From: Limnoperna fortunei
Taxonomy: Eukaryota > Mollusca > Bivalvia > Mytilida > Modiolidae
Length of the DNA: 64,000 bases
Reading direction: 5' to 3'
NCBI GenBank assembly: GCA_944474755.1
Contig: OX104118.1
Location: 87,775,860-87,839,859 of the forward strand
In this document: piece after piece, positions 1 to 64,000 of the stretch
Layout of the letters: the number at the start of each line of letters is the position of its first letter
How positions within the stretch are numbered: the first letter of the stretch is position 1
Notes under the pieces: model-generated
Told to the model about the DNA's origin: nothing
The model's database searches: none
Seen by the model: only the letters and a program-made list of their open reading frames with translations
Program-made: the position numbers and the translations under genes

Positions 1-1260
1 GCAATTCAAAACGCCAAAAATAATGAAAATGAGTCCCTTAGTACTACAGCAGACTGTATGATTCATGTATTTATTTACGTTTTAACCTCATTTTTGACAC
101 GGGAATATTCACAGACGCTTGGTAATGTGGAAATATAATTCCAATATACAAGAATAAGGGTGAAAAAATAATTATAGACCTATAACATTGTTATCTCATC
201 TTGGAAAAATTTTTCACGGCTATTCTTAATGATAGGCTTTGTAATTTTTTAAGAAACTATGTCGAAATTAAAAGAAAATCAATCTGGATTTCGCCAGGGA
301 TAAAGTACATCTGATCATTTATTTTCATTATATGTTATTTGAACTAAAGATTAAAAGGAAGAAACTGCATTGTGCATTTATTGATTTTCAAAGAGCTTTT
401 GACTCCATACAAAGAAATGTATTTATATTTAAACTGTTGAATAACAATATTAACGGCAAATTTCTTCGAATTATATGAATTCGTACAAAGATATACAATC
501 TCGAATAGTTTATATTTTTTTTCGAAATCAGATAACTTCCCCTGCGAAGTAGGAGTTGTCAGGGCGAAATCTTTCTCCACCTTTATTTGCGATATTTATG
601 AACGATTTGCATGACTATTTTTAAAATGAAAATTTGCATGGAATAAAATCAATTAGCTCGTTTACTTGCTGATAATAGCGAAAATTTACAGAAAATGTTA
701 GATACATTTCAACTATATTGCACGCAAAGGCATCTGCATATTAATATCGAGAAATACAAAGATTCTCATAGCTTCTAATGTGAGAATACATAAAAAACTT
801 AAATTCACAATTAATGATAAAGATGTAGAAATTGTTAAAGAATACAATTTTTAGGCATTTTTTTTTTACCAAAAGTGGTTCATTTCTTACAACTAGAAAA
901 TAACTGAGTGAAAAAGGTTTAAGGGCTATGTAAACTGTACTCAAAAAAGATAGACAAAATAATTTATCCATTGAATGCTTATTGGACTTATTCGATAAAT
1001 GCATATCACCAATACATCTATATAGTTCTGAAGTATGGAGATTAAAAAAATGGAATTGCGAAAAAGAATCCATGTAAATTTTTCCAAGAGAATAATGCAC
1101 CTGAAAGAGTCAACTCCTGATTTTATTTTCTGTGCTGAAATAGAACGGTGTCCAATATATGTTCTAGTAAAAATCCGAATGATAAAGTTTTAGAGCAGAA
1201 TTGTAAATGGTAAGTAGAGCGTGATAACCAGCTAATTATATAATTATATAACTTTTGTCA
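1..1260 (+). mobile_element. Decayed non-LTR retrotransposon (LINE), reverse transcriptase part
   Basis: Frameshifted plus-strand translation gives recognisable reverse transcriptase blocks in the right order. Around 275-320 it reads NQSGFRQG.STSDHLF, with a stop where the tyrosine of GYST is expected. Around 365-410 it reads LHCAFIDFQRAFDSI. Around 540-615 there is a block resembling GVRQGE-LSP-LFAIFMNDL. A decayed catalytic YADD box (LLADN) follows near 660-680, and LLDLFDKCISPIHLYSSEVW near 985-1040. Several stops and frameshifts show it is dead. The 5' part lies off the window edge, and the 3' end near 1250 is only approximate. It sits downstream of gene A exon 6, so it may lie in a later intron of that gene. 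Confidence 0.75.
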
Positions 1261-2077
1261 GTTTTAACAAATATGGAATATAAAATAAGTGGCTTTCGAA
1301 TATTTATAATGTAAATTGTTAGTACTATGTTAAGATCTTATAAAACATTTTTAATCAGTCAAAAGTTGGTTTTCAACTGTTAGGCTCAAAACGTTGTTCA
1401 TTGAGATGATAGATTATATGTGTAATTTTTTATTTTTGTTTTCTCAACTATACTGTTGCCTTTTTACTCTTTCTTATATTTCATAGTAATGTTGTGTATT
1501 TGGAATGTTTTTTTTACATTACGACAGGTTAAGCTAGTTTTTATCAAAATTAAGAAATAAGGAGTATGATGTTGTACTCATTTATACATAAGCTGGGTCT
1601 TTATATTCGATAAGTTTTTACCAAGAAAATAAGAATATATAGGCACAGCCCATGTATTAATGAGTACATTATACTAAGCATAAATTATTTCAATTCTAAT
1701 ATAACAAAATCCTGATTTTCGATTACAGCAGTCTCTATTGCTATGATTTTCTAGCCGCCCTGATGGACAATTTTCGGTCTGCAATGTACGGAGGACAAAA
1801 TACACTTTTACTAAACATTTATTAAATATTTTACCACAACGCGTCTTTGCTATGTCTTATTTCAATCCGAATTTCAAAATTCAACCGTTAATATTGTTAC
1901 GTGGTGAAACTTCTTTTGAAGTTAGGTCGCATTACGCGTGTGCAAGGTTGAAGACATATTGGGTAATATATCGTTTGACGTTATAAGCATACTAGTGACA
2001 GAGTGTAGAGTAGTAGTGCACATTAAAGTTTATGTCCATTTTTGATGAAGCTTGTAGACAAATTATACATAACTTAC
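1261..2077. other. No gene seen; probable intron 6 of gene A
   Basis: AT-rich sequence without a recognisable exon. I looked here for a counterpart of gene B exon 7 (first exon of the second Ly6 domain) and found none, so the rest of gene A must lie beyond the left edge or is lost. Confidence 0.4.
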
Positions 2078-2212
2078 AGCACTTCTTACACATGTGTGGA
2101 CATAACTTGGAAGCTATACAGTCATCTGTACAGGGATACTGTAGTAGAACAGCCAGGCGGGTACATATGTCATTATCTAGATTGACACATATGCTGGGAT
2201 CCATGGTAGGGA
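2078..2212 (-). CDS. Gene A exon 6: second ShKT-type module
   Basis: Acceptor TATTTTTCAG, donor GTAAGT. Encodes PTMDPSICVNLDNDIC and then a Cys-rich stretch ending CPHMCKKC (Cys spacing 7-10-3-5-3-2). The protein is almost unchanged from gene B exon 6 (Y versus S before the third Cys), while the flanking introns have diverged. That pattern suggests purifying selection. Confidence 0.9.
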
Positions 2213-5200
2213 CTGAAAAATATACATATAACCTATGAGCATGGATCCATTGCGACATTAACATATCTTAGCACAATGCTTAGAAAACATATCTGGTGCG
2301 TGTGTCTGTCTTTATGAATCTGTTCATGTGTAATTCGTTGTTTTAATGAAGTTTAACGACACATTCAGCAATGTTTCATTTATGTCATTGCGTTCAGTTT
2401 TTATTGAGGAGGAAGACAGAGTACCTACAAAAACCAAAGACCTTCAGAAAAACTAGCATAGAGTGTTATTTTAGGTTGGGATCAAGCACACACTACTCGC
2501 ATTAAGGTGCAAACTCGCAACCTCTAGTGATATGGGACAGATATCATAACTTATTGGAAGTGTAATGGGATTCCGCTATCAATACTTAGTTGCAGGTGTT
2601 ACAGGGTTCCGGTATCAGTACTATCTGGCAGTGTAATGGTGTTCTTGCATTATTTAAGACTAGGAATGTAAATGGTTTCCGGTATCATCAATTACTAGTA
2701 GTGTAATTAAGTTACAGTGTCATTACTTAATGGTGTTCCGGTGTGTATAATTACTTACCGGAAGTGTAATAAGATTCCGGTATCATTACTTACTAGGATT
2801 ATAATGGGGTTCAGGTAAAATTTTCAGTAATGCCGGCGGCTGATTGTTACATTTGTCTTTGTTACAGCAACCAGCTTCAACATTTACTCTTTTGTTAGAC
2901 AATGAAGCATATTGCAGGCAGGTCTGAAACAGAGAATAAGGGTTTGCTAAAAGGTAAATAAAAAGTGAAAATTTATCCACAAATGAATATAATAATTAAA
3001 CATTTTTGCTTGTCACAGTAGTGTTACTCTCTGATGATAATATTGTCTTAAAATATAATTCTATAATATATTTTAAATAGTTGTAACAGATTTATTCTAA
3101 AAAAACAGACTAAAATGTTAAATTATAAACTGGATTAACGGACAATTCATTCAAAATATCGACGTGTGCTGTGTATTTTGTTTGTACGTTCTAAATATTG
3201 TCACCTTATCGGTTATTTTACTGATACATATTATTCTTGTGAATATTGATCTATTAAATGTTGCCCGTTCCTAAAGTTATAAGCAACATGTATTACATCA
3301 CCGAGGAGTTTCTATAACTGAAATCAACACAACCGCCGTTATAGTAGAATATAATCAGTGTTCAATTACCTGTCTATCGCCACATGCTAACTTACCTTTG
3401 TATCGTCACATGCTATCGTAATTGTATATCGTCACATGCTATCGTAATTGTATATCGTCACATGCTATCGTAATTGTATATCGTCACATGCTAACTTACC
3501 TTTTTATCGTCGCATGCTAACTTACCTGTCTATCACCACATGCTTACATACCTGTATATTGCCACATCATATTTTACCCGTTTATCGTTACGAGCTACCT
3601 TACCTATATACCGTCATATCCTAGCTTTTCTGTATGTCGTCACATGTTAGCTTACCTTTCTGTCGCCACATCCTAACCTGTAGGCTTCTGTAAAGTGGGC
3701 AGTAAATGTTTGTGCCGCAAAGCAATACTGTGAAGAGAAAACAGATATTTGTACTTTTTTAATGCTGCCTGGATGAAGGGCTAAGTTTACAGAAATAATC
3801 TGATAATCAACACTTTCTCTCTCTGGCAAGTTAATGATAGTCGACATGTTGTCTCTTTGGCAAGTAACTAGTTGTCACTCTTGGGTAAGTACCGATAATC
3901 GGAAAGATACCGGTAACTCTTGGGAAAATTACCGATAGAGTACATGCTTTCTCTCTCGCAAGCAACTGATAGACGACATGTTCCTTCTATGGCAAGTAGC
4001 TAATAAGCTAATAGTCGACGTGTTTAATCACGGAAAATTAACATACTCAACATGTTTACTTGGATGAAGTCACTGAATATTCAACATTTTTCACTCTATG
4101 ACAAGTGACTGATAGTTGACACGTTCATTATAGGAAAGTAACTGATTGTCGACATGTTTTAACTCTCAGTCAAATGTTGTCACTTTCAGGCTAGAACCAT
4201 TCATTTTATTAGCAACGGGAGATTGACAATGATGATATGTAAAACTTGTAATAAAGCATATAGAATTGTTTTGCAGCTTCTAGTAATTTACATTCAGTAT
4301 GACTAAGATGAGAGTCGAGGTAAAGTTAATAATAGATAAAATACATAAGTTGATACATACATCATTGGTATTCTGACAGGTAGTTAACGTTGTACAGTTC
4401 GTAATGTCTGTTTCATCAATGCATGTATAACACTGCAAGGCTGTAAAATACAACACTTAATTTAATATGATTTGTTAGCTGGTATCTGAATGGTTAATTG
4501 AGCTTCATCGCACGTTTTTACCGTTATTTTTGTCAAGATTAATTAAATTATAATGACTATTTCAAAATTTAAACAAAGTTATAATCTATAACCTGATGAT
4601 CTGGGTCTGTGTTGAAACCATTCATATACCACTCATATACACAATTATTAGGATTAACAATATTTTAAAAGCATTTTAATATTCACGAGTCAAACAGTAC
4701 CTAAATAGTCTTTTGTCCCATTAGCAAACAAAAGCATCAACCTCACTGTATAAACCGACACCACTTGCAGGTAGCAATATTCAAATAAGATTGGCCATGT
4801 GAAAATGCTATTAACGAAAGAATTTAGTTTCGCACAGTTGGTCTCTCACAAAATTTTTTATAGAGTGCATTTCATGCATGCAAACTTTTCCATGTATGAC
4901 GGGACACACGCAACAAAAATTGCAAAAACAGACCACACGATGAATACGCAAGAGGCCAGGAATGACATCATGAAGGACTGATACAAGTGATAAAATAAGT
5001 GATGAAATTACAAACATATAACACCAAGAGAGAAAAGATGCAAGGGCCAGTTTGCAAGATGATATAAGGACAAAACTAAGAGAAATACATGAACAGATGC
5101 AAGGGCAATGAATCTGATATATTGTTTGAATCTCCGCGACAGCAAATGGGTATATTATTAAACGAAACAATTTTTTCCAGGCCGTATTTTTAGAAAGATG

Positions 5201-8200
5201 TCAAAAGATGAGTAAAAGAAATAAACACTGAAGTCGGTTTTAGGCTGGGTTATATGCTAAATAATATAATTGTTTTTTATTACAAAATAGATTAACACGA
5301 CAGTCTCCAGGCAAACACAGAACCATGCAGAATTAATAAAACGGTATCTAACTACCGACCTATCAGCCTACAATCTAACTACAGACCTATCAGCCTACAA
5401 TCCAATTACCAACTTATCAGCCTAAAACGGTATCTAACTACCGACCTATCAGCCTACAATCTAACTACCGACCTATCAGCCTACAATCTAACTACCGACC
5501 TATCCGCCTACAATCTAACTACCGACATATCAGCCTAAGATCTAACTACCGACTTATCAGCCTACAATCTAACTACCGACCTATCAGCCTAAAACGGTTA
5601 ATAACTGGAATGGCAACTCTTGCAGATGTGGCTCCTGCAGATCTTAATCCTGTATTTCCTATTTATATTTGGCTCGTTACTTTTATGTTTTTTATGCTTC
5701 ATGTATTTTTTGTGCTTATTTGCTGTACTTCAGAGTTTTTTTATGTACTGTGCTTCAATTTTTAGGCTTGTGTATGTCCTAGTGCCTATGCAAATCTTTA
5801 CATATAGATTTTAATTCCAAATAATTGTGCTTTTTATATTCTAACTCTGTTCTAGATTTTATGTTTTATTTCTGTTTTCTTTGTAAGTGTTGTGCTTAGT
5901 GCTAATGCATGTCTTACCTATTGCTTATGCATGTCTGGTCTTTTAATTGTGCTTTATTACATGCAAGCTTAGTTTTATATATATCGAGTAGGTTTTATGT
6001 GTCTCTTTGTGTGTTATATGTACTGTGTTCTGTACTTTCTTACATGCTAACATAGTTTTATATAATAGTATGTTTTATGTGTCTAAGTGTGATTAATATG
6101 TATTGTTGTATCATGTATGTTGTTATTGTTTGTCGGTTAAAAGCTCTACAGAGCTTATGTTGCTTGTATTTATAACCCGACTTCAAATAAAGTTTCTATG
6201 TCTTTGTCTATGTCTATGTATCTAACTACCGACCTATCAGCCTACAATCTAACTACCGACCTATCAGCCTAAAACGGTATCTAACTACCGACCTATCAGC
6301 CTACAATCTAACTACCGACCTATCAGCCTACAATCTAACTACCGACCTATCCGCCTACAATCTAACTACCGACATATCAGCCTAAGATCTAACTACCGAC
6401 TTATCAGCCTACAATCTAACTACCGACCTATCAGCCTAAAACGGTTAATAACTGGAATGGCAACTCTTGCAGATGTGGCTCCTGCAGATCTTAATCCTGT
6501 ATTTCCTATTTATATTTGGCTCGTTACTTTTATGTTTTTTATGCTTCATGTATTTTTTGTGCTTATTTGCTGTACTTCAGAGTTTTTTTATGTACTGTGC
6601 TTCAATTTTTAGGCTTGTGTATGTCCTAGTGCCTATGCAAATCTTTACATATAGATTTTAATTCCAAATAATTGTGCTTTTTATATTCTAACTCTGTTCT
6701 AGATTTTATGTTTTATTTCTGTTTTCTTTGTAAGTGTTGTGCTTAGTGCTAATGCATGTCTTACCTATTGCTTATGCATGTCTGGTCTTTTAATTGTGCT
6801 TTATTACATGCAAGCTTAGTTTTATATATATCGAGTAGGTTTTATGTGTCTCTTTGTGTGTTATATGTACTGTGTTCTGTACTTTCTTACATGCTAACAT
6901 AGTTTTATATAATAGTATGTTTTATGTGTCTAAGTGTGATTAATATGTATTGTTGTATTATGTATGTTGTTATTGTTTGTCGGTTAAAAGCTCTACAGAG
7001 CTTATGTTGCTTGTATTTATAACCCGACTTCAAATAAAGTTTCTATGTCTTTGTCTATGTCTATGTATCTAACTACCGACCTATCAGCCTACAATCTAAC
7101 TACCGACCTATCAGCCTAAAACGGTATCTAACTACCGACCTATCAGCCTACAATCTAACTACCGACCTATCAGCCTAAAACGGTATCTAACTACCGACCT
7201 ATCAGCCTAAAACGGTATCTAACTACCGACCTATCAGCCTAAAACGGTATCTAACTACCGACCTATCAGCCTACAATCTAACTACCGACCTATCAGCCTA
7301 CAATCAAACTACCGACCTATCAGCCTACAATCTAACTACAGACGGTGCAAAATTTTGCAAAAAGTAATAAGCGAAATATATTGAAGTATGTGGAAGATAA
7401 TGGTTTTTGTACCAAACACCTAAGTGGCTTCAGGAGGGATCGTTCATTGGCTACTTATCATATTAAAGTAATGACATAGTGGTATCACGATGCATACATG
7501 AATATCATTGATTCCTTCATTGATATAGTCATTGTCTAAATTTACTGCCCTGAAATTTCGAAAATTATTTTAATTCTAAGGTTTTTCTATTTTCAAGGTG
7601 TAGATAGCCTTAGCCGGATTTGGTATAATGCTTTTGGAATTTTAGTGATAAAAGCTCTACAACATATCATTCATTTGGATTTTAGATATTGTTTGGGTTC
7701 GATCGACACTGATGTCTTGGTTAGACGAAACGCGCGTCTGATGTAGTAAATTCTAATAACCTTGGTATCTTTGATGACATTTTATTTTTAAACCGTTATA
7801 CTAATATACATACATTTAACATCTAACATATATCACATTTTCAAAGCAAAAAAAAAAAAATAATAACTGTCAGCTTTAATTACATATTTGCATTTCTTTT
7901 TTTGGAATACAAACAAATATAATGTTCTGAGATGCAAACAAGTTTTTTACTTTGTAGATAGTATTTTGTCATAGAAGTAAACTTATAACCTGAGATCTTG
8001 ATTTAGTCTTAGTAACAAGAAGAAAAGCTAAGGTCAAGTTATGTTTTCCCACATATTTTTCCGTTTTTACAATTAAAATTGATATTTCCTGACACCGTTT
8101 CTGTAGTTATTTAGAAATGGTTCGCGGGTATTTTACAGCATTCCCGACTTGGGTCACGAAAGAAGTTCTAATGAACTTCAAAATATAAGGCTTAAACCCA

Positions 8201-10741
8201 ATATTTTACAGAACAATTATTAAATAATAAGAAATAAATAACATAATACACATCACTAATTGTTGATAGAAACGCTGCAAACTACTGGTCATTTAGAGCT
8301 TAAGCGTAACAATATATATTTGTGTTGATTATCTGAGTAATCAGTTCCCCTGAAATAATTACTCTATGTAATTTGCACTTTTTGGACCTGATCTTTTATA
8401 TTCTTTTAGATATTAGGTTATCTTAAAGCACAATAAAATGATTTTATCAATGTACTCAAGCGTATAATTATTCTAAATGGCAAAAACTAGTTTTTCAAAT
8501 AGATTTATCTGTCGTTCTTGATTCTGTTTATATCGTTATTACATTCCCATCATTGCCGAATACCGTACGTGTTGATTTCAACTAACCACATAGTCCACAC
8601 GATCGTTTGCAATACTTCGACAGACAGGGGTCGCCACACACGTTAGGCTCTCTGTTCATCATTAAGTCACACAATGAGGCATCGAAATCATCACATTGTT
8701 CTGCATTGACGGTTATAAAAACCAACAACAGGATTGCTGAAAAAAAATATAATGGCGGTTATTAATACAAAGAAATTAATAACTGAATAAAAATAAATAA
8801 CAGCGGTTATTTATACCAGTAATTTAATAACCTAATACAAATAAATATCGGCGGTTTTTTATACCAAGAATGTATTAACGGAATAAAAATAAATAATGGC
8901 GGTTATAAAGACCATGAACAGGATAATTAAATAAAAATACGTTGTTGCGTTTACATATACTGAGAATAGGACAACTTAAACATATGTAATTGCCGCTATA
9001 CATACAGAGAATACAATAATTGTCATTTAATAAGTAATAATATGTTTGTTTTAGATATGAGAAACAGACAATGTCAGTCAACTCATAGCACAATGCGATG
9101 TGATAATGATTTACTAGGAGTGTGAAAGGATGCCAAATTTTAAAATAAAATAAAAACAAAAGAACAAATTTCAAATATTTTTTTTGTACAAACCATATTT
9201 TACATTTAATTTTCGAATTTTTAAATTGTTTTAAGTAAACAAATTTGATCTTATTTGAAATATTTAAAAAAAATTAAATTATTTTTTTGCAATTTCTATT
9301 TTTTGACATTTATAATATTAAATGAATAACACAATAGAAGAAATCATAAATGACAAAAGGAAAATTCTATTTGGTAATTATGAAAAGTCAGTTGACAACA
9401 GGAACGTTTGCCCTAATTCAGAACTAGCTGTTCAAAAACTGTTTATCGTAAAACGAGCGTGGCAAGCAATCCAAACACTATGGTCCGCGCTTTCAGTTGT
9501 TATAAGCTGACAAAGCCATAACGAGTGAGTCTCCTGCCTGCCTCCTGGGAAAAACGTTAGTACATCTTATGTTCAAGCCCTGTAAACCGTTCCTGGTACC
9601 TTATGAATCCAATACAACGGCAGAATTAAGAATAGTATAGTTGGAACATAAGAAACAAGTCAGTCGTATTAAAGCTTGTGATTTCATCTATTTCTCTAAA
9701 AAAGCGCAGCAAATATTTGAAAATAATTACATATTCATAGGTTTCATACTTGTAAAAGTATTATTTTAAATTTTATTTTAAGTAGACATATGCATGTCAA
9801 ATGCTGATATGTTACAACTCTCACAGGTACCCTAACTTTTCCACGTTCTTTGTCGAGGGGAACCGTCCCTTCAATTTACTGTGGTTCTTACATATGTAGA
9901 GAGCATGAAAAGAAATTATATTGGTTAAAAGTTTTTATGATTAATGTGTCTGGAAAATGTCCACGGCAATGGTGGTACATAAAATGGTAACAACTTTCAG
10001 GGCTTGGTGTTAGCATGTGTTTTTGTCATCAGTTAAATCTGTGGTCAGCATTTTCTGTGCGAAAGTCAGTTTTAAGTAGAACATCGACACATGTATTGAA
10101 ATGTAATGTAAAGAATGCGAGCTTATTCCCTATATATATAACTTCCAAATCTATCTGTATTTGGATTACATTTGTATATTATTATGTCTCATATAATAAA
10201 CATAATGTGACAGTATTTTCGTGTTCGTATTTACGGTTATTATTGGGGTTTTTAGCAACAGAACCTCACGATATCATAAGGGAAATCCCCAGTTCAACAG
10301 AAAGCCCCAAAGCAACCGTAAAACATGTTGAGTTGTTGTTGACTGTTCAATATAAACTTGTTACACATTTTCAAGGCTGTGCTTGAAAGAAGTACATTAT
10401 GAAATCATTTATTCCATTTATTCGCCTTCGTTATACGAGGAAATAATTGACTGAAGTATACAGTTATAGCTTTAAATATTGAAATAGTTCACGTGTAGTA
10501 AATCAGCTTAACGTTAATATTCAAGGTTTGTTCGTTATCGCGATCTTTCGTGAACTTATTTCGAGCAGGTTTTGAAATCTTATCGTAAACACGTGGGTGT
10601 AGTATTTGCAGTGAATCACGAGATTATACACAAAGCAGACAATTGGTGTAATTTATTACACACAGTAAATTGAAATACATCTGATACAGTTGTTACAACC
10701 CACAGTGGATAAATAATAATTTATAACTTACTAGGCAACAT
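2078..10741 (-). CDS. Gene A: ShKT-Ly6-ShKT mosaic secreted protein, 5' six exons
   Basis: Six coding exons on the minus strand: 10732-10741, 8587-8736, 4361-4440, 3656-3727, 2794-2923 and 2078-2212. All have GT-AG borders and matching phases, and encode the first 192 residues. The product starts with a signal peptide (MLPTILLLVFITVNA). It continues with a Cys-rich ShKT-type module (Cys spacing 7-10-3-4-3-2), a complete ten-cysteine Ly6/uPAR three-finger domain beginning LQCYTC and ending CCNKDKCN, and a second ShKT-type module ending CPHMCKKC. Exon lengths (10, 150, 80, 72, 130, 135 nt) equal those of gene B, so this is a tandem paralogue and, in the visible part, intact. By homology with gene B, a second Ly6 domain and a CTLD should follow beyond the left edge. 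Extracellular location follows from the signal peptide and disulfide-rich domains. Ligand and role are unknown; a role in innate recognition is only a guess. Confidence 0.88.
2345..2530 (-). mobile_element. tRNA-derived SINE, degraded
   Basis: On the plus strand the copy runs from a TTTAACGACACATTCAGCAATGT-like 3' region, through an ACCAAAGACCTTCAG segment, to GTGCAAACTCGCAACCTC. The last is the reverse complement of a polymerase III B-box-like GGTTGCGAGTTTGCAC. Gene B has a related copy in the same intron (32640-32860). Confidence 0.6.
2530..2793 (-). repeat. Degenerate ~37-bp tandem repeat spanning the exon 5 splice donor
   Basis: Read on the minus strand, units resemble GTAAGTAATGATACCGGAATC followed by TTATTACACTTCCG. 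The first GTAAGT is the real donor of gene A exon 5. Further units repeat the donor-like core at about 2757 and, more decayed, to about 2530. Gene B has an even more degraded version at 33100-33239. Confidence 0.65.
2794..2923 (-). CDS. Gene A exon 5: Ly6 domain, last third
   Basis: Encodes TCLQYASLSNKRVNVEAG followed by CCNKDKCN, the diagnostic CC-x2-D-x-CN end of the three-finger fold, and a short Pro-rich linker. Acceptor CTGTTTCAG; donor GTAAGT after CCTA. Phase 0 in, phase 1 out. Confidence 0.9.
3365..3655 (-). repeat. 26-bp minisatellite built from the exon 4 3' end and its splice donor
   Basis: About ten units on the plus strand read ACCTGTCTATCGCCACATGCTAACTT or close variants. On the minus strand this is the end of exon 4 (GGCGATAGACAG) plus GTAAGTTAGCATG, so each good unit carries another GT donor. 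Gene B has a single copy of this junction, so the expansion is specific to gene A. Confidence 0.85.
3656..3727 (-). CDS. Gene A exon 4: Ly6 domain, middle third
   Basis: 72 nt, phase 0 on both sides. Encodes YCFAAQTFTAHFTEAY and then RLGCGDRK. Acceptor TCTTCACAG, donor GTAAGC. The 3' end and donor are the template of the 26-bp array immediately downstream. Confidence 0.9.
3800..4175. repeat. Degenerate ~40-bp tandem repeat in intron 3 of gene A
   Basis: Repeated motif GGCAAGTAACTGATAGTCGACATGTTT with strong divergence between units. The matching intron of gene B (about 34150-34270) has only traces. Confidence 0.6.
4361..4440 (-). CDS. Gene A exon 3: Ly6 domain, first third
   Basis: Acceptor TTTTACAG, donor GTATGT. 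Encodes LQCYTCIDETDITNC followed by TTLTTCQ; LxCYxC is the classical opening of Ly6/uPAR domains. Confidence 0.9.
4441..5285. other. Intron 2 of gene A, no recognised element
   Basis: AT-rich sequence. The two opposed open frames near 4800-5170 match no family I know. Confidence 0.4.
5599..6218 (+). repeat. Inserted segment, copy 1 of an 847-bp tandem duplication
   Basis: Not minisatellite. It ends in TTCAAATAAAG followed by repeated TCTATGT, which looks like the 3' end of a LINE or other retroposed sequence with a simple tail. The 64-residue open frame inside is hydrophobic, and I do not consider it a gene. Confidence 0.8.
6446..7065 (+). repeat. Inserted segment, copy 2 of an 847-bp tandem duplication
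   Basis: Virtually identical to 5599-6218, offset by 847 bp. I noticed only one difference (GTATCATG versus GTATTATG). This implies a very recent duplication of the insert together with part of the flanking array. Confidence 0.88.
7525..7790 (-). repeat. Dispersed mussel-type repeat, inverted copy
   Basis: Reverse complement of the repeat at 20107-20770. It shares the CATTGTCTAAATTT, GTGTAGATAGCC and TTGGTATCTTTGATGACATTTTAT blocks and the AGACGAAACGCGCGTCTG core (7722-7741). Confidence 0.8.
7791..8586. other. Rest of intron 2 of gene A, nothing recognised
   Basis: AT-rich sequence without motifs I can name. Confidence 0.4.
8587..8736 (-). CDS. Gene A exon 2: signal peptide and first ShKT-type module
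   Basis: Acceptor is a T-rich tract ending CAG; donor is GTTAGT (gene B has GTAAGT here). It encodes the rest of the signal peptide, then EQCDDFDASLC and a Cys-rich stretch ending CKRSCGLC. The terminal C-x3-C-x2-C is the ShKT signature. Phase 1 in and out. Confidence 0.88.
8700..8960 (-). repeat. ~55-bp tandem repeat spanning the exon 2 splice acceptor
   Basis: The plus-strand theme GGCGGTTATNNATACCAAGAA...ATAACTGAATAAAAATA recurs about four times. The first unit overlaps the 5' end of exon 2 (signal peptide codons) and its acceptor. Gene B has the same arrangement at 37240-37375, so the repeat predates the gene duplication. Confidence 0.7.
8961..10731. other. Intron 1 of gene A; no element recognised
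   Basis: Contains a 123-codon open frame at 10015-10386 without recognisable homology. A segment near 10525-10620 aligns by eye with gene B intron 1 near 38385-38490 (GTTCGTTATCG-GAT and CGTGTGGGTGTA themes), consistent with tandem duplication of the whole gene. Confidence 0.5.
10732..10741 (-). CDS. Gene A exon 1 (start codon)
   Basis: Ten coding bases, ATG TTG CCT A, followed by donor GTAAGT. The start is chosen because gene B has the same ten-base exon at 38604-38613, and because joining to exon 2 gives a clean signal peptide in phase. Confidence 0.82.
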
Positions 10742-10870
10742 GACAGCTACTTCCTATTCAACACAATCTTATCTTAGTCAGAGTAATCAATTATAGGTGA
10801 ACGTCGTCTGATCTGGTCTATTTACTGCGAACGTTACATCTATATCTTAATATGAAGAATCTGAAACTAG
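10742..10870 (-). promoter_or_regulatory. Probable 5' UTR/core promoter of gene A
   Basis: Sequence upstream of the ATG is conserved with gene B, including ACGTCGTCTG near 10800 and an A/T box at 10846-10852 (TATTAAG on the minus strand) where gene B has TATAAAG. Inference from paralogue conservation. Confidence 0.5.
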
Positions 10871-11585
10871 TCCATATGAATAGTGACCTGAGCATTACGC
10901 CTCTATTGTTTACACAGATTCAGTATTATTAACTTACCATTTATACGACTTCTCTTTCATTCTACTGTTTATTTATAAGTTTCTTGCCCCTGCGTTGATA
11001 CTACCTCTACAATTTTGCCTTACAATTTATACGACCGCAGTACCCTGTTCCTTTTCGTTTTTACGGCCTCAGTATTCTAACAATCCTAAAATCCTGCTTT
11101 TACCGTTTATACATTATCGGTTTTCTTTTCACATTGTTTTTTTTAACAAACCTCGATATCCTGGTCTCCCTTTGATGGCGGTGGGAAAATTGATGCTCTC
11201 GTATATGTTTTGTCCTTTAAATATATATGACAACGAAACGAAAAAAATCTGCTGTAGACCTGAACAATTTCGGATAATAAATAATGAGAAAGCGATAATT
11301 TTAACTTTTCATAACTGAATGGAGCCAGTAAAAATATCATGGCAACATGAATTTACTTAGTTTTTGTAACAAGGACTGAACCAAATCTAATCCAGGTAAT
11401 CGCAGTCAATTGAAAACTATACAATTTCAGTAGTTTAAAAACCAACTGCATATATTCCAAAAACTCATTGAAAACTTATGTAAAAATGTTTATGTTTCTT
11501 CTGTTGACAATCAATGTTAAGTAGAAATGAAGGTAATAACAAAATACTGAACACCGATAAAACTGTCTAAAAAGACAATCCACAA
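10871..11585. other. Intergenic, nothing recognised
   Basis: Two opposed open frames of about 65 and 107 codons show no known motif. Confidence 0.4.
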
Positions 11586-11589
11586 ATGA

Positions 11590-11860
11590 AAGTTCCAAAA
11601 CCTGCAAACTCCAGAACCAACAAACAAAAATATAGTTACTACAGCAATAGTCCTGATTTGGTACAGGCATTTCAAAAGAAATGGTGGGTTAAACCAGGTT
11701 TTATTGCATGACAAACCTTTCGCTTCCATTACTGTAGAATGTGAGATGGTTAGTTCATTAAAATGGATGGGTATCAAACACCAGTATTCACTAATAGGTG
11801 TATCCAACAACTGAATTCAAAAATTGGGAAAACTATCTGAACCATATTTTCAAACGAGGA
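11590..11860. repeat. Dispersed repeat, copy 1
   Basis: CTCCAGAACCAACAA, GATTTGGTACAGGCATTTC and AATTGGGAAAACTAT blocks recur at 35200-35440; the first block also recurs at 39218-39260. This appears to be a mussel-type interspersed repeat. Confidence 0.6.
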
Positions 11861-11913
11861 CGAGTCGTTTATTCTTGTAATCTTGGTTTATAAGTTTATC
11901 CCGAAAAAATATA

Positions 11914-12070
11914 GGATCTAACACCGGTGGTAGGGCAAGACGGGAAAATCTCAGACACCCAAGTGAAAGATTTCTGGTCTCCAACAAGGCTCTGCCGAGT
12001 TGGAGACCAAAAGAAATCTTTCACGCGGGTGTCTGAGATTTTCGCGTCTTGCCCAACCACCGGTGTTTGA
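11914..12070. mobile_element. Foldback (inverted-repeat) element
   Basis: Two arms of about 65 bp: AACACCGGTGGTAGGGCAAG...TTGGTCTCCAAC-type sequence on the left, and its near-perfect reverse complement ending CTTGCCCAACCACCGGTGTT on the right. They are separated by about 15 bp. Typical of a MITE or foldback transposon. Confidence 0.75.
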
Positions 12071-12073
12071 TTC

Positions 12074-12453
12074 TATTTCTCACTAATTCGTTTTAAAAAA
12101 TCCTGTTCCGTTCCATTGGAAGATGGCAACAAATATAGTTATCTACCCTGAACGTAATCTCCAGTGTACACATGTTGCGTCACCGTGTTTGTTTTGATGT
12201 TTACCGCTATCATATTGTGGCATAAATTGGGTCATGGAAGCTCAGATATGTTGTTTTCATGTTAATATTTAAAAAGGCACAGTAAACCAACACAACTAAA
12301 GCAAATATTTTATAATTTTTATTGCTGAACCGACAGCTGACAATACATTTTTACGGGAAAAGGTGCTTGAAATTCTTATCTCACCCACGGGTTGAGATAA
12401 GGATATCTCAACCGGCTAAAATAGGTACCACGCTGTCTCATTAGTGAGAAATA
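12074..12453. mobile_element. MITE-like element with 14-bp terminal inverted repeats
   Basis: TATTTCTCACTAAT at 12074-12087 is matched by its exact reverse complement ATTAGTGAGAAATA at 12440-12453. No coding capacity. It directly abuts the foldback element, so both may be parts of one composite. Confidence 0.5.
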
Positions 12454-14340
12454 GGTGACGTCTGCATAAATCCGTAGACTTGCTGCAAGCTCTTGCATAA
12501 CTGATCAATTGAGTTATAAAAACGTATGAAACTAACATACAACCAAAGATAAATTGTTTAATATTGCGAACGGACCTGACGGTCAGGTTCTCCCATTTCT
12601 CTAATACAAAAACTTACTTGGGTAAGCGTTTTCCTGGTAATAAGCTGTACAAAAAACAAATTAATTGTTAAACATGTACACTAGAGAAGACCTAAGTTCT
12701 ATAAGTAAATAAGCAGGATCTATCTTCAGAAACTATGTCCGGCAAAAATGCTGTTGTGCCAGCAGATAAGATCCCGAACAACAAGCTTTTTATATATGCA
12801 AACATTATATAGGGTTGCAAAATATGAATAAGGCATAGCGAGTTCACTTGGAAATCATATTTTCACACCCACTTCGCATTCAAAGGATAGTGGCATTCCT
12901 TATTTTCATATAAAACTCTGATTATTATCTCCACACTTTTATTGAATACCACAACTTATAAAAAACGCATCTTTTAAGAAACACAGATAAAGACGATATC
13001 AATAACTGGTAATTAGCCATGACAGAATTTACCTTGTCGTTCATGACTAAAGCCAGTGGAAACAAGTATTGATACGAATACGATAAAGTTTAAATCTGTT
13101 TATTCTAACTAGTAAAGAATTATACATCAAATTTACAGAGCCAACTTGAAAACATTGTTTTCTTTAACATTTAACACCTTTACCAATACACTATATGTCC
13201 ACGATTTAACGAAAACGATCTATCTCGAACGATTTACAACAACTCCTCTCTTCTCTTATACTACTAGACTAGTGACGTTTCAAAACAATACAAACGTAAT
13301 ACACTCAACATATTATGTAAAATCCCGGACTAGCCAAGGCACTTTCATCTAATTAGCTTTGCTATAAATAAGCTATAACAAATTGACACTAAACATTAAA
13401 AAAGCGAAAAAACCAATTAACTTTAAAACTCTACAAACGTAACAAATAAAAAAATGTATTGTTTTTTCTATTAACTAAAATAAAAGTATTTAAAGAGCCA
13501 AATGTAATCAGAGAATCTAATAATATAATTACTAATTAAAATTATTTAAAAATACTACCCTCTTAACCCGGCCAAATAATGAATATACCTAAAACCAACT
13601 CTGTCAAAAATAAGATTTTCTGATATTAATGTTTTTCAACAGACTGTTGGTATTTCAAAGGAAACTAATTTGGGCTCTTACAAAGGTGAGTTCTTAGACA
13701 GCCTGCTGAAGAAGAAAAAATTACAATGTCATTAAACAATAAAAAAACAGCTTTCGGTAAAAACTTGTATGCAAATCTCTAACTTTATAATGATCCTAGA
13801 TGATGTCTCTATTTGGCAGCAAATAAAGAACTAAACACGAATTTGTTCCCTTCTTCAGGTATTAACAGCAGTCGGTATATTCTCAATAGTAAAAAGATAT
13901 GATAATACAAAAGAGCTTTGTAAAATTAACAAAGGAAATTCTGTGTTTTCTTCCTGGAATTACAACTTGTTTAAATGTAGTTTATAAAAAAAAACCAATA
14001 CTATTCTACGGCTCAGATATTTGGGATACTTTCATTATTAAAAGCAAAAATGCAGACTATCTGGTTATAAATTCATGTAAGAATTTAAAGGATAAAACAT
14101 AAATCTTATATTCTGTTGATGCAAGGAGCAGCCGAAACCTTATTGACGCGGACACAAAAAATATAAACAAAGCAACAATTCTATCAATATATCAAATATC
14201 TACTGTTGCCAGAGTTAAATGAGTTGGGTTTGAACTTAAATCCAAAATATATTCCGAAGCTAACGAGATTAGCATGAAGTCCAGAATAACAAGAAGAGAA
14301 GACAAATCAAAGTAAATCTATCACAGGGCAATACATGAAC
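12454..14340. other. Intergenic, nothing recognised
   Basis: AT-rich sequence; open frames at 13146 and 13899 lack recognisable motifs. Confidence 0.4.
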
Positions 14341-14357
14341 ACACTTCTTGATATAAC

Positions 14358-14363
14358 TTTATT
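14358..14363 (-). promoter_or_regulatory. Candidate polyadenylation signal AATAAA
   Basis: AATAAA on the minus strand, about 20 bp after the stop codon of the CTLD tail exon at 14383-14603. Confidence 0.45.
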
Positions 14364-14382
14364 TAGTAACATTAAAATTAAT

Positions 14383-14603
14383 TTAAATTTTTTTAATACA
14401 CAGCGCCTGATGTAAGTCTACACATGAAGCTGGCTGAACACTAGAGAAAGTTAGTCCGTGAAGTCCGGAAGTGAAGCGTGCCGTGGCGCAAGCAAAAGAT
14501 CCACTATTTGCGAATTGATTGTTTAAAAATATTTGTGGCACTACAGACCGGTCGTGACTCCAAATCCACTGGTTGTGTTCTTTAACGATATCTGTAAACA
14601 CCT
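14383..14603 (-). CDS. CTLD terminal exon, distal copy (possible alternative last exon of gene B)
   Basis: Acceptor TTTATTTATTTGTAG followed by AGGTGTTTACAG, phase 1, 221 nt including the stop. These are exactly the length and phase of gene B exon 12. It encodes VFTDIVKEHNQWIWSHDRS and later ASCVDLHQALCIKKI. Cysteines and the WIW motif are preserved and the frame is open, unlike the middle copy. It could be an alternative 3' exon of gene B, spliced from exon 11 at 27958, or the stranded tail of another paralogue. A candidate AATAAA follows the stop. I cannot tell from sequence alone which copy is used. Confidence 0.7.
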
Positions 14604-15330
14604 CTACAAATAAATAAACACAAAAGATAATATCATGTATGACAAGACAAATTTTCTAACCTTCAATAGAGTCTGTGTACATGAGGACTGGATGAATATA
14701 TAAGATATTTGAAACATTTTTGCCCTCATATACTTAAAGCCACAACGAACAGGAAAACTCTATTATAAACCATAGATAACTAATCTGATAAAAAGATCGC
14801 ACTAAAAATAAATTTCCCATACTTAAAAAACGTTGACAAATATATCCCAATTGGCAAACATCTTGCAAAAGCAACATGAAGTTGTAACATGTTTGTTTAA
14901 TAGTATTTACCAAAATGACCACAAACAAACACACACTAAAATCTGATAATAAAAAAAAAGAAATACAAATATCGAATGTTATATTTTGGACAACATTTAA
15001 CTAATAATCAGTGGTAAAAAATTGCACATGTTGCTGTTAGAGTGTTTTTAATGTCCAAGTTGTCATATCCAAATATGGGCAACACTATAGATTGCTTCAA
15101 AGATTTTCCCATCAAGGTTATTGTATATTCGCCAACCAGGGAGCTTTGGGTAGCTCTGTTGGTAAGCCTCATAGTTAATAATTATAACACTTCAAATATG
15201 ATGCTAAGCCTGAACAAAATATTATTGATCAGAATGAAGTTTATTTTGATAAAAGCCTTTAAAATAAAGCTTGTGTTAAATGACTTGACATATAATCGTG
15301 TAAAGCTGTCACTGAAAGCAGGGAATGAAC
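14604..15330. other. Intron sequence homologous to that upstream of exon 12
   Basis: The first ~100 bp (GTGTACATGAGGACTGGATGAATA and nearby) align with 25370-25440 and 18640-18670. The rest is unremarkable. Confidence 0.5.
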
Positions 15331-15610
15331 GATTGTGTATGATGTAATGAAAATTGTGCAAGACTGTTATTGTAAACATAGAAAAAACAATGTGTAAACT
15401 GTTATTAAAACAGAGAAAGAACGATTTTATATGATTGTTAATGAACATTGAGTAAGACTGTTACTGTAAACAGAGACAGCAATAATGTGTCAAACAATTA
15501 CTGAAGATAAGAAGAAAAATGGTGTGAAAGCCTATCATTAAAAGAGAGAAAAGCGATTGTGCAAGAGTGGAAATGAAAACTGAGAAAGATTTATGTAAGA
15601 TAAATTAACA
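15330..15610 (+). repeat. Degenerate ~36-bp minisatellite, left block
   Basis: Recurring theme GTGTAAGACTGTTACTGTAAACAGAGAAAGAACG. It is continued beyond the LINE at 17200-17690, showing that the LINE inserted into the array. Confidence 0.7.
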
Positions 15611-15619
15611 CAGAGGACA

Positions 15620-17175
15620 AACATATTTATGTCGTACCTTCAAAACGAAAATTTTTTGTGGAAGTGGATATATTAATGATATATTGTCTAACATAATAAA
15701 TAAATTTTGGATAGATGTTCTTAACTTTTGGAAGCTGGTGGTAGATAAGGATTCAAATTTGGAATGGGATTCTTTTCTTGCAAATCCAATTTGGTTAAAT
15801 AAGTTTATAAAAATTGGCGGAGAAACAGTCTTGTACAAAGAATGGTTTAACAAAGGCATTATGTTTATTAATGACCTGGTGAAAGAAGCTGGATCATATC
15901 TTTCTCTAGAACAGTTACATCAAATATTTGGAATAAGAACTGACCTAATGAAATACAATAGCATCATATCAGCTGTCAAGCAAGGGGCTTAATCCTTCAA
16001 AAATGGTAATTTCAAGCTAAAATTCATTCCATCTTATGGTAAAAATGTTTTGAAACATAAGAGAGGTTCTACAGACATGTATGATATATTAAATATAAAT
16101 GTAAACGAACCAAGTGGAAAATACAAATAGTCTAAAATACTAGAAATACCAAATCTAAATTGAAACGATATTTACAAACTATCCATTTATTGTTACCAAG
16201 AATACCAAACTTTAATGGCTACAGTACCGAATAAATTACAGAATATAAGCTACCAATCAATTTCTTACAAAAATTTAAGTTTTGAATAACTCAAGATGTA
16301 CTTTTTGTAAAACAGAATTTGATTCTATTGAGCATTTGCCTTGGAACTGTGAAGTTGTCCAAGAGTTTCTTGAATATGTTGAGTGTTGGTTCCTTTCCAA
16401 TGGTATAAGTGTACCATTCTTTAAGCAGACTTTATTTGTTATAACACATCAAAATTACTTAAGGGTGACCCATATAATATACTTTTATCAAACGTAAAAC
16501 AAAGCATCTATAATGCAAGATATAATGACAAAGTACCCTCACTACCATCAGTAAAGGAAAAATTAAAAAACATGTATATAACTAAAAAAAATGCTAGCTG
16601 TGCGAAAAAAAATGTTACCAAATTCAACAAAAATATGAATATGTATGAAAGACGATTGACGACCTGAGGTGTTTCTGGATGATATTACAAGCAGGACAAA
16701 CAAATTTTCAGTGTGTTTCTCAACATTTATATTATATTATAAACAGGAAAATATATTTTTTTAATTGAATGTACATCCTTTGAAAGTTTAGCCACTAAAT
16801 ATGACAAAGTGTACATTAATTTTTCACTACTCAAATTCACCATTATTGTTTTTCTTGGCTCATCCATTTCACAACTATTCTTTTTTCCCATATCTTCATA
16901 TCTCTTTTAGCAAAATACAAAACATGTGCTGTACTTAACTTTTTTGCTTTCTTTCTGCAGAAAATTTCTTTTTTCTATTTAACTTACATTCTGCTTTTCC
17001 TTTCTCATTTAAACAAAAATTCAACATGTGCTATAATTTAAAAAAAAACAATTATAATGATGGACACAATGATATATTTGATTTATGTTATAATTAATTG
17101 TGTATACTAGTATGTGATATGGTTATATAAGCTTATTTGTAAAGTATTGAATATTAAAAAAATATATAAAAAGAA
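15620..17175 (+). mobile_element. 5'-truncated L1-like LINE, ORF2 C-terminal end
   Basis: A frame at 15684-15992 reads WLNKFIKIGGETVLYKEWFN then GIMFINDLVKEAG-YLSLEQL, the typical region after the reverse transcriptase in L1-type ORF2. A frame at 16282-16497 reads NNSRCTFCKTEFDSIEHLPW followed by NCEVVQEF. That is the C-terminal zinc-knuckle-like CxxC...H...C motif. An AT-rich 3' UTR and an A-rich end near 17150-17175 follow. Stops between the blocks show it is inactive. Confidence 0.8.
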
Positions 17176-17199
17176 TTAACATATAAGAACAATAATTTA

Positions 17200-17690
17200 A
17201 AGAAACTATTACTGATAACAGAGAAAGAGCGGTAGTGTTAGACCGTTACAGAACACAGACAAAAACAAACGTCTGTGTAACTAAAAACGATGAAGAATTT
17301 TACTAACACAAAAAAACTAATATTTAGACCTGTAAATGGAAACATGGAATGATTGGTTGTAAAACAACGTTAATAAAGACAGAGAGAACTATTGTGAAAG
17401 ACTTTTAATGAAAGGAAATACAGGATAATTGTGTAATTTAATTACTGAATGGAGAAAACGAACTCCTGTGGAAGACTGTTACTAAAGGTACTAAAGGAGA
17501 AATTGACTTTTTGTTTTAGACTTTACTAAAACAGAAAAAAGAATGATTGTGTAAGACTGATACGGAAAATAGGGATTAAATGATTGTGTATGAGTGAGAT
17601 ACAGGATTAGTATTAGAAGAGAAAGCAGTTAGGTGTAAGACCGTCACTAAAGACAGAGAAATAACGGCTGTTTCACTCTTAATATTACTT
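17200..17690 (+). repeat. Degenerate ~36-bp minisatellite, right block
   Basis: Same theme as 15330-15610 (AAACTATTACTGATAACAGAG-type units). Confidence 0.65.
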
Positions 17691-17699
17691 TTTTATTTA

Positions 17700-18590
17700 A
17701 ACTTTAACAATGTACAGCATCTTACAAATAACAATGGCTGAACGTTGGAGACAATATGTTATGTCCGTAACTTAAGCGTGCCATAGCAACAGAAAGCAAA
17801 AATACAACAAAGCTCCAGGCAATAAATTATGTTACGCTTGACGCACGTTTTGTCTATTCAAGAATCATCAGATGCGCTCCCAAATGTTTGAAAAAAAAGT
17901 TAAGCACTATATGAATATGAAGAACATGTAACAATAAAATCAAAATATGCCGAACTCGAAACTAAATTATGACTAAGATCAACATATACCTGGGGTAGGA
18001 AGAACATTAGGGTTGTGACAATTTTGAAATTTATACGGACAATTTCACAGCTATGATGTGTTCTTCTACACAAACGTGTTGAAGCCAGAGCAGGCTAACC
18101 ATGGGGAATTAAAACTCCACCAGCAGCGCTAACCATCACGTATGTGAGAAATCAAAAATACAACAAAGCTCCAGGCAATACATGTTGCAACGCCTGGCGC
18201 GCGTTTCGTCTGTTTAAGACTCGTCAGAGGCGCTAACAACTGTGTGCAAATGCCAAACACTATATGAGGGCATATACCAATAACACCAAAATATGCCGAA
18301 ATGGAAACCAAATTATGACTAAGATCAACCTATACCTGGGGTATGAAGAACCTTAGGGTTTGAAATTTTTGAAATTTAAACGGTATCACAGCTTTGAAGT
18401 GTTCTTCAACACAAAGGCGTTGATGCCGGAGCGGGCTAACCTCTGGGAATGAAACTTCACCAGCAGCGTTAACTATCACGGATGTTAGAAATCAAAAATA
18501 AAACAAAGCACATAAAACAAAATGATTGATCAAAAGTGATTGGTAATGTTTGTTCTTGATATATCTTAGACACCACTACAGATATAACAA
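17700..18590 (-). pseudogene. Broken middle copy of the CTLD terminal exon
   Basis: Plus-strand 17705-17796 (TGGCTGAACGTTGGAGACA...GCGTGCCATAGCAACAGAAAG) aligns with the end of exon 12 at 25150-25212. Plus-strand 18520-18585 (GATTGGTAATGTTTGTTC...ACACC) aligns with the beginning of that exon and its acceptor. Between them sit two tandem copies of an unrelated repeat (17797-18500). The exon is therefore disrupted and not usable. Confidence 0.7.
17797..18505. repeat. Two tandem ~350-bp mussel-type repeat units
   Basis: Units begin CAAAAATACAACAAAGCTCC at 17797 and 18153, with a partial third start at 18493. Each contains a GCGCGTTTCGTCT...AAGACTCGTCAG...GGCGCT core and ends in a CACCAGCAG-containing stretch. 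Same general architecture as, but a different subfamily from, the units at 20107-20770. Confidence 0.85.
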
Positions 18591-18850
18591 AAATTATTTT
18601 AATGTCATCGCAAGACATTTTTTAACCTTTAGCACAGTCTGTGTAATAAGTGACTAGATAAAAACACAATTCAAAATATGCATTTATTAGCATTTAAAAC
18701 AAAATGGGATCACGGAGTACTTGATATGATCCCAATGGACATCAAACAAAATGTGGAAAATGCTTACTTATTGATACCCCGCTTTCCAGCCCAAATATCA
18801 TTCTGATCAAATGTATATCAATTGAACACCGACATAATGTCAAGAATTCT
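18590..18850. other. Third copy of the intron sequence upstream of exon 12
   Basis: GTCTGTGTAATAAGTGACTAGATAAA and ACAAAATG...ACTTGATA blocks match 25400-25490, extending the middle duplication unit. Confidence 0.6.
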
Positions 18851-18944
18851 ATGAAATTAAACTTTAATTTAATTCCCTTCAGTGGATTAGGAGAAGTAAC
18901 GAGGGTACCACTTTTTATGCATGGGGGAGGAATAAAATAATATA

Positions 18945-21900
18945 GAAATGTTGTGTAAGTATGTTACAGTAAAGTTGTGTTAGCCTTTTGCAGCACGGCT
19001 GTGTAAGACTTACACACGAGGTCGAGTTGGACAAGTACATCAATGTTGTTTAAGACTCTTACGACAATATTGTGTAAAATTGAAACATCTAGGTTGTGTT
19101 AGACATTTACCTCAAGATTAAGATTGCTACAGCAAGCTTTTTTACACATTTAGAGCAAGGTTGTATAAGGCTGTTGAGGCACGGTTGTGTTGACTATTAC
19201 AGCACTGTTAAGTTAGACTATTACACGAATGTTGTATCAGACTGCTACAGCAATGTTGTGGTAGACTGTTACACCAATGTTGTGTTAGACTGTTACACCA
19301 ATGTTGTGTTAGACTGTTACACCAATGTTGTGTTAGACTATTATAGCAATGTTGTGTTGACTATTACACCAATGTTGTGTTGACTATTACACCAATGTTG
19401 TGTTGATTATTACACCAATGTTGTGTTGATTATTACACCAATGTTGTGTTGATTATTCCACCAATGTTGTGTTAGACTATTACAGCAATGTGGTGTTGAC
19501 TATTACAGCAATGTTGTGTTGACTATTACAGCAATGTTGTGGTAGACTGTTACACCAATGTTGTGTTGACTTTTACAGCAATATTTTGTTAAACTATAAC
19601 AGCAGTAGTGTGTTGACATTTGTAGCAATGTTGTGTTGACACTATTACAGCAATGTTGTGTTTACTATAACACCAATGTTGTGTTGACTATAACGCCAAT
19701 GTTGTGTTAGACTATTACAGCAATGTTGTGTTAAACTTTTACATTAGTGGTGTGTTTAACATTTACAGCAATGTTGTGTTAGACTATAACACCCATGTTG
19801 TGCTGGACTTTTACAGCAATGTTGTGTTAGACTATTACAGCAATGTTGTGTTAGACTTACAGCAATGTTGTGTTAGACTTACAGCAATGTTGTGTTATAC
19901 CATTAAATGAAAGATATCTAAGATATATATTTATAATAAAGATATATATGTTGGGTTACACTTTTACAGCAATGTTGTGCTAAACTATTACATCAATGTT
20001 GTGCTACACTATTACGGCAATGTTGTGTAAGACTATTATGGCAATGTTGTGTTAGACTATTACGGCACTGTTGTGTTACACTATTACAGCAATTTTTCTC
20101 TTAGAATAAAATGTCGTCAAAGATACCAATGTTAAAAAAAATTTTCTTCGCCAGACGCGCGTTTCGTCTAATCAAGACTCATCAGTGGCGTTCAAACCTA
20201 AACAATATGTAAAAATCCAAATGATTAAGATGTTGTAGAGCTTTTAGCACCAAAATTCCAAAACGTTATATCAAATCCGGCGTAGGCTATCTACACCTTG
20301 AAATGGAATAAACATTAGAATTAAAATATTTTGTGAAATTTCTAGTCAGGAAATTTAGACAATGACTTTATCATTAATAGAATCAATGATTTTCATGTCA
20401 GCAACGAAGTGTGACTACTGGGCTGGTGATACACTCGGGGACTAACTGTCCACCAGCAGAGGCATCGACCCAGTGGTTGCAAATAAAATGTCGTCAAAGA
20501 TACCATGGTTAACAAAAATTTTCTTCGCCAGACGCGCGTTTCGTCTAATCAAGACTCATCAGTTGCGCTCAAACCCAAACAATATGTAAAAATCCAAATG
20601 ATTAAGATATTGTAGAGCTTTTATCACCAAACTTCCAAAACGTTATATCAAATCCGGCTTAGGCTATCTACACCTTGAAATAAAATAAACCTTAGAATTA
20701 AAATATTTTGTGAAATTTCTAGTCAGGAAATTTAGACAATGACTTTATCACTGTTAGAATCAATGATGTATAATGTAGAATATTACAGCAATGTTGTGTA
20801 TAATATTACATGAAATATATGTAAGCTAATTCGTGTATTGTTGCGTTAGACTATTACAGGAATGTTCTGTTAGACTATTACAGCAATGTTTTATTAGACT
20901 TTTACATGAAAGATATGTAAGACTGATACATCAATGTTGTGCTAGACTATTACATCAATGTTGAATTGTACTATTACATCAATGGTGTGTTAGACTATTA
21001 CATGAATGGTGTGTTAGAATATTACTGCAACTTTGTGTTAGACTATTACAGCACTGTTGTGCTAGACTATTACAGCAATGGTGTGCTGGACTATTACAGC
21101 AAAGGTGTGTTAGACTATAAGTGTTATGTTGCGTTAGACTATAAGTGTATTGTTGCGTTAGACTATTACCAAAATGTTGTGACATTCAATTACAGCAATG
21201 TTGTGTTAAACTTAAAATAATGGTGTGTTTCACTATTACAGCAATGTTGCGTTAGACTATTACAGCAAAGGCGTGTTCGACTAATACAGCAATGCTGTGC
21301 TACACTATTACAGCAATATTGTGCTTTACTATTACAGCAATATTGTGCTTTACTATTACAGCAATATCGTGATAGACTATTAGAGCAAAGGTGTGTTAGA
21401 CTATTACGGCAATGTTGTGCTAGACTATTACAGCAATATTGTGCTTTACTATTACAGCAATATCGTGATAGACTATTAGAGCAAAGGTGTGTTAGACTAT
21501 TACGGCAATGTTGTTTTAAACTTTTACAGCAATGTTGTGCTAGACTATTACAGCAAAGGTGTGTTAGACTATTATAGCAATGCTGTGCTAGACTATTACA
21601 GCAATGCTGTGCTATACTATTACAGCAGTGATGTGTTAGACTATCACTATTACATCAATGTTGCATTGTACTATTACATCAATGGTCTGTTAGACTATTA
21701 CAGCAATTGTGTGTTAGACTATTCCAGCAAAGTTGTGCTAGAGTATTACAGCAATGGTGTGCTGAACTATTGCAGCAAAGGTGTGTTAGACTGTAAGTGT
21801 ATTGTTGCGTTAGACTATTACCGAAATGTTGTGACATTCTATTACAGCAATGTTGTGTTAGACTTAAAATATTGGTGTGTTACACTATTACAGCAATGTT

Positions 21901-23435
21901 GCATTAGACTATTACAGCAAAGGTGTGCTAGACTATTACAGCAATGATGTGCTAGACTATTACAGCAATATTTTGCTTTACTATTACAGCAATATCGTGT
22001 TTGACTATTAGAGCAAAGGTGTGTTAGACTATTACGGCAATGTTGTGTTAAACTATTACAGCAATGTTGTGCTAGACTATTACAGCAAAGGTGTGTTGGA
22101 CTATTACAGCAATGCTGTGCTAGACTATTACAGCAATGCTGTGCTAGACTATTACAGCAATGCTGTGCTAGACTATTACAGCAATGTTGTGCTAGACTAT
22201 TACAGCAATGTTGTGTTAGACTATTACAGCTATGCTGTGCTAGACTATTACAGCAATGTTATGCTAGACTATTACCGCAATGATGTGGTAGACTATCACA
22301 ACAAATGTGTGTTAGACTATTAGTGTAATGTTGCGTTAGACTATTAGAGAACTATTGTGCTAGACTATTACAGCAATGTTTTGTTAGAATATTACATCAT
22401 CGTTGTGCTAGACAATTACAGAAATGTTGCGTCGGACTATTACCGGAATGTTCTATTAGACTATTACAGCAATGTTGTATTAGACCTTTACATAATAGAT
22501 ATGTAAGACTGTTACATCAATGTTGTACTGGACTATTACATCAATGTTATGATGGACTATTACATTAATGGTGTGTTGGACATATATATGATAGATATGT
22601 AAGACTGTTACATCAATGTTATGTTAGACCATTACATAAATGTTGTGTTACACTTTTACATGAATGATATGTAAGACTGATACAGCAATGCTGTGTTAGA
22701 CTATTACAGCAATATTGAGTTAAACTATTACAGCAATGCTTTGTAAGACTATTACAGCAATTGTCTGTTAGTGTATTTCAGAAATGTTGTGTTAGACTAT
22801 TACAGCACTTTAGTGCTAGACAATTACAACAATGGTGTGTTCGACTATTGGAGGAATTTGTGTTGTACTATTACATCAATGTTGTGTCAGACTATTACTT
22901 CAATGCTGTGTTAGGCAATTACATGAAACATATGTAAGACTATTAATGCAATGTTACGTTAGAATATTACAGTAGTGTAGTGTTTTACCATTAAATGAAA
23001 GATATGTAAGGCTATTACAGCAATGTAGTGTTAGACCATTACAGAAATGTTGTCTTAGACTATTACAGCAATGTTTTGTTAGATTGTTACTTCAATATTG
23101 TGTCAGACTATTAAAGCAATCTTGTGTTAGACTAATAACTATTACAGCAATGTTGTGTTAGACTATTACAGCATTGTTACGTTAGACTATTACAGCAACT
23201 TTGTGTTAGACTTTTACAGAAATGGTGTGTGAAACTATTACAGCAATGCTCTGTAAGACTATTACAGCGATTGTCTGTTAGAGTATTACAGAAATGTTGT
23301 GTTATACTATTTCGTTAAACATATTTAAGACTGTTACATGAATGTTGTGTTAGACAATTAGAGCAGTTTAGTGCTAGACTATTATAACAATGGTGTGTTA
23401 GACAATTACAGCAATTTTGTGTTAAACTAATGAAT
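18945..23435 (+). repeat. 24-bp minisatellite GTGTTAGACTATTACAGCAATGTT
   Basis: Well over 100 tandem units, interrupted by a two-unit dispersed repeat at 20107-20770. The unit is eight codons (LDYYSNVV in one frame), so long spurious open frames appear on both strands. The core GTNAGACTATTAC is shared with the neighbouring ~36-bp array. Confidence 0.95.
20107..20770 (+). repeat. Two tandem ~377-bp mussel-type repeat units inside the 24-bp array
   Basis: AATAAAATGTCGTCAAAGAT begins units at about 20106 and 20483. Each has the core CCAGACGCGCGTTTCGTCT...AAGACTCATCAG and the TAGGCTATCTACACCTTGAAAT block. An inverted relative lies at 7525-7790. Confidence 0.88.
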
Positions 23436-23640
23436 GTAGGCGCAGCCTAAATGCGAGCATCGAAGATTGTTCATGTCATTACTTCATAGTCCCCTAACAG
23501 TGCCTCTACATTCCATGGATGACGTGACGTCTTATCTAATGTGTTGGTGACGTCACAAAACTCAATTTCAAATACAGCGTTACAGATTGAAAAAAGATTG
23601 ACTGGCATTTATGTAGTAATTTAAAAAATAAACACTTTAA
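23436..23640. other. Short unique stretch between arrays
   Basis: Contains two TGACGTCA-like palindromic motifs but nothing else recognisable. Confidence 0.35.
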
Positions 23641-24890
23641 ACATGGTTAAGTAAAACTACCAGATCAAAGAGAAATAGACTATTACCGAAAGGATGAAGA
23701 ACAGTTGTACAAGACAGTAAATTCTATCGTAGATTTTCACCACAAAAAAGGAACATAAATAACATACATAAATGAATAAGCGGTGAACGAATAGTCTATT
23801 ACGGCAGCCTTGTTGCTAAAACACAAAGCATTTTAAAAGACCATTGCTAAAGACAGTAACGATTGCTATGATAGACTATTACCAAAAAAAAAGAAAGAAC
23901 GGTTATGAAATACTTAACACAAAAAACCGGTTGTTTAGACTGTTACTAAAAGGAGATAATGTTACGACCATTGCTGAAAAAAATGAAATAAAACAGTTAC
24001 TCAAGAATTATAGCGGAAACATACAGCACGGTTGTGTCGGATTATTACTGAAAACAGAACGCACGGTTGTGCAAGACTATTGCAGGAACATTGTTTAAGT
24101 CTTAAAACAGATAGAACGGTTATATAAAATAATTATTGTAAAAGTGAATGATTGGTTGTGTAAGACTCTTACTGAAAGGAAATATAAACAGTTAGTTAAG
24201 TCCTATACTAAAACAGAAAGAAGGGTTTGTAAGACTATTACTGATAGCAGAAACGTATGTGAAAGTCAAAGTCGAAAACATAAATCACGGTCACACCATA
24301 AACGACGGCATAAAGCATGGTTGTGTAGAACTATTAATAAAACAGAAAAAGTCTTCGTAAACCTATTAGTAAAAACATAAAGCACGATTGTATAAGACTA
24401 TTAGTGAAAACTAAAAAAAGAAAGGCTGTGCAAGACTATTACTCATTACAAAGAAAGAACGACTGTGAAAGATTAATACTAAAAACAGTTAGAAAGAATG
24501 ATTGTGTAAGGCTATTACAGAAAAAAGAATAAAAATGGTTGTGACTTTAATGAAAATGGAGAAATAATGATTGTTCAAACTGTTACTGATGAAAGAGTAC
24601 AAAAGATGGTGTCAGACAAATATCAGAGAATGTACGGTTATTCAAGACCCAAAACAGAGAACAAAAACTGTATGAGAATTTAACTGAAAAATAAACAAAT
24701 ACGTTTGGGGAAACTATCAAAGAAAACAGAAAAAGGTTGTGAAATACTAATAGTCAAAACAACAAGAAGTCTGAGCAAGCCTATTACCAATAACAGAGAA
24801 AAACAAGGAGTGTAGGGTTATTCCTAAAAAAAGAAAGGTTTTGAAAGACTATTTCTGATAAAAGAGAATGGTTGTTATGAATTACAAAAC
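23640..24890 (+). repeat. Degenerate ~36-bp minisatellite
   Basis: Recurring GGTTGTGTAAGACTATTACTG and AAAACAGAGAAAGAA elements with variable spacing, as in 15330-15610 and 17200-17690. Open frames of 78-84 codons here are array artefacts. Confidence 0.75.
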
Positions 24891-25101
24891 GACATTTAGG
24901 ATAAAAGGTTTGAAATTTTTGCTGTTAACCAGAGTCGAATAAGTTTTTGAACTTCAACAAAACATATGTTCCAGGGTATACGTATGCATTTTCCTCGACA
25001 TCAAGAAAAAAATGAAAAATAAGTTGTTATTTTTCAAATAGCAGTTTATGAAAATAAATCTAACTCTTCTATTGCTTCATTTAAATAACATTAGATTAAT
25101 T

Positions 25102-25322
25102 TTATATAATGCACAGCGCTTGGTGTAGGTCGACACATGAAACTGGCTGAACGCTAGAGACAGTTTGTTTGTTAATTCTGTCGTAAGTGAAGCGTGCTGT
25201 AGCGCAAGCAGAAGGTCCACTTTTGGCGAATTGAGGGGTCAAAAGGGATTGCGGCACTAAAGATCGGTCGTGACTCCAGATCCATTGGTTATGTTCATTT
25301 TTTACCATATCTGTAAACACCT
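25102..25322 (-). CDS. Gene B exon 12: CTLD end and stop, proximal copy
   Basis: Acceptor GATATATTTGTAG. Encodes EVFTDMVKNEHNQWIWSHDR...ACATARF and ends SCVDLHQALCII stop. WIW and the last three CTLD cysteines are present. It is the proximal of three copies of this exon. Confidence 0.87.
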
Positions 25323-28300
25323 CTACAAATATATCAAAATTAAACGAAAATAACAATGTCATGAAGGACACGATAAATTAAATAACCTGTAACACGTCTG
25401 CGTACATGAGACTAGATAAACGTATGCTTAAATATATACAACATTACTTTAAACAAAATGTGTCTTCATCTACAGACACTTGATACGAACCCACCGGTCG
25501 ACAAGGTAAATGTTATAGGACAAGAAGTCTAAACTTTAACAACTGCAATCCGTGCACACTTATTAATTTCCCCGCTTCATATCCCAAATATTATTTAAAT
25601 TAAGATATAAAATATCAGGTACGCAATGACACTGTATATCCTGAAAACCATATATGAGAGGAAAAATCTATTAACCATAATAAATAACTAATAAAAAACG
25701 GATACAAAAATTACATAAAAATGAATAGTATAAATTTTGACAAATATTGAACTATTTACAAAGGTGTCTTATTGCCTGTTTTTCAAACACGTTAATTTGT
25801 AGTATGCATTTTAATGTCAATTTCCAAACTTAGACATTATTCCCAATAAACTCGGATACTAATGAAACATTTAAACACAATCTAAATAAACGTTTTTGAC
25901 CTCTTTCAACTAACAAAGGTAAGTGAAGGCTACTAGTGAAAATAGAGAAAGAAAGGGTTTTAATTTAAGTTCAAAATTATATTGTTTTAGACCACAAAAA
26001 CTGGATTGTCATCGAAACAAATAGAGACATAGGTAGATAAAGTAAAATATTACAACTTACATGTTTTGTGATTATTTAACTGGCTGATATGTTTCGGCCA
26101 AGGAGGAGTCATTTTAAATCATAAATATATATAAAAGACTTATATATAAAATAAATGAAACATGATCACTTTAGGGCACAACAAAATAAATTAACGAGAT
26201 TTTGTACATATATAGTTTGCTGATCGATTGAATACAATGTTTGTTAACATCATATCTATTACTATGAAATATAAAAGTACTTTAAGACACACTTTTTAAC
26301 CTGTCCTGATATATTAACTCAAATCGAATTTAACTAAATATAGTGCATAAAATATATATTTATATAATTATTTAAAAATAATAAAAATTCCGTAGATAAT
26401 TTGCACGTCCTTAAAATGGAAATTGTACCTGGAAGAGACAATTTTAAAGGTAAATCATTTCTCGTTTATGACGGGTAATTAACAGCATTAGCAGGTAAAC
26501 AAACAGGATGTTTATTGGAATTACTAGATCATTCTACGGCGAGTTTGAAGTATGAATATTCGGACATTTTCAACAGCTAATCAGGTTAAAGGTTAATCCT
26601 GTAATTCGAAATTAGAACGGCACGTCCATCTCCTGCCAAGGGCAGGTATGATTTGAATACACAGAAGTGTGAGAACACAGGATGTTATTTTGTATATAAG
26701 TTTTCGAATACCTTAAAATGTCACATCACAGGAAACGTAAAAGTGATACGCTGACATTAATAAATAAACACACGTAAAATTTTGAAAAACGTGTTACGCA
26801 CAAGCACAAGAAATGTTACCAGTAATAATAATAATAATAATAATAATAAATGTACTAAACATGAAGTGCAATTTTGATGCGTGAAAACAGAGTTATTAAA
26901 AATTTATATTAAAAATATATTGTGTTTAATGACCGTTATTTCTTAAATAGTCAACTTCGCAAATATTTTGTATAAAAAGTTTTGTTTAATAAGATGAAAA
27001 TAATGATACGAACAATTTAATTCATATTTATGCACAATATTCAAACTTATATTTGAGGAAAAATAAAAAATGAGGTCATATTACCATTAAACTATCCCCC
27101 ATGCAACATTCTTCAAAAATGATCTTCGCACACGTTGTTGCTGCAGTGGACAGTCTCTAACAGAACTACTTGTTACACAAGTCGGGGTTTTTGCTAAGAT
27201 TAGGAATACGAAACGTAAAATTTCCAGAACCTCGTCTTATAATACAACCTTCTATTATTGACGCGTTATTATCAGACGTGGACGTTAAGGTATGTGGATG
27301 CCAAGTGATCTCTAGTATCGCTATATAGGGGCGATATATGGACACATGCAGAAACTACACCATTGAACATAAAATAAAACATCAAAAGGCAAAAGTGTTT
27401 CTTTTTTATTGAAGAATAACATCAAATTTGATTTTTTGCGAAGTTTTCCTTTAAATTGTATTCAATAAACTATTTGATTTTGAATTGACAACATGCCTAC
27501 ATTTGCTGAACATAGAAACATACCAGGTTCTAAAAGGACTTAATTTTTCGAGCTCTTTTGCTTACTCCTAAATTGTGTTAAGCAAATCCGAGTTTTACAT
27601 TATTCAATAAATACATATTCTTTTACCAAGAATCTACACAAAGAATTTAACTGCAAAAAATAGGTAGTGAAAAGGTATTACTTAAATATGTGTGCGAAAA
27701 TAATTCATTTAAAGCCAATTTAGGGGCCTCGGTGGCCGAGTGATCAAGGTTGTTCGTCTACTATTGATCACGTTGTCTGTCAACACTGAGATTGCGGGTT
27801 CTCCCAATAAAAACTGGACGCCATGATATATCTGAAAAATTGCTGAAAGTGGCGTAAAACATCAAACCAATTGTTTTGTCCCGATAAAGTCTATTTTTAT
27901 AAACTGTCCAGAAACGTTCGTAATTATCTGAGAAAGAACTGATTAAATAAGACTTACCAACACGCTGGAAACCATGCAAATTAAGTAGAGCTATTTCATT
28001 CAGAGTATGAAAGTATACTAAGTCTGCACATTGGTCCTTACAATATTTCTGAAAGAGCAAAATATGAATTGAAAAAATGCTTTTCCGGAAACAAATTATC
28101 CGAGTTTTGATCAGAATAGGCTTTAAGCTTAATATAAAATGAGAAAGGTAAAACTTATTTATTTCGTATGTGGTTATGTGACAAAGGTAGGACACAATGT
28201 TGACATACCTCGAGAGGTTGCTAAGTTGGGCTCATACCACTTGAAAACAACCTCTCCCAAGTTAAACACAAACAAAAAGCCATAAAAATATCCTGGTTAT

Positions 28301-31300
28301 AACATTTCTTGATGTTCATCAGAATAATACAAATCATTTGAACAATGTATTTTCATTACAATAATTACATATCCTTTGAATGATCTACATTTGAAATGGG
28401 TCTTCTTGCGACGGCAACGTAACCAATTCTGTTAATATTGTCTTTCTCTTTATGCCAAAGTAAAGGAAATGTTAAAAAAATTTAATAACAATTATATCAT
28501 AATATGTCATTTGAACAGGTATTAAAGTCTTACAAAAAACCATGAACACTATGATTATCTTCATGACTTTTCTCTAAAGACATCTTATTCAATCTAAATG
28601 CCACGACTTCCATTGAAAGGCCAAGACAATGATTTACATCTTAGGACAACGACATACCTTTATCAATGTATTTGAATTAGACATTTTTTACATGACGTGA
28701 AATTAGTGTGTAACACGAAATGTCTGATGTTAAAGAATGTTTTCGCGCAACACACGGATTAAATGTGATTAATCCATAACCAGATCAAAGGAAAAATGCC
28801 GTATTATGTTACATTGAGTTTTAACAATAAGGGCAGGTGTTAAATATAATCAGTTAAAGATTGTTCTGCAAGACTTAAAACCGTACTTGCTAAGGATCTC
28901 GCGCCATATTCGTTTGTGTTAGGTCTCTTAAAATTGTGATATAAATAATTTTTCATTTTACACAGAAAGTAAATAAAACACGTAATTACACATTATATTG
29001 AACTGATTCGCTTGCAAGCGGATTAGCATTGATATTTGGCATTCCCCTGGTATTTTGTATCTTGTGTCGTGGTATTTTCTAAAAAGGCGTCATTTTACCT
29101 TCATGTTCTAAGCACTTCAGGTATATCCGATGTCGTTTTGCCCCTTAGATCCTTAGATGAATAGTTGCCGAAAAATACCAGTCTAGAAATAAATTTTCCT
29201 TGACGGGGAATTTCTTATCTCGAGACTGGTGTTTTAGCAAATATCCATTCAAAGAATAATATATCTGTTTAATATGCAAAAACAGCATACCTCTGCCATC
29301 GATCTATTCATTTCTATGCTGCCAGAAAACAAAAAGCAATTACGGCCATGCAGAGTAAAACCAGATGGACACACACCTGGTGAATGGACACATTCTGAAA
29401 GAAATACCACATGAATGAATACAAATATATAAACGTAAACAATGCCAAAACTCTGATATCTCTTAGATATAGAGAATAATTTCCGCTTATTCCATCTGTT
29501 ACAATAATTATTATGACAGATAGGTTTTTGGTGTGGCCTCTACTCAAGGTACGTTCTTTATGTCACAAAATCTATTGTACAGGTCAAATATATTATTGGC
29601 ATGATAATGTGGTTTAGACTAGTGTCACCGTAAATGTATATTATGCAAATAACATGGACGGAACAAATAACTATAAGTCTTTTAAGATTCCCATCCCGAG
29701 GTGTTGTGTGAGCTTTTATTACGTTTTTCATCTAAGTAAGTAGGATCGGTAGCTAAACTATTATGTTACACATTAATGGTTATGGTAACGAGTAGTGATG
29801 ACATGGACATACAGGAGTGGCCTAGATTGATATTGCGTTATTTTCGTGGCATTCATAGAGCATGTAATCGATAAAACTGTAGAGAATATAGTCTAGTAAT
29901 ATATTCTACAACAGTGTATGACAGTTAAGTAGTCATATCTTTTCTGAAATTTCATTAAGGATATACAATTTCAGATTGGTGAATTTCCCTGTATTGTAGT
30001 TTTGCGGAAATGTGTCAGTACAGGGTAACCTCTACTAAATAGCAAATCAGCTGATGCCGTAGTAAAAGGTAGTGCCTTAAAAAAACCAAAGTAGTTCTAC
30101 TTTCACTTTGCATAAAAACTGTAGTTCTGAACGAACCTTTTTAAAATTAAGTTTATATGATGCACAAATATTTTAGAAGTGATATGAATCCACATTTAAT
30201 AATTTCAAGCAAGTATTAGATTTTGTTCGAAACTTAACAGACTGGCACCTGTTTCTATACATCTGACAACCGAAACTAGCTCTATTTGTGACGTCATATC
30301 GTAAACTTTACAAAACATTCTTATTAGACTTTATTGTTGTGCCGGTCATATATGTTTTAGCGAAGAAAGGGTATTTTGAGAAAATAAGGTTGTAACTAAA
30401 AGTAAACTTAAGGTAAATTCAGTATTCTATAAAATGTTATAATTGTCACCTGTGTAAATCTATTTTGTAGAGGTTAACATACAGGAGTAATGAAGATACT
30501 CACGTTTCGGTGTGGTAGGAATCGGTGTAATGGAGATACTCACGTTTCAGTGTGGTAGGAATCGGTGCAATGGAGATACTCACGTTTCGGTGTGGTAGGA
30601 ATCGGTGTTGTAGTAGTTGATAATGGATGAGCATTACACTTGTCACCAATACAACAATTGCCGCTAAAACTAAAATCTCTTTTTCCAAAAATGTGACTTG
30701 TAGACGATTGCAATTGTTGACATAACTGAAAGAAAACTTCTCATGTTTTATTGTCTGCCGAAAAAAATCACAGACTTGCATGCTACATGTACACAAGAGT
30801 TTTGCCTAATTTCATACAGTTCATTTCTGAACATGTTATACTATATAATATGGTCTGGGTTTGTTTACGCCTAATAAACCGCGAAGCGTTTTATGAATGG
30901 TGTGAAAAGACCCCAACCATATTATATCGTATATCTTGTTAAGAAATTTGAAATATTCCTTATAATATAATTACAATTTTTATAGTAAAAATGTCGATGA
31001 AGTCACGGAACTATTTGAATGTTAACGGCGTAAGAACAGGTCAAAGGTCACGCAAGTTATATCTTATAATATGGGTTGCTCGATTTGAATTAACCAACCA
31101 GATTTCAGCTTACAAAGAAAATTAAAATATACACGTATAAAACAAAAACTGTAAATGTGTAGTTTAGTCAGTTAAGTCTGATTCTTTCATTGAAAAAATA
31201 CAGCATATATTATAACAAGTACAATAACTCGTCGCCAGTAAACTCAATTTGTGATCTTTAAATAATCCTTAAATGGCGGCAAGTAATAAAATTCGATAAT

Positions 31301-34300
31301 TGTTATCTCCTAATTACATGATTTAATGACAGTTATAAAGGGTAAACACCCACAATAATATTCAAACCTTTTCATCGAAACATCCAAGCTGAACAGCAGG
31401 TAGAAAATTTGAACCTAGCTTTTCAAACCCATAGCATCTCTGTAAAAAATGCCTATGATTGTAAATGTGTCATGTGTAAAATCTACAGATACGATTACCA
31501 TAGAATCTGTGTAAAACGTATAGATAAGATCGCAATAGATTATCTGCAAAATATAGTTGTAATGTAACAATAGCGTCTCATTCAAATACAAATTAGGTTA
31601 CCAAAAATCTTTTGCTAAAAACTATAAGTATATTACCTTATCATAAGTCAGAACTTTGTACAGCTAGCAGAACGGTGAAAACGTTAAAAATGTTAATTAA
31701 GGCTTTTATTACCATACTAGACGTGCCAAATTTTACAAAATTGTGTTTTGATTGAATGCAACATAAGCTGATAAATTTCTAAGAAATGAAATTAATTTTT
31801 AATTAAAATGAAGACAATTCATTGATTAATTTTAGAAATTGAATATAGCAATAAACGCGACACACACGTTTACAGTATAAATTGTGATATAATAAAGAAG
31901 TCATTTTCACCACACCTTTCCATCCCCACAGGCTGTAGTCTGTGTACAGTTATTGGGGTGTGGTACCTCATGGCAGTCCAGACAGTAGACTGCAAAGAAG
32001 AAAAGAAATGGGAAAATAAAGCATTTTGGAAATGCCTTTCGTGTGCTCTTTTCGTTTTTATGGGAATGTTTTGTTACATGTCACAAATCCTTTCAGTTTA
32101 AACGGTTTAATAATTAATATTGCATTGAAACACACTCCATTTGGGTATTCCCTCTGCTCTTCCTGGAAGATGGCTATAACTGTCTTACATTCTTCTGCTT
32201 TTAATGAAACATGGATATAGCTATCTAACATTGTTTAAGCAACATGTATTGTTTAGTTTAAAATAGTCTTTACGTCTACTTTCTTGTAGTCAAGCATACT
32301 AGAGGTAGATCGTTGCTAAATGTGCAGACATGTTGTGCAACTTAAAGTTTGTGTCATTATTGATGAAGCTTCTAGAAACATTATACATAACTTACAGCAC
32401 TTCTTACACATGTGTGGACATAACTTGGAAGCTATACAGTCATCTGTACAGGGGGACTGTAGTAGAACAGCCAGGCGAGTACATATGTCATTATCTAGAT
32501 TGACACATATACTGGGATCCATGGTAGGAACTGACAAATATAAAATATATATATAATATATATGTAACATATGAGCCTTAGCATATAGCGATATTAATTT
32601 ATCTGTTCTTTGTCTGAATGTTTGTTTGTTTGTTTGTTACAGAGTAAACGCCCTTTTCAACAATGTTCACCTATATATCATTGTGTGCATTTTTTTTAGG
32701 CCGAATGCAGGAATACTCGACAGGAAAACTAGCAGTCCCTGTAATTTAAGATTTGAGCACACCGTGAACACAGGAAGTCTCGAACCCGCATCATCACTGT
32801 TGAAAGCATTCAATCAATAGTAAATGACTAACAACCTAAGCCACTGAGGCCTCCTGTAGGCTATGAATTGATTGGTTGGTTGATTTGTTGGTTAATTGAT
32901 ATAATGTTTGATTTAACGTCCATCGCTATATAACGGAATAGAATCAGTTAACACACAGTAAATAAAGCTGAAAACGAATAGACCAATGGTAACACAATTT
33001 TGACCTTCATTGAAAAACGTCGTAAACGGACGAATAATTTAGTCTTTTGAGAAAAAAAATGTGCCTACGTTTTTCGAAATCTTCTTAAGAATTTAGCATT
33101 ACTTAATGGCACTGTTACGGGGTTCTAGTAGCTTTACTACTGGCAGTGAAATGGAGTTTCGTTATTACTTGCTGGGTGTTAATTGTGTGTGGTGTTAGTT
33201 AGTTGTGACAGTGTAATGAAGTTCGGCATGATTACTTACTTGCAGTGTAATGGGGTTCTGGTATAATCTTCAGTAATGCTGGAGGCTGATTGTTACATTT
33301 GTCTCTGTTACAGCAGCCAGCTTCGACATTAACTCTTTTGTTAGACAATGAAGAATATTGCAGGCAGGTCTATAAAATTACTTTATGTCAAAAGAAGGAA
33401 TTGTATGCAAAAAAGATTGATCCATGAACGAAAATTAAGAATGTCACATGATTGCATTTATTTTCTGATAGAAAGTTTCTCATGAAACAAAAATTTAATA
33501 AGTAAAGGTAAAAAGCGTGCCCTAACGTTAAACTAATGACAGTCAGTGTGCACGACTCAAGACAGTATTAACGCGCGATGTTTAAAATTGTGTCGTTTAA
33601 TTTAGTAAAAATGTATGAAATAGAATAATGTTGGTCGTATTATCAAAATTAAAACAGCTTAAATAAAAACTTCATAAGATAAAAACCATTTTATTCACGC
33701 AAAGATTACAATGTTAAATTGACACAATTTATTTAAATAATAATGTTTTTTGTTTTTTTTCAAAAATATAATTAAAAAACAATTAAAGAAAATATATTCA
33801 ATAGAAACATGTATGAGCTATACTAACGTGAAATTCGCATCAAATATAAAAGTATACGATTCACGTGAGCAAAATATGCGAGTTTATATTAGTCTTTTAA
33901 CATAGAAGTAAAGAAACCTAAACCCCACAGCCTTGTTTCAACAAATGGTGTTATCACAATTTAATCTTACCTGTCTATCGCCACATCCTAACTTGTAGGC
34001 TTCCGTGAAATGGGCGGTGAATGTTTGTGCCGCAAAGCAATACTGTGAGTAAAAAAGAGAGATGTAGACAAATTTTGGTATTAGGTAGATCGTTGGATCC
34101 ATAAAGTCTTGCAGTCTTGTATTAACATTTATATTTTATTATAAGTTTACAAGAGTATCCATCACAAGGACTATAGTGAGTTGACAAGTAACGAGTAGCT
34201 ATCTGATCACATCTGGAGAGATACTGGTAGTCTGCATATGTTTACTCGTAGACAAGGATCATTGAATATTCTGATATAACTAGGACTGATTTATTGATTG

Positions 34301-37300
34301 ATTTAATGGTTTTGCAGGCTCCAGCGAAAATAAGAAGCAACGGTAAAAAATCGGAGTGTTTTTTTTAAAAGTATAAGGTTGGGATAGGGGCGACACATTT
34401 AGCCTTTTTAGCGGCTACAATGAGCCTACTCTTATCGACGCTTAAGGAGCTTGATACTCTCTCAACACGTACCAAACTTGTCTGTGGCTAGGATTTCGTT
34501 GTAATGACCCGATAATCGCCGAAATATAGGCCAAAACTATCTTCCACCTCGTGATGAGAAAAGCGACGTTATAAGTCGGGCGTTTACAAATATCCCAGCA
34601 TGGTCTTAATATGAGAATATAAGATGGTCATCCGGATATATCGCAACATCTACAAGGTGTGAGAATAAGAATGTTAAATTGTAAAACCAAGCATGAAACT
34701 ATTAATTTGTATACATACATCCTTGTTATTCTGACATGTAGTTAACGTTGTACAGTTCGTTACATCTGTTTCATCAGTACATGTATAACACTGCAAGGCT
34801 ATAAAATATTAATATATCGGGATGGTTATGTCTATGCAAGGACGCGATTGTATGAAAACAGTTACAACTATTCAACTACAGCAGGTATAGAATACAGACT
34901 TCAATAAACACATAACATATTGTCTGTATGTATGCAAATTTATTAACAGTTGTCTCGGTGTTCGGTATTTTGTTATTAACTTAGTTAAGCGGACGTGTTG
35001 CGAATAATTGATTTTCACATTAAACATATTTAATAGGATAGAAAAACTAATACTGGTAGTTTTTATTTACACGTATGCATTTTAACAAATAATAATAGCA
35101 TTCACAGTTTCAAACAAGCTGTAGATGCTGTTAAGTAATTATCATTATATGAAAAACCTAGAATCATGTACGAGTTTAGAAACAGGTAGAGATGGGAGTT
35201 GAGAACCAACAACCAAAAATAAAGCAACTGCTACAATGGTTCTGATTCGGTACAGCTATTTCAAAAATATATGGCAAACATCCTGCTTGAAAAGCGGAAT
35301 TGGTGTGTTAATAAAAATGCTAAGTATCATATACCACTGGTCATTAATGCTTGTATCAAAATAATCATCTCAGCACAATTTCCATGTACTGCCTTCAAAA
35401 ATTGGGAAAACTATATTTTCACACTAGAAATAGTATCTACTGTTAAACTTGTTAAATACGCGGATAAGCGTAATCTATTGTACATGTCAAAACCAAAGAA
35501 ATTGCTGACGTTTGAAAAAATAAGTATATTCATTTTATTCCTGATCAATTGAGAAATATACACATGAAATGCATGATTATGTGGAATATTGCAGCACAAG
35601 TGAAAAAAGTTATAATTTTGAAATTAAAAGGCTTTATGTATGATTTCTGTAGAACATGATTTTACTTTATCTTCAGTCGAGGTGATATAAAGAGTTAAAA
35701 AATCAAACGTTCTAATTTATGAAATTTTAGATATAAATCTTAATTTTAAATTTGTCAAAAAAAAAATTTTATCGAGCACATAGATAAGCCGGCGATGCAC
35801 TTATTTTGTAAGGATTTTTATTTCATTTTGGAATCCAGTACAAGAATGTTTTAGACTATTTGTCGTTTACAGAAGTCATGAAGGAGCTATGGTTTCATCT
35901 TTGTCATTGTGGAAGGTTTGTATATTGGAATACCAAATTTATCATTGATGCGTGGCTCTTTCATGAAGCATTCGTAGCAATGTGACTTACAGAAAACCAA
36001 TGTTGTTAGAAATCTTATCATTGAGGAAAGTGAGACAACTCATAGTAATGAAGATTTAGGTCGATCATTAATACCATGTCCAAGATTCTTTATGCGAAGT
36101 TTTACCAAAGACATTTTTCTTTTATCGAGTTAGAGAGTTCATCTAGTTCTGGGTCTTGTTCCCATTTTTTTTTCTTAACCCATTCCCTGGAATAGTCTTT
36201 GACGGCATTCATAATAGTTTTGAAATTTAAATTCCAGTCTACTAGTGGAGGTGTTCAGAATTTAGGAACACGAAAAATATTTTTTCTGATTTTCAGAGTA
36301 CTAGAAATGACATGACCAGAAGAGTCAGAAGAATAGGAACACGTGCATTTAGTAGATTGCTTGAGTCATGCTTCTATGTTTACGTCCTGCGATGCTTATT
36401 TGTAATTAAAGATTTTGCGGACAATAATGTTGTTATATTAATAAGACGTGATTGTTTGTTTTTGTAATGAAAAATGACCTTATATTTCGTATCTTTACTT
36501 TTGAGAATATTATCGATGTTAACTCCATTAATTCCTTTATTTCTGAATAACATTTGAAAGAATGTTCTTTTTTAACCAAAAAGAGGCCTTGTCTTCACGC
36601 GTTTGAAAGACGGAAAGCAGCTTTGTCGCTATCTATTTTGTGTAGCAAAGGGATCTATTCCTACAACCTCAAGTGCATAAGCCTTAAAAAGTTTGACAGT
36701 TGACAAGCGTAAAAAAGAGTGGTATGAATGTAGTGTAAACCAAAGGGTTGTTAAAAAGTTAGAAGTCATTATACCTATCGTAGAAAGATTTCTCTTTAGT
36801 TGTTGGAATTTTTTATTTGGTGGCCATATCTTCTTTTGTATTAAAAACTGGTGTTTCATTCACTCCATTGCAGGCTGAACTTGATAAATTAGCAACATAT
36901 TCGATTTTATCTTTGCCACCGAATATCTCTTTTTTGTGAAACGGTGTGAGGAGTATGGGACTAATAGTATGGCGGTAAATGTTTTTATTAATCGTAATTT
37001 TATAGACAAATAATTTTGGCTTCATTTGTCTATGCAAAATTTATAACTATAGTACATTCTTGTACTCGATTACAAAATTACACAAAGGTACTGATTATGA
37101 TATGTTTATTTCAACTTACCACATAATCCACACGATCGTTGGCAATACTTTGACAAACAGGGGTCGCCACACACGTTTGGTTCTCTGTTCATCATCAAGT
37201 CACAAAGCGATGTATCGAAATCGTCACAGTGTTCTGCATTCACGGTTATAAGTACCACGAACAAGATAACTAAAACAACAAATTATGGCGGTTATACAAA

Positions 37301-38613
37301 CCAAGAATGGGAAACAGGTAACTTTCACAATAAAATAACGGTTATAAATACTAAGAATTTGATAACTCCTTTGTACATCACACTGGAAATTGGACAAATA
37401 CAAGCTACGGTAACAATTGTAATATTTTTGAATATATACGAAAAACGACAACGTGCACCAAAATCTGTTTTAAACCTCCTTAAAAGGATGAACATAAGTG
37501 TCCGCATGAAATCACTGTGAAAACGATTTATGAAGACACGTTAATTCGGTTTAGGTGATTATTAAGTCACCAAAAGATGATTTTCAGTACAGAGTAGTTA
37601 ACTTAGGAATGTTGGTATTCATGACAATGCAGATAGAATAAGAGATATTTAACAATAAGAGTGTTGGCCTTCTCATGAAAGTGCAGTTGACAATAGGGTG
37701 AGTTGGCTTATTCATGAAAAGGCAGCAGACAATAGGACGAATTGGTACGCTAATGAAAGGGCAGTTGACAATAAAAGAGTAGGTATATTCATAAAAGGTC
37801 AGTTGACAATAAAGGAGTTGACATACTCGTGAGAGGGCTGTCGACAATAAAAGAGTTGTTACATGTATACTAATGACAGGGCAGTTGACAATAAAAGAAT
37901 TAATGATCATAGAAGGACTGTTGTCAATAGGCATGCTGGTAATCGATGTACCAAATCAGAGGAAAACGGAGATTTCGCAAGCATGAAATAATAGTTGAAA
38001 ATGGAGATATGATACGCATGAAATTATGTTTGACAGCGATAAAATTGGTACTTTCTTCAGTTTAATCTCATGAATGTCTCTCAAACACACTGTACAAATT
38101 TTCACATTTCAAAACAATTTACAAATTAAGTTTGTTTTAAATTTGGGTTTATACAAAATTATGTGTAACTTAAATGATCGATAAATTAAAATAGCCTGTA
38201 AGTTTAATTGTTTTGGCCACACCTGGTACCTTAACCAGTTTTCATGCACAGAACACACTGCTTCATACATAGTCTTTGATACATACATATTTTGTTTTTG
38301 ACAAGTTTAACTAGCTATATATAGTTAATGTGCTGTTGTTGTCATAGGATTTAACACAATGCTATAACCATACTTCAGTCAGGTTTGTTTAGAGTTTGTT
38401 CCTTATCGTGATGGTTCGTGTCCTTATTAGAAATCTGATTTTAGAATTGTATCTTAAGCGTGTGGGTGTAACAACTACATGAGATTCGCTTATAGCAATT
38501 CAATCCTAGATAAAAACAAGGTGAATAGTACTGTACTGAATAACCCGCAGTAAATTAAAATAGTTATCTTACAAACTGTACTAAGAGAAAATATATAACT
38601 TACCAGGTAACAT
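25102..38613 (-). CDS. Gene B: secreted ShKT-Ly6-ShKT-Ly6-CTLD mosaic protein, 12 exons
   Basis: Exons: 38604-38613, 37120-37269, 34719-34798, 33971-34042, 33240-33369, 32396-32530, 31916-31989, 31368-31439, 30584-30725, 29291-29394, 27958-28048 and 25102-25322. They sum to 1281 nt and 426 residues; all junctions are GT-AG and in phase. Domains: signal peptide about 1-15; ShKT-type module 18-53; Ly6/uPAR 55-130; ShKT-type module 156-192; Ly6/uPAR 194-272; Thr/Pro linker 276-288; C-type-lectin-like domain 290-426. Both Ly6 domains have ten cysteines and end in CCxxDKCN. The CTLD opens CPSGFTLHGRNCF and closes CVDLHQALC, but I see no EPN/QPD or WND motif, so calcium-dependent sugar binding is doubtful. 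The signal peptide and disulfide-rich modules indicate an extracellular protein; no membrane anchor follows the CTLD. Function is unknown. Confidence 0.9.
25330..27720. other. Gene B intron 11, mostly featureless
   Basis: AT-rich; a short remnant of the ~36-bp array occurs near 25925-25960. No exon recognised. Confidence 0.5.
26822..26850. repeat. (AAT)n microsatellite
   Basis: About nine AAT repeats. Confidence 0.9.
27724..27868 (+). mobile_element. tRNA-derived SINE
   Basis: The head GGGGCCTCGGTGGCCGAGTG contains a polymerase III A box, and a degraded B box GCGGGTTCTCC lies near 27794. The 3' part CAATAAAAACTGGACGCCA...TGCTGAAAGTGGCGTAAAAC matches the SINE at 59082-59214. Confidence 0.78.
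27958..28048 (-). CDS. Gene B exon 11: CTLD middle
   Basis: KYCKDQCADLVYFHTLNEIA then LLNLHGFQRV, matching the A-x-x-C...L...E...L helix-2 region of CTLDs. Acceptor GCTCTTTCAG, donor GTAAGT, phase 0 in and 1 out. Confidence 0.85.
28049..29290. other. Gene B intron 10, nothing recognised
   Basis: No repeat or exon identified. Confidence 0.4.
29291..29394 (-). CDS. Gene B exon 10: start of the C-type-lectin-like domain
   Basis: Acceptor TTTCTTTCAG, donor GTATGC. In the frame set by exon 9 it reads QCVHSPGVCPSGFTLHGRNC then FLFSGS...RSMAE, the characteristic beginning of a CTLD. A different frame is hydrophobic and ends at a stop, but it is out of phase. Confidence 0.85.
30085..30165. repeat. 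Dispersed repeat fragment, copy 1
   Basis: AAAGTAGTTCTACTTTCACT and following sequence recurs at 54715-54790. Confidence 0.55.
30498..30617 (-). repeat. Three 40-bp units spanning the exon 9 splice donor
   Basis: The unit on the plus strand is GATACTCACGTTTCGGTGTG plus GTAGGAATCGGTGTAATGGA. On the minus strand each unit carries the linker end CCACACCGAAAC and donor GTGAGTATC (exon edges at 30584, 30544, 30504). Confidence 0.92.
30584..30725 (-). CDS. Gene B exon 9: second Ly6 domain, part 3, and Thr/Pro linker
   Basis: Encodes LCQQLQSSTSHIFGKRDF and later NCCIGDKCN, then a linker with PLSTTTTPIPTTPK. Acceptor TCTTTCAG. The most proximal of three GTGAGT donors (after 30584) is chosen because it alone keeps the frame into exon 10. 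Confidence 0.87.
31368..31439 (-). CDS. Gene B exon 8: second Ly6 domain, part 2
   Basis: 72 nt, the same length and phase as exon 4. Encodes RCYGFEKLGSNFLPAVQLGC then FDEK. Acceptor TTTTTTACAG. Donor GTTTGA is atypical. It was found by its fit between exons 7 and 9. Confidence 0.78.
31916..31989 (-). CDS. Gene B exon 7: second Ly6 domain, part 1
   Basis: Encodes YCLDCHEVPHPNNCTQTTAC then GDGK, the C-x2-C...NC...C pattern of a Ly6 opening. Acceptor CTTTGCAG. Donor GTGTGG is weak but gives the right phase. Confidence 0.82.
32396..32530 (-). CDS. Gene B exon 6: second ShKT-type module
   Basis: Acceptor TATTTGTCAG, donor GTAAGT. PTMDPSICVNLDNDIC and a Cys-rich stretch ending CPHMCKKC. Nearly identical in protein to gene A exon 6. 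Confidence 0.9.
32640..32860 (-). mobile_element. tRNA-derived SINE in gene B intron 5
   Basis: The reverse complement begins GGAGGCCTCAGTGGCTTAGG (A box) and contains GCGGGTTCGAGAC (B box). The far end holds the same CAACAATGTTCACCTATATA-type 3' region as the gene A copy at 2345-2530. Confidence 0.75.
32868..32930 (-). mobile_element. Second SINE 3' tail
   Basis: GATTGGTTGGTTGATTTGTT...TTGATTTAACGTCC is the reverse complement of a GACGTTAAATCAA plus (CAAC/CAAT)n SINE tail, directly upstream of the other SINE's head. Confidence 0.6.
33100..33239 (-). repeat. Degraded donor-spanning repeat at gene B exon 5
   Basis: Loose repeats of CAGTGTAATGGGGTTC...ATTACTTACT, matching the better preserved array in gene A at 2530-2793. 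Confidence 0.5.
33240..33369 (-). CDS. Gene B exon 5: first Ly6 domain, part 3
   Basis: TCLQYSSLSNKRVNVEAG followed by CCNRDKCN and a Pro-rich linker. Acceptor AATTTTATAG, donor GTAAGT. Confidence 0.9.
33971..34042 (-). CDS. Gene B exon 4: first Ly6 domain, part 2
   Basis: 72 nt, phase 0/0. YCFAAQTFTAHFTEAYKLGC then GDRQ. Donor GTAAGA; unlike gene A, no array has grown from this junction. Confidence 0.9.
34385..34600. repeat. Dispersed repeat, weak similarity to 47990-48240
   Basis: Shares CCTTTTTAGCGGCTACAATG with GAGCCTA and a following ACTCTC-CAACACGTAC block. Similarity is weak elsewhere. Confidence 0.35.
34719..34798 (-). CDS. Gene B exon 3: first Ly6 domain, part 1
   Basis: Acceptor ATTTTATAG, donor GTATGT. 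Encodes LQCYTCTDETDVTNC and continues to CQNNKD. Phase 1 in, phase 0 out. Confidence 0.9.
35200..35440. repeat. Dispersed repeat, copy 2
   Basis: Related to 11590-11860 (GAACCAACAA, TTCTGATTCGGTACAGCTAT, AAAAATTGGGAAAACTAT). Lies in gene B intron 2. Confidence 0.6.
35830..37030 (-). pseudogene. Decayed coding sequence of unknown family in gene B intron 2
   Basis: A minus-strand frame near 36120-36260 reads PPLVDWNLNFKTIMNAVKDY then SREWVKKKKWEQDPELDELS. Frames on either side (for example SDSSGHVISSTL near 36280-36345, and CYECFMKEPRINDKFGIPIY near 35925-35985) are also protein-like but broken by stops. I do not recognise the family. A dead mobile element or retrocopy is most likely. Confidence 0.45.
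37120..37269 (-). CDS. Gene B exon 2: signal peptide and first ShKT-type module
   Basis: Acceptor TTGTTTTAG, donor GTAAGT. Encodes EHCDDFDTSLCDLMMNREP and ends CQRSCGLC. Cys spacing 7-10-3-4-3-2 has the C-x3-C-x2-C ending of ShKT modules, with one extra cysteine. Confidence 0.9.
37240..37375 (-). repeat. ~55-bp repeats spanning the gene B exon 2 acceptor
   Basis: The ACGGTTATAAGTACCACGAA...GATAACT theme recurs twice more downstream (GGCGGTTATACAAACCAAGAA; ACGGTTATAAATACTAAGAA), parallel to gene A 8700-8960. Confidence 0.65.
37590..37950. repeat. ~40-bp tandem repeat in gene B intron 1
   Basis: About eight units of GGGCAGTTGACAATAAAAGA plus GTTGGTATACTCATGAAA. A 116-codon open frame here is an artefact of the array. 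Confidence 0.85.
38604..38613 (-). CDS. Gene B exon 1 (start codon)
   Basis: ATG TTA CCT G then donor GTAAGT, preceded by GCTGCC, a favourable start context. It joins exon 2 to give the signal peptide MLPVILFVVLITVNA. Confidence 0.85.
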
Positions 38614-38740
38614 GGCAGCTATCATTAAATCAACTCAATGTATTCTTATCTTGTACAGTGTAATGACAGATAGGTAAACGTCGTCTGTGAGATCTGGACT
38701 GAGAACTCAACATTGATATCTTTATAAGGATATGAAACAT
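38614..38740 (-). promoter_or_regulatory. Core promoter of gene B
   Basis: TATAAAG on the minus strand at 38720-38726, about 105 bp upstream of the ATG. ACGTCGTCTG near 38679 is conserved in gene A. Suggests transcription starts about 75-85 bp before the ATG. Confidence 0.6.
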
Positions 38741-40470
38741 GTCGTGCTTCAAGGACAGTTATTTACAGGTCTTAGGATATTTACATAAAGCTGTTGTGTG
38801 TCATCAGATATAGGCTTTAAGATGTATTAATATAAATATGTAAGGCTTTAACTTCTCGACAGTAGTGCATGATCTGTTTCACTTTAAAATAGAGGGACAT
38901 GCAATTGGTGTTCAGCTTAGAAAGTGAAAAAAATATAGCGACTTCTTACATATGAGGTTAAAGACTTTTTCCCAAAATTATTACCAAATGCCGATTTTTT
39001 CTGTAGCGTCTATGAAAACTTCATCTATGAATCTCCCTTTCCAAAATTACTTCTTTACAAGGTTTTTGTGATACATTTCTAGCAATGCAAATGCAATTAT
39101 AAGTTATTTAATTCAAGATATGCACCATGTTTTAATTTAGCTAATTATTGATTCAATCTTTAAAAGGAATGTAAAACAAAATACCGCACACGGAGAAATA
39201 TGTCAAAAAAAACCAATCCACCTGCAAACTCCAGAACCAACAACCGAAGATACAGTTACTAAATGAAATCGTATGTCAGTTTATAATTGAAATAATTATA
39301 AGGTAATTTAATGGCTGACGTCTTCTGTATAAAGCAGACATTTTGTGGTTTTGCTTGCTATCTTCGGTATGAAAAATTTGAAGAATGTGTAAGAAACTGA
39401 TAACCGTATATGAATGCATGCCATCCGCATAGTATAGTTCGTATTATCTAGCGCAACAGGCGTTATGACATATAGCTGCAAACCATTAATTGGATTTTTT
39501 ATGCCAGTGACATACAATTATTTAATTATATTTATCTAGAATTAAGCATATGTTTTGCCACAATCATCTATATGGGTGATACACACAATATGTACTTTTC
39601 TCGCACCTACTTTTTGACGTCACAATGAATGGTATAACCAATGATTTGGTTACTGACTCATTCTATGAATGAAATATGACGTCAAATGTGTGTGACGTTA
39701 GTGACTATATTTTATAAACAAATGCTTCGGTGAATGTTTAATTTTAAATTGTAAACATTCAGTTTTATTTTTTATAAATTTATAATTTATACATGTTAAT
39801 GTTCGATAAACTTAAAACGTTTATGGCAGTGACATATAACTATATAATGATATGTCTCTATTTATACAGTTAGAATTTTCTATAGAAAATGTTCTACTTG
39901 TTTTGATCCTACGCTCTATATACAATAAAAGTTATAGACTGAGTCAATATCATTCCATCAATCTTTCCGGCACAACAGATATTAGAGATCGCTATTTATT
40001 TTTTTCAGAATCCAAATTTTTTTGGGTGAGGGCTTTATCATATTGTTTTACTGTGCTTTTACTTTCCTAATATTAATTTATAAAATACGATTGCATTATA
40101 GTACATGTAGTCGGTAGAGCCTTACATCATATGTTATGCAGCAATGAATGCTGAAAATTTTATGACATCTAACACAAGATGCAATTTCATTGAAAACATC
40201 CCCAGATTTAAATAACATGACATCAAAGATACTATTGTTATAATGGTGTTATGTGGGGAAAATAAATAAAGTACATGTTATGTAAAATAGGATTTTGTTA
40301 CATGTAATGTATTGCTTTCTCTGAAAATTTATATCAAGAATTTGAATTTATAAACCTATATAGATCTTAATAAGTAAATTATGAATTTTGAAATAATTAG
40401 GTTTTAAATAATGGTCCTATGTTTATATGCCCATCATTTATGATAAGATATTTTACAATTTGACCCTGAG
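38741..40470. other. Intergenic, nothing recognised apart from a paired motif
   Basis: TGACGTCA at about 39617 and ATGACGTCAA at about 39677 flank a short partly symmetric segment. A fragment of the 11590 repeat lies at 39218-39260. Confidence 0.35.
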
Positions 40471-40479
40471 TGTAGGACA

Positions 40480-40860
40480 AAATCCCCCCACCCCTGGACA
40501 AAATCCCTTCCGTGTAATTTAGCATAGGCGGGCAAAGTCCCCTCGTTGAATTTATATGGCGGACAAAATCCCCTTGTAAAATTTTCAAGGTGAAAAAAAT
40601 CCCTCCCGAATCTGATTTTTTTTAAATATTTTTGTTCACACCGTACAGTCTCGTACATATACAGATTAACCTTGAATTTTTTTAAATTACTTAATAATAA
40701 TTATAATTGTTTGTCTCATTTGCAATGCTTAATTGGTGACCTTTTAATTAAAATGTTTATGATCAAACGAATATTGATTACTTGAGCAAAACATTCTGTA
40801 CATCTTGTAGAAAATTGAAACGGGTATGGCTTTTTACTGATAAAGTAATAATTAACTAAA
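40480..40860 (+). repeat. Dispersed repeat, copy 1 (related to the leader of the 57-61 kb LINE)
   Basis: GGACAAAATCCC, CACACCGTACAGTCTCGTA, GTCTCATTTGCAATGCTTAA and AACATTCTGTACATCTTGTA recur in the same order at 57250-57620. Confidence 0.85.
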
Positions 40861-40869
40861 CTAAAGGCA

Positions 40870-42180
40870 TAATTTAGTTCAAACAATTGAATTGTTTGTT
40901 CGGTAAATAATAACGAAAGGGATCAAATGGCGCGGTTCCTTTATTAACAAATGTCGAACCAAACTATACAAACCATATCGACTCGATTTGTCTCAGTAAA
41001 AACAAATTAATAACAATGTTTTAATCTTTGTCTCATTCATCATTTCAAGCACCACTAAAAAACTATTGAACAAGATGTACATGGTATGTGTTATGTGGTT
41101 CAAGCCAGCCAACCCTTAAAAACTTTCAGGTCTTTGATTTTTTTTTGCTTACAAGATGTGTAATTCTGCCAAATGACATTTTTGGTGCTATGTTAAGGAC
41201 ATATAAAGACCTTTGTTTTGTTTGTTTTAATGGTGTTTAACACTTTCATCAAGTTTTAACTATATCCTAGTGTGAATGTAAAAAAGCAAAACTTTTAAAT
41301 AATGAAGACACAAAGTTACTGAATAACAGAGACAAATGAGATACTGCAACATACATGACTTCTTTGAAATAAATGGCTCATTTAGTATTTGAAACATTAC
41401 ATTTTCTAACTGAATTGTTTGCGTTTTAAACGTCAAAACTTTTTACATTCATCTTTTACTTCTGAAAAAAAAGATTTTTTATGTTATATAATCTGTATGG
41501 ACGTGAATTTCAATACCTAGTGAAACTTGTTCAATGAAAAACAAATACATATTCTCATTGGACGACACTTACTCCAGCCTAAATGCCCCTTTTGCTAATA
41601 TTTGTAAAAACTGAATGGAAGAATTCTCATTCTTCCAATAAAGAAATACATGAACTTTTATTTCAAATTATAATCTCTATTATATTTCAGAATTAATCTG
41701 ACTCTTATTAAAAGCAATTCTGATAGCAGAAGGACGTCACAATGGTAACAGGGAAGACAAAATAAGACTTCCCCGTAAAAAAATCAATCCTGAATTAGGA
41801 AAAGGAATAGTGTTAAATACAGAAAAGGTTAACAATATACTGATTTATCTTCATTTTATACAATAAAACAGATAAAATGAGATTTTCTATTTCATCATTT
41901 TTGGTTACAAAAAAGACTCTTTTGGTAACAGGAAAGATAATTTGTAAAATTGATTCAAAACAACTTGTATACGGTATATCAGAAATAGTGGTGTTAGATG
42001 ATTTTGTTTTTTCTTATGTACATTCTTTATTTCATGACTTACCCTGTAATGGTATGATACACTTGTAGCAATAACAGCCTCATTTGAAAACATCATTTGT
42101 GACACAGATATTCCGTAACAGTCTTTTAAGTCATTATGGCGACCGTTATATTTTTAAAGTGACGACTTAAATTTTGCCAC
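40870..42180. other. Intergenic, nothing recognised
   Basis: AT-rich, no recognisable element. Confidence 0.4.
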
Positions 42181-42189
42181 CCTTAGGTA

Positions 42190-42680
42190 AGTCTGGTAAA
42201 GGAAAACTGGACAGATAACAGATAATGCAGAACCCTGAGTAATTGATCCCTTGGGAGGTTTATACTCCATATGCTGGTGCTGCTGGTGAGTTGACTCAAT
42301 CAGCCCCTTTTGTATATTTTGATTCTGAGTCGACTTTCATTGTCAATTTCCAGATATAGTTCAAGGTATGTGGTAGACTCAGATGAGAGTATCCACAGTT
42401 GATTTGCAGTCGACCTTTGGAGTAGCTTCTTTAATATTTTTGAAGACCGCATATGTAACTGAGTGGACCGTTACGGAATATCTATATGACCATGGATTTT
42501 TTCCGTTTCCCGAAACCACTTCCACACTTTTTACTGAATTATGACTGCCCCATATACCGGATTTTAGCATGAGTGATCCGACGCGTGCCACGCATGCAGC
42601 AGGAGTTAGTTATTCTTTCAAAGTACAGGGATTAATCGCCAGTTTCTAGCGGGTGCTCTGTAACTCAGGTTAGATTTATG
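42190..42680. repeat. Probable dispersed bivalve repeat
   Basis: The stretch with GTAACTGAGTGGACCGTTAC and ATACCGGATTTTAGCATGAG resembles, from memory, a very common bivalve repeat. There is no second copy in the window to prove it. Confidence 0.35.
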
Positions 42681-43099
42681 TCCTTGTCTTATCATTTTAT
42701 GGTATCTTTGATTCATTTATGTTTTTCTTACGTATACAACCTTATCATTTCATCGCTCAATAGTCAGCGTCAGCAAATCAAATAGTCGCATATCAGATAT
42801 GAAGTGGCCCATTACAAAACAAAATTGTAATCCTTTAATCCATCTGATTCCAAACATTTAAGCGTAAAGCAAGAACAATAACTAGTAATAGTAAACTAGC
42901 ATTTGTCAAAACGCTAACGTACGTGATAAAAGATCGCTAAATCAGTCACCAAAGAATAACACATTGGACGTTCTACATAGCATTATTATGGTTTTATTGT
43001 TTTCACTTTTTACATTTTATTCTAGAATCTGGAGTTTTACAACATGCCAGAAACATAAAATCGTATGTAAAACAGTATAACATTCCAGACAAACTTGGA

Positions 43100-43320
43100 C
43101 TGGAGTGGGAGAGCGTCATTTTGTGGTCGTTCAAGTATAGATTCAAATAACCGACTGAAACAATTGAGTAAACGAACGCTTTTGTTTTGAGAGGAAGTCA
43201 GAGTACCACTGAAAACCACCGACCTTCAGCATTTCTTGTTAAATAAGATTTGAGTAGAATACGTCATGTCCACATTAAGGATGAAACCTACAACCTCTTA
43301 GTTGACGCGTTCTGGTGTAA
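43100..43320 (-). mobile_element. Degraded tRNA-derived SINE
   Basis: GTCAGAGTACCACTGAAAACC, GACCTTCAGCA and GATGAAACCTACAACCTCTT match the layout of the SINE at 2345-2530. Confidence 0.55.
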
Positions 43321-43874
43321 TTGGATCATTGCGAATAGTTTTAGGAACTGTTCTGTGAACTCTATATATGTATAGCACAAGTTTTCAATGTACTAATTAC
43401 ATGACGTATTATAGAAAATTATCTCACATATCACAAAAATGGTCTACATTATTGTTTTTACTTAAAATGTTGCATACTACTACAGATACAGTCAGGAATT
43501 TATTAATCTTGGTATACATTAAAAAATATATATCTTGAACAATGTGTTGTAATTTCAGTGTAATAAGACTTTTAGCTTCTGCGTGTATCTGTTAATTTAA
43601 CAGAAATAATAAACAATCAATAAAACATAAATATGTAGAGTCAAGATTTTAAAAAAAACTTGTTAGGTATTCAAAATAAAATATAGGAATTTTCTAACTT
43701 CTCAGAAAAATGATTATGAAAACAGACCGCTATTGTTTTGACTTGTTATAAATACATCTGAAGAAACATTACGCACATACATACATAGTCAGTATATGAA
43801 AGCAGATTACTAGTATCATAATGAAGCAAAAGCAGTCACTAAATAATCCTGATCAACAAGATGTGACAATTTAG

Positions 43875-43973
43875 TCATTGTATGTCTCCACTATGTGCGC
43901 TGGTAAATTTTGCCCCAGTCTGACCAAGTCCTACATGCAGCATCACCGTTATGTACTCATCTTTGTCGCAAAC
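43875..43973 (-). CDS. Stefin exon 3 and stop
   Basis: VCDKDEYITVMLHVGLGQTG and a short tail ending in GDIQ stop. Acceptor ATTGCAG. Confidence 0.86.
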   Translation of the reverse strand, partial: VCDKDEYITVMLHVGLGQTGAKFTSAHSGDIQ

Positions 43974-46881
43974 CTGCAATATTTATATACAGCGTTATCA
44001 ATAACAATTTATTGATAAACGTCAAACATATTATGTTTTTATTGATCGTTAATTACATTTATATTTTGCTACTTATAGCGTACCTGTACAGGGTGTTCAA
44101 AACATTAACATAGGGTATTATTTTTACAATAAATCCCTTGCCTCATAACTTTTCCTCTATATAAGAAAAGCTCTAACGTACCTCATCATTCAAGATACAA
44201 AGACCCTAAAAGTCCAATGACTCATAGAGTGAAGTTTGTGACTAAAGTTGTCAGTTTTAAGAAAGTAGTCATTCCATATAGGGAGACAAACTATTAGTCG
44301 GTGACATCTGTTATGTTCGACCGTGTTTAAGCGGATGTAACGATTTGTAACAGCACTAATATATATCATATGATATATATGTAATTCTATTTTTCCCATT
44401 TTTACGTTATATTCAAACCGCGTGACTGGTGTGGAAAATATATTTCTCTGCACTAGTGTATATGTTGTTCTCAGATCTGTTAATTGGTTAAACTAAGAAC
44501 GTCACAAACAAAAATAATGATGTCATAAACACAATTTTTTAATCCTTTTGATTGAGCATGTTTCACATATGAACGAAAATATTTCTATCAGTAGTGATAA
44601 AATTTAGCGATAAAAATTATCTGTGTTAAATATTTACTGGCAGTTGTTTTACACCAGTTTGAGTTGTTTATTAAAAATTATCGGGCAAAAAGATGAACAT
44701 ACAGTACTCAATTTATATTTAATGTGCTTAAAAAGAAAACTTGCAAAAACCAACAGTAAAACCAAATAAGACCAACACGATAACCAAAGAAACATTTTCG
44801 TTAAAAATTGTTTCTCTAGGAGGGTAAGTAGTTATGTTAAATATATTTGAAAGTAGATTCCTTCAAAACGTGTGTTGATATGAACATTAGTTTATATTAA
44901 CTTGTTATACCCTCAAATTACAAATTACGAATATGATATAACATTACCAAATAATCATAATATATTTGTTTTACAAATCCCTTAGGCTTTATTTGATACT
45001 CACAAGTATCTTGTAATTCGCCCCATGTACCACTTGGCTTTGATAAAGCATAGCGATCAACGCTTTGTGATTCGCTTTCATTGCTTGATTAACTTCCTTT
45101 AAAACCTGCCATAATAGAAATACAAGTATTAACGGAGAAAAAGTTTGTATTTTACTGTATGCTTATGATAATGTTTTAATAGCTGAAAATGAAAAGGATT
45201 TAGAGGTCATGTTAGATATATTAGTGTATTTTGTAAGAAAAAATCCTTTAACGTAAATTTAAAACACCAAATTAGTACACTTTAGAAACCCTTCTTTAAC
45301 TAGGACAAATTTAGTGTGTTTATATGATGGTAAAAAAATTGATTTACAGTCTAGTTATATGTATTCTTGGTTTATTATTGGCAGAAATTTTTGATTATAA
45401 CGAGACTGCTAAAACTGTAGCTAGGTCAGCAAGCAGAGCTTTGAGCCTACTTATTGTTAAAATTAAAGCCCATTGTGGCTTCCAGACATTTTTCTTGCAT
45501 TAGTGCTGTCTAGCACAGGGCCATCCGATTTATTATAGGTGATGGGAGTATACTCCAAATAATGTCATTAATGGGGATATGGGTTTGACACCACCTTGTG
45601 ACAAGCCATGTACTTGTGTAGCAAGGCATTGGAGTAGATTATGCAGTATCGAAATAGATAGAATCAATAGTAAAGTATTTAAATGGAGTTATAGATATGT
45701 TGTTTATTAGAAGAATAATTGGTGTTATAGAGTTATAACTAAATTTAGAGAGTTCAGTTTAATAACTTTATAGATTTTAAAAATATTCTTCATAACTAGT
45801 CATATGTATCTATTGGAAAACATTGTAGTTGATAAATATAAAATAGACTGGAAACATTGAAAATTTCCAAGATCTTGGCTGTAAACTTTGAACATAAAAG
45901 CTTTTTAGACATAGTTATGGTACACGAGAATATCATCTCTGCCACTTGAATGTGTCAAGGAGACATAGAAGTGCTTATGCTAAATTCAGATGTCGGATTT
46001 CCCGCCCCTCCCCCCCCCCAAAAAAAAAGAAACAGGTAGATACAAAAATAAAAGTTTACTAGATAGAACTTGTTGTTTATGACATGAGGTAGAAGATGAG
46101 CAACATGTAATAATTAAGTTTCTATTATATGCAAATCTACGTGATATCAAGTTCAGTGAGGCCTTACAATTAAATGGAAATTTTAAATGTTTTAAATGAA
46201 ATTGAGAAATTTATATTGTTAGGTGATAAAAAAAGTTTTGTTTTCAAACCTGCTATAATATTTCATGTATGTGAGAGAAATGCTTTTAGATATTCAAAAA
46301 TGTTTTATATATGTTTTATTGTTGTACATATTTACTTAAACTTGATATGTTATTAATAATAGTCTCTCATAATGGCACTTGTATTTGTTTTACTTATACT
46401 TAATTATTATTAATCTACAGTATTGTCGGACTAAGGTATTAGTGTGTGGTATTTACGAGAAGTCAAAATATATTAAATATTTTGAAACCAGGAAAAGCGA
46501 AGAGCCATTAAATCCCACCCTGTCTTTGTCATTTCTTCCTTATATCTTTTAGAAATGTTTAGTTAGACTGTCGGAATGCTATTTAACGTTTCAACTATCA
46601 ACATGCAATAACAGTGAACTTCAAATGAAAGTCGCATTGAGTACGAAGTGTGTTTTAGCGACGGATTTTCCTGTTGGTATAAATAAAATATTTTAAAAAC
46701 GTTACATAAAACTAAGAATAAATTCTGGGTTACAAAATTCCCTTTTAGACAAAAGTGTATACAATAAGCATTGTAAAATTGGAAAGAGATTATTTACCTG
46801 ATTTACTAATTCCTGTACGTCTCCGTCAGCTTTCACAATTTTTCCATAACCACCCGCTACAGGATGTTTAACATCGGCCAT
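43875..46881 (-). CDS. Stefin (type 1 cystatin), cysteine protease inhibitor, 3 exons
   Basis: Exons 46798-46881, 45004-45105 and 43875-43973 join in phase 0 to give 94 residues, the usual stefin size, with no signal peptide. That fits a cytosolic inhibitor of papain-like cysteine proteases such as cathepsins. Visible motifs: the N-terminal AGG (residues 9-11), which occupies the protease cleft in the family; the first hairpin QVVHG (QxVxG, residues 52-56) followed by ANYKI; and a final strand region DEYITVMLHVGL. The LP-type second hairpin common in vertebrate stefins is not evident; GLGQTG stands there. Donors are GTAAAT and GTGAGT; acceptors are CTATTATGGCAG and ATATTGCAG. Intron 1 holds a dead LINE on the opposite strand. 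The start ATG is the only one consistent with the AGG position. Confidence 0.88.
45004..45105 (-). CDS. Stefin exon 2 with QxVxG loop
   Basis: 34 codons, containing LYQSQVVHGANYKIL at the end. Acceptor TTATGGCAG, donor GTGAGT. Confidence 0.9.
45120..46400 (+). mobile_element. Decayed LINE in stefin intron 1
   Basis: GEKVCILLYAYDNVLIAENE is a mutated YADDIVLIAENE catalytic block (45140-45200). Later parts match the 57-61 kb LINE, including GDGSILQIMSLMGIWV-like text, a zinc-knuckle remnant near 46075-46110, and the 3' end TAGTCTCTCATAATGGCACTT. Multiple frame breaks. Confidence 0.8.
46798..46881 (-). CDS. Stefin exon 1
   Basis: 28 codons: MADVKHPVAGGYGKIVKAD and then GDVQELVNQ; donor GTAAAT. 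Confidence 0.88.
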
Positions 46882-47985
46882 GGCTAAATCGAATTCTTAT
46901 CGGAAGCTACCTACCAAGATAAACTCCAAATATATCTAAGCAATAATTTGTGAAACATTGCTTAAATATAATCAGATTGAATTCGGGGTATTATTTGAAG
47001 ACTATGATTGGCCAAGTGTCGGACGCAGTTCATTACACATTACATAATGCACTAAATGTTTAAGATACGTGATTCCAATGCAATTCAAATGGGAACAGTG
47101 ATGCATGAAGCCAAACTTGTATTACATATATTTATTATCAATGCAGTGAAATATTTCAGAAAATAACAAAAATTTGAAAGGAGGGATAATACAGAAAGTC
47201 CGTTTAAACCGGTCACATTAAGTACTACAACAGTGGAAGGACAGAACTTCCATCTTCCAGTCTATCTCACCCAATGATGTGGCCTGGCAAAACGTTAACA
47301 TCTATAACTTTAATTTTACCGTGTTAAAAGATAGTCAGATATTATCCACATTTTATATGTTAGTTAAAACAAGCAACAGAGCAAATATGATAATACGTAT
47401 TCATTGATAGTATATTATATTACTTGTATTATTAAATAATGCTAATAAAATAGATTATGTCTCCAACAAATTCCTGTGGACTCTCGTCATGCTATTCGGT
47501 ACAAGAAAAACCTTTATAGCAGAACAATGTAAATTTAATTTTTCATATCAATATAGATTTTTAGATCTCATTTGTAGACAGAAAACACGCTGTGTCAGTT
47601 GGTTTCTTTCTATTGTTTAAAAAACGCTGTCAATGTGTTAAAATGAAACTATTTTGTTGATTAATATTACTGTGGATTTACCTTTTGTGTAGTCTTTTTA
47701 ATTGCAAAATGCAAAATGCATGTCTTTGTTACAGTGCATCATGGAAACCATCAAGAATTGATAGTTATACGACATCATAATTCATAACACAATTTATGTT
47801 CCAACAAGTGTATTACAATAACAATTGTGATGTCACATTCCTTTAAACAGAAACATAGAAAGTCTTAATGAACAACTTTATAACCTCAAAGTGACAGTAT
47901 CTGTGACAGTATGTGATTGAGATATTATAGTAAAGGAACCAATAGTTAACTCAGATTTTGTGTTGCAGTCGTGTTCGTTTTAATC
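46882..47985. other. Upstream of stefin gene, nothing recognised
   Basis: No clear TATA box or repeat identified. Confidence 0.4.
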
Positions 47986-47989
47986 AAGC

Positions 47990-48240
47990 TCTTTTTTATT
48001 AACATATCTTGATATATTTGTTACCCTTTTATAGCGGCTATAGTGTGCCTATCTTTCTTTGGAAAAAGGAGTCATTATCGTGCGAGAAGCTAAACACTCT
48101 CCAAACACGTTACTCACTATGGTCCAAGTTCAGACTTTCTGTATTATTACACGACACCAACCAACGAGAGGGCCTACCTTTTCCGCCAAGTCGGAAGATC
48201 TGAGCGTCTTTTCTTGATAGAGCACTGAAGACCCTAACTA
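47990..48240. repeat. Dispersed repeat, weak similarity to 34385-34600
   Basis: CCTTTTATAGCGGCTATAGT with GTGCCTA and a later CACTCTCCAAACACGTTACT block. Confidence 0.35.
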
Positions 48241-49231
48241 GAATTCAGCTCCCGGTTATGCAACCGTATTTAAGAAAAACTTTAAATTATTGTCGTTTCT
48301 AAGACCACTGTCGTCTCTATTCCAGTCACAATAAAAAAATTGCTAATAAATGCATTGGTGTAACTTGAATAACAATAACACAGCGTTACAATAATCGTTA
48401 ACGATTTTTTGTTTGTTGCGATACCTCCAAATGAAAAACGGTATCACCAGGTCATTTTTGAATAGTCGATGCTTGCGTAATACTAGTTGCAAAACAGTTG
48501 AGGATTAAAGATTGACGGGAAAGCATATGAAAGCAAGCAACCGGAAAAGACCTCAACGACAGATTACGTAACCACCGATGTAATATGGAAAATTAAGAAC
48601 ACTTGCTTTACAATAGTTCCTCATTTTCGGCATCCTCACAGAGGTATTTTGTTAATGCAACAACATTAAATCATAACGTTAAAATTCAAAAGCAATAATT
48701 CAAACTTTTTGCTTTAAATTACACCTATGCATGTATTTTTTTTAAATAGACAGTTTTATGGATACTATACGAGCCATTAATTTTATAGTGAAAATGAAAT
48801 CATCTACCTATTCCTTAATGATCCGCGTCACACAACAGTTGATAACGGGATGTGAGTAGGTTGTTTTGGGTAAAATTCCCACTAAACAACTATTTTCGTG
48901 TACTTATAAATTTGGTCTGTTAAAATATTATTTTAAATAGACATGTTTATTATTTATATTTTACGGGCCATTAATTTATAGAGTACTTCAAAATGTGCCG
49001 AGATATGAGTGGGTGATGATATGCTAAAAATTTATGAAGTGATAGCTATTGGGATTTAAAAGAAGTGATGCTGTAATACTTCTACAAAATCATCTTCCGT
49101 TGGATCTTTATTGAAAAAAAGGATAGATAACTGGATAAATAATACTACGCTTATTGGTGAACAAGAGCATCCATTATTTTAATCTTTTGTTTAATTTAAT
49201 TATGTTTACTTGAACAATTCGAAAATTACTA

Positions 49232-49655
49232 TTACCCCCGTTCACACATAGACGCCGTTTCTACTACGATCAAAGCGTGGCCAAAAACGTGGCCGATCGT
49301 GACAAATCGCAGGAGAAACGTAGTAGAGTGTTCATAAGCGCAGTATGATAGCGATAGTGTCTTCATGATTGGAGAACTCTACGCTCTCGACACGCTTATT
49401 TTGAACATGCTCAAAACAAGCGTAGCGGGATCGTGGCCAACAAGAATCAGAGTAAAGTCGTAAAAAGATCGTAGTAGAAGAGCCGAATCGTACAAGCAGC
49501 GTAATACGTTCTTACTACGTACTATTATCGGCACCATCTAGCGATACCGTCGTACAGTCATCCATGTCTGCGTAGCGTCGTAGTATGATCTTGAATTTCG
49601 TAGCGGTAGCGCAGCGTAAGCTCAGCGTAAGCGCAGTGAGGGTCGAGGTAAGTTA
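49232..49655. mobile_element. CpG-rich insertion, probable nonautonomous DNA element
   Basis: Very different composition from the AT-rich surroundings, with repeated CGTAGTA, GCGTAG and CGTAGC words. It is absent from the other duplication copy near 53695, so it is a discrete insertion. No coding capacity seen. Confidence 0.55.
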
Positions 49656-49800
49656 AGGTTGCCGAAAACAAACGTGTTGGTGTTTGCTGCGTCAGCAAAA
49701 TTTACAAAATGAATTCTCTTGTAGGTAGGACATTTTTAGAAGAAAATGTTCTTATGTTTCCACTTGCTTACAAGTACACAATATGTATTTTAGATTTCTC

Positions 49801-49990
49801 TTAACCAAGTTGTCCTTTAAGTGCTATACATTCTGTATGAAATCTAGTACTAATGATTTGATAGATTCTGCTTCCTGAATAGTTATAGTTTTGGGCAGGA
49901 GTAATTTTAGTGAGATACATGTACCTTTTTAGCCACGAGATGGAGATGCAGTTTTTAATCTCAGATGGAAAAAGATTCCATGACATTATC
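49801..49990 (-). pseudogene. LINE reverse transcriptase C-terminal remnant (left copy)
   Basis: SWNLFPSEIKNCISISWLKR and later SRIYQIISTRFHTECIALKG resemble the WNSLP-EI--S-SI--FK and QI--ARLRTGCSAL blocks following LINE reverse transcriptases. The counterpart in the right copy (about 53860-54040) is more degraded. Confidence 0.5.
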
Positions 49991-50228
49991 TTATTGACGA
50001 TGGAAGAGAAGTGTTGTAATTTAGTGAAGTTTGAGCGAAAATAAAAATAAAGCTGGTTGGCGTGTTACGTAATCAAGAATATCTCAAAATTCGTTTCAAA
50101 GATTTATTTGATAGACACATGCAGATGGGGGTTTAACTGTTTATAATGTCGTGTAGAATTAACAGATTTTTTTTGTTCCGACTGTCGAATTGCCATACAA
50201 TCTAATTAATGATTTCCGGAATTCATTA

Positions 50229-50444
50229 TTAATTACAGGGTACGACAATACGATAGCCGTTAAAACGACAGGGATATTGTTTGATCTCACGTTGATAATT
50301 ATCCTCAGAGTAGATATCTGTTACAGACAGAATGATATCAGAAAATTTACTAGTTAGAATATAGACGTTATTGCTAGATTCTACAAATAAATTACATTTG
50401 AACTCGGACATGTTTTGTTCTTGAAATAAATCGTGATTAACCAC
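50229..50444 (-). pseudogene. Unrecognised protein-like frame shared by both duplication copies
   Basis: Reads CNLFVESSNNVYILTSKF then SDIILSVTDIYSEDNYQRE. The right copy (about 54200-54370) preserves FSESSNS...TSDIILSA-YIYSEQNYQR but has stops. Family unknown. Confidence 0.35.
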
Positions 50445-50664
50445 GTTAATCTAAACGCTTGAAGGTTTGGAATATCTAAATCATTAGAAACGTTTCACAA
50501 GTTTTGAAGGATTTATCTATCAAAATTGTATTCTATATAATTCTATATATTCTATATTATTCTAACTAGATTTAAACCTATTACAAGTGGTTCAGCATTT
50601 TCTTCCTACCTACAGCTATTTAATAAATGGTTTTGATTATTGTCATATTGAAGAGTGTAATATA

Positions 50665-52139
50665 CTCATCACAAAAAGAAACGCATCGCTACATTTTAAT
50701 TTTTTTAAATGAATTTTTAATAAGTATCACTTAACATTTAAAATGACAATTGAACCTTTAAATGTACAGGTAATTTTAAATGGTTAAAGTTTTTTCTTCA
50801 GATTTAGCATATTGCCAAATTATTAAATGATTCTTAAAAATGACACTTAAAAAGTAAATACACCGTGAATTGCAGCGAAATTTTGAAAGCGCTTCCAACG
50901 GAAAGTTCGTGGTCTACTCAATAGTCTTTCAATAGCGTATAAAAGGGACATGTTTGATGGTCCACTCGTCAAAACGTAAAAGTTATGTCATGCCGCGGTT
51001 GGATTCCTCTACCAAAAACATTATCATTACACTCTGGTGTCTGTCAAAGTGTGATTGCCCGGACCGAAAATATGAACCAGAGTATCATTTCCAGACAATG
51101 TGCCCGATTCCAACAGATCAGTAGGACTAAAGACCGTCCAGGAAATGGAAGACCACACATAACCACAGTACGACAAAATCGGTACATCCGGGTATTCCAT
51201 CTACGTAATCGAACATTCACAGCAACAACAACTGCAGTTGGGATACCTTGATTGCGAAGAATCATCTCCGAAATTGTCAGAAAACGGCTCCGACAACATG
51301 GAATTAGACCATCTTTTGGAGCAGTTTTGACGGCGCTACATCGACGGGAAAGATTCAGATGGCGAAACAGGTTTAGGATCTGTATATTCCAGAACTGGCA
51401 CAAATTCTGGTTTAGTGACGCGCCGCAATTCCTGCTACAGAAGCGTGATGGTAGAACACGTGTTTACCGCGGACGAAATGAACTATTTGCGCAGTCACGT
51501 GTCCAGGAAGTGGATAGATTCGGCGGATTCGGAGGTAGCATAATGATGTGGGCGGCGATCTCAAATGACAGAAATCAGAGCTTTTGTACGTGCCCCACAA
51601 CTTATGTCTCAGCGGTAAAGAGACGACAGCATTCAACCACATATTTTTAAATTATCGACCACCAGAGCGACCACAGATCTCAACTAACCAGAGACTTTCT
51701 TGATCGGAATAACATTATTTGTTGCCATGGCCTTCAAAATTGCCGGATTTGAGTCCCATCGAACATCTATGGGACCAACTGGAAAACATGTGCGCCAGCG
51801 CCAACCAGCACCGGAGACCCTGGTTCAACTTCGACAGATGTTTCAAGAGGAATGGCGAAGAATACCTCGCAAAAATGTTCATGTTTTGATATAGTCCATG
51901 CCGAGGAGATGCAGAGCATTACTGGCTTCTCAAAGTGGTCACACACGTTACTAACTAGCAGTTGACCGGAAGTAACTTTGAACTGTGATTAATTGACTGT
52001 AATTTGTACAGTCATGACTGTTACTTTACCTACAACAAACATTTTAAGTGCATATCGTTCATGTAGTTGTAAGATTTTGATTTGAATGTCGCTAATTAAT
52101 ATTTGTAAAAACCCAATATGTGTTTCTTTTTCTGAAGAT
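50665..52139 (+). mobile_element. Tc1/mariner DNA transposon, inactivated
   Basis: Terminal inverted repeats CTCATCACAAAAAGAAACGCAT (start) and the matching reverse complement of ATGTGTTTCTTTTTCTGAAGAT (end), flanked by TA. Plus-strand transposase frames: the N-terminal helix-turn-helix region (50985-51251) with SIISRQCARFQQISRTKDR and GRP, then LRQHGIRPSFGAVLTALHRR. The catalytic region has NWHKFWFSDAPQF, where WFSDES is expected, and VQEVDRFGGFGGSIMMWAAI. Near 51700-51894 a decayed LSPIEHLWDQL block is followed by VRQRQPAPETLVQLRQMFQE. Frameshifts and the loss of the middle Asp region (about 51640-51700) make it nonfunctional. Confidence 0.92.
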
Positions 52140-52449
52140 TACATATCATAAAAAGTCCTTTTAAACGCCTTCACCTTCTAAATGTTATACGACATACCCG
52201 TACTTTGTGTACAGCTTTCCTGTACATACGCTGACGAGTTCGAGTTACTCACTTTCTGTGTGTTTGGTTTTTGCCTGCGTTGTATATGTTTGTTTATAAC
52301 CGTACTTGTAATTTTCCCTTGACGTTTGGCTATTGCTATTCGGTCGGTTTCTTACATCGGTATTCCATTGTGACCATTCACCAGTTGCATTGACGAAACA
52401 TCAATTTATTAACATTTTCCATCGTCATGTGTTCATTTGTTTTACGGAG

Positions 52450-54660
52450 TCTATTTAGCTACATGTACGATATCAATTTTTGTTTGTAGTGATAGCTCCG
52501 AACTGAAAAACGGTCTCACCAGGTCATTTTCTATTAGTCTTTGCTTGCGTAATACTAGTTCCAAAACAACTGAGGCTTATAGATTTGTGGGAAAGCATGT
52601 GAAGGAAAGTAACCGGAAATAACCTCAACGACAGATTACGTAACGAACAAAAAAGTTGTCTATTTCATAATCCAATACCTTTTCAAAATTGAAACAGTTC
52701 ATAAATATATCTCGTATAGAATTCGCTAACTTGGACAAATAAAACGCATATTTATTGTTTAAGATTTCATCAAGTTTAAGCTTTCTCATAGAGTCCAGCA
52801 CATTGCAAGCTACACGACGATGCGAAAACGGAAAACCGGAAAATGAAAAGGTGAAAACGCAAAAAGGGATCATAAATGATACAACTTTTGAAAATTTGAT
52901 TATTTTAAATAAACAATTTAACAATTACTGTCTAAACCATACATTTTACTGTTAAGTCAATGATATGCATTTCGTTATTGCCGTCGTTATTTACTTTTAA
53001 AATAAAAAAAAATAATTCAAACTTTAGGCTTTATATTACACCTCTACATATATTTTTTAAAGACAGTTTTATGGATACTATACGAGCCATTAATTTTATA
53101 AAGTGAAATTATCTACATGTATTTCATAATGGGTCGCGTCCCACAACAGGATATGAGTCGGTCTTGGTGGGTTTGAAAAAATGCCTTGGAAACTATTTTC
53201 GTGCACTTCTAAAAGTCAAAAATTATAATTAAGAAATCGACTTTATATCATTATTTTAAATAAACAGTTTTATTACTATTTTAAGAACCATCAATTTATA
53301 GAGTACGCGTACTTCGTAATGTGCCACGTCACCAAGATATAAGTGGGTCGTAATGTTGTCATAAAATTATGACGTAATAGATAATCAAATGTTTACAAAT
53401 ATAACATCATGTTGTAATCATAATTAATAAAAATAGTTACAATAAAGTAACATACTGGGATTTGAAAAGAAGTGATGCTACTGTACTTATATATAAATCA
53501 TCTTCCGCTGGAACTATATTGAAAAAGAAAAATAGTAGATAATACAATATACTACGCTTGTTATCAAGTACACAATTTATACAATTTGTTTTAACATTTC
53601 TCATAGTGATACAAAGCTGATAAGTATGAGTATAAAAGAGCATCTATTATGTGAATGTTTTTTTATTTAATTTTCTTGAACAATTCGAAAATTATTGAGG
53701 TCATCCTTTATGTTAGGGTTGACGAACAAAAACGTGTTGGTGTTTACTGCGCTAGCCAAATTTACTAAAATAACATCCGGAATTGTCGGTAGGACATTTT
53801 AGACGTAATTTTCTTCTTGTTTACAAATACAAAAAGGTGTTGTTCTAGATTTCTCTCAATTAAGTGGTCCTTTAAGTACTCTACATTCTGTATAAAGTCT
53901 ACTATAAATAAGATTCTTGATCTGAGTAGTACACGTACCAGAAGTATTTTTAGTGAGATACGTGTACCTTTTTCAGCCGAAGGAAGACGTTGCAGTTTAC
54001 TGACGATGGAAGAGAAGTCTTGTGACTTAATGAAGATCGAGTGGAATAAAAAATAAAGCTTTATGTAATGTATGTTATGTAATCATGAACATCTCTAAAC
54101 TGGTTTGATAGGATAGACACGGGCAGATAAGGGTTTAACTGTTTTTCATGTTGTATAGAACTAACATATTATGTTGGTTTCGCGTCCTAGCAGGGATTTC
54201 CAGCCGTAAATATGACGGGAATATTGTGAGATCGAGCGCTGATAATTTTGCTCTGAATAGATGTATTTTGCAGACAAAATTATATCACTTGTTGGAATAA
54301 AGGCGCTATTACTAGATTCAGAAAAGAAATAAACATTTCAACTCGGATAGTTTTTTGGCGAAATAAATCGTAATTTACACGTTAATATAATTTTTCCGCG
54401 CTTGAAACACGTTGTGAAGGCTTTTGAATATTTAAATAATTACAAACGCTTCACAAACTTTGTAAGATTTATTAAAATTGTATTCCATATATCTAACTCG
54501 TATTAAGTGTGTGTGTAGTTATGAATTATATATTTAAACCTGTTACAAGTGGTTCAGCATTTTCCCCCTACCTACAGCTATTAAAAATTGGTTTTGATTA
54601 TTTTCATATTGAAGTGTGTAATATATCATAAACAGTCGCTTTAAACGCCTCTCACAGCGA
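52450..54660. repeat. Tandem segmental duplication, right copy
   Basis: Lacks both large insertions of the left copy. The site equivalent to the transposon insertion reads GTGTAATATATCATAAACAG. Confidence 0.85.
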
Positions 54661-55800
54661 CAAATTTGGCGCCTGTGATGATAATAAAATACAACATCTA
54701 CAAGTTGTGCATAAAGAAAAAAGTAGTTCTACTTTCGCTTTCCATAAAATTTGCAATTCTGAATAAATCAGTTTAAAATTAAAATGAAGTGATTTATCAT
54801 TTTTTTACAACGGGTGACCATTTATGGCGTATTCATGTATCTTCAGCGACAGTCAAAGTTCAGAAGTGACCTAGATCACAGGTCTCTAATCTTTTTATCA
54901 TTACAACTCAAAAACTATAAAAGATAGAGGAAGACTATACATCGGAAAAATACTCCACTCATCATAACCCTTCATTGATACTTGGACTGAAACTGTGCGA
55001 TGAACTGTTTTCGAGTTACAGCCCTTGATCCATTTAGGTTAATCGTTTTTTTTTTGCTTTTACTTGAAAACGGTTAGAGATAATATAGTTAACATGTAGG
55101 TTTAATATGATCACCAAGTCAAGGCCTTCAATTTGCGACCAATTTCAATGGTCATGGGTCAAGGTCATACCATAGCAACAAGGTACCATCACAAAAAGTC
55201 CTTAGCAACCATATATTTTTAAATAAGGATGATATACTTTACTGAAATATGTCATTTTACAACAGGAAGTGGCATTTTGACCTTAGCAATGACCAGAAAA
55301 GTCCTTGACAACCATGCATTGTCTTACTCAGGACAAAAGAAATAGTCTATTCCGCCTAACAAATGCCCATCAACCTATGTAGTCAAGTTCAAATCAACAG
55401 ATGAAGAAAAATTTAATTTCTTACCGGAATATGGTAAAGGCCCTATCTTTATTAAAAACACTTTTCTGTTGTTTTTATCATATTATTAGCATTAGACATT
55501 TTGTCCATTTTTTGTAAATATATATATACTGAGGAAAGTGGAACCTGTGATTCCATGATTCACCACTATTGACAATACTTTTATCTATCACATATAGTTA
55601 TTATTCTTTACATACATGCGCTTAAACAGTCGTGTGTCTTGGAAGTATCAGTGTTTATTTGTAAATGTTAATATGTATGATTTCAGCCCTTAAGGGTATA
55701 ATAATGCATTATTGAATAAAGTTAAACAATTAATTAAGTTTCTTTATTGTTTTTTTTTCTGTTGCATCATTGTTTTTTTTCTCCAAAACTAACTATAGTT
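54661..55800. other. Intergenic; one dispersed fragment at 54715-54790
   Basis: AAAGTAGTTCTACTTTCGCT relates to 30085-30165. Otherwise nothing recognised. Confidence 0.45.
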
Positions 55801-55807
55801 TATTATA

Positions 55808-55936
55808 GGATTAAACACCGTTTTCAATGGATTTATCGGTATATCAACAAGACCAACTCACTCACAAATAATATGTTTGTGAGTGAGTTGGTCTTGTTGA
55901 TATACCGATAAATCCATTGAAAACGGTGTTTAATCC
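55808..55936. repeat. Perfect 61-bp-arm palindrome with 7-bp loop
   Basis: Left arm 55808-55868 (starts GGATTAAACACCG, ends CTCACTCACAAA), loop TAATATG, right arm 55876-55936, exactly complementary. The arms extend a few bases further with one unpaired T. Confidence 0.97.
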
Positions 55937-57245
55937 TTATAATTCTTTAACGTTGCATAAAGAAATTAATTTATCTATATTTATCATATTTCTTGTGTAT
56001 TTGGTAGCGGGATTGACTGAACGTATGAATATTTTGTTTATTTTTAAACGTACGATTATTTCCATCAACCATTTTCTGATTTTAATAATAAACACAATTT
56101 TGAGTTTTACATCAATCTATAACCTTATTTTCTGTATCGAACACAAGGAAAGTTTTAAATTTAACAAATCATTAATGATAATTCATCAAACAAATAAATT
56201 GTAAGTTGATCGCTACTTTCGATATTGAAAGTCGCCATCTTTGTTTACATTGGTTACGCTAAAAATAGTTCGGTCAACGTCGTTTATCCTAAAATAAATG
56301 GAGTCAACTCCATTTATCAAAAAATAAATTTCGTTAAAAACCTCAACCGGAAGTAATCTAGACCAATCAAATAAACGTATTTCTAAATATGCAAATCATA
56401 TCAGAATTATATGTTTATAATAAAAGAAAATCACATAAAATTATCAAAGAATTATGGTTACCTATAAACATTTGTGACAGGTTTGTTATTTAGAACACCT
56501 TGAAATATTAAAATTTAAACTATGCATGCTGTGGCATCCTGATAAGGCTTGTACTTTTATAAACTTGTATTAACTGTTTTAGATGTTTATTGAACAGATT
56601 ATTCCTTAAAACTTGCATTTTGACTACCTTTATGGCCGAGAAAAATTCATTATCCCATTTTAAATTGGAGACAAGACCAAGCAATTGCAGTAAATTCTAC
56701 TCTTTCTAATGACAGCATTTTGTAAGTCAAATACTCTTAAATGTTTTTGTTTAATTGTTTAAGTATTTACTTCAATTTAAAAATGTACAAAAGAAATAAT
56801 AAGACCATACAAATGCCACACAACCCTGTATATAATGCTCACAGATGTATCCGCCATGTTGAAATGTAAAATGAACGAATTTCAAATAAAATTGGAAGTA
56901 TGAAGATCAGCAATTAAATGTAAAAAATGTGAAAATTAAAAACATAAATGTATCTACTATTAATATTTGTGCAAAGGGCAAAACATATTTTATACCAGCT
57001 GTATTTATAGAATTAACGCCTGAAATGGTGCATAATAGACTATTTAGCATTGACACAATGTAACAACAGGAGAGAAAATAAGGTATTTTTCTAACAAAAT
57101 TGGAAGTATTTTGCTAGTAAGTTAAACTGATCAAATGTATATCATTCGAAAAAAAAATGTAGAATCAAGAACAATGTGCACAACATTTGTATTTTATAAA
57201 TTTAACTTCGAAGATCCTCCCCGTAAATTCAGTAATTAGCATTAT
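55937..57245. other. Intergenic, nothing recognised
   Basis: A 95-codon hydrophobic open frame starts inside the palindrome arm; not considered a gene. Confidence 0.4.
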
Positions 57246-57741
57246 GTTCTGTGTAATTTAGCAAATGCGGACAAAATCCCCCTCGTTAAATTTACAAGGC
57301 GAAAAAAATCCTGCTGTAAAATTTTCAAGGTGGAAAATTCCCTCCAGTATTTGTTTTTGTTTAAATGTTTTTTTTCAATGTTCACACCGTACAGTCTCGT
57401 AAATATAGAGATAAAACTAGAAAAAATTACCTTTTATCTTAAAAAAATCATGTTTTATTACAATAATAATTGTCTCATTTGCAGTGCTTAATTGGTGATC
57501 TCTTATTAATGTGTTTGTAGACTGCCAGTAAGCAAACGAATATCGCTTACTTGAGCAAAACATTCTGTACATCTTGTAGAAAAAGTAAACGGGTATGGCT
57601 TTTACTAATAAATTATAATTTGGTAAAATAATTGGTTAATGTGGTCGCTTTGTTTGAATAGTGAAAAATTAGCAAAGTTTCCATATTTATTGACCATCTG
57701 CAACGTATTTGTGATCAAGAATTATATATATATGGTGACCG

Positions 57742-58870
57742 ATGATTTTCAAACCAACAGATCCGTGTATGATGGATAATTATGATGATAATCCCCTTAG
57801 TCAGTTTGGGGCTAAGGACTTCGTACAAAGTGCAATGGCGGCGCCATCAATCTTGAATGTGAGTACATTACCGTCCACGGTAGAAATGAATAAACCACAA
57901 ACCAGCGGGCTTTTACAAACACCAGTAAAGTTACATACTCTTTCTACACCACGAAAACGACATCTATCAGAACACGACGAAGACACGAGTTAGACTATAA
58001 AAAAGTGAAAAGATCGTCTCCCTCCTCTTCCACGCCTACCCCTTCTGGTCAAGTTTCAAGCTATTGTAAATATGATCGGCAATCTATCAGAGAATTTAAA
58101 CACCATTACAAAAAGGGTTGAAAAAAGAATATCCGATATTGAGGGAAATGTGGAACGTCGTTTGACGGTTAAAGTTAACACTGTTATACAAGATAGAGTG
58201 CAAAATGAGGCTGAAAGCTAAAGGAACAATTATCTAGCGAAGTAAATAAATTCAAAGAAATCTTGAAAAATCATATGCGGAAGTGGTGGCGACAAACACA
58301 CGAGTAAACGTAAACTTAAAACAAAGCCTCAAATCAATACAGTTTGATCAAAAGGAATCTTAGTTTTGACAAACGCGAGGAAAATGACAATTCGATTCTT
58401 ATAAGTAAGGTGTCTGATTTATTGAAAGATGGGTTCAAACTCTCTCTTTAACATTTGTGTTAAGAGCGTAGAAAGAAAACCAACTTAGTATGACAGTAAG
58501 TCTGGTATTATTGTATTTTCTGTTGACAATCTAGAGCATATAAAGTCAATTATGAAAGCAACACGAGTTTTTTAAGACTCTTTGAAGTATAATGGGGTTT
58601 ATATTGAACGCGATCTTCCGTTGCATCAACGTATCTATAATAATAACAATCGTACATCTAAAGGCCCTAGGCAGAGAGAACGATTTTGTAATTAAATCCG
58701 GCCGATTCGTTAGAAAGGAGAATTCTAATCCGTCTCGAGCTGATAAACAATGTGCTCATCAGAATACACATCAACAGCGTGACCGGGAATACGCAGAAGG
58801 TCAACGTAGATACAAGGGCAGTGGTAGGCGGGCCGAGTATCTTTTCAACAAACACGTGCTAAAAGGTTTT
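57742..58870 (+). pseudogene. LINE ORF1 (gag-like), frameshifted
   Basis: Starts MIFKPTDPCMMDNYDDNPLS. A second frame near 58060-58215 reads MIGNLSENLNTITKRVEKRI-SDIEGNVERR, a coiled-coil-like stretch. Later pieces read SGIIVFSVDNLEHIKSIMKA and NGVYIERDLPLHQRIYNNNN, then HQQRDREYAEGQRR. Order and position directly before the endonuclease identify it as ORF1. Confidence 0.7.
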
Positions 58871-58872
58871 AA

Positions 58873-59825
58873 TTGAATTGCGGGTTTTGGAACATTAATG
58901 GGTGGAGTTTGTCTAATGACAAGCACCAATTGCTGGCTTCTTGTATAGATAAACAAAATTTGCATATAATCGGACTAGCTGAAACTCATCTCATTGGTCA
59001 ATCAGTTATTGACATTGAGGGAAACACGTGGATCGGGAGCAACCGTAAACAAATACATGTGCGTGCTAAAACGGCTCCGGCCAGTTTTCCTACCGCAGGT
59101 CGGGGGTTTTCTCCGGGTACTCCGGCTTCCTCCCCCAATAAAAACTGGACGCCACGATATAGCTGAAAAATTGCTGAAAGTGGCGTTAAACACCATCAAA
59201 CAAACAAACAAACATAAAACGGCTCCGGCGGCGTTGGTCTATTGATTCGTAATGATGTGCTGTTGAAATATAATGCCGTAAATGTGAACGACCAAGTCGA
59301 CGGAATACTATGGATCCTATTCACAGAGAAATATAACCAAAATTCGTCCTTTTACGTGTGCGTAGTGTATCTACCCCCGGAACACTCAACACGGTCTGTG
59401 AACATACACGCATTTTGAGACACGATTGTATCTGATATATACACGAGCCCAATAGAAAACCTTTCTTCCTCCGCGGTGACTTCAACAGCCGTGTGGCCGA
59501 CATACCAGACTTTATCGAAGGTGTTGACTTTTTACCAGAGCGACGCGTCGTCGACTTTAAGCAAAACAGTTATGGCGAAATATTTTGCGAGTTTCTGAGC
59601 AACATTAATTGTTGTATGCTTAATGGAAGGAAAACTTTGCATAATGACTTTATGTTCGTATTCACTAGAGGTGTGTTCGTTGTCGACTACTGTATAGTAC
59701 TGTATGAACATTTACCGATGTTTGATAATTTTAATGTCATACGAGCTACAAATTTGACAGACATTGTATTCAATATTGGCGAATACGACCCGAGGCATAT
59801 TCCGGATCACACACTTTTGTGTTAG
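58873..59825 (+). pseudogene. LINE ORF2 endonuclease domain
   Basis: NCGFWNINGWSLSNDKHQLL opens the domain; IIGLAETHL is the conserved catalytic Glu block. After a SINE insertion and a frameshift the frame resumes with SGGVGLLIRNDVL. RGDFNSRVADIPDF carries the GDFN motif near 59475-59505, VFVVDYC matches the SVVDY block, and DPRHIPDHTLLC the catalytic His block. Broken by frameshifts. Confidence 0.85.
59082..59214 (+). mobile_element. 5'-truncated SINE inserted in the LINE endonuclease
   Basis: Flanked by a perfect 15-bp target-site duplication TAAAACGGCTCCGGC (59067-59081 and 59215-59229). Ends TGAAAGTGGCGTTAAACACC plus (CAAA)n. Same 3' end as the SINE at 27724-27868. Confidence 0.93.
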
Positions 59826-60114
59826 ACATTTGAATCTTTTATAGACTATCACTCAGATATATGAACACCACAAAGTAATACAGTTAAAGACAATCATGAC
59901 TGTCATGCCAATACAAGGTACGATACGCATAACATCCCAAACGATTGGATGCCAGACGCCGACGTTGTAGCGAAACTGAACCAATTTATCATCGACATTG
60001 AATTAAGTGAAACCGACCAGGTCGAACTTGTCGAAAAACATAACGAATTTATTAAAATAGTGCATACAGAAATGGAGGACAAATTACCGAAACGGAAAAA
60101 TCCGTGTCGAGACG

Positions 60115-61230
60115 GCTGAAGCAAGGTTGTGTACTATCGCCTTTATTGTTTAATATTTTTATCAACACTTAAGTTACAGAAGTAAAATCATCAAGTATTA
60201 GAATAGATATTGATGGTGAAAAAGTTCCAATTTTATTATATGCTGATGATATTGTTTTGATAGCTGAAAATGAGTTACAAATGCTTATCAATATTTTGAA
60301 TGTATGAAAATTGTTCACTTTAGAAAGTATAAGGCCCACGGAGGTTTCCAGCACAGTACCTATTCGAAGCTTTATGATAGCCTGGTCTGCTCAGTTATAA
60401 GCTACGCAGCAATTTGGGGCACCCGACATTTCTCTTGTATTAATGCTATCCAGCCCAGAGCTATCGGGTTTTTCATGGGAGTCAGTAAATATACACCGAA
60501 TGATGCAATAAATGGTGATATGGACTGGAGACCTCCGTGTGCTAAGCAATGGAATTGTGTTTTTAGAAACTGGGCTAGATGTACTAAAATGTCTATAGAT
60601 AGAGTTAACTACAAAATCTTCAGTGGTCTTATAACAATGCTGTAAATAGGAAAAGAAACTGGTGTTATAGAGTAATTTTTAAATTTAAAGAATGTAATAT
60701 GGATAATTATGTTGATATAAATAATGTGCTTAGTAAAAATTGTATCAAACAATTAGATGATATGTTATTGAAAAATATGTAGTAGAGTGGGAAAATAGAA
60801 TTACATCCCAGAATACTGGTAATAAATTACGTACATATAAATTGTTTAAGAAATCTTATGGAACAGAGGTATACTTAACTAAATCTGTACCATTTAGATA
60901 TAGATGTGCTTTTTGCCAAATTTCGATGTGGAGTAGCACCGTTAAAAATAGAAACGGGCAGATATGAAAATAAAAATGTAAATGAAAGAGTATGTTTTGT
61001 GTGTAACACAGAAATAGAAGATGAAAAACATTTTATCATGTCCATTATATGCAGATTTACGCAATTTACTATCTACTGAAGCAGCAAAATATATTGTGAA
61101 TTTTAATATTTTATCTGATGATGATAAGTTTTTTATTTTATTTAAAAATACCGATTTTTATGATATGGTTGCCAAGACCTGCTATAATATTTTAAGTAGA
61201 CGGAATACCTTTTTATTTTCATAATAATAT
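60115..61230 (+). pseudogene. LINE ORF2 reverse transcriptase and C-terminal zinc-knuckle, with deletions
   Basis: The reading jumps near 60115 from post-endonuclease sequence to KQGCVLSPLLFNIFI, so most of the fingers and palm is deleted. VPILLYADDIVLIAENELQM (60205-60290) is an intact catalytic box. A further deletion precedes MKIVHFRKYKAHGGFQHST. It then reads VISYAAIWGTRHFSCINAIQ, and near the end ERVCFVCNTEIEDEKHFILS followed by CPLYADLR (CxxC-x7-H-x4-C). Confidence 0.85.
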
Positions 61231-61394
61231 GTGTTTATGGTTTATTTATTTTTATTTCCTTTTTTACTGTATGTTCTATTTTAATTTTTTAAGGTACTTT
61301 GTGTTGTAAATGTTTTATGATGTTTATATTAAGCATAGTCTCTCATAATTCTCAATAGAATGGCACTTATATACTTTTCTTTGTGACTTTTATG

Positions 61395-61532
61395 TATTAT
61401 GAATTTGTATAGGAAAAATGGCAATCCGTGTCTATTAATATCGGAGTCAAGCACACCTGTCATGAGTGTTGACAGGGACGTGATTAATTGTAGATTAATT
61501 ACCGTAACCACTCGGTCACCCAGGCCCCTTTG
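61395..61532 (-). mobile_element. tRNA-derived SINE, head intact, B box deleted
   Basis: The reverse complement starts GGGGCCTGGGTGACCGAGTG followed by GTTACGG (A box). The region around the B box is shortened to GGTGTGCTTGACTCC. The other end has the AGGAAAAATGGCAATCC block of this SINE family. Confidence 0.7.
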
Positions 61533-61616
61533 TAAATTAATTTGATATTTAATTAAAATGACATTACGATGAACGCATTATACAGAAGGCTGATCAAAGA
61601 CTCGTCACATTGTCTT

Positions 61617-63185
61617 GAGAAGGTTGACATGTGATATTGTTTGTAATGTGATGCCATGTGACATTGTTTGTAATGTGATGCCATGTGAGATTGTTTGTAA
61701 TGTGATGCCATGTGAGATTGTTTGTAATGTGATGACATGTGACACTGTTTGTAATGGGATGACATGTGACATTGTTTGTAATGGGATTACATGTGACATT
61801 GTTTGTAATGTGATGCCATGTGAGATTGTTTGTAATGTGATGACATGTGACATTGTTTGTAATGGGATGACATGTGATATTGTTTGTAATGGGATGACAT
61901 GTGACATTGTTTGTAATGGGATGACATGTGACATTGTTTGTAATGTGATGCCATGTGACATTGTTTGTAATGGGATGACATGTGATATTGTTTGTAATGG
62001 ATGACATGTGATATTTTTTGTAATGTGATGACATGTGACATTGTTTGTAATGGGATGACATGTGACATTGTTTGTAATGGGATGACATGTGACATTGTTT
62101 GTAATGGGATGACATGTCACACTGTTTGTAATGGGATGACATGTGACATTGTTCGTAATGGGATGACATGAGACATTGTTTGTAATGGGATGACATGTGA
62201 TATTGTTTGTAATGTGATGCCATGTGAGATTGTTTGTAATGTGGTGACATGTGACATTGTTTGTAATGGGATGACATGTGATATTGTTTGTAATGGGACG
62301 ACATGTGACATTGTTTGTAATGGGATGACATGTGACATTGTTTGTAATGTGACGCCATGTGAGATTGTTTGTAATGTGATGACATGTGACATTGTTTGTA
62401 ATGGGATGACATGTGATATTGTTTGTAATGGGATGACATGTGACATTGTTTGTACTGGGATGACATGTGATATTGTTTGTAATGGGATGACATGTGACAT
62501 TGTTTGTAATGGGATGACATGTGACATTGTTTGTAATGGGATGACATGTCACACTGTTTGTAATGTGATGACATGTGACATTGTTCGTAATGGGATGACA
62601 TGAGACATTGTTTGTAATGGGATGACATGTGATATTGTTTGTAATGTGATGCCATGTGAGATTGTTTGTAATGTGATGACATGTGACATTGTTTGTAATG
62701 GGATGACATGTGATATTGTTTGTAATGGGATGACATGTGACATTGTTTGTAATGGGATGACATGTGACATTGTTTGTAATGGGATGACATGTGGCACTGT
62801 TTGTAATGGGATGACATGTGGCACTGTTTGTAATGGGATTACATGTGACATTGTTTGTAATGGGATGGCATGTGATATTGTTTGTAATGGGATGACATGT
62901 GACATTGTTTGTAATGGGATGACATGTGACATTGTTTGTAAAGGGATGACATGTGACATTGTTTGTAATGGGATGACATGTGGCACTGTTTGTAATGGGA
63001 TGACATGTGGCACTGTTTGTAATGGGATGACATGTGACATTGTTTGTAATGGGATGACATGTGGCAGTGTTTGTAATGGGATGACATGTGGCACTGTTTG
63101 TAATGGGATGACATGTCACATTGTTTGTAATGGGATAACATGTGATATTGTTTGTAATGGGATAACATGTGACATTGTGTTTATT
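61617..63185 (+). repeat. 27-bp minisatellite GACATGTGACATTGTTTGTAATGGGAT
   Basis: About 58 near-identical units. Variants: GATGCCATGTGAGATTG, GGCACTG, GATATTG. A unit length divisible by three and lacking stops leaves several frames open on both strands (up to 566 codons). These are repeat artefacts, not genes. Confidence 0.97.
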
Positions 63186-63389
63186 GAGCTGATCTGTCGT
63201 AAAGTGATCAATGGGGATAATAGTCGCATTATATTTAGTGACGATATCACACAACGTGTTTTGAAAGTTACTTGTGACATGTGTTTGGTAATGTGACATG
63301 TCCATGGTTTCTTCTCAGTCACATTATAGCGTTTAGTGGGCTGAAGTGTCATATGTAATTAACATGTCTTGTTTATTTTCATGTTAAGG

Positions 63390-64000
63390 GTAAGAGCCTT
63401 GTGTATGGCTTCACTAGTATGTCATCTGACACATGCCTTCACTAGTATGTCATCAGACACATTGCTTAACTAGTATGTCATCAGACACATGGCTTAACTA
63501 GTATGTCATCAGACACATGGTTTACCTGGTATGTCATCAGACACATGTTTAACTAGTATGTCATCAGACACATTGCTTACCTAGTATGTCATCAGACACA
63601 TGGCTTAACTAGTATGTCATCTGACACTTGGCTTCACTAGTATGTCATCAGACACATGGCTTCACTAGTATGTCATCAGACACATGGTGTATCTAGTATG
63701 TCATCAGACACATGGCTTCATTAATATATCATCAGAAACATGGCTTCACTAGTATATCATTAGACACATAGCTCAACTAGTATGTCATCAGACACATGGT
63801 TTACCTGGTATGTCATCAGACACATGTTTAACTAGTATGTCATCTGACACTTGGCTTCACTAGTATGTCATCAGAAACATGGCTGAATAAGCATGTCATC
63901 AGACACATGGCTTCACTAGTATGTCATCAGACACATGGTGTATCTAGTATGTCATCAGACACATGGCTTCATTAATATATCATCAGAAACATGGCTTCAC
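63390..64000 (+). repeat. 28-bp minisatellite CTTCACTAGTATGTCATCAG(ACACATGG)
   Basis: About 22 units from 63390 to the window end and probably beyond, with variants CTTAACTAG, GTTTACCTGG and GTGTATCTAG. Two longer higher-order segments recur, for example GTGTATCTAG...CTTCATTAATATATC at about 63685 and 63945. Confidence 0.95.

Follow-up and report, generated by a model that had tools for sequence, protein, structure and literature searches.

A bivalve protein family joining ShKT-like, LU and C-type-lectin-like modules

A 2019 review of the LU (Ly6/uPAR) domain concludes that it probably does not qualify as a bona fide mobile module, on the ground that, with few exceptions, it is found alone or repeated only with itself (PMC6600238). 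The same text gives the typical vertebrate LU as two exons with the inner intron at the tip of loop 2; this holds for uPAR (PLAUR), LYPD3/C4.4A and CD177, whose LU exon sets are flanked by phase-1 introns and whose N-terminal LU lacks the 7-8 bond (PMC6600238). The two-exon arrangement is a trait of gene layout and lies outside the fold. On the lectin side, EPN and WND are given as the motifs of calcium-dependent sugar binding (PMC12842671), and a 2023 article reports bivalve-only proteins, uncharacterised, in which a C-type-lectin-like domain (CTLD) is joined to other domains (PMC10140915). The main text of both articles, which deal with bivalve C-type lectins, makes no mention of Ly6, uPAR or ShK.

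Here we describe gene A, found in a 64,000-nucleotide stretch of Limnoperna fortunei DNA (the window), and the family to which it belongs. The window occupies positions 87775860-87839859 of contig C8. The family is made of known modules in an order absent from the literature searched, with LU as a shuffled module. As in uPAR, LYPD3/C4.4A and CD177, the LU exon sets of gene A are flanked by phase-1 introns, but each LU is encoded by three exons instead of two, both LU domains carry ten cysteines, no GPI signal was found and the LU domains are joined to unrelated modules. The bivalve-only CTLD proteins of 2023 resemble the family in being uncharacterised and in joining the CTLD to other domains; the main text names none of the modules that distinguish gene A, and an overlap between the two sets is possible (PMC10140915). 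The preliminary description of this DNA knew of no described protein with the same module order. We found none among the literature matches listed, in which subscription journals are thinly covered, so that this falls short of proof, yet the databases do hold uncharacterised proteins with this order. In the gene A family LU is combined, at phase-1 borders, with modules of two other, unrelated kinds, an arrangement kept since before the mussel-oyster split, and the family speaks against the view of the review that LU is not truly mobile (PMC6600238). It makes LU mobility testable and offers matching exon maps in tandem copies and oyster-like sequences.

Exon chain of gene A and its tandem copy

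The exon chain of gene A (minus strand, 38613-25102) was assembled from the reading frame and splice signals and rebuilt from the raw sequence. Its 12 exons, separated by introns that are all GT-AG, join in phase and without internal stop into 1281 nt, i.e. 426 residues and a stop codon (Table 1). The product has the order signal peptide, ShKT-like module, LU, ShKT-like module, LU, Thr-rich linker (17 residues, 7 of them Ser/Thr) and CTLD, and it contains 42 cysteines, an even number. The phases following exons 1-11 are 1,1,0,0,1,1,0,0,1,0,1. Phase-1 introns thus stand at the borders between modules (2/3, 5/6, 6/7, 9/10), the introns inside each LU, like intron 10/11, are in phase 0, and intron 11/12, within the CTLD, is in phase 1. 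The middle exon measures 72 nt in both LU domains; this and the four phase-1 borders are as first described. With its nearest acceptor exon 6 breaks the frame, and the in-frame acceptor gives the exon of Table 1, which is also kept in gene B. Candidate CTLD exons at 26950-27400 have stops in all three frames, and the exon 11 listed, which has the best splice score among 37 candidates, was preferred.

A tblastn search of the gene A protein against the window revealed a second exon set at 8734-2058. This set belongs to gene B, a tandem copy of gene A that runs past the left end of the window and encodes 428 residues. Gene B has 12 exons with the phases of gene A, and 11 of the 12 lengths are equal (exon 12 is 227 nt, compared with 221 nt in A). 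Over 425 codons the full-length dN/dS between the two genes is 0.172 (NG86) or 0.235 (YN00), and differences at third codon positions are the most frequent in 10 of the 11 exons of equal length and tie in exon 1, the weakest excess being that of exon 11 (8, 4, 9). The DNA matches that hold exons extend at most about 125 bases past them; since the flanks inside these matches are also fairly similar (70-86% identity, by counts), the exons are marked by how far the matches reach and by the codon pattern, not by flank divergence. Because gene B repeats the 12 exons with purifying dN/dS and a third-position excess, the gene A model is not a product of chance, and the claim that 12 small exons join in phase into one 426-residue protein is confirmed.

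In the 50 kb flanking the window on the left and the 40 kb flanking it on the right, nothing came up apart from gene B and a portion of gene C. The latter lies to the left and shows only LU2 and CTLD exons; the 40 kb to the right gave no family match at E<=1e-4. Between A and B stands an isolated copy of CTLD exon 12, which has no Pfam match at E<=0.1 when scanned by itself. For splice-donor minisatellites, the 95th percentile of best identity in the control was 1.0, a value inflated by satellites in the region, and the control did not discriminate.

Table 1. Exons of genes A and B and the lone CTLD exon copy (window positions).
Feature	Position	Strand	Content
Gene A exon 1	38604..38613	-	Start codon and first part of signal peptide; 10 nt, followed by a phase-1 intron; kept in gene B
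Gene A exon 2	37120..37269	-	Remaining signal peptide and ShKT-like module 1 (7 Cys)
Gene A exon 3	34719..34798	-	LU domain 1, Cys1-4
Gene A exon 4	33971..34042	-	Middle exon of LU domain 1, 72 nt
Gene A exon 5	33240..33369	-	End of LU domain 1 and linker
Gene A exon 6	32396..32530	-	ShKT-like module 2 (7 Cys)
Gene A exon 7	31916..31989	-	LU domain 2, Cys1-4
Gene A exon 8	31368..31439	-	Middle exon of LU domain 2, 72 nt
Gene A exon 9	30584..30725	-	LU domain 2, last part, with F-G-K-R in its finger III; Thr-rich linker
Gene A exon 10	29291..29394	-	Start of CTLD
Gene A exon 11	27958..28048	-	Middle of CTLD
Gene A exon 12	25102..25322	-	End of CTLD and stop codon
Gene B exon 1	10732..10741	-	Tandem copy
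Gene B exon 2	8587..8736	-	ShKT-like module 1
Gene B exon 3	4361..4440	-	LU1
Gene B exon 4	3656..3727	-	LU1
Gene B exon 5	2794..2923	-	LU1 and linker
Gene B exon 6	2078..2212	-	ShKT-like module 2
Gene B exons 7-12	left of window, contig C8	-	Found in neighbouring sequence
Lone CTLD exon 12 copy	14384..14603	-	Between A and B; frame open, acceptor intact; tblastn 14607-14395

Relatives in Mytilus and oyster

A protein search gave 5 matches and an alignment search 10, of which 3 were common to both; the fusion P0005 and the fragments P0010 and P0012 were left out of the member counts. Whole or nearly whole five-module members were obtained from M. trossulus, M. galloprovincialis, M. edulis, M. 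californianus (P0008, whose LU1 is incomplete) and C. gigas, meaning that the search of bivalve proteins for the same domain order, suggested beforehand, recovered it in both Mytilus and oyster. P0001 (LOC134688096), P0004 (LOC143047793), P0009 (LOC105331275) and P0011 (LOC105337323) agree with gene A in modules, order and cysteine count. The relatives are uncharacterised and carry database names only, and a literature search by locus name found no paper for these four or for LOC127725952. P0003 (461 residues, 1386 nt with its stop) lies whole on a 1417-base contig and resembles the M. coruscus model P0005. Since the genes of the window span 13 kb and more, this contig is best read as a spliced transcript, the alternative being an intronless genomic copy.

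P0016 and P0018 closely resemble C. gigas P0011, and their reading frames enter or cross introns; we compared both with P0011 by eye. Sites 4/5, 5/6 and 7/8 could be read from both sides (5/6 within a few residues), site 6/7 from its donor side in P0016 and its acceptor side in P0018, and sites 3/4 and 8/9 from one side. The sites of P0018 rest on its sequence, its placement by the aligner being poor. All 6 readable oyster-like sites coincide in position with introns of the window, phases not being provable from proteins, and because of this agreement the exon map, beyond the domain order, looks old. The five-module family thus looks real, old and unstudied, and not like a quirk of one sequence.

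Identity of the modules and internal duplication

A Pfam scan of the whole 426 residues (E<=1) returned only Toxin_TOLIP, over two stretches, and UPAR_LY6, over one. The domain search proposed for the joined protein thus recovered Ly6, whereas Lectin_C was absent and appeared only when the CTLD was scanned alone (25.7 bits, compared with a cut-off of 22.6). LU1 alone passes both LU cut-offs (UPAR_LY6, 34.2 bits compared with 24.8); LU2 alone falls below both (UPAR_LY6, 18.2 compared with 24.8; Toxin_TOLIP, 18.0 compared with 21.2). Ten cysteines, in a pattern ending CCxxxxCN, are present in LU1 of 10 of 11 members and in LU2 of 11/11, and it is because of these cysteines and of its whole-length match to unit 1 that LU2 is classed as LU. 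The two complete Ly6/uPAR domains announced earlier are upheld by Pfam for LU1, and by cysteine content and the match to unit 1 for LU2. Each exon set has two phase-0 inner introns, unlike the vertebrate layout.

Taken alone, neither ShKT-like module of gene A has a Pfam match at E<=1. Against PF01549 (ShK), the only family matched, E<=10 is reached by 6 of the 18 modules, the best (E 0.47) still below the cut-off. A profile of the modules compared with solved structures gave the ShTK domain of 7l2g (E 0.058) and LH3 in 7yrx (E 0.71), and the module model, with three helices (pLDDT 69.1, pTM 0.33), had no Foldseek match at E<=10. In all 18 aligned modules there are six cysteines with a spacing ending CxxxCxxC, which we take to be the canonical ShKT spacing. 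This they share with ShK/ShKT proteins, from which they differ by an additional, seventh invariant cysteine and by scores below the Pfam cut-off. A ShKT identity is thus weakly indicated, hence "ShKT-like" in place of the "ShKT-type" label first given.

Scanned as whole proteins, P0001 passes Lectin_C (29.6 bits) and P0002-P0004 lack it at E<=1. The CTLD fold was assigned from the model of P0001, in which residues 300-438, the whole span of the structure alignment, match the CTLDs of LOX-1, DCIR2, NKR-P1 and Mincle. Compared with these, the family CTLD has two additional cysteines, at 289 and 329 in A, inferred to pair together, and no transmembrane stretch was found. Eight cysteines are present in 11/11 CTLDs, presumably including the canonical core-disulfide positions, and EPN/QPD-type calcium/sugar motifs are absent from 11/11, a feature shared with NK-receptor-type CTLDs, which are not known to carry such a motif.

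The CTLD is the most divergent module. Between A and B it is 72% identical, compared with 88-97% for the other four modules; of 10 comparisons with gene A, 9 give the CTLD the lowest identity and the remaining one (P0011) puts it level with LU2, at 31% each; and between two oyster paralogs it is 33% identical, compared with 61-78% elsewhere. Its dN/dS of 0.30 indicates purifying selection on average, and this average gives no sign of positive selection. Relaxed constraint on the CTLD would give the same divergence pattern as a head with varied ligands.

Both genes A and B have a signal-like N-terminal start. Beyond the signal peptide, 19-residue hydropathy showed no membrane span or GPI signal in either protein (maxima 1.18 and 1.28); the C-terminal 19 residues are mildly hydrophobic (1.18 in A, 0.74 in B), and the CTLD forms the end of the chain. 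Secretion of the A and B proteins is suggested by the signal peptide and by the absence of an anchor in the hydropathy scan, and the term "receptor-like", used at first, is unsupported.

An internal duplication of the ShKT-LU pair had also been proposed, and three results support it. Unit 1 and unit 2 match over their whole length in a profile-profile comparison (99.6%, E 1.3e-23), few sequences being involved and cysteines weighing heavily. In each unit a single exon encodes the ShKT-like module and three encode the LU, whose phase-0 introns lie one residue ahead of Cys5 and of Cys7. A tree built from nine proteins (18 units), which leaves out the gene B protein (WinB) and P0008, separates first from second units with support of 100/99. 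Because oyster units stand on both sides of this division, the ShKT-LU unit is placed by these sequences as duplicated prior to the mussel-oyster split, which is Palaeozoic. A single-unit search gave 6 matches (a Saccostrea partial model, single-unit models from Saccostrea and C. gigas, and three fragments), among which there was no single-unit ancestor; both single-unit models correspond to unit 2 and resemble parts of the five-module gene.

Possible function of the protein

It is scarcely credible that the exon chain wrongly joins two neighbouring genes, one for a ShKT-LU protein and one for a separate CTLD protein. The chain was indeed made from frame and splice signals, a lone CTLD exon stands between A and B, and gene C shows LU2 and CTLD exons only. 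Against this, Mytilus and oyster database proteins hold all five modules, P0003 fits whole on one short contig, and the 12 exons recur in the same order in gene B. The order ShKT-Ly6-ShKT-Ly6-CTLD given in the preliminary description is supported by its recurrence in Mytilus and oyster, and the five-module architecture is real and old.

To a soluble defence recognition protein with a variable CTLD head and a conserved ShKT-LU stem, a reading drawn from sequence, we would give an even chance. The protein would be a soluble extracellular recognition molecule, most likely of mucosal or haemolymph defence, in which the C-terminal CTLD, devoid of the calcium/sugar motif, would be the variable ligand-binding head and the better-conserved ShKT-LU-ShKT-LU arm a disulfide-locked stem binding a shared host partner. 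We propose this division because the CTLD changes fastest and lacks sugar-site motifs. The seventh cysteine of each ShKT-like module probably forms a module-to-module or chain-to-chain disulfide; as the cysteine total is even, the two extra ones could pair mutually or between chains. Overall, the model of the full-length protein is poor (mean pLDDT 64.5, pTM 0.35) and lets neither module packing nor disulfide partners be read. With this family, animals without antibodies would have a so far unstudied class of proteins built from several modules and probably serving recognition.

Other functions were considered. ShK peptides block channels, the Lys-Tyr dyad being the channel-blocking element, and LU proteins with nicotinic-receptor roles are known from the literature; endogenous modulation of ion channels or of nicotinic receptors, as by SLURP/Lynx proteins and ShK peptides, would fit the ten cysteines kept in both LU domains. 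We find it doubtful, as the Lys-Tyr pair beside a cysteine in ShKT-like module 1 occurs in genes A and B only (relatives have KF, KL, TL, TV, AI or SI), meaning that no channel-blocking dyad is conserved, and as the five-module size and fast-changing CTLD would suit recognition better. A structural or adhesive role in mucus, byssus or shell matrix is unlikely: a paper on limpet mucus adhesion mentions ShKT and C-type lectin (PMC7333891), but here all modules are folded, constraint is strong, the head is divergent and the Thr-rich linker is short. A fast-changing CTLD head could also serve gamete or self/non-self recognition. Bouncer and SPACA4 act at fertilisation. Both are named as single-LU proteins in the LU review (PMC6600238); the average CTLD dN/dS, without sign of positive selection, argues against this role, which we regard as very unlikely. 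Hardly less improbable is a protease-triggered form of recognition, in which the cut of an LU-held bait finger would switch the ShKT-LU arm and the variable CTLD would aim it; if true, it would bring a clear case of LU as a mobile, exon-shuffled module. Finger III of LU2 carries F-G-[KR]-R in all 11 members compared, mussel and oyster, and F-G-R-K-R in the partial gene C, a motif that reads like a candidate basic protease site.

Tandem repeats at splice donors and in satellite arrays

In both gene A, the 12-exon minus-strand gene, and gene B, its tandem copy, 5' splice sites are start points of tandem minisatellites in which the exon end and the donor are repeated into the intron, a pattern that the control did not discriminate. 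Exon 9 of gene B, left of the window, has the same pattern. The window also holds large satellite arrays, and a long minus-strand frame (61605-63305), which lies mostly inside a 27-bp array, is probably not a gene.

Coordinates of the repeats and of the additional gene copies
Feature	Position	Repeat unit	Remarks
Minisatellite after A exon 9	window 30487-30608	3 x 40 bp	exon end and donor copied into intron
Minisatellite after B exon 4	window 3366-3677	12 x 26 bp	exon end and donor copied into intron
Minisatellite after B exon 5	window 2542-2639	about 36 bp	exon end and donor copied into intron
Large satellite array	window 5337-7343	27 bp	
Large satellite array	window 18932-23436	24 bp	
Large satellite array	window 61625-63178	27 bp	
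Large satellite array	window 63405-64000	28 bp	
Single CTLD exon 12 copy	window 14384-14603		between genes A and B; acceptor intact, frame open
Gene C (L005, L004)	C8 about 87754810-87758665, left of window		plus strand; faces gene B

Partial copies and a database relative

The lone exon 12 copy gave dN/dS values (NG86) of 0.30 versus gene A and 0.47 versus gene B; it may serve gene A as an alternative last exon, or it may be what remains of a gene that has been lost. For gene C, a partial relative, counterparts of exons 7, 8, 9, 11 and 12 were located, with P0002 as the closest database protein, and no ShKT or LU1 exon was found at E<=1e-4 in about 29 kb searched upstream. In another relative, the M. 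coruscus database model P0005, the ShKT-LU arm is fused with a glycosyltransferase-61 domain; this fusion is probably a gene-model error.
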